Virus record (IMG/VR): IMGVR_UViG_3300030419_005190
Location: 1-22,255 of that record
Length of the DNA stretch: 22,255 bases
DNA from: a virus
Reading direction: 5' to 3' (one strand)
Shown: one piece after another, positions 1 to 22,255 of the stretch
Layout: each line of letters begins with the position of its first letter
Position numbering within the stretch: the first letter of the stretch is position 1
Program-made: the position numbers and the translations under genes
Notes under the pieces: generated by a model
Told to the model about the DNA's origin: nothing
Database searches by the model: none
Seen by the model: only the letters and a program-made list of their open reading frames with translations

Positions 1-218
1 CTTACCCTCTCCCATTCAGGAAGAAATCTTTCGGGAACAACATTCGCAATGCTGCAGTCCCCAGCATAGAGAGAAGCATATCGAATATCCATGCCACCCA
101 GATAAGGGGCGTAAGACCAAGTTGCAGTAAGATCCTTTGGAATTCTTTCATATTCTATTACTCCGTTGGCATATATGCCGAAACATTCTTTTTTCTCGTC
201 CAGTGTTTGAAATATCAT
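1..218 (-). CDS. Unknown protein, N-terminal part (cut by left edge)
   Basis: An open frame of 72 codons runs off the left edge, so only the N-terminus is present. It begins MIFQTLDEKKECFGIYANGV and includes the stretches TWSYAPYLGG and RYASLYAG. Its ATG shares one base with the TAA stop of the gene before it (TAATG), and no good ribosome-binding site precedes it, so translation is probably coupled to that gene. I do not recognise a family with certainty. Its place at the end of a baseplate gene string suggests another virion or baseplate-related protein, but that is inference from position only. No signal peptide or membrane segment is visible in the part present. Confidence 0.7.
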   Translation of the reverse strand, partial: MIFQTLDEKKECFGIYANGVIEYERIPKDLTATWSYAPYLGGMDIRYASLYAGDCSIANVVPERFLPEWERV

Positions 219-1417
219 TAATAATCTGTTTTTTTAGTCTTTCTCTTTTTTGAAGAGATTTTAAAGTTATTATTAGTATACTCTAAAGCACGATAAATGT
301 CAAAGTGTTTATTCAAACTTTTTGCTTTTTTTATTATAAGGTCTATTCTAGACTCTGAAAACTTATTTTTCTCTTCCATATTTCTAATAATTATATACTT
401 TTCTAACCAAAAATTTAAGTCATAATGTTGATTAGCGTACTCCTCTGTGATTGGCTCTCTTTTTGTAGTGACCATGACCGGCTTTTCACAAATTATCTTC
501 CTCTCTTGAAAAGATGGATATGCGCTGACATATGAATTATATGTATCTATCATGTGAGTCTTCAAATAATCCAAATCAAAGAAATAACACTTATAATAAT
601 AATATGAAAATAAATTTTCAGGCGTGACGCCATAAACATTCATATATTTTCTCATTTCCGGAGATTTTATATCTGCCACTATTCTCCATGGGGCGTTCTT
701 ATCAACCATGAATCCGAACTTTCTTGCGGCATGCCGATAAAACGAAAAAGAAGGATCTCTAATATAGTCCATCTTTCCACGATCATCCGAATGCTCGTCA
801 GTTGCAAATTCTATCATTAGTCCGCTTATTGCTGGAGAAATTTTAGTGCTAGTGACAAATTTACTTTTTGTCAACAGGACGGATATCTGAATTTTCTTAA
901 GAAAGTTAATGTATTCCCTAGTAAAGGAATCGAAGGACTTTATTTTATTTTTCTTTTTCGAGAGCCTCAAAGGGGAATATGACCTAGCAAAACTATCATA
1001 ATCGGCATTCAATAGTCTCTGATATTCTCCTTTAAGATCTTTCCAACCTGTTTTAGGATCCAGCTGTTCAAATAAGCTACCTTCGCAAATAACCCCTGTT
1101 TGTACGGCGTCCTGTATATATCGCTCCATGTCTTTATAAGCATCGGCCACAAAATCAACAACAAAGATGGCCGGCCCTCCGGATGACGCAACTGGTTTTA
1201 AGTTCTCTTCAGACAAAAATATGGGCGTATTTTCCTCATTGAGGCGTCCGTAATGTTGTTTATCATACCACATATCAATAGGGGCTGGTCCACTATCAAG
1301 AGGATAAGAATAAAAGCGATAGTGCTTTCTGGAATAGTAAGATGACTCAGCATCTATGCCATTGCGCCCATTGGGACTGTAAAACGGAATTATATCTTTG
1401 TCATCAAATTTGGTCAT
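218..1417 (-). CDS. Unknown protein, probably baseplate-associated (399 aa)
   Basis: I choose the ATG at 1417 because AGGAG lies six bases before it; a TTG two codons upstream is less likely. The start follows the hub gene's TGA by two bases, so the two genes are translationally coupled. The protein is soluble, with no signal peptide or membrane segment. It is rich in aromatic residues near the N-terminus (DIIPFYSPNGRNGIDAESSYY, then YGRLNEENTPIFLSEENLKP) and has a helical stretch FVVDFVADAYKDMERYI around residues 85-105. The last 60 residues are strongly basic (ends KKRKTKKTDY). I do not recognise a named family. Location directly after the baseplate hub suggests a structural or assembly role in the baseplate; this is inference. 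Confidence 0.8.
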   Translation of the reverse strand: MTKFDDKDIIPFYSPNGRNGIDAESSYYSRKHYRFYSYPLDSGPAPIDMWYDKQHYGRLNEENTPIFLSEENLKPVASSGGPAIFVVDFVADAYKDMERYIQDAVQTGVICEGSLFEQLDPKTGWKDLKGEYQRLLNADYDSFARSYSPLRLSKKKNKIKSFDSFTREYINFLKKIQISVLLTKSKFVTSTKISPAISGLMIEFATDEHSDDRGKMDYIRDPSFSFYRHAARKFGFMVDKNAPWRIVADIKSPEMRKYMNVYGVTPENLFSYYYYKCYFFDLDYLKTHMIDTYNSYVSAYPSFQERKIICEKPVMVTTKREPITEEYANQHYDLNFWLEKYIIIRNMEEKNKFSESRIDLIIKKAKSLNKHFDIYRALEYTNNNFKISSKKRKTKKTDY

Positions 1418-1419
1418 TA

Positions 1420-4400
1420 TCAACTCCTACCGATCTTGGGCACGAAATATTGGCCGGGTTTTTTCTTTTTCTTTTTCTTTTTCTTGTTTGTAAATTGCTT
1501 ATTCGCGGTGTCGGAAACAATCTTCGCGGCGGAGCCTGTGCGGTCTGTTCCCCTAGGGTCTATCGCCTCTAAAGCAGTGTTGTCAGGATCGGCTGTTGAA
1601 GCCCGCTCAATGCTTGGTGCCCGGCTGTGGCGGAAGTTTGTTGGAAAGTTTTCCCACAATGTTTTCAGCGTTGTTTGGAAGCCGGCGCTATCAATCGAAC
1701 ATTGCACCTCAATAATCAAATAGTATCCACCAAGCCTAAGAATTCTCTGGTTCTTTTCAAAAGATTCTTTTGTCATTTGACCAAACCCCATCATCGATGG
1801 GTCTATAAATATATATTGTCCATTCTGGAACAGTGGATTTCCTATCATTTCAATGTCACAATTATATTTTGACCCTCGGAGACCCTCTATATCACTTCTT
1901 TGGTTTCTGTCGACAACAGAGGCTTCTGCTGCATACTTTCTAGTTTCACCCTTGAAATTGAATTTTTTGGCCAAGCCTCGATCTGCTCCGACACGAAGAT
2001 GATATATTCCATTACTAGAGTCCTCTTTGGCATCGCCACTTAATCTATTAATTTTCTGACTATTAGCATATAATAAGGTATAATTAAAAATGTTGGTGGG
2101 GACTGTTCCGGGCTGGACTTGCAGGCCTGTAATTTTTTCGCCGTCTGGTCTAGAGTGACTACCTTGAACCACACTTGCGGCCAGGCCTGTGTTCCCGCCG
2201 GCCACATATAACCTTCCATGTTTATTTCCCAACTTACCAGAAAGCCTATCGCTACCGTCTGCTGCAGCAGGAGCGTTAAATGTTGATGTTTTTACAGATA
2301 AAATATTTTGTGAACTTTCTCCAGGCTCGTTACCATAACAAGTTGTTCCAAACATTGGATTAATAATGTAAGATATTATGTCTTTTATAAAATCATGCGC
2401 GCTCATAGTAACAATATCTCTTTTAATTATTCTATTCATATACCATATCATAAAATAATGCCAAGATACTGGTACATCTGATAAATTTAATTGAACCTTT
2501 TTTTGTGTGTGTCTATCAAAAAAGTAAAAGTCACCTATTAATATCCTTTGGCGCAATTGGTCTGGGTGGTTCGAAAAATTCTTCAGGGCAATATCTATTA
2601 TATCTCCAAAATACATAAATTCGAACTGCACAAAGGTTCTTTCGCTTCCATCGATATTTAATGTAAGCTTGTTATTAGCCGGATCTAGGCTTCGGACCCA
2701 TTTAGCCAAAGCTTTATCTCGTTTTTCGACTTGTGCTTTTCCTTCTCCCGAGTCTTCAATATCATAATTCTTCTTATCTTTTTCCAAGTTTCTACGGTCA
2801 TTGTCTAGTTTTCGGTCTGCGGCCACTGAGGAGCTGCCTCGATGGCCGCGGCTGTTCTCGGAACGGGTCCGCCAAAATTCATCTACTTCTTTGGATTGGT
2901 CCAGCTGCATCACGGGATGGCCCCGGTTAAAAGCGCTAGTGCGCGCGGCATCGTAGATACGTCTTTCCGTTGGCGTTAGTTTGCTGACGTCTCTATTTTC
3001 AATCCAAGATTCATCCTGTTTTTCAAATTGGAATGGTCTTCTATTCACCATGTCTTCAATTACGCTTTCGTCGGTCAGGCCGGCTTCTCTCAAAATGCTA
3101 GCTAGCTCTGCTTTACCTGCAGGGCCCTTGGAGGCCAAATCGCTTCTTAAGCGGCGGAACCTAGCCATCTGGGTGGCTTTTAGTTGTTTTCCGTTCCATA
3201 AACCAATTTCTTCTATAGGTATAACAGCTGCCTTTAGCCTGTTGGATATGATGAGATTGTCGATAAATATTCGCTGCGATTCCCGGCGCTGCGCGTGCTC
3301 ATCTAAAAGCTTAACATTCTCATACGTATTAATTATGCCCTGCAGTCGGTCGGTGCTTACTTCCGAAAACCTTTCGTTCAATTCTGCATCTTTAGAACTT
3401 GCTCCCGCGGGATTACCCTGTGTTCCTTCTTCTTTCTCTTTCTTTTCTCTTCTTCGGCGCTTTAATTCGGCGCGGGCTTCGGTGGGCGTGACACGGATGT
3501 TATTTTTACTATTGTATTCGCTGTCGGCACGAATGCGGCCGGCCGTATCTGCGAACGCGGCGTTAAGGGGTGTAAACACGTTAGATGCAGAGTCTTGCAG
3601 GGCGTTTTCTAGGGCCCCAACAAAATCAACAGTTACCCTTATCGACCCATCTTGATTAAATTCTATATCATGCTCTGTCAGCGTTAGGTACAAGACCACT
3701 TTGCAATTTTTAATAGCATCTAGCATACCATCATTCATCAACTTTTTATCCTTAACTGATGTTGGCAAGCTCCATCCGACCACCGCTTTAAGCCTCCACA
3801 GGCCTTCGGTATCGTTGTCCCTTAATTTCTCGCGATCTTCATCATATATCTTTGCTTCATACGGATTTATAATATCTGAAAATCTATATTGTAATGCTTT
3901 TCCATCTAATTTTTCATTTGCCATTCTTGTGGCTGTGAAATCTTCAAGATTTTGAAAAAACATTGTTAGTTTACACTTAGTGCTGTATTTGACCTGGGCG
4001 GGATCTTTTCCGTCATATATCCATTCGAAGGATTGTATTCCGACTCCATGGCCGCGGCCAAACTTCGAACTAGTAATTTTAGAAATATCTTCTTGTGATA
4101 TTGCCTCGCTTGGAAAATGTAATTCGACGTCCTTATATTCACTTGGCGATTCACCGGGTTTCGAGATAAGATATGATTTAAATATTCTTATTTTTGGCAC
4201 TAACAAAGCCTTCTGGTCTGGGGTCATATCAAATAATATTTGAGTGCCAGGCTTCCCAGTCAACATGGATACTAAAACTTCTGGAGATCCTCCGTGGATT
4301 GGTGTGAAGTTATTGAAGTGTTCTTTGCCACCACTAGTGTCTCTACCAAATCTAGAAAATCCAGAATATGTCCTCCAATTATCTATTAAATAACACTGTT

Positions 4401-4491
4401 CAGCAAGGCGCCTAGATTGCCTCTGGCCGTCGCCTGATTTTTCAGTCGCCGCCATTTTTGAAAGAAATTTTTCTCTTAAAGATTTAGCCAT
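1420..4491 (-). CDS. Probable baseplate hub protein with central charged insertion and poly-lysine tail (1023 aa)
   Basis: This is probably the hub of the baseplate, which joins the tube to the cell-puncturing spike. The C-terminal part supports this: around residues 895-965 it reads GNPLFQNGQYIFIDPS, then LRLGGYYLIIEVQCSIDSAG, the beta-rich pattern seen at the end of gp27/gpD-type hub proteins. It is far longer than T4 gp27 (391 aa). The middle third (about residues 335-610) is hydrophilic and highly charged, with stretches such as ELKRRRREKKEKEE, and looks like an insertion or linker. Residues 1003-1011 are nine consecutive lysines, followed by PGQYFVPKIGRS. Its ATG follows the wedge gene's TAA by two bases, with a weak AGGG eight bases upstream. 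A spike-hub fusion or another large wedge protein is possible; I see no lysozyme motif. Confidence 0.6.
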   Translation of the reverse strand: MAKSLREKFLSKMAATEKSGDGQRQSRRLAEQCYLIDNWRTYSGFSRFGRDTSGGKEHFNNFTPIHGGSPEVLVSMLTGKPGTQILFDMTPDQKALLVPKIRIFKSYLISKPGESPSEYKDVELHFPSEAISQEDISKITSSKFGRGHGVGIQSFEWIYDGKDPAQVKYSTKCKLTMFFQNLEDFTATRMANEKLDGKALQYRFSDIINPYEAKIYDEDREKLRDNDTEGLWRLKAVVGWSLPTSVKDKKLMNDGMLDAIKNCKVVLYLTLTEHDIEFNQDGSIRVTVDFVGALENALQDSASNVFTPLNAAFADTAGRIRADSEYNSKNNIRVTPTEARAELKRRRREKKEKEEGTQGNPAGASSKDAELNERFSEVSTDRLQGIINTYENVKLLDEHAQRRESQRIFIDNLIISNRLKAAVIPIEEIGLWNGKQLKATQMARFRRLRSDLASKGPAGKAELASILREAGLTDESVIEDMVNRRPFQFEKQDESWIENRDVSKLTPTERRIYDAARTSAFNRGHPVMQLDQSKEVDEFWRTRSENSRGHRGSSSVAADRKLDNDRRNLEKDKKNYDIEDSGEGKAQVEKRDKALAKWVRSLDPANNKLTLNIDGSERTFVQFEFMYFGDIIDIALKNFSNHPDQLRQRILIGDFYFFDRHTQKKVQLNLSDVPVSWHYFMIWYMNRIIKRDIVTMSAHDFIKDIISYIINPMFGTTCYGNEPGESSQNILSVKTSTFNAPAAADGSDRLSGKLGNKHGRLYVAGGNTGLAASVVQGSHSRPDGEKITGLQVQPGTVPTNIFNYTLLYANSQKINRLSGDAKEDSSNGIYHLRVGADRGLAKKFNFKGETRKYAAEASVVDRNQRSDIEGLRGSKYNCDIEMIGNPLFQNGQYIFIDPSMMGFGQMTKESFEKNQRILRLGGYYLIIEVQCSIDSAGFQTTLKTLWENFPTNFRHSRAPSIERASTADPDNTALEAIDPRGTDRTGSAAKIVSDTANKQFTNKKKKKKKKKPGQYFVPKIGRS
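1459..1485 (-). repeat. AAAAAG hexamer microsatellite coding for nine lysines
   Basis: Four perfect copies of a hexamer (GAAAAA on the coding strand) plus partial copies encode alternating AAG and AAA lysine codons near the C-terminus of the hub-like protein. The unit is two codons, so gain or loss of whole units would change the lysine count without shifting the frame. Confidence 0.9.
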
Positions 4492-4493
4492 GA

Positions 4494-4835
4494 TTAAACC
4501 CTAAATATTGTTAGGGCGCGCTCCAGAGGAAAAGGCACCTGAATTACGTCTCCATTTTTTACGTGGGCTTCAGTTGGTTTTTTGTTAAACCATGCTATAA
4601 CCCACCACAACCTAGAGTCTTTGTAATATCTATGTGCCAATTTATGATATCTATCTCCAGTGGCCCAGATATGAGAAACAATTTGCAAGGAGCCATAATC
4701 TTCAAGCGTAGGTTGATACAATACTGGTGTCATATAATGATCAACATAAATTAATTTTTTATTTTTTAAAAATTCTTCTATGTTTTCATGAAAATTTCTC
4801 GTTATCGATCTACTGTAATATCTATTAATTGGCAT
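4494..4835 (-). CDS. LysM-like / gp53-like baseplate wedge protein (113 aa)
   Basis: This small protein carries WATGDRYHKLAHRYYKDSRL followed by WWVIAWFN and, near the end, GDVIQVPFPLE. That combination of a short helix, tandem tryptophans and a closing G-D-x-I-x-x-P strand is typical of the LysM-type proteins of contractile tails and of the N-terminal part of T4 wedge protein gp53 (T4 gp53 is 196 aa, so this is a short form). Such proteins sit in the baseplate next to the hub and hold wedge components together. AAGGA lies eight bases before the ATG. The gene starts 17 bases after the preceding stop and ends two bases before the hub start, consistent with one baseplate operon. The family is likely; exact equivalence to gp53 rather than to the small LysM protein of simpler phages is less certain. 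Confidence 0.72.
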   Translation of the reverse strand: MPINRYYSRSITRNFHENIEEFLKNKKLIYVDHYMTPVLYQPTLEDYGSLQIVSHIWATGDRYHKLAHRYYKDSRLWWVIAWFNKKPTEAHVKNGDVIQVPFPLERALTIFRV

Positions 4836-4852
4836 TTTGCTTATTCCTTATA

Positions 4853-5617
4853 CTATGAAGTTCTTGACTGTGGACCACTTAAGATACTTTGCTGGGCGCT
4901 AGATTGTTGCACATCGTCCGGATTTTGTCGGGTCGAATCTTGGCCTTCGTTTGGGTTTGTTTTTGGCTTTGGCACTGGTCCCCCTAACACGCCATAAGGG
5001 AAATTAGCAATATTAGTTTTACCCTCCTGATTGAACCCTAATGGGTGACTGTGCAACACAGTTAGGCCCATGCTAACATTATAAAACTTCGGATATAAAA
5101 AACCATTTGCGTCTGGATCAAAAGCAAAACCAGTATCCAAGTTTGGCTTAAAAGAAAAGCCCTTACATGAACAAACTAATCCGGACTCCTTCGCTGTGCC
5201 TGTAGGATTGTTGGCGGACGAAATCAAGTTCATAAACTTAACTCTCATCAGTGGCGCCGCTGAAATAGTGTTTGCGCCGACGCTTACTTTCCCTTGAGCC
5301 AACGATTCGTGTTGCATATCATAATTTGGATATAAAAATCCAATTAATTTAGAAAATTTTTCTAAATTGGACTTTGCTTCGGCCAACGAGCCGGCTACAA
5401 TATCAAAAGAAATGGTTATCTCGCGAGACGTATTCTTAAAAGTTTGAATTGGGTCCATTCGACCATAAACTTCTTCCGATTCCCAGTTACTAGAGTAGTC
5501 GTCACTAAAATCTGTAATATACGCTTTGAAATCAACGGCTTGATCGGTTGGTATATGATAAAACTCTATTTTTTGACCGGTTTTATACTGTGTATCTCCT
5601 GTATCGACAAAACTCAT
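4853..5617 (-). CDS. Probable baseplate tube-initiator protein (gp48/gp54-like, 254 aa)
   Basis: The protein is beta-rich for about 215 residues (FKAYITDFSDDYSSNW, then VYGRMDPIQTFKNTSREITI, then PLMRVKFMNLI and YNVSMGLTVLHSHPLGF). It ends in a polar tail rich in Pro, Gln, Asn and Ser that is probably disordered. The alternating strand pattern and the place between the tape measure and the LysM/gp53-like gene fit a tube-initiator protein, which caps the baseplate and nucleates the tail tube. T4 has two such proteins (gp48 and gp54); only one candidate is visible here. The ATG has GAGG eight bases upstream. A different baseplate protein with a tube-like fold is possible. Confidence 0.5.
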   Translation of the reverse strand: MSFVDTGDTQYKTGQKIEFYHIPTDQAVDFKAYITDFSDDYSSNWESEEVYGRMDPIQTFKNTSREITISFDIVAGSLAEAKSNLEKFSKLIGFLYPNYDMQHESLAQGKVSVGANTISAAPLMRVKFMNLISSANNPTGTAKESGLVCSCKGFSFKPNLDTGFAFDPDANGFLYPKFYNVSMGLTVLHSHPLGFNQEGKTNIANFPYGVLGGPVPKPKTNPNEGQDSTRQNPDDVQQSSAQQSILSGPQSRTS

Positions 5618-5634
5618 TTTATATCCTCTTAATA

Positions 5635-5642
5635 TAAATATT
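5635..5642 (-). promoter_or_regulatory. One-mismatch version of the ACTATTTA element
   Basis: The coding strand reads AATATTTA, one base from the exact element found before other units, 17 bases ahead of the ATG at 5617. It lies in the 50-base gap after the tape-measure gene. As a single AT-rich near-match, it is weaker evidence than the exact copies. Confidence 0.35.
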
Positions 5643-5667
5643 AATCCGTTCTTTTTTCTTTATAATA

Positions 5668-8133
5668 TTACTTCGGAATAACATTTGTTTTCTGCTCCAT
5701 CTTTTCGTATACTGCTCGACCAAATTCTCTATCATTAAGTTTCATGATAATTGTTTTACCTCCGGCATCATCAGCAGGAGTACCAGACGCTAAGCCAGTT
5801 TCTTGAATTGCTGCCACGAACGCCGCTTTGATTTGGTCAATGGTGACTCCTCCACTTGGCCCGGAAGCAACATCTGAAGCGGCCCCCATGACTTTTTGCA
5901 CGTTCTCATTTGTTATCACATTTGAGCCCTGGCCCATTGTTATCATTTCTGGGCCTCTTTCACCAACAATGGCGGTACCTCCCTGGAAGTTTGTTACGCC
6001 CTTTTCAAAGCCCGGCAAATCATCAATCGTTGGTACCGGAATTGTAGGGATGTTGACACGAGGAATTTTGTTCATTCCCTTAATTACCAGATTCATCAGG
6101 TTAATAGGTAAAGTGACTATGAATATTGCAGCCTTAACCAGTGCTCGGAGCATCCCTATAATAAATGATTTAAACCCGCTTAATACTGACGTAAACATAC
6201 CAGATATATTATTAGCAAGAAAGCCAATTAATTTGTAGAAGCCGTAAAATGCCGCTATTGCGGCAGCGATGGCAACAACTATTGCCAAAAGGGGCAAGAG
6301 CGCAGCATTTTGGGCTATCGAATATATTCCCCAAGCTGCACCGACAACGAGAAGTGCTTTTCCTAGTGTTGGAGAAAGCGATGAAAGCAGAACAAACGCC
6401 AACATAAATGCTTGTAAAGGACTTGTTGCGGCGAGGGTCGCGATTTTAAATATCACAAATGCTGCGGCAATTCCTAAAATAGCAGTAGTTAATACATCAT
6501 TCCAAGATAAAATTCCTGTAAAAATACTGAAAATATGAGAAATGACGTCGAGAACATTTCCGAGGGCCTTGAAAACTGGTGTTAAAGAAATGGCCAGGCT
6601 TTGGAACATTATTTTTAATTTGTCGCCAAGAGTTTGCAGTTCTTTGACCGCTTCATTAAAGTCTTTTTGTTTTTCATCAGCTTCGGCAGCCTTTTCCATC
6701 TGCTCATCATAAGAAGAAAGAGATTGTCCAAATATTTTATTTGCTTCAGCCATATCATCAATTCCAGCCGCGTTGGCTATGGCCATTTTCTCATACTTAC
6801 CCATATCTTTCCAAGATTTATTAGAAGCTTCCATTGCTTCAAGCATTGCCCTGGTTCTCTGTTCTTCGTTCATTCTAACCATCTGAATAGAATTTAAGTA
6901 GGGTCCGCCGAGGACTGCATTTAAATTCCCTACTGCATTGGCGGCGCCTTCGAACGTATCAAACTGCTCCATAATATTAAGAAGAGTTGTTGTCTCCATA
7001 TTTAATGCTTTCGCGGATGCTGAGACCTTTTTAAACACCGATATCATTCCGGAGCCATATGCGGCTAGCCTTTTTGAAGCTACATTGAATTCTTCTGCCA
7101 TCTGTTGTGGGGGGATCCCCATTTCCATTGCTAAGCTTAAGACATCCCCTATTGCGGCTTCAGCTTCTTCAGAAGACATTCTAAAGGCGCCGACCAGAGT
7201 ATCATAACTTTCTGAAACGGCCGCATTTTGGATTCCTAATTTCTGCATTGTTGCTGTAAATTCGACCATATTTTTCTGGGCGCCGGCGTTTTGCTTACTA
7301 AAGGCGGCGACCGTAGAATTGAGAGACACAAGAGATTCTGCATATTCTTGTGTGCTGACGCCTAATTGGCGCATGCTGTTTCCGGCCAAACTAAAACTAT
7401 AAGTCATGTCAGTGATCATTTTATCGTAGCGCCTACCTTGCCCGGTGGCTCTACCAACTGCCGCTGTTTGTTCGTCTAGTGCCATTGCTGTGGCTATAGA
7501 ACTTTCTATCATTTTTTCGATAGTCGATCCAAGCATATTCGCGGTCGTGAACGTTTCATTGAAAGCGTTTTCCATTCCCATTAATGCTTCACTAAAACTA
7601 TCTGCATCGTCCATAGTGGTTGCTAGGGCGCCCCATGTGGTATCTCTCCAGGCTTCGCTGACCCCGGTCATTGCTTCCAGAGTTTTTTTGGTGCCCTGTT
7701 CTGCTGCAAGCACAGCTTTGGCGCGTTTTTTCTGTATCTTGAGATCTTCTTTCTTGACCTCAATTTGCTTATATAGGTTTTTTAACTTTTCTTGCGATGT
7801 TTTGAGATCTTCTTTTGCAAGTGCTATTTTTTCTTCATCACCGATAATCAAAGCCTGCTGGTAAGCCGTTTGTTTATCCACTTCAGCGTTAATTGCCTCT
7901 TGAATTCCTCTAGACTTTTGCATATTTGCAATTTTGGCTTCGAAAAATCTAATTTCGTTTTCTCTTATGCCGGCAGCCAGTTCCACTTTATTAGAAAGTT
8001 CTGTGGCGTGCTTAAGTTCCTCTTTCATGAGGGCGTTGGATTTTTCCAGACTGGCAAGGCGCCTTTCAGCGGCTTCAGCGATTGCTTGTTGCTTTGCTAA
8101 TTGTTCTTCTGGTGTGAGTTTATCGTCTGCCAT
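5668..8133 (-). CDS. Tail tape measure protein (821 aa)
   Basis: The tape measure runs through the tube lumen, sets tail length and is ejected ahead of the DNA. The layout is classic. A charged coiled coil fills about residues 1-155 and is followed by a helical middle rich in Ala, Met and Ser. A long hydrophobic region of several membrane-like helices spans about residues 515-690. Then comes the typical tape-measure C-terminal motif FEKGVTNFQGGTAIVGERGP, near residue 705. Using the usual rule of about 1.5 angstrom per residue, 821 residues predict a tail near 120 nm, an estimate only. The functional counterpart in T4 is gp29 (590 aa). AGAGGA lies eight bases before the ATG, and the gene starts 11 bases after the previous stop. 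The large size and GERGPE motif make the call firm. Confidence 0.92.
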   Translation of the reverse strand: MADDKLTPEEQLAKQQAIAEAAERRLASLEKSNALMKEELKHATELSNKVELAAGIRENEIRFFEAKIANMQKSRGIQEAINAEVDKQTAYQQALIIGDEEKIALAKEDLKTSQEKLKNLYKQIEVKKEDLKIQKKRAKAVLAAEQGTKKTLEAMTGVSEAWRDTTWGALATTMDDADSFSEALMGMENAFNETFTTANMLGSTIEKMIESSIATAMALDEQTAAVGRATGQGRRYDKMITDMTYSFSLAGNSMRQLGVSTQEYAESLVSLNSTVAAFSKQNAGAQKNMVEFTATMQKLGIQNAAVSESYDTLVGAFRMSSEEAEAAIGDVLSLAMEMGIPPQQMAEEFNVASKRLAAYGSGMISVFKKVSASAKALNMETTTLLNIMEQFDTFEGAANAVGNLNAVLGGPYLNSIQMVRMNEEQRTRAMLEAMEASNKSWKDMGKYEKMAIANAAGIDDMAEANKIFGQSLSSYDEQMEKAAEADEKQKDFNEAVKELQTLGDKLKIMFQSLAISLTPVFKALGNVLDVISHIFSIFTGILSWNDVLTTAILGIAAAFVIFKIATLAATSPLQAFMLAFVLLSSLSPTLGKALLVVGAAWGIYSIAQNAALLPLLAIVVAIAAAIAAFYGFYKLIGFLANNISGMFTSVLSGFKSFIIGMLRALVKAAIFIVTLPINLMNLVIKGMNKIPRVNIPTIPVPTIDDLPGFEKGVTNFQGGTAIVGERGPEMITMGQGSNVITNENVQKVMGAASDVASGPSGGVTIDQIKAAFVAAIQETGLASGTPADDAGGKTIIMKLNDREFGRAVYEKMEQKTNVIPK

Positions 8134-8144
8134 TTCCTAGTCCT

Positions 8145-8504
8145 CTATGACTTAAACGGCCATATCAATCCCGTTGTTTTTTCAAAGTCTTTAATAGCTC
8201 TATCCAACTTTATTTTAGATTTATAGGTTCTAGGATCATCCAATCCAAATTTTTTGGCGGAAACCATAAATTGTTTTTCGTTTCCTAAAGCTTTAGCATA
8301 AGAGGCTATTTCCGATTTTGTGCCTCGAACTTGAAAATTCGGCAGAGGACCTGGACCAATATTATATGTCCCAAACATCTTTCCAAGAATCATCTTAGTC
8401 AACCCTCCGAACATCCTCAACCAACTTTCGGTTAAGAGACCGTTTCGAGCCGCGCCTAAATCGACGATTTGTTCAGAAAGCTCATCTTCATGAAGATTTT
8501 CCAC
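8145..8504 (-). CDS. Unknown small tail protein (119 aa)
   Basis: I choose the GTG at 8504 because GGAGG lies eight bases upstream. A TTG seven codons further up would place the binding site inside the gene. The protein begins MENLHEDELSEQIVDLGAAR, has a short Met/Leu-rich helix with glycines (LRMFGGLTKMILGKMFG), and ends in a basic helical region (RGTKSEIASYAKALGNEK, then FEKTTGLIWPFKS). I do not recognise a named family. It is the first gene after a terminator and an ACTATTTA element and lies immediately before the tape measure, so a role in tape-measure handling or hub assembly is plausible, by position only. Confidence 0.75.
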   Translation of the reverse strand: MENLHEDELSEQIVDLGAARNGLLTESWLRMFGGLTKMILGKMFGTYNIGPGPLPNFQVRGTKSEIASYAKALGNEKQFMVSAKKFGLDDPRTYKSKIKLDRAIKDFEKTTGLIWPFKS

Positions 8505-8535
8505 TATAATTTCCTCCAGACACAATTATCTCTTA

Positions 8536-8543
8536 TAAATAGT
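8536..8543 (-). promoter_or_regulatory. ACTATTTA element, putative late promoter core
   Basis: An exact ACTATTTA on the coding strand, 31 bases before the GTG start at 8504 and directly after the terminator at 8554-8580. Context is GAGACTATTTATAAG. It is probably the start of the unit carrying the 119-aa gene, the tape measure and the baseplate genes. Confidence 0.6.
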
Positions 8544-8553
8544 CTCATAATTT

Positions 8554-8580
8554 AAAAAAAAAGACTGCTTTCGCAGTCTT
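8554..8580 (-). terminator. Strong intrinsic terminator after the chaperone genes
   Basis: The coding strand forms a perfect eight-base stem, AAGACTGC with GCAGTCTT, closed by a GAAA tetraloop and followed by a run of nine T. The stem overlaps the TAA stop of the 61-residue frame. This is a textbook factor-independent terminator for leftward transcription. Confidence 0.93.
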
Positions 8581-8764
8581 ATCTCTTTCTTCCAGTCTTT
8601 GAAGTTTTTGAGGCCTTCTTCATTTCTTCAGACTCTTTCTTAAGTTGATCTGCCAACTTGGTGACAAACCATCTTCTTAAACCTACAGGCAGACTATATG
8701 CCTCTATAAAGCTCCATCCTCCATAATATTTTAGAAAGAAGAACTCTTCATAAACGCTCTCCAT
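8579..8764 (-). CDS. Small tail-assembly chaperone-like frame (61 aa), possibly the C-part of a frameshift fusion
   Basis: The 61-residue product begins MESVYEEFFFLKYYGGWSFI, continues SLPVGLRRWFVTKLADQL and ends in a Lys/Ser-rich tail. A short 'LKY-GGW-SLPVxLRRWF' protein between the tube and tape-measure genes matches the downstream part of two-frame tail-assembly chaperones; T4 gp51 occupies a comparable functional place but is larger (249 aa). The ATG follows the gp26-like stop by seven bases. I see no ribosome-binding site. Its frame is open upstream across a run of seven T inside the previous gene, so it may be made as a frameshift extension instead of, or as well as, a separate protein. 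The terminator overlaps its stop. Confidence 0.75.
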   Translation of the reverse strand: MESVYEEFFFLKYYGGWSFIEAYSLPVGLRRWFVTKLADQLKKESEEMKKASKTSKTGRKR

Positions 8765-8771
8765 GTACTTA

Positions 8772-9632
8772 TCACTTAGGCCAAAAAAACTCCGCTGTCA
8801 GCGGAACCTCCATTGTTGTCTCTGTAAGACATTCCTCGCAAAAGAACTTCTGGGTTAAATCAACATTTGGAACTGATTTACCATAAACTGTTCGAAGATG
8901 TCTTGAATCTGTAGCAGGCATATTATCAACAAATTTAGAAATTGTATTTCTATCTGTATGCCCATTAACAGATTCAATAAACATTTTGAACTGTGAAGTT
9001 AGATTATTCTCTCCCATCCCGTGTTTAGATTTTGATTGCTGCATTTTTACCAAGGCGGCTTCGTCTCTACCCGTCAACATTTTAGCCTCGACCACAACAT
9101 TAGACTTCGGCAGGGTGATTAATAAAGTGCCGTTATCTGTTAATTCTGCGCCATGGGCGGCACATTTATCTGGACCATTAATTTCTGCTAATGCCAAATT
9201 AAACTCATGTCTAGATGTGTTTGCGCAAACTGGACACGTAACGCTCGTTTCGTACTCTGATCCATATCCCGTCTGTCTAGCAGCAATAATAATTGCGTTT
9301 TTATCTCCAACCAAAAGCTGGTCTGGTTTGATTGCCTTGTCCGTCATAACATTTTGCAACAAACGATCAATTGCCAGACCCTTCTTCAAAAGAGATTTAG
9401 ATGTTAAGATATCTTCATCTTTAGCTGTCATATGGCGAATTTCGACAGTTTCTTTGTTGTGCAGTGGGTGCCCTTCTGGATAAAATCTTCCTTGGGAAGG
9501 CAATTCTACGAACTCAACTGGCGTTGCAAAATCTAACGTACCAGGAGTTGTTGTTTCTGTTGCGTCGATTGGGGGAGCATCAGCGGCTGGCTGGTTCGTT
9601 CCAATTCGATCTTCGTTATTTCGTGTAGACAC
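8772..9632 (-). CDS. gp26-like baseplate hub-assembly protein with zinc-ribbon cysteines (286 aa)
   Basis: Residues 40-125 contain the signature of the T4 gp26-like 'T4 baseplate' family: VELPSQGRFYPEGHPL, TVEIRHMTAKDEDILTSKSL, VGDKNAIIIAARQTGYG. Two CxxC pairs, C133/C136 (CPVC) and C265/C268 (CEEC), suggest a zinc ribbon. Members of this family act in assembly of the central baseplate hub and, judging by gene position between tube and tape measure, probably as tail-assembly chaperones. The start is GTG with GAGG six bases upstream. The first 33 residues are polar and probably disordered. Near the 3' end lies TTTTTTTGG, a candidate slippery site. T4 gp26 is shorter (208 aa). Confidence 0.85.
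   Translation of the reverse strand: MSTRNNEDRIGTNQPAADAPPIDATETTTPGTLDFATPVEFVELPSQGRFYPEGHPLHNKETVEIRHMTAKDEDILTSKSLLKKGLAIDRLLQNVMTDKAIKPDQLLVGDKNAIIIAARQTGYGSEYETSVTCPVCANTSRHEFNLALAEINGPDKCAAHGAELTDNGTLLITLPKSNVVVEAKMLTGRDEAALVKMQQSKSKHGMGENNLTSQFKMFIESVNGHTDRNTISKFVDNMPATDSRHLRTVYGKSVPNVDLTQKFFCEECLTETTMEVPLTAEFFWPK
8783..8789 (-). other. Seven-T run, candidate ribosomal frameshift site
   Basis: The zero-frame codons are GAG TTT TTT TGG CCT AAG TGA. The frame of the following 61-residue gene is open from a TGA four codons before the T run, through the run, to its ATG, with no stop. A +1 or -2 shift on the run would fuse the two proteins. The -1 frame reaches TAA almost at once, so only +1 or -2 would work. 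Confidence 0.5.
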
Positions 9633-9708
9633 TTATCACCTCATAATTTATGTGTACTATAAGTATATAGGTATTTTTTATAAATGTTAAGGAAAAAGTT
9701 TATGGCTA

Positions 9709-9751
9709 GAACGTGCTACCCTATTTTGGCCCAGGGCCGAACGTGGTACCC
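9709..9751. repeat. Imperfect 30-base tandem duplication across the tube stop codon
   Basis: On the plus strand GAACGTGCTACCC (9709-9721) and GAACGTGGTACCC (9739-9751) differ at one base and are 30 bases apart, with similar flanks (TTTTGG and CTTTGG). In the tube frame the second segment lies after the TAG stop and reads GSTF then TAG, echoing the GTTF inside the tube protein's end. Confidence 0.7.
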
Positions 9752-10257
9752 GCTTTGGTCATAGCGGCATAATCATATCGAATAGTAATTGAAATTTCTA
9801 CCAGATCCTCGGAACCATAATCAAGAGATCCAAACTCTACGTTTTTGATCCAAGCATTTTCGAGAGTCCACTCTTCAATGACATCTGACGCGCTGCCTCC
9901 AATTTGCTTTAGATACACAGTACCAAGAGCATCGACTGAATCTTTCTTAGTTATAACATCTGACGTGGCCGCGGCGACGTCAATCGGAAGATTGTATCCG
10001 GAGTGTTGCAGGATGGCCATCAACGTCGCTGATGCGTCTGGAGAGGCTGGATCAACCATTGTGACTGTGATCTCGTTCCAAGTTACTCTGCCTGGGTAAT
10101 AGTAAGTGTGATTAAGAAACTGATGCTCTGTTTCCGATACCTCAAAACCTGGTTTATCGGCTGTTTTGATAATATAATCAATTCCCCAGTTAGAGAAGTT
10201 CATTAAGTATTTAAAACTTCTTTTTGGTTCTAATTGTGTGGTGCTCCAAAATGCCAT
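9721..10257 (-). CDS. 19: Tail tube protein (gp19-like, 178 aa)
   Basis: The protein builds the inner tail tube through which DNA passes. Length is close to T4 gp19 (163 aa). The N-terminus PKRSFKYLMNFSNWGIDYII, the central loop HQFLNHTYYYPGRVTWNEIT and the C-terminal strand ISITIRYDYA follow the usual gp19/tube pattern, and it directly follows the sheath gene as in T4. The best ribosome-binding site, AAGGAG, sits 13 bases before the ATG, longer than usual. An exact ACTATTTA element lies 29 bases upstream, giving this highly expressed gene its own probable promoter. A partial duplication of the 3' end follows the stop. Confidence 0.9.
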   Translation of the reverse strand: MAFWSTTQLEPKRSFKYLMNFSNWGIDYIIKTADKPGFEVSETEHQFLNHTYYYPGRVTWNEITVTMVDPASPDASATLMAILQHSGYNLPIDVAAATSDVITKKDSVDALGTVYLKQIGGSASDVIEEWTLENAWIKNVEFGSLDYGSEDLVEISITIRYDYAAMTKAGTTFGPGPK

Positions 10258-10286
10258 TTTTTTAATTTGTCTCCTTGTTACTATTC

Positions 10287-10294
10287 TAAATAGT
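10287..10294 (-). promoter_or_regulatory. ACTATTTA element before the tail tube gene
   Basis: An exact copy on the coding strand, 29 bases before the tube ATG in the 60-base gap after the sheath gene. Here it extends into a perfect inverted repeat, ACTATT-TAG-AATAGT. It would allow tube transcription independent of the sheath. Confidence 0.55.
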
Positions 10295-10317
10295 GTCTAT
10301 AAAAAATTACCTTTGAA

Positions 10318-13278
10318 TTAATCTTCAAATGCTGCCCCGTCATTCGTAATTACGAAGTCTAGTGCGATGAACTCAACTGCTTTCGCTGGCTTGAGCAAGA
10401 TCTTTGCGTACATGATATTTCTATCAACAAGATCCGGGGTTGTTGTCGACTCATCAAGAACAACTCGGAAATCTGTTAATCCAAGTCGAGTTCTGATTGA
10501 TTTTAAGAACGGTTCTGCTTGTCCTCTAAATCTCTCCCATGTAGTGCGTACATTTTGATCGAACAAGAGTGTTGCTGCCATTCTAGAAATCTCTTTCTTT
10601 ACATGAATCATCAGTCGACGAACATTGATTCTATCAAGAGCAGAATCTGTTGCCTGAAGCGTCTTTTGTCCGAAGATAACGATACCCTCTGCAGGGAATG
10701 TTGCAATCGGATTAATATCGGCTTCATAAAGCTTATCTCTGTCTTCAGAAGTAAGTCTCTGGCGAACACCTACGACTGGGATACCTGCGGCGCCGTCTGT
10801 GAGGCCTCCGCGTGTAAATCCTGCAGGAGCAAACCAAAGTTCAGTCTTTCTTTCCGAACTAGCCATTGTGCCAATGGCAGCAATGGAGGGCGGCATCCAA
10901 ATGGTTCTATTTGAAATAGTGTCTCTTGCTTGGACCCATGGATAGAACGCACAACCATAACTTGAATTAAGGCCTCGCGAGAGCATCGAAGATACTGCGC
11001 TATCGACTGTACCAACATTTGATTGGTCTCCGGCCGTATTTTCTACATTTGTGCTGAAGTCATTCTCGATATCAATGATAGCGAGGGCGTCTCCGCGACC
11101 TTCACAAGTATTAATCAAGTGCTCTGTGATTTGAGGTTTAGAAATGCCCGGGACAACTGCAAGATTAAAGTCGACGACCTCGGGGTCCGAACAAGCATCA
11201 ATGCCGCGCTTAACTGTGTAATAGGCATACTCATTAAGCTCATTATCGCCCATTCTTGTGTTGTTGAGCGGGTCTCTTTCTGAAACGTCCCAACCGTCAT
11301 GACCGCCGTCAAGAACGGTTGTGAATCGATTGAAGCCCTCATCGAGAACCTGCTTCCAGCTTGAAGAAAGTGCAGTCAACGAAGTACCAGACCCTCTCGA
11401 ACCGGATATCCATCTTGCGCCACCTGTGCCGGTGTAAGATGCAAGGTCATCAAGTGTAAATGTCCAGGAATATTCTGTGTTTGTTCCTGGTGTAAATTGT
11501 TGCGCGCTCATATGAGAGGGCAATGGACGAAGAACGTCCAAATTACTCTTATCAAACTTTACGCTACCCGATTTTGTTGTGTCTGCTCCAAAATATGCAT
11601 GCTTTGGGTTTGAAACCGGTGGAGTTTGTGTATTTTGGCGTAGCGGTACTGATGGGAAAATAACCGAGCATGTTGTCTGCATCAACGGCTGGAATGCCTG
11701 GGCGATGCTAGCGGCGTTACCCAAGCTGCCGCCGGCGAGCTTGAGATCTTCAGTCCAATCACTGAGCTTGCCCTGATCAGCCCCGGTATGATAGGAACTC
11801 AATGGCAAAATATAAGAATTTGCAACAGTTATTGCAGTGCCAGTTGTATCCGGATCAAATCCCTCATTGAAGCCAGTTGCGGCAGAGCCAGATCTAAACG
11901 AAAGTGTTTTTGGTCTGACTGGGCCATATACTCCGAATGGGAGATATTCAGCGTTTGTTGCGCCTGCATCGACGTCTGCGTTCATTTCTACACGAAGAAA
12001 TTTAGACAGATTTGGATAATTTCCATATTCCTTATGTCTCTTCTCGCTATCATCCCAAGTTACATATCTGTCACCTATCTTTTTAGCGACATAATCTGGT
12101 GAATTAGGATTGAGGTTACAGGAACTGAATCTTTCTACGACCTGAACCTTGTTATCGTTGTCGGACATTCTTCTAACAACCACGGTGAACTTGCCATATG
12201 GATCATCCAAACTAGTTGCCGCTTTAATGTCCTGAATCGATACCTTGAGATTTTGAGATGTCCATGCTCCGCCGTCCAAAGAGATTAAGCGGAACAATTG
12301 TTGTGTATGATCGGAATAGTGGAAGCCGCCATCAGGGGCACCACCACCAGTATTTCGAAGGTCTTGTGAGAAGAACCAGCCAGTTTGCGCAGCATTCATT
12401 CCCTGTTGGTGAATGCCGGCATGAGTAGCAGCGGATAAACCAAGACCAACAATACAACCCCAGGATCCACCTGAGTTTGTAGCTGATGTGTTGTTTGCAT
12501 CAACATTATCAACGACTGCTCTATCAAAAGTTTCACCAAGCCAGTATACTTCCTGCTGCGCAGTAGCTGTGCAGCCAGAGTTAGTCAATGTCGGATTTGT
12601 ATTAAACACTTTTCTGATATATTTCTGGGATGTGTTGTTTAAATTGAAGTTAATAGTTGTCGTAGTATCATCCGCCTTATTAATAATAGCTTTAAATTCG
12701 TGATTGGCGCCTTGGGACTCAATCAAAAGGCCGGCTCCCTGAGCGGTGAGCGAAGACGATGCAGCTGCTGTTCCAGAAAGATGGATAGAGCCTTCATTCA
12801 GATACCAAATTGCAGCAAGAGTTCCTGTTGTTGGTGTTGTAACAGAAGATGCGGATCCCCATAAAAGAAGTCCGTAAGCACCACCTGCACTAGCCGATGC
12901 GTTGGACGGTGTATTTGTTGTTTTCCAGCCTGCTTCACCGCCAGTGAGGGCGTCAGTATGTTGATTTCCCAAAAGACGAACTACGTTAATTGGGCCGGAG
13001 TTTTTAAGCCAGGCTTGGGCGGCATATGGGGCATATGTTGCGGAAGTTTTGTTTCCGTCTCTCCAGACGTCGCCGCCGTCGCCACCTGGGATTGGATTTC
13101 CAAAAATCTCTACGAATTCAGAAAAAGACTGAACCTTTACTGGCCTCATTGCTGGGCCTCTCTCTGTGCGTCCAATTACCAGTGGGCCGATTGCCTCTGC
13201 TGTACTTGGAACCTGTGAATTATCGATTTCATCAATGAAAACACCTGGGGACACAAACTTGAACTTATCAACTGACAT
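10318..13278 (-). CDS. 18: Contractile tail sheath protein (gp18-like, 986 aa)
   Basis: The sheath contracts around the tube to drive it through the host envelope. The N-terminus KFVSPGVFIDEIDNSQVP, followed by GPLVIGRTERGPAMRPVKV and an FxEFVEIFG segment, is the classic sheath N-terminal arm and handshake region. The C-terminal 290 residues (from about 690: DFNLAVVPGI, then VRRLMIHVKKEISRMAATLL, TWERFRGQAEPFL, AKILLKPAKAVEFI) form the conserved core. It is about 330 residues longer than T4 gp18 (659 aa). The extra material lies mainly in residues about 110-470, a Gly/Thr/Ser/Ala-rich beta region with YWLGETFDRAVV, probably on the outer surface. AGGAG lies ten bases before the ATG, with an ACTATTTA element further upstream. 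Confidence 0.95.
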   Translation of the reverse strand: MSVDKFKFVSPGVFIDEIDNSQVPSTAEAIGPLVIGRTERGPAMRPVKVQSFSEFVEIFGNPIPGGDGGDVWRDGNKTSATYAPYAAQAWLKNSGPINVVRLLGNQHTDALTGGEAGWKTTNTPSNASASAGGAYGLLLWGSASSVTTPTTGTLAAIWYLNEGSIHLSGTAAASSSLTAQGAGLLIESQGANHEFKAIINKADDTTTTINFNLNNTSQKYIRKVFNTNPTLTNSGCTATAQQEVYWLGETFDRAVVDNVDANNTSATNSGGSWGCIVGLGLSAATHAGIHQQGMNAAQTGWFFSQDLRNTGGGAPDGGFHYSDHTQQLFRLISLDGGAWTSQNLKVSIQDIKAATSLDDPYGKFTVVVRRMSDNDNKVQVVERFSSCNLNPNSPDYVAKKIGDRYVTWDDSEKRHKEYGNYPNLSKFLRVEMNADVDAGATNAEYLPFGVYGPVRPKTLSFRSGSAATGFNEGFDPDTTGTAITVANSYILPLSSYHTGADQGKLSDWTEDLKLAGGSLGNAASIAQAFQPLMQTTCSVIFPSVPLRQNTQTPPVSNPKHAYFGADTTKSGSVKFDKSNLDVLRPLPSHMSAQQFTPGTNTEYSWTFTLDDLASYTGTGGARWISGSRGSGTSLTALSSSWKQVLDEGFNRFTTVLDGGHDGWDVSERDPLNNTRMGDNELNEYAYYTVKRGIDACSDPEVVDFNLAVVPGISKPQITEHLINTCEGRGDALAIIDIENDFSTNVENTAGDQSNVGTVDSAVSSMLSRGLNSSYGCAFYPWVQARDTISNRTIWMPPSIAAIGTMASSERKTELWFAPAGFTRGGLTDGAAGIPVVGVRQRLTSEDRDKLYEADINPIATFPAEGIVIFGQKTLQATDSALDRINVRRLMIHVKKEISRMAATLLFDQNVRTTWERFRGQAEPFLKSIRTRLGLTDFRVVLDESTTTPDLVDRNIMYAKILLKPAKAVEFIALDFVITNDGAAFED

Positions 13279-13323
13279 GTTAAAATTACTCCTATAACTG
13301 CGAAATTTGTATGATTTCTTAAA

Positions 13324-13331
13324 TAAATAGT
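13324..13331 (-). promoter_or_regulatory. ACTATTTA element before the tail sheath gene
   Basis: An exact copy on the coding strand (context ATACTATTTATTTAAG), 45 bases ahead of the sheath ATG, the longest spacing among the copies. A small hairpin (13334-13353) lies just before it, directly after the gp15-like stop. Confidence 0.6.
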
Positions 13332-13355
13332 ATATTGCTCACCGAAAAGCAATCA

Positions 13356-14192
13356 TTAATCACGATAAAATCCTTTTTTATCAATGTGACTTGGAATGTC
13401 TCCAAAAATTACATGCTCGCGAGGTAATTTCACCTCCACGGCATTTTCTCTTTTTACGATTTTTGGATTCTTTTGGTTGTCTTCCTCTCCCATTAAATAA
13501 CCCAAAACTTTTAATTCTATATCTGTAACATACGTTCTTTCTTCTTCATTCATAGAAGCTATATTGTTGTTCAGATTATAGGTGTCACCGATGAACATTT
13601 CATAGTAATGATCGTTTCTTATTAAAGCTATCAAATTTAGCCCATGAGGCCTGGTTATAAACGGTGTCATTAATTTATTCATCTGCTCTTGATATTCTGT
13701 CCGAATACTAAGTTTATATATCACATCAATATAAACAGGAAGCGGGGCAGATACAGTCTCATAAACTATCTTTTTGTTTTCCTGTTTCGTTGGAAAATTA
13801 ATTTGGCCATGGCCTGATCCGCCGGTAGTTTTTTTCTGGCTATCGGCATTTAAAAAATTAGCAGTTTTATCTTGTTTTATCGTCCTGGATATTACTATTC
13901 CCTCTCCCTGACCAACATTGCCATAATACGTTCCCTTTCTATCTAGATTTTTGGTTATCGACGTTCTTTCTAATGTTGTGATTGGGAGAATCAGTACGCC
14001 CTGGTCGTCTCTCAGGTCCTTGTTCCTTTTAACCTGATTTGCGCGCTCGGCGCCGGCCCAAATAACAGGAACTTTTTTAAATCCCTCGTTTGTGTCGGAA
14101 GACATGTTTAGATTTTCATCGATGAATTCAAAAACAGCAAGATCTATATTTTCAATCGTTGATGGTCGTATTTCAATTATTTCTTCTGCCAT
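13356..14192 (-). CDS. 15: Tail sheath terminator / stabiliser (gp15-like, 278 aa)
   Basis: T4 gp15 (272 aa) caps the finished tail and links it to the neck; this protein has nearly the same length and the same place between gp14-like and sheath genes. The central part (VYIDVIYKLSIRTEYQEQ then MNKLMTPFITRP) resembles the gp15 segment where strands are followed by a helix ending in 'ILPFF'. Earlier segments such as KVPVIWAGAERANQVKR and LPITTLERTSI also fit this family. The ATG follows the previous TAA by two bases and lacks a clear ribosome-binding site, so translation is coupled. The gene ends CGT GAT TAA. Function is assigned from order, length and pattern similarity. Confidence 0.78.
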   Translation of the reverse strand: MAEEIIEIRPSTIENIDLAVFEFIDENLNMSSDTNEGFKKVPVIWAGAERANQVKRNKDLRDDQGVLILPITTLERTSITKNLDRKGTYYGNVGQGEGIVISRTIKQDKTANFLNADSQKKTTGGSGHGQINFPTKQENKKIVYETVSAPLPVYIDVIYKLSIRTEYQEQMNKLMTPFITRPHGLNLIALIRNDHYYEMFIGDTYNLNNNIASMNEEERTYVTDIELKVLGYLMGEEDNQKNPKIVKRENAVEVKLPREHVIFGDIPSHIDKKGFYRD

Positions 14193-14194
14193 TT

Positions 14195-14680
14195 TTAATT
14201 ACCGTCAAATAATCCTTTTCTTGCTCTAATACATTTAGCTGAAATCTCGACGCTGTGGTCGACCTGGCCGAAAAGCTTTTTTGGTTCAGCCAATGCAACT
14301 ATCTCATAATAAATATCGCCATATAAAACAAAGTCACCGACCCTAACAAAAAGATCTTGATCTTCTGTCAGTCTTCTTTTGTGAAAGTGAATCATAATCG
14401 ATGCATTTCTATCAACACCTATGTTCTCGGAATATGCAGTTGTATATTCTTCCCATTCAACCAGCGCATACACTCGTATAGGAGGCAAAAATGTCTTTTC
14501 TACCGCCTCTCCGTATAGTCTATGATATTTTGTTAAGTCATCATCGATAGGATAATATGCAACTTGTTGACCAATGACTCTTTCAATAAGCTCATCATTT
14601 ACCTGCTTAACTAAATCGCGTTCTGGCTTACCTGTAAATAACGGGGGCGGCGGATTTTCTGGTTGTGTCCATTTTCCCAT
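14195..14680 (-). CDS. 14: Neck / head-closure protein (gp14-like, 161 aa)
   Basis: T4 gp14 (256 aa) joins gp13 in the neck to close the packaged head. This protein is a shorter version covering the conserved core: VIGQQVAYYPID, then a beta region SIMIHFHKRRLTEDQDLF, VGDFVLYGDIYYEIVALAEP and the run of KLFGQVDHSVEISAKCIR. It parallels gp14's CYYVPRE, GDLIYFP and FEINWVEPYDPFYQLGQ. It ends within a basic IRARKGLFDGN and lacks the long gp14 tail. The ATG lies seven bases after the gp13-like stop, with AAGGA overlapping that stop, so the two are coupled. Confidence 0.78.
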   Translation of the reverse strand: MGKWTQPENPPPPLFTGKPERDLVKQVNDELIERVIGQQVAYYPIDDDLTKYHRLYGEAVEKTFLPPIRVYALVEWEEYTTAYSENIGVDRNASIMIHFHKRRLTEDQDLFVRVGDFVLYGDIYYEIVALAEPKKLFGQVDHSVEISAKCIRARKGLFDGN

Positions 14681-14686
14681 CTTTTA

Positions 14687-15955
14687 TTATCCTTGGAATA
14701 TCGGCAGTGGAAGCTTTTCTTGCATCTTAAGAACATTATCGAGAGTACTGGCATCATTCTCAACCAACTGCTTGTATAGCGTTTCATCAAGAACTGTCTT
14801 AAGTTCCTCTCTAAGTTTATCTTGCTCCTCTTTTGCTTCAGAGATCAGGGCTGGGCCATTTAATGTAACTGCATCTCCGGGGATTGGCACTGTTGCAAAT
14901 TTGCTTCGAATTTGCCCCAGCATTTCTTTCGCAACAGAAAGTGAGAACCTTCTAATCCATTGTTTCCCTATTGAATTGATCGTATCATATCCGATATTTG
15001 CAAATGGAAGGTTGTTCATGTTATTGACTCCGCCAACATTATGTGTCCTGTTGGAATCCTCTTCCCATGGTTGCTTTTCGCTTGGAATAATAAATTCAAC
15101 CCACATTTTATTTGGACCGACAGTTGTGGTCATCGGAAATATTCTCAATTTATTATTTTTTAACTCGTAAGAATAGTGTGAATTTCTCGTATAAATTGCA
15201 TCTTCAAACATTAATGCTTGTTGTTTATTTTGCCAAACTGGTATAATTTGAAATTGTGAATCATCTGCCCACTGGCCGTAATTCTGCATATTTCCAACTG
15301 TATTTAAGCCTCCATAATATCCATAAAATCTCCACATAGACTGTGGAGTCTTGTAATAAACTTTTCTAATTAAAACTCTGTTATTTCCAACCTTATTATA
15401 AAAGTCTAATGTATTATCTGCACCAGCTTGTGTTGATATTATAGACTGCAGGTCGTAATCCTGAACAGAGGAAGTTGTGTTAAATGATGCTGAATATACA
15501 TTTTCGAAACCGTTTAAATTAACCTCATTGGAGACTGCATGGCCTACTTTTCTAGCATATGAAAATTGAAATTGAGGATAACTTGATTCAATGGCCTTAT
15601 TTTCTAAAGAATGTCCAGATTGAATTTGGCCGTCTTGGTCAAAACTTCCTGTTGTGCTTCCCAGAAGATCCGAAAGAACATTTTTTGATTGATGAACATT
15701 TACAAGATAAGAATATTCTAAAACTGCCTCTTCATAAGCCGCATAAACATTCCCCTCTGTTAATTCTATGTCTAGTACATCTCCGCCTAATTTCTTATAT
15801 GTGTAGGCAACCTGATCGGCCGCACCGGACAGGAAATTAGCGTTGCTAGCATATATTCCAAAAGCTAACTCTGCAGAAACACTAGAAACTGTTCCTGTCG
15901 CAGGCAATTTGCTTGCGCTGGTTTCGCTTGCTGGGGTTAAGGTGGGACGGGCCAT
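14687..15955 (-). CDS. 13: Neck / head-completion protein (gp13-like, 422 aa)
   Basis: The match to T4 gp13 (309 aa) is clear at both ends. LDIELTEGNVYAAYEEAVLE near residues 58-80 mirrors gp13's 'INVELTPDQIYDCIQRALE'. QWIRRFSLSVAKEMLGQIRS followed by PGDAVTLNGPALISEAKEEQ and KLREEL mirrors gp13's 'WVKDYATALAKELNGQI...LPGGVTIDGQRLIEEAR...ALREEL'. gp13 and gp14 form the connector between portal and tail. The extra length comes from a polar N-terminus, internal expansions and a C-terminal helix (YKQLVENDAST then LDNVLKMQEKL). The start is ambiguous: ATGAATGAATGG holds three ATGs in three frames, and only the last (15955) opens this gene. AGAGGAG lies about ten bases upstream. Confidence 0.9.
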   Translation of the reverse strand: MARPTLTPASETSASKLPATGTVSSVSAELAFGIYASNANFLSGAADQVAYTYKKLGGDVLDIELTEGNVYAAYEEAVLEYSYLVNVHQSKNVLSDLLGSTTGSFDQDGQIQSGHSLENKAIESSYPQFQFSYARKVGHAVSNEVNLNGFENVYSASFNTTSSVQDYDLQSIISTQAGADNTLDFYNKVGNNRVLIRKVYYKTPQSMWRFYGYYGGLNTVGNMQNYGQWADDSQFQIIPVWQNKQQALMFEDAIYTRNSHYSYELKNNKLRIFPMTTTVGPNKMWVEFIIPSEKQPWEEDSNRTHNVGGVNNMNNLPFANIGYDTINSIGKQWIRRFSLSVAKEMLGQIRSKFATVPIPGDAVTLNGPALISEAKEEQDKLREELKTVLDETLYKQLVENDASTLDNVLKMQEKLPLPIFQG

Positions 15956-15976
15956 TCATTCATTTCTCCTCTTGAA

Positions 15977-15984
15977 TAAGTAGT
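15977..15984 (-). promoter_or_regulatory. One-mismatch ACTATTTA element (ACTACTTA) before the neck genes
   Basis: The coding strand reads ACTACTTATTC, one base from the exact element, 21 bases before the gp13-like ATG and just after the strong terminator that closes the capsid unit. That position supports it as a promoter variant for the gp13-gp14-gp15 unit. Confidence 0.5.
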
Positions 15985-15993
15985 TTAGCGGAT

Positions 15994-16034
15994 AATAAAA
16001 AGCCCTCCAAGAAGAAAACTTCAAGGAGGGCTTT
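15994..16034 (-). terminator. Strong intrinsic terminator after the major capsid gene
   Basis: The coding strand has AAAGCCCTCC pairing with GGAGGGCTTT, a two-base internal mismatch, an inner GAAG/CTTC stem and a TTTT loop, followed by TTTTTATTA. It lies 27 bases downstream of the capsid stop and isolates the capsid unit from the neck genes. Confidence 0.92.
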
Positions 16035-16061
16035 GCTCTTTGAGAAGCGATTTATATGTTA

Positions 16062-17837
16062 TTAACCGAGAAGGTCAGCAACAATAACAAGACCATACAT
16101 ATCTGGTCTAACCATCTTCTTGGCATAGCGGGTCATGACCCCCTTACGAGGTACAAAGTCCTCGATACCGAAGATAGTCGGAGTGATCTGGAGAGGCACG
16201 TAAGGTGCGTACACATATCCACTCTCAAGGAAGGAACCTCCCTTGCGACCGACAAGTACAACGTTGCGCGGGAAGTATGGATCAACATACACATCCCACT
16301 TCTTGCTAAGAGATCCTGCTTTAACAGCACCAACAGTGCCGCGATCAGCATCACCAGTTACATCAGCACGGAAGCCAGATGTAAACTCAAGAATGTTCGC
16401 AACCTCTGGGGAACAAACAATGAAGTTTGCTCCGCCTCGGAGCGTCTTGCGGTGAATTTGAGCGGAAACATCGTTGATTGTTTCAGCGAGAGTCTCATAC
16501 CACTCGGAAACAGTACCAGTGAAGTCAGGAGGTCCAAGAGCGGAAGTTCCGCCTGAGATCTCAAGCGATTCACCGGTATTTCGATTGAGGAACTTGCCCG
16601 GGCGGCGTGACCAGAAATATTTACCAGCGGTCGCACCGGCGATGAGATCAGAAAGGATCTCACGGTCAATTTCAAGAGCAATTTGCTCAGAAAGAATACC
16701 AGTAAGCTCAACCTCTGCATCAAGGTTATGATAAGCGTTAAGATCTTGACCAAGCTCTGGGGTCCATTTGGCCTTGAGCTTTTTGGTTACGGCCGTGACC
16801 GATACGCTGTCGACCTTAATGTCGATTTCTGGAATAGCTCCAGTGTTCTCAAGTCCCCAAGTATCAACACCAACAACAGCACCAAGGGCGTTATCCGCAG
16901 ATGCAGCGGGTGTGCCAGTGAAGTCATCAGCTAGCGGGAAATGAAGATCAGCGACAGTATATCCATCGTTAACGGCAACGGTACCAGTATTGATACACTC
17001 CAAGAACAGGAGCACATGAGCCGTAGAAGAACCAGAGAACTGAGTCAAACGACGGACGAGGCGGGTACCAGGGGCAGCACCTTGGCCCATTGTATTGCCG
17101 CCAGCTGCATCGGATAGGTCAATAGCAACAAGATTGTCGCGATTCAACACTGTTTCTTGGGTAGCTGTTTTGAGATCGGAAGTAGCGACTCTATAGACGA
17201 CAATGTTGGAACCAGAAAGATCTGGGTCAAAACGCGTTAACGAGTCAAGACCGGCTTGATCTACGACACCAAGATCTGCAACAGAACCCAGTTGGCCATT
17301 GTTTCCGCCAGCGGTACCGGAAGCGACGAGCGCTACAGTTACTCCAGCGACTGCTCCAGTTGGTGAAGAATAACCGTTGTTAAGGCTATAGAAGCCTTCT
17401 TCAAGGTTTTCCCCGGTGAGGTCAACACCACCGGTCAATTGTTGACCGAGGACGCCGCCACCATAAAGTGAATCATTGGCTTCCGTGCCAAGCTTTGTGT
17501 GATGGGCTTGGAAGTCAAGAAAGAAGATGAGTCCCGAAGGGAGACTCATCGGTTGAACAGATACGAGGTCATTAGCAATGAGACCACCGAAAACACGGCG
17601 AACGATTGGGAATGCTACAGCAGCAAAACCCTCAACGTCACCTGCAGCCATGGAAGATGCTTCGCGAAGAAGCTCCTTGGCCTGGTTTTCAAGAAGAGAT
17701 GCCATGCTAGCGCGAGTGCGATCAGAATCAAGTCCTTCTAATAGACCTGTCTTTTCCCACTTGCTCATCAAGGCAGCACCCTCTTTCTGGAGATCTCTGT
17801 TAACAATGCCCTCTGTTAATTTATCAAGTACAGACAT
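16062..17837 (-). CDS. 23: Major capsid protein precursor (gp23-like, 591 aa)
   Basis: This is the precursor of the hexameric shell protein. The N-terminus follows T4 gp23: KWEKTGLLEG, SLLENQAKELLREASS (gp23 has 'IFENQEKDF'), then FPIVRRVFGGLIANDLVSVQ and PMSLPSGLIFFLDF, matching gp23's 'VRRAIPNLIAFDICGVQPMNSPTGQVF'. L57-R58-E59|A60 fits the prohead-protease consensus (L/I)-x-E with Ala after the cut, as at T4 gp23's processing site, predicting a mature protein of about 532 residues. It is 70 residues longer than T4 gp23 (521 aa). Middle expansions are rich in Gly, Ala and Val. AAGGAG lies nine bases before the ATG, 16 bases after the scaffold stop, and a strong terminator follows. Confidence 0.95.
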   Translation of the reverse strand: MSVLDKLTEGIVNRDLQKEGAALMSKWEKTGLLEGLDSDRTRASMASLLENQAKELLREASSMAAGDVEGFAAVAFPIVRRVFGGLIANDLVSVQPMSLPSGLIFFLDFQAHHTKLGTEANDSLYGGGVLGQQLTGGVDLTGENLEEGFYSLNNGYSSPTGAVAGVTVALVASGTAGGNNGQLGSVADLGVVDQAGLDSLTRFDPDLSGSNIVVYRVATSDLKTATQETVLNRDNLVAIDLSDAAGGNTMGQGAAPGTRLVRRLTQFSGSSTAHVLLFLECINTGTVAVNDGYTVADLHFPLADDFTGTPAASADNALGAVVGVDTWGLENTGAIPEIDIKVDSVSVTAVTKKLKAKWTPELGQDLNAYHNLDAEVELTGILSEQIALEIDREILSDLIAGATAGKYFWSRRPGKFLNRNTGESLEISGGTSALGPPDFTGTVSEWYETLAETINDVSAQIHRKTLRGGANFIVCSPEVANILEFTSGFRADVTGDADRGTVGAVKAGSLSKKWDVYVDPYFPRNVVLVGRKGGSFLESGYVYAPYVPLQITPTIFGIEDFVPRKGVMTRYAKKMVRPDMYGLVIVADLLG

Positions 17838-17853
17838 TTTAATTTTCTCCTTT

Positions 17854-18864
17854 TTAATTATTGTCTTTAATCCCTGCTAAAGTCTTCCATCTGGAAGAAA
17901 CAGGGTTTGAAATATTTGTCTTGTCATTACGACGCGACAGGGTTGCTGAAGAAGAACGTGTGACTGCCTCGCGTAGTGATTTTGGACCTGGCTTGCTGCC
18001 TGTTCCCACTGTGCTTTGAAGTGTGTCATAAATAATTTTTGCCTCTTCAACGGTCGACGTTTTGGATAGAGCTTCGACAATCTTTGTTTTTTGTCGCTCA
18101 TTCAGGGAGGGGCTGCCCAAAACACGATTTGTATAGAGAAGTTTAGCATTTGAAAGATTTACTTCGTCAAGATGCTCTTTCAATTGTGAAACTACCTCTT
18201 CGAACTTAGAATTTTGACCTTCAAGTTCCTCAATTTTTGCGTTGAGGGTCTTAATAGTCTCTTCAAGTTCAGTTTTTTCTTCGTCTTCATCCAATTCTTC
18301 TTCTGCGGTGAGTTCTTCAGCTTTGGCAGCATCAGCGAGTTCTTGCTCCGCTGCATTATTTGTGCCTCCACCTGGAACTCCAGAAGGAACTGGGCGTAAA
18401 TCGACTACCAGATCTTCTAATAGATCTGCGATTTCATCTAAATTCTCTTCTGTGATGTCAAGCTCTTCTTCAAGTTCTTCGTCTTCTTTGACGGTCTCTT
18501 GTTCCTCTTCCATCACATCATCAGCCGCATCTAAGTGATCCTCTTGATCCTCTGCAATTGCTGCATCGGCCTGGGCTTTCAACTCATCAAATGAGACTGT
18601 ATACGTATCGTCTGGACATGGGCAGTCCTCATCGAGATCTTCGATGTCTGCTCTCGTCATATCTTCCATAAATTCTTTATCGCCTTCGGAAGTTTCGGCT
18701 TCTTCTGTGGCCAACTCTTCTTCTGGTTGCTCTTCCAAAAGATTATCGACCGCTTCTTTTACTTCTAGAGAGTATTTCTCTAGAATGATAGATTCTGCGT
18801 TCTTAAGTGCGGCATCCTTAAGTGCTTCCGCATCAATAATTGCTTGTTCTAACATTTTTGACAT
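17854..18864 (-). CDS. 22: Prohead core scaffolding protein (gp22-like, 336 aa)
   Basis: The scaffold forms the internal core on which the prohead assembles and is later degraded by the prohead protease. I choose the ATG at 18864 (MSKMLEQAIIDAEALKD) because AGGAG lies eight bases upstream; a TTG six codons further up would contain that site. The protein is extremely acidic through about residues 45-200, then forms a coiled coil (ELEETIKTLNAKIEELEGQN). The C-terminal block AKLLYTNRVLGSPSLNERQK with IVEALSKTSTVEEAKIIYDT is the conserved gp22 pattern of marine T4-like phages, and SSRWKTLAGI closes it. An unusual CPCPDD lies within the acidic region. It is longer than T4 gp22 (269 aa). The capsid gene follows 16 bases later. 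Confidence 0.9.
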   Translation of the reverse strand: MSKMLEQAIIDAEALKDAALKNAESIILEKYSLEVKEAVDNLLEEQPEEELATEEAETSEGDKEFMEDMTRADIEDLDEDCPCPDDTYTVSFDELKAQADAAIAEDQEDHLDAADDVMEEEQETVKEDEELEEELDITEENLDEIADLLEDLVVDLRPVPSGVPGGGTNNAAEQELADAAKAEELTAEEELDEDEEKTELEETIKTLNAKIEELEGQNSKFEEVVSQLKEHLDEVNLSNAKLLYTNRVLGSPSLNERQKTKIVEALSKTSTVEEAKIIYDTLQSTVGTGSKPGPKSLREAVTRSSSATLSRRNDKTNISNPVSSRWKTLAGIKDNN

Positions 18865-18885
18865 AATTTGACTCCTAATCAAGAA

Positions 18886-18893
18886 TAAATAGT
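18886..18893 (-). promoter_or_regulatory. ACTATTTA element before the scaffold-capsid unit
   Basis: An exact copy on the coding strand (ACTATTTATTCTTG), 21 bases before the scaffold ATG and ten bases before its AGGAG, in the 63-base gap after the fibre gene. It would drive scaffold and capsid together. Confidence 0.62.
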
Positions 18894-18927
18894 GTTGTTT
18901 TTAGTAAAATGACATTTTTTGAATATT

Positions 18928-21714
18928 CTACTTGTCTTCTAGCTCTTTTACTCTCTCAGTAAGTTCCTGTACTGCTTTAATAAGGGGCGTCACAAGGACG
19001 GCATATTTAATTCTTTGTCGGCCGTCGCTTTGGGCCTCGTCCCACGCGCTACAGGAAACACCATGCTCTTCCATTGCTGATTTTAATTCTTGAGCAATTA
19101 GACCATCGTGAAACGATGTTTCGTCAAAATCATCAGGCCTTTCTTCTGGATTTTCTCCTTTGAAACGAGGCTCAAGAATCTCGCTAGGATAATCAGCGGG
19201 ATTGACTCGTTGAAATTTAACAGGACGCAGGCTATTAATAAATGCTAGGCCTAGATCTGTATCCACTACATTTTTCTTAATGCGAGCATCAGAATAAGTA
19301 CCAAAAGACACTGCGCCTGCGATAGTGGTAATTGAGCCGTTCCCGAGAGCCACCTCATTATTCGCAGTTCCGGTTGTGTTGCCACCTATAACAATCTGAT
19401 TCTGGGCGCCATCGGTTGAAGGGTCCGCAGCGTTACCTATGCATACGTTGCCCGACCCGGATGTGATAAGATCTCCCGCTGTGGAACCAACAAAAACATT
19501 GCCTTGCGCGGCTCCCTGCAAAAGCAATCCGGCGTCGTTACCAACAGCTGTATTGTTGTTTCCTGTAAGTTTTGGTGATGGAAGGCCCTGGCCTGCTTGA
19601 TTTCCAACAAATGTACACCCTGTTGCAGTGGTAATAAATTGCCCTGCTTGATATCCAACTGCGGTGTTGCCGACTTCGCCCGCACTTGCATTCTGAGCAG
19701 CTAAAGCCTTATACCCAACGGCTGTGTTTTGATCACCATCGTCTTCAGAATCCAGAGCATTGTAGCCAACAATCGTATTACCGATTCCTGAAGTGATAGC
19801 TGCTCCTGCATCTTTACCGATTGCAATAGTACCATTGGCGTCGGTAGTCATAACGGCTGCGCCGGCGCCTGCGCCGATGATGACAAGCTCCCCTGCTGCA
19901 GTTGTTGCACCGCCTGCGCCGTCACCAATTAGAGTATTGTTGTCGCCACCTTGGAGGGCATCGCCTGCTGCGGCACCAACGATTGTGTTTCCAGTTCCTG
20001 TTGAAACCGCTTGTCCTGCATTATAACCAACGGCTGTATTGTTGCCGTGACCATCAGAATCTGCTTCAAAAGTTTCTAGGGCCTGATAGCCAACAGCAGT
20101 ATTGAAGTCGCCGTCGACATTCGAATTTAAAGCCTCGAAGCCAACTGCAACATTTCCTGCACCAGTAGTAAGGCTCGCGCATGCGCCATGGCCTATTATA
20201 ACTGTACCATCTGCAGCGGCGGTCATATTTGATACTCCGGCGCCATAACCAACCACAACGGTCTGATTAACACCAGTTGTGGCTCCACCAGAATTGACAC
20301 CCATAAATACGTTTTTGATTCCTGTTGTCAACGCATCGCCGGCCGCGGCGCCTACTGCCGTATTTCCAACTGTGCCATTTACTCCAGTTTGAGACAAAAG
20401 AGCATTATGTCCGACTGCAGTAGACAAATCTCCGGTTGCCTCTGCAGTCAGAGCTTGGTGGCCAACTGCAACATTATATACTCCTGAAGTAATGGCTGCG
20501 CCGGCGGCCTTACCAATTAAAACAGTTCCGTCAGCGTCGAGGGTCATGATTGCTCGACCAGCTTGATGTCCAATTATAACAGAGTTATCTAAGTCAGTTG
20601 TTTTGTCTCCTGCTTGGTGTCCAATAATTACATTATTGTCTCCAGTAGAAAGGGCATTTCCTGCATTTTCTCCAACAACAATATTATATGCGTTTCCGGT
20701 CCCTAAAGACCCAGATCTACCAAATACGACATTTGATGTACCAGCATCAGTCGGAATTAACGTCTTATTATTAATGTTTAGATATCCAGCTTCGAGATAG
20801 GCTCCACTTACCTGCTGCGCATATACCACACTTCCTGTGATTCCCATTGATGCTGTAACTTGGCCTGCGACTGCCAATACACTAGTAACGGCATTAAATG
20901 TTAAATTAGTTTCCGCATCCAGTTCTGTTGTTGTTGCACCAACTGTTACTAACTCATTAGCTGTTGCGTTATTAAGCGCGGTTACCGGAATGGATATAGT
21001 CTGCCACGAACAGGAGCCGTCGCCGTCTTCTCTTAAGAACTTGGATCCTCCGCCTTCGCCCGTAGATTTAAGTTCAGTTCCTTCGAGGTCAACTGTAAAT
21101 GTTAAATCATATGGATCTGCATCGGAGCCGTCCGAAGTATCGGTGAAGTCGATATCAATTCCGGTGCCTTCTACGAATTTTACTTCTTTTCCATCTCCAA
21201 CAGTAACTTCTGTGCCATCTCCATCTTCCAGGATCCAATTGCTCATTCCACCACCGCCGCCGCCAACACTGGAGTGATCAGCAGACACATCCATAAACTG
21301 TTGTAAGTACCAATTGGTTCCATCAAAAGTCCATGTAGTTATGTCTCCTGCTGCTGTAGTAATATTTGTTGAACCACCTTTGAGGTTGGTGCTCGTTACA
21401 TCGAATACGACTGCGGCGGTTGATATAACAGTGATTGTTTGGCCAGTAACACCGTCGTCGAACATGGTTAATGTTTGACTAGAAGCGTGAGTTTTGAAAA
21501 GATTTCCATCAGCTACAGAAGGAGTGGTATCACTTTCTCCAAAAGTAACAAAAGTTTTACTTGGCCCACTAAAGGCCGCGGCTCCAGCAACATGAAGACT
21601 TGTCGCGGGAGATTCTGTATTTACACCTACTCGATTATTTGTATTGTCGACATATAAAGTTCCACTGTCGACATTAAGCTCATCCTGTTCTCCTGACCCT
21701 GGCTTGAAACCCAT
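18928..21714 (-). CDS. Fibre protein with beta-roll repeats and S74 intramolecular chaperone (928 aa)
   Basis: A trimeric fibre, probably for adsorption or head/neck decoration. Residues 18-45 hold the fibre motif RVGVNTESPATSLHVAG. Residues 50-150 form a beta domain ending in WTFDGTNWYLQQF, and a six-glycine hinge follows near 155. Residues about 160-240 include LREDGDGSCSWQ. Residues about 341-793 carry about 26 repeats of the type NTAVGYQAG, as in the heads of YadA-like trimeric adhesins. The C-terminal 121 residues are a peptidase S74 chaperone starting SDARIKKN. In this family it aids trimer folding and cuts itself off just before the serine, here S808. HDGLIAQEL and the final coiled coil (AVQELTERVKELEDK) complete the domain. 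AGGGGGGA lies about seven bases before the ATG. Confidence 0.9.
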   Translation of the reverse strand: MGFKPGSGEQDELNVDSGTLYVDNTNNRVGVNTESPATSLHVAGAAAFSGPSKTFVTFGESDTTPSVADGNLFKTHASSQTLTMFDDGVTGQTITVISTAAVVFDVTSTNLKGGSTNITTAAGDITTWTFDGTNWYLQQFMDVSADHSSVGGGGGGMSNWILEDGDGTEVTVGDGKEVKFVEGTGIDIDFTDTSDGSDADPYDLTFTVDLEGTELKSTGEGGGSKFLREDGDGSCSWQTISIPVTALNNATANELVTVGATTTELDAETNLTFNAVTSVLAVAGQVTASMGITGSVVYAQQVSGAYLEAGYLNINNKTLIPTDAGTSNVVFGRSGSLGTGNAYNIVVGENAGNALSTGDNNVIIGHQAGDKTTDLDNSVIIGHQAGRAIMTLDADGTVLIGKAAGAAITSGVYNVAVGHQALTAEATGDLSTAVGHNALLSQTGVNGTVGNTAVGAAAGDALTTGIKNVFMGVNSGGATTGVNQTVVVGYGAGVSNMTAAADGTVIIGHGACASLTTGAGNVAVGFEALNSNVDGDFNTAVGYQALETFEADSDGHGNNTAVGYNAGQAVSTGTGNTIVGAAAGDALQGGDNNTLIGDGAGGATTAAGELVIIGAGAGAAVMTTDANGTIAIGKDAGAAITSGIGNTIVGYNALDSEDDGDQNTAVGYKALAAQNASAGEVGNTAVGYQAGQFITTATGCTFVGNQAGQGLPSPKLTGNNNTAVGNDAGLLLQGAAQGNVFVGSTAGDLITSGSGNVCIGNAADPSTDGAQNQIVIGGNTTGTANNEVALGNGSITTIAGAVSFGTYSDARIKKNVVDTDLGLAFINSLRPVKFQRVNPADYPSEILEPRFKGENPEERPDDFDETSFHDGLIAQELKSAMEEHGVSCSAWDEAQSDGRQRIKYAVLVTPLIKAVQELTERVKELEDK
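19340..20695 (-). repeat. About 26 NxAVGxxAG repeats, nested in three larger copies
   Basis: Each short unit is 14-24 residues with the core N-[TV]-[AIV]-[VI]-G-x-x-A-[GL]. Three larger copies start at 20583, 20262 and 19887 (residues 378, 485, 610), about 107 and 125 residues apart. Each runs: VIIG/VVVG unit, MT-x-x-A-[DN]-GT unit, AAITSG-like loop, NVAVG/NTIVG unit ending AL, a GD loop, a TAVG unit ending AL, then NTAVG. Confidence 0.88.
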
Positions 21715-21726
21715 TAGACATCCCCC

Positions 21727-22152
21727 CTATGCCTGATCTTGAATCCCTGGCCACTCGCTACCGGAAATATACATATTACTCAAAGAGCCCGTTGGGATTG
21801 TGGTAAGTTCTGCAAAGATCTGATATGAAGCGGCTTGAGATCCGTCAATATTAGAAATGTATATTCTCTCTGCCTTGACACTCATATCCAGTGAATCTTC
21901 AGCGGAATTTAAAGTAATATAATGAAAACTCCCTGTTGTTTGAGCGATTGTTTTACTAGCAAAATGAACGAGAATATCCGGCGCGGCCTGATTAATTACA
22001 ACGATTCTCTTTGTAACGGTTGGAAACGAAATTTCATGCTCGGACCCAACAGCCAAGGCGTTCGAACCTGTAAGAAACGGATATCCAGAAACCAAATAGG
22101 CCGCTGAATTGCCTACTCCCTGATTGTATCTAAAATCTGCACCATCTGCCAT
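21727..22152 (-). CDS. Putative small virion protein (141 aa)
   Basis: A soluble beta-rich protein: GVGNSAAYLVSGYPFLTGSN at the N-terminus, then ISFPTVTKRIVVINQAAPDI, LVHFASKT and SVKAERIYISNIDG. It resembles small structural proteins I associate with marine T4-like phages, possibly head decoration or fibre-related, but I cannot name the family firmly. AGGAG lies nine bases before its ATG and an exact ACTATTTA element 24 bases before it, and the fibre gene starts 12 bases after its stop, so the two probably form one unit and may act in the same structure. Confidence 0.75.
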   Translation of the reverse strand: MADGADFRYNQGVGNSAAYLVSGYPFLTGSNALAVGSEHEISFPTVTKRIVVINQAAPDILVHFASKTIAQTTGSFHYITLNSAEDSLDMSVKAERIYISNIDGSQAASYQIFAELTTIPTGSLSNMYISGSEWPGIQDQA

Positions 22153-22175
22153 AATTTAATTCTCCTGGTTTTCTA

Positions 22176-22255
22176 TTAAATAGTATCTCTTTCGCGTTTT
22201 AACTTGTCTAAAACAGCTTTTCTTCGCTTATTTTGTTTACGTTTCGCCTCGGATG
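22176..22255 (-). CDS. C-terminal end of an upstream gene (cut by right edge)
   Basis: The last 25 codons read SEAKRKQNKRRKAVLDKLKR and then ERDTI before TAA. This is the longest of the three minus-strand frames at the edge. The tail is strongly basic and helical. By T4 gene order, a portal, prohead-core or prohead-protease gene might lie here, but these residues alone do not decide. The stop codon TAA overlaps the ACTATTTA element of the next unit. Confidence 0.5.
   Translation of the reverse strand, partial: SEAKRKQNKRRKAVLDKLKRERDTI
22177..22184 (-). promoter_or_regulatory. ACTATTTA element before the 141-aa protein and fibre genes
   Basis: An exact copy on the coding strand (GATACTATTTAATAG), 24 bases before the ATG at 22152, overlapping the stop codon of the gene at the right edge. 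It probably starts the small virion protein and fibre unit. Confidence 0.58.

Follow-up and report, generated by a model that had tools for sequence, protein, structure and literature searches.

Layout of the locus

The window, the whole stretch of DNA analysed here, is 22,255 nt long and makes up an entire IMG/VR record. Besides the major capsid and head-tail connector genes (Table 1), it has named structural matches to a tail sheath, a tail tube, a baseplate hub, a baseplate wedge and a tail-spike-like protein. Downstream of the connector gene, positions 14195-14680 encode a 161-aa protein with a faint portal match (phrog_68, E 0.0013) that is too short for a portal. The major capsid gene contains, at 17526-17550 (-), a 10-pair hairpin with a T-rich sequence behind it. 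No near-identical DNA was found in the phages collection, and a host search with the connector protein in genome contigs returned 29 pattern matches and no relatives.

The octamer ACTATTTA occurs exactly five times in the window, each time between genes on the coding (-) strand and never on the + strand. The start codon follows after 31 nt (copy at 8536), 29 nt (10287), 45 nt (13324), 21 nt (18886) and 24 nt (22177); for 18886 and 8536, the in-frame ATG 18864 and GTG 8504 (preceded by a ribosome-binding site) were used instead of the longest-ORF starts. Dinucleotide shuffles of the window hold a mean of 0.91 copies on both strands together, and none of 100 shuffles reaches five. Counts and coordinates agree with the original prediction, which had placed five copies 21-45 nt before starts in the gaps between genes and had judged the word rare by chance. 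The two one-mismatch sites that it listed are also present: ACTACTTA at 15977, 21 nt upstream of its start, and AATATTTA at 5635. Taken together, octamers with at most one mismatch are no commoner in the window than expected (22 against 25.3), so that the 5635 site remains weak.

Two sites had been said to follow strong terminators. This holds in full at 8536, which a terminator directly precedes, and only in part at 15977, where a hairpin can be read in the sequence and is missing from the computed terminator list. The T4 late consensus TATAAATA has three copies in the window, every one on the + strand; there is therefore none on the coding strand, as had been stated for the gaps between genes. 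Two of the three, at 5633 and 8534, are the 5635 and 8536 sites read from the complementary strand. In the gap before the baseplate hub gene (9660-9690, -) the octamer is absent; a sigma-70-like match, TTAACA-17-TATACT (10/12), stands there and overlaps the near-octamer TATACTTA. Sigma-70-like matches across the window number 42 against 32.3 expected and were given no weight. The window octamers plausibly head transcription units, as laid out in Table 1.

Table 1. Predicted promoter elements and their genes in the window
Feature	Position	Strand	Comment
-10 octamer ACTATTTA	22177-22184	-	predicted start ~22171 (A); would drive 21727-22152 and 18928-21714; -35-like element not seen
-10 octamer ACTATTTA	18886-18893	-	predicted start ~18880 (G); would drive 17854-18864 and the major capsid gene
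-35-like GTCATTT	18907-18913	-	ends 13 nt before the 18886 octamer
Late promoter variant ACTACTTA	15977-15984	-	follows terminator-like hairpin; predicted start ~15971 (G)
Units of the 15977 promoter	connector gene 14687-15955 and next two genes	-	would be driven
-35-like GGCTTTT	15998-16004	-	overlaps the hairpin end and its T tract
-10 octamer ACTATTTA	13324-13331	-	predicted start ~13318 (G); would drive tail sheath 10318-13278
-35-like TGCTTTT	13345-13351	-	upstream of the 13324 octamer
-10 octamer ACTATTTA	10287-10294	-	predicted start ~10281 (G); would drive tail tube 9721-10257; GG..TTT-like stretch out of register
-10 octamer ACTATTTA	8536-8543	-	after terminator 8561-8580; predicted start ~8530 (G); would drive 8145-8504 and 5668-8133
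Weak candidate AATATTTA	5635-5642	-	before gene 4853-5617; variant hardly enriched in relatives
Major capsid protein gene	16062-17837	-	phrog_138, major head protein
Head-tail connector gene	14687-15955	-	phrog_211, Ad2; query for finding relatives

The octamer in related phages

Relatives were collected by searching IMG/VR with the connector protein, and the best 80 of 599 loci (58-95% identity) were used; many of the sample numbers of these contigs look marine, which is an assumption on our part. Of the ACTATTTA copies in the 80 loci, 194 point the same way as the connector gene and 7 the other way; 76 of the loci have at least one copy. This count leaves out L001-L005, in which the window is repeated on the + strand; with them it becomes 194/12, five of the 12 being theirs. 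The 14 long records behind the connector loci hold 127 copies on the majority strand and 10 on the minority strand (summed), and part of this skew is ordinary, since the reversed word is skewed as well (89/37). Fourteen other, sigma-selected records, picked for length from 80 sigma loci with the motif ignored, hold 168 copies against 5, and a control word 87 against 72 (summed). The octamer had been proposed as a probable late promoter; in the window it precedes the connector, sheath and tube genes and the gene pair ending in the major capsid gene, and the strand-specific counts in both sets of relatives bear the proposal out.

A word count with no motif assumed was made over 292 non-redundant 110-nt regions upstream of ORFs from the window and the 80 connector loci. 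ACTATTTA is the top 8-mer, present in 81 regions against 1.42 expected and in none on the reverse strand. Its commonest variant is ACTAATTA (25 regions, 1 reversed); TCTATTTA (14, 1 reversed) and ACTACTTA (7, none reversed) are further forms, the last also enriched, and AATATTTA is weak (4, 1 reversed). Some supported form of the octamer stands in 121 of the 292 regions. Two regions contain TATAAATA and seven contain TTGACA, so that neither the T4 consensus nor a host sigma-70-type -35 element, each taken as a criterion, is met at these sites. The octamer lies 18-56 nt before the start codon (10th-90th percentile), upstream of the ribosome-binding site. ORFs were delimited with a plain length criterion, and some of the gene starts used here are bound to be misplaced.

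Copies are not evenly spread through the long relatives G001-G004, where 43 of 73 precede a start on their own strand by no more than 90 nt. Over all 280 distinct letter arrangements of the word (itself included), the mean number of such copies is 3.49 (sd 3.60), and the next-ranked arrangements are a shift of ACTATTTA (25/91) and a word fitting a shift of ACTAATTA (19/41). As controls, the reverse complement of ACTATTTA stands before starts in 3 of 73 copies and TATAAATA in 7 of 97. Tandem octamers, 10 and 32 nt apart, precede one gene each in L074 (2349-2366) and L030 (5264-5303); these are possibly double late promoters.

Strand counts of ACTATTTA are 21/6 in phage immuto, 12/4 in Mel-JY01 and 2/0 in RM378, and 0/6 and 2/5 in T4 and P-HM2, two phages with an ordinary gp55. 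In the 75-115 kb stretch of T4, TATAAATA is found before 10 of 42 starts and ACTATTTA before one; in P-HM2, ACTATTTA precedes none of 52 starts and (any)ATAAATA precedes four. Among the matches listed in a search of open-licence literature only, none for ACTATTTA is concerned with phage promoters by its title, which does not prove novelty.

A -35-like element and the inferred start

In 95 aligned non-redundant sites, positions are conserved both upstream and downstream of the octamer. The upstream positions form a second element, G(G/T)nnTTT, 13 nt upstream of the octamer; it is absent from T4 late promoters and had been missed in the original prediction. Its register is narrow: among 112 sites, the distance from the end of TTT to the octamer is exactly 13 nt in 43, the two adjacent offsets have 18 and 19 sites and -15 to -19 have 3-4, and words of the G(G/T)nnTTT type peak at the same 13-nt offset. 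Terminators are unlikely to account for this where the upstream G+C is low, and 30 of 66 such sites have TTT at this offset.

Motif-free upstream regions, read at the same offsets, served as controls. TTT at -16 to -14 is found in 44 of 79 sites against 3.0% of controls, and TTT with a G at -20 or -19 in 40 of 79 against 1.1%. A purine at +13, 6 nt downstream of the octamer, is present in 67 of 75 sites against 54.6%. With the first of these comparisons, the lack of a conserved -35 element, a criterion for a T4-type promoter, is not met; T4 late promoters have no conservation at -35, as far as the available parts of PMC2988020 and PMC7892883 go. The binomial p-values for the register assume independence, and the sites are not independent because many of them are orthologous promoters.

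The variants were compared at the same offset. TTT peaks there at ACTAATTA sites (13/56, with the rarer G(G/T)nnTTT in 4/56) and at ACTACTTA sites (7/23, with G(G/T)nnTTT in 4/23). The -35-like element is found at none of 25 TCTATTTA sites, and at none of the control words (reverse complement 0/16, reversed word 0/42). Within the window, the element is in register at 18886, 15977 and 13324, shifted at 10287 and absent at 22177, and at 8536 it is reduced to a TTT supplied by the terminator; all six sites (the five exact copies and 15977) have the purine at +13.

Motif, strand, position and register are observed, and the start of transcription is inferred, without transcript ends. Taking the purine as the start would put the octamer at -13 to -6, the place that PMC2988020 assigns to the octamer of T4. 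The full promoter would then read about G(G/T)nnTTT - 13 nt - ACTA(T/A/C)TTA - 5 nt - purine start.

Gene classes behind the putative promoters

A family scan in G001 covered 10 of the 21 genes behind TTGACA and 10 of the 16 behind ACTATTTA. The TTGACA genes encode Hsp20, a DNA-binding protein, a single-strand binding protein, DnaB helicase, DNA polymerase, GroEL, an ATPase and an HNH endonuclease, and two of the ten are without a family. Behind ACTATTTA, one gene matched a virion structural family and one a family of unknown function, with no match for the other eight; the G001 connector gene is also among the 16, outside the ten scanned. The octamer seems to mark the structural gene class, its late timing being inferred from this gene content, and the replication genes have instead TTGACA-type promoters, presumably read by the host. 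By eye, several of the early TTGACA sites of G001 and G002 have GTG or TGTG ~12-16 nt downstream, which would suit an extended -10. Another word enriched upstream of genes is CTTGACAA (10 of 91 regions in G001, 5 of 81 in G002).

A candidate late sigma factor

A search for Sigma70 region 2 in 18 records matched seven: RM378 strongly, and five IMG/VR records and LR756508 faintly. The faint frames are 227-245 aa long and mutually alike. Every connector-selected record of at least 78 kb (six in all, G001 included) carries the sigma gene; it is not on the 22-kb window contig. In the relatives that show it, the connector protein is 58-62% identical to that of the window. The original prediction had suggested a diverged gp55-type recognition site, and the relatives long enough to tell do encode a gp55 homologue. 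Further relatives of the sigma gene in IMG/VR number at least 436 (of 600 candidate stretches listed).

A family model was built from 49 of 80 sigma loci. The other 31 were left out by hand, mostly for thinning and by no fixed rule, and for five of them (L130, L144, L159, L189 and L193) ORF calling gave no usable frame. The model matches all nine long IMG/VR records (E below 1e-100), which are not independent of it: six contributed sequences to it, and the sigma gene itself had led to five. It also matches immuto (1.6e-36) and Mel-JY01 (1.1e-27) in gp55-like frames annotated as hypothetical (NC_055915.1 78174-78872, protein YP_010114565, and PP395634.1 158764-159534), which makes them late sigma candidates. 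The annotated late sigma of Ochrobactrum phage OC is matched at 2.5e-8 over positions 8-164 of 235 only, and there is no match in T4, P-HM2 or RM378. The late sigma family phrog_234 matches three of six members scanned, the three from IMG/VR (E 7e-5 to 5e-3), and does not match the sigma of LR756508, immuto or Mel-JY01. In hhalign, the family aligns with eight gp55s over 109 columns (E 8.7e-6, probability 83); judged by this profile comparison, the N-terminal half is homologous to the sigma-2 region of T4 gp55.

The C-terminal ~100 residues are conserved about as well as the rest of the chain, with 23 of 99 positions invariant and a mean column identity of 67% against 62% for the whole protein. 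This domain has no detectable gp55 counterpart and, in the 49 members, no convincing Pfam match, region 4 included. A T4-type hydrophobic C-terminal clamp-binding tail is not visible by eye, the tails ending KWESGEI-like. AlphaFold2 gives the whole protein a pLDDT of 83 and a pTM of 0.46, and the C-terminal domain alone a pLDDT of 82 and a pTM of 0.67. The listed structural matches of the whole-chain model that name a molecule are sigma factors or RNA polymerase complexes, the best listed being 8x6g_H (Z 10.7, rmsd 7.5, 166 residues); helical models can reach such Z scores by common arrangement. T4 gp55 (7d7c) is not among the best 50 structural matches listed, which excludes nothing. For the C-terminal domain, the best match is the Fusobacterium sigma-H factor 3mzy over residues 130-203 (Z 7.1, rmsd 2.4 A, 74 residues), which presumably are its region 4; the matches listed next include region 4 of sigma-32 and of SigA, with SRP54 chains mixed in. 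By Foldseek alone, E-values for the sigma are above 1 and not significant. A likeness of the modelled domain to region 4 is plausible and not proven, because Z is below 8, Foldseek is not significant and Pfam region 4 does not match.

Phages of other hosts

Immuto grows on a Flavobacterium and Mel-JY01 on a Microcystis. The word TATTTAT stands before 18 of 52 annotated structural-region starts in immuto and 10 of 33 in Mel-JY01, and in neither phage does any of the 21 arrangements of these letters score higher; its reverse complement stands before 9 of 52 and 3 of 33. The capsid genes of these two phages have no TATTTAT-core site, and no -35 element is seen in immuto, Mel-JY01 or RM378. That the core is common to phages of different hosts points to a shared phage sigma and against a host factor. 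In the Rhodothermus phage RM378 (L088), TATTTAA is found before 17 of 53 starts and its reverse complement before 8. The sigma gene of RM378, near the capsid gene, is of the ordinary sigma-70 type and is missed by the family model, so that TATTTAA in this phage is only a lead.

The sliding clamp

Late transcription in T4 requires gp33 and the sliding clamp gp45, according to the part of PMC2988020 that was available. The clamp was sought with phrog_223, as PF02916 proved too insensitive (it missed OC). The probe finds gp45 in all three controls (T4, OC and P-HM2), in none of 11 sigma-bearing records (nine from IMG/VR, immuto and Mel-JY01), and not in RM378. The IMG/VR records are possibly incomplete, and the probe could have missed a clamp that has diverged far. 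DNA_pol_A was rejected as an argument: 8 of 13 have it, Mel-JY01, RM378 and the 93-kb record G005 lack it, and the groups are not cleanly told apart.

Interpretation and alternatives

The reading best supported, which we hold to be probable, is that ACTATTTA serves a family of uncultured T4-superfamily myoviruses as the -10 part of a two-part late promoter, read most likely by a one-piece phage sigma factor whose C-terminal domain contacts the -35 element. In the proposed mechanism, a phage-encoded late sigma would ride on the host RNA polymerase core. Its gp55-like sigma-2 half would bind and melt ACTATTTA, and its C-terminal domain would take up the position of sigma region 4 (or of T4 gp33) and contact the -35-like element. 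The second anchor, for which T4 uses gp33 and gp45, would here be supplied by the sigma itself through contact with DNA, and the late promoter possibly works without a clamp. The sigma gene in relatives, its sigma-2 homology and the extra domain are observations, as is the failure to detect gp45; late timing and the assignment of who binds what are inferences, in the absence of binding data. For the stronger claim, a natural one-piece late sigma combining a gp55-type sigma-2 with a region-4-like domain on a two-part promoter, without gp33 and clamp, the chances appear evenly balanced; gp33 homologues were not searched.

The gp55-like half of the phage sigma might also read the promoter alone, with G(G/T)nnTTT an AT-rich or terminator-derived stretch and a C-terminal domain that does not read DNA. 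The sites at 8536 and 15977 overlap terminator ends, immuto and Mel-JY01 have no clear -35 element, and gp33, the flap occupant in T4, is without DNA sequence recognition in the available text of PMC2988020. This possibility is unlikely, if still to be reckoned with: the element keeps its register 13 nt before the octamer also where upstream G+C is low, and it carries G positions far above controls. A host alternative sigma could read the late promoter while the phage gp55-like protein does something else. Phages can borrow host sigmas, and the two-part layout resembles ordinary sigma-70-family promoters. It is improbable all the same, as a TATTTA core stands before structural-region genes of both Flavobacterium and Microcystis phages that have the same kind of phage sigma, and the promoter types of these two hosts differ.

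A location upstream of the ribosome-binding site, at the distances from the start codon given above, would also fit an element of the 5' untranslated RNA, acting in processing or translation control, with no promoter involved. Against this, the octamer has an upstream partner spaced as in promoters and a purine where a start would lie, it reads like a T4-type -10, and two of the six window sites come after terminators; we give the RNA reading very little credence. Least of all can the octamer be explained by late promoters of the T4 type, with TATAAATA, that face the other way. Complemented, ACTATTTATA becomes TATAAATAGT, and TATAAATA does stand on the + strand at 8534 and 5633, but all called structural genes are on the other strand and just 9 of 81 octamer-bearing upstream regions read ACTATTTATA. 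The resemblance of the complementary strand to TATAAATA, remarked on in the original prediction, looks incidental.

Comparison with known late transcription systems

T4 late transcription is the textbook case in which the sigma factor comes in two pieces driven by the replication clamp. Like the T4 late promoter, as described in the available part of PMC2988020, the octamer takes the -10 place before late genes at an inferred position of -13 to -6. The term "non-T4", applied to it earlier, is right for the consensus and too strong for the element as a whole: T(-11)A(-10) and T(-7)A(-6) are common to the octamer and TATAAATA in the same direction, and the likely recogniser is a gp55 homologue. 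The differences lie in the family consensus ACTA(T/A/C)TTA, the -35-like element and the lack of a detected gp45. In the late promoter of Aeromonas phage Aeh1, a/gC replaces TA at -13/-12; the first two letters, (A/G)C, are thus shared, and ACTAATTA would differ from the Aeh1 promoter at one place (PMC2988020, in part). The passage of that paper concerned with Aeh1 does not mention a -35 element.

The family sigma shares with T4 gp55 (7d7c/7d7d) the sigma-2 region, over the aligned columns given above. T4 gp55 has 185 aa and a clamp-binding tail, whereas the family sigma has ~230 aa, a conserved C-terminal domain and, by eye, no tail. With T4 gp33 and the laboratory gp55-gp33 fusions, it has in common a second domain, here in one chain with the sigma-2 half (PMC2988020, in part). 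In the accessible portion of PMC7892883, gp33 is not structurally related to region 4, whereas the models of the family domain come nearest to region 4 (with no direct comparison to gp33). Section 9 of PMC2988020, so far as available, asks why there is no fused late sigma, none having been found, and the part of PMC3121705 available reports a TATAAATA search in a ViI-like phage.

Significance

Hundreds of IMG/VR relatives, together with the cultured Flavobacterium phage immuto, offer natural candidates for a late sigma in one piece, be it a fusion or an older unsplit state, and the promoter that goes with it. The octamer itself provides a simple marker of late genes for unannotated contigs of the window's phage group. 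If the proposed one-piece sigma is real, late transcription would be uncoupled from replication in these phages, and the split, clamp-dependent system of T4 could be a derived state.

Follow-up and report, generated by a model that had tools for sequence, protein, structure and literature searches.

A gp26-like tail assembly chaperone gene with a probable +1 frameshift at a run of T

We analysed a 22,255-nucleotide stretch of DNA from a marine T4-like phage (the window) and searched its relatives for a frameshift at the end of a gp26-like gene. The locus very probably specifies two forms of a tail assembly chaperone, one short and one long, the latter arising by a +1 slip at a run of T; this is the best explanation of the sequences compared. 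The original prediction, that a frameshift joins the gp26-like gene to a 61-residue frame, is thus supported at the level of sequence.

The junction and its neighbourhood

All features described in the window lie on its minus strand. The gp26-like gene (8772-9632) encodes the zero-frame short product, a protein of 286 aa ending in TAEFFWPK before the stop codon. This protein belongs to PF12322 (T4_baseplate; E=1.9e-14), as attested by a score of 54.3 bits against a curated cut-off of 24.5 and by a match spanning profile positions 12-219 of 219, and it also matches PHROG 150 (baseplate hub) with E=6e-16. The 3' end of the gene reads GAG TTT TTT TGG CCT AAG TGA, the stop codon lying at 8772-8774, and the T run already noted was confirmed near this end, at 8783-8789. 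It overlaps the putative slip site TTT TTT TGG (8781-8789), of which the two Phe codons, together with TGGCCT, are kept across the clade. A GGAGG at 8807-8811, 17 nt upstream of the run, is anti-Shine-Dalgarno-like and constitutes a candidate pausing element.

As had been anticipated, the 61-residue frame is open upstream through the run. Read backward, the +1 frame meets its nearest stop only 3-4 codons upstream of the run. The ORF of 61 aa with an ATG start (8579-8764, +1 frame) is the portion visible to a gene caller of a longer extension, open in the +1 frame (FGLSDKYMESVYEEFFFLKYYGGWSFIEAYSLPVGLRRWF... and its stop, 8579-8785), that would form the C-terminal domain of the long product. 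A one-base forward step in translation fuses both frames into an uninterrupted protein of 350 residues. A Shine-Dalgarno sequence was sought just 5' of the ATG at 8762-8764 and none was found, in agreement with the prediction that the 61-residue frame has no visible ribosome-binding site.

The upstream neighbour encodes a gp19-like tail tube protein (9721-10257; phrog_4542, E=9e-28), and a putative tape measure protein of 821 aa, assigned by its length and position, is encoded downstream (5668-8133). The gene order tube, chaperone, tape measure is the same in annotated relatives. The gene had been placed after the tube and before the tape measure gene. The tube gene does lie upstream, but an ORF of 126 aa (8145-8525) separates the extension from the tape measure gene; neither Pfam nor PHROG gave it a match at E<=0.1. 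With this one extra ORF, the gene occupies the lambda G/GT-type position between tube and tape measure genes. The tail sheath protein of the window (10318-13278) has 986 aa, far above the 71.2 kDa listed for T4 gp18, and its sheath-family matches fall mostly within its C-terminal half.

In the mechanism that we propose, most ribosomes would translate the gp26-like frame as far as its stop codon, releasing the short form of 286 aa. A minority would slip one base forward on the UUU Phe codon at the T run, the peptidyl-tRNA-Phe shifting from UUU to the overlapping UUU. These ribosomes would continue in the +1 frame and produce the long form of 350 aa, with an extra C-terminal domain predicted to have three helices. 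By analogy with lambda gpG, the short form probably coats the tape measure protein, while the long form, present in low amount, probably recruits the tail tube or the hub, as gpGT does. We infer that the fusion is made at such a low yield, that the GGAGG may help its production and that the two forms divide their labour in this way.

Frame, slip codons and context in relatives

A scan of viral contigs for gp26-like relatives gave 80 loci of the window clade, of which 79 were readable across the junction and were analysed together with the window. All 79, like the window, had the same +1 frame leading into a homologous extension. A second +1 clade was found around Flavobacterium phage immuto, and the relation was +1 in 80/80 of the loci read. 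The site codons of the window clade (n=80) were TTTTTTTGG in 74 cases, TTCTTTTGG in five and TTTCTTTGG in one, and those of the immuto clade (n=80) were TTTTTTTGG (40), TTTCTTTGG (35), TTTCTATGG (4) and TTTCTTTAC (1). Variants breaking the run therefore occurred five (TTCTTTTGG), 36 (TTTCTTTGG) and four (TTTCTATGG) times in the two clades together, and UUU followed by U or C was kept in all three. A +1 relation with TTT then T or C was also observed in the annotated distant phages Mel-JY01, SP-15, LIS04, GXN1 and LR756508. Judged from these sequences, the shared slip element is a UUU codon with a +1 neighbour, UUU or UUC, that tRNA-Phe can read. The proposed check was whether relatives conserve both the run and the frame relation against a background of varying flanking codons; the frame is indeed constant and the flanking codons do vary, but a strict run of seven T is not needed.

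This result bears on two other sources of the frame offset. Slippage of the RNA polymerase on the T run, instead of the ribosome, could join the frames, and the seven T of the window would suit it; relatives without any run above four, those with the three variants above, nevertheless hold the same frames, and we consider polymerase slippage hardly credible. A homopolymer error was also considered as the source of the offset and was rejected, being contradicted by the same run-breaking relatives.

The slip had been predicted as either +1 or -2, as both lead to the same frame in the window, and a -2 frameshift is known for phage Mu. The interrupted runs distinguish between these possibilities. 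In TTC TTT TGG a -2 shift would bring tRNA-Phe onto UCU, and in TTT CTA TGG it would bring tRNA-Leu onto UUC, both mismatched, whereas at +1 tRNA-Phe re-pairs perfectly from UUU to UUU or UUC in both variants. The +1 shift is therefore favoured, and the -2 part of the prediction appears very improbable.

Whether the shifted frame has coding potential was examined in a non-redundant set of 53 window-clade members, with identities of no more than 90%. This frame was open for 59-91 codons in the 53 members and the third frame never reached 40, indicating that the +1 frame is open more than expected by chance. Over the roughly 80 loci in each of the two +1 clades, the third frame was never open and the relative frame was constant.

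Alternatively, the 61-aa ORF could be a gene of its own, with coupled re-initiation at the ATG that closely follows the gp26-like stop. Such coupling would be possible in the window, where the ATG lies 7 nt past the zero-frame TGA, and a few distant relatives have a TAATG or TGATG overlap (L094, L180, L183). However, 28/57 distinct extensions of the window clade and 45/56 of the immuto clade have no ATG, GTG or TTG in their first 12 shifted codons. With start codons missing in about half of the former and most of the latter, a separate downstream gene cannot account for the family. In addition, a GL..Y motif situated just after the slip, upstream of the window ATG, is conserved at the protein level, its G being invariant and its L and Y almost so, and both the slip codons and the base preceding them are constrained. 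A separate gene is thus quite unlikely, and we retain the +1 slip. As called on both +1 clades, the two-frame arrangement is of the lambda G/GT type: its layout, its slip codons and the coding potential of its shifted frame are conserved.

As a signature independent of the interrupted runs, the base preceding the two slip codons was compared with the number of T expected from codon usage on non-redundant rows, the rows being related by descent so that counts and probabilities do not represent independent trials: T was found in 0/53 rows of the window clade (30.5 expected), in 0/36 of the immuto clade (16.8 expected) and in 67/67 of a cyanophage clade with a -1 shift (42.8 expected). Within each clade, the residue encoded before the site varies among several amino acids. 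Since T is never present in the +1 clades and always present in the -1 clade, each clade appears to keep the context for its own sign; by this reading, the +1 clades avoid the -1 heptamer T TTT TTC. On the 3' side, CCT follows TGG in 52/53 rows, although CCT makes up only 20% of the Pro codons of these genes, a bias consistent with Leu coding there in the +1 frame.

The GGAGG element is also constrained. Its mean duplex energy was about -9.5 kcal/mol, compared to a background of -0.1 at that position (53 rows), and the Glu codon within it was GAG in 44/44 rows, versus 37% elsewhere in the gene. Rows with a different local protein sequence retained a GGAGG about one codon away. Elements of this kind were also found in the other clades, GAGGG or GAAGGG about 10-14 nt 5' of the site in the -1 clade and GGGG about 5-9 nt 5' in the immuto clade. 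By analogy, these elements could act as pausing elements, which occur upstream of the slip site in other bacterial frameshifts; the spacing of 17 nt in the window is longer than in the well-studied cases. A search for strong downstream RNA structure was negative, the mean energy over 60 nt being just about 2-3 kcal/mol below that of other stretches of the gene.

The extension and the C-terminus of T4 gp51

The extension contains invariant G, Y, P and R residues (76 relatives). Its predicted structure (pLDDT 88.8) consists of helices at residues 5-20, 26-30 and 34-65, a pattern like that of the terminal helices predicted for a gp51 that shares 96% identity with the T4 protein (206-221, 226-231, 234-248). 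By profile comparison, the two +1 clades have matching extensions (98%, E 7.5e-14). That of the window clade also matches its -1 counterpart (73-86%, E 3e-5 to 5e-6), which in turn matches the last 50 residues of T4 gp51 (96-97%, E 7e-9 to 4e-11). None of 100 column-shuffle controls reached any of these three scores. A direct profile match between the window-clade extension and the gp51 C-terminus was not found, the link being made through the cyanophage set. By this chain of profiles and the predicted helix pattern, the long form would consist of the short form followed by a C-terminal domain of the gp51 type. T4 gp26 and gp51 each match PF12322 over its length and are paralogues. Together with the match of the gp51 C-terminus to the cyanophage -1 extension, this bears out the predicted link between the T4 hub-assembly proteins and the tail-chaperone scheme.

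In a viral structure library, the extension aligned with two proteins, the small Gp51 of Prochlorococcus phage P-HM1 and a Klebsiella phage KPV15 protein to which the gp51 model was matched as well; the E-values were weak, as the shortness of the domain would lead one to expect. Among solved structures, none in the PDB matched the gp51 model with an E-value below 1, and none reached Z 5. The 61-aa ORF scored 20.5 bits against DUF6760 (PF20546), below the Pfam cut-off of 27, and 8/58 fusions matched DUF6760 at E<=0.01. A link of DUF6760 to bacterial contractile injection systems was sought in 380 bacterial genomes without any match, a result that is uninformative as control genomes were equally without match, and DUF6760 was not named in the literature searched. 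With the immuto protein as query, the bacterial genomes yielded one contig, which is probably viral.

History of the family and known systems

In all 80 cyanophage-type loci (L195-L274), an invariant T TTT TTC lies one codon before the zero-frame stop and the -1 frame is open into a gp51-like extension. The -1 clade around cyanophage S-RIM8 has TTT TTC with a preceding T in 78/78 distinct proteins. In the cyanophage-type loci, as in other relatives of the T4 superfamily, the -1 relation falls on the two codons equivalent to those of the +1 clades, in the classical heptamer T TTT TTC. Cyanophage gp51 was described as being without about 200 N-terminal residues yet similar to T4 gp51 in its C-terminal part (Sullivan et al. 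2010, PMC3037559), and this N-terminal shortness is explained by the -1 shift. The huge phage LR756511 (L087, about 3700-3770) has a T TTT TTC of the -1 type, with a zero frame about 20 codons longer before the stop. PBECO4, phiM9 and Cygsa01 have stop-start overlaps (TAATG, TGATG) at the junction (L094 3705; L180 3154; L183 2809), and re-initiation may replace or add to frameshifting in these phages.

In a tree of 28 family members, the +1 rows grouped together and the -1 rows occupied several deep branches. T4 gp26 and gp51 were neighbours (86/82) among the -1 lineages, the gp51 branch being very long and its placement uncertain. With all groups considered jointly, at least three label changes were needed. 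The simplest story suggested by these sequences would be an old -1 shift, one switch to +1 and a two-gene solution in the T4 lineage. We somewhat favour a change of sign from -1 on T TTT TTC to +1 on UUU then U or C (a sense codon, with no stop at the site) in one large marine and freshwater lineage, the T4 lineage having passed to two genes and the base before the site guarding each sign.

A 2016 review described wide conservation of the G-T frameshift among long-tailed phages, "except T4" (PMC5009743). T4 gp26 and gp51 are of the same Pfam family as the window gene, PF12322, and the extension is linked to the gp51 C-terminus via the cyanophages; T4, however, has two genes on opposite strands and the window one gene with a +1 shift. 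Vladimirov, Gautam and Davidson reportedly found in 2022 (Virology 566:9-15) that several T4-like groups have kept the frameshift, T4 itself having gene 26 for the short form and gene 51 for the long one. The general interpretation, a two-form T4-like chaperone made by frameshift, is therefore already known, including in other T4-like phages; the new elements may be the +1 sign of the window clade, with its guarding context, and the sequence signals. Lambda gpG/gpGT resembles the window in having a two-form chaperone before the tape measure gene, whose long form is made by a frameshift near the 3' end (PMC5009743), but lambda shifts by -1. The -1 shifts on the UUUUUUC heptamer of SPP1 17.5/17.5* (PMC6316719) and on the invariant GTTTTT motif of Vandenendeviridae chaperones (PMC12846349) likewise resemble our -1 relatives and differ from the +1 of the window. 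In phage 0305phi8-36, gp143/gp144 is a two-gene replacement of the frameshift pair (PMC2147016), without frameshift and thus unlike the window; in its arrangement it parallels T4 gp26/gp51.

These results also call for a correction of annotations: in cultured phages such as immuto, SP-15, S-RIM8 and OLIVR6, small truncated ORFs are found where the C-terminal part of the long chaperone is encoded. The annotated ORFs begin inside the extension (36 aa in immuto and 45 aa in S-RIM8, for example), and in LIS04 and Aeromonas 65.2 the small ORF is missing from the annotation at the junction. Frameshifts in tail chaperones set the ratio of two proteins required for tail assembly. A family that uses +1, -1 or two genes represents a natural experiment, in which a frameshift site changes sign while its function is kept.
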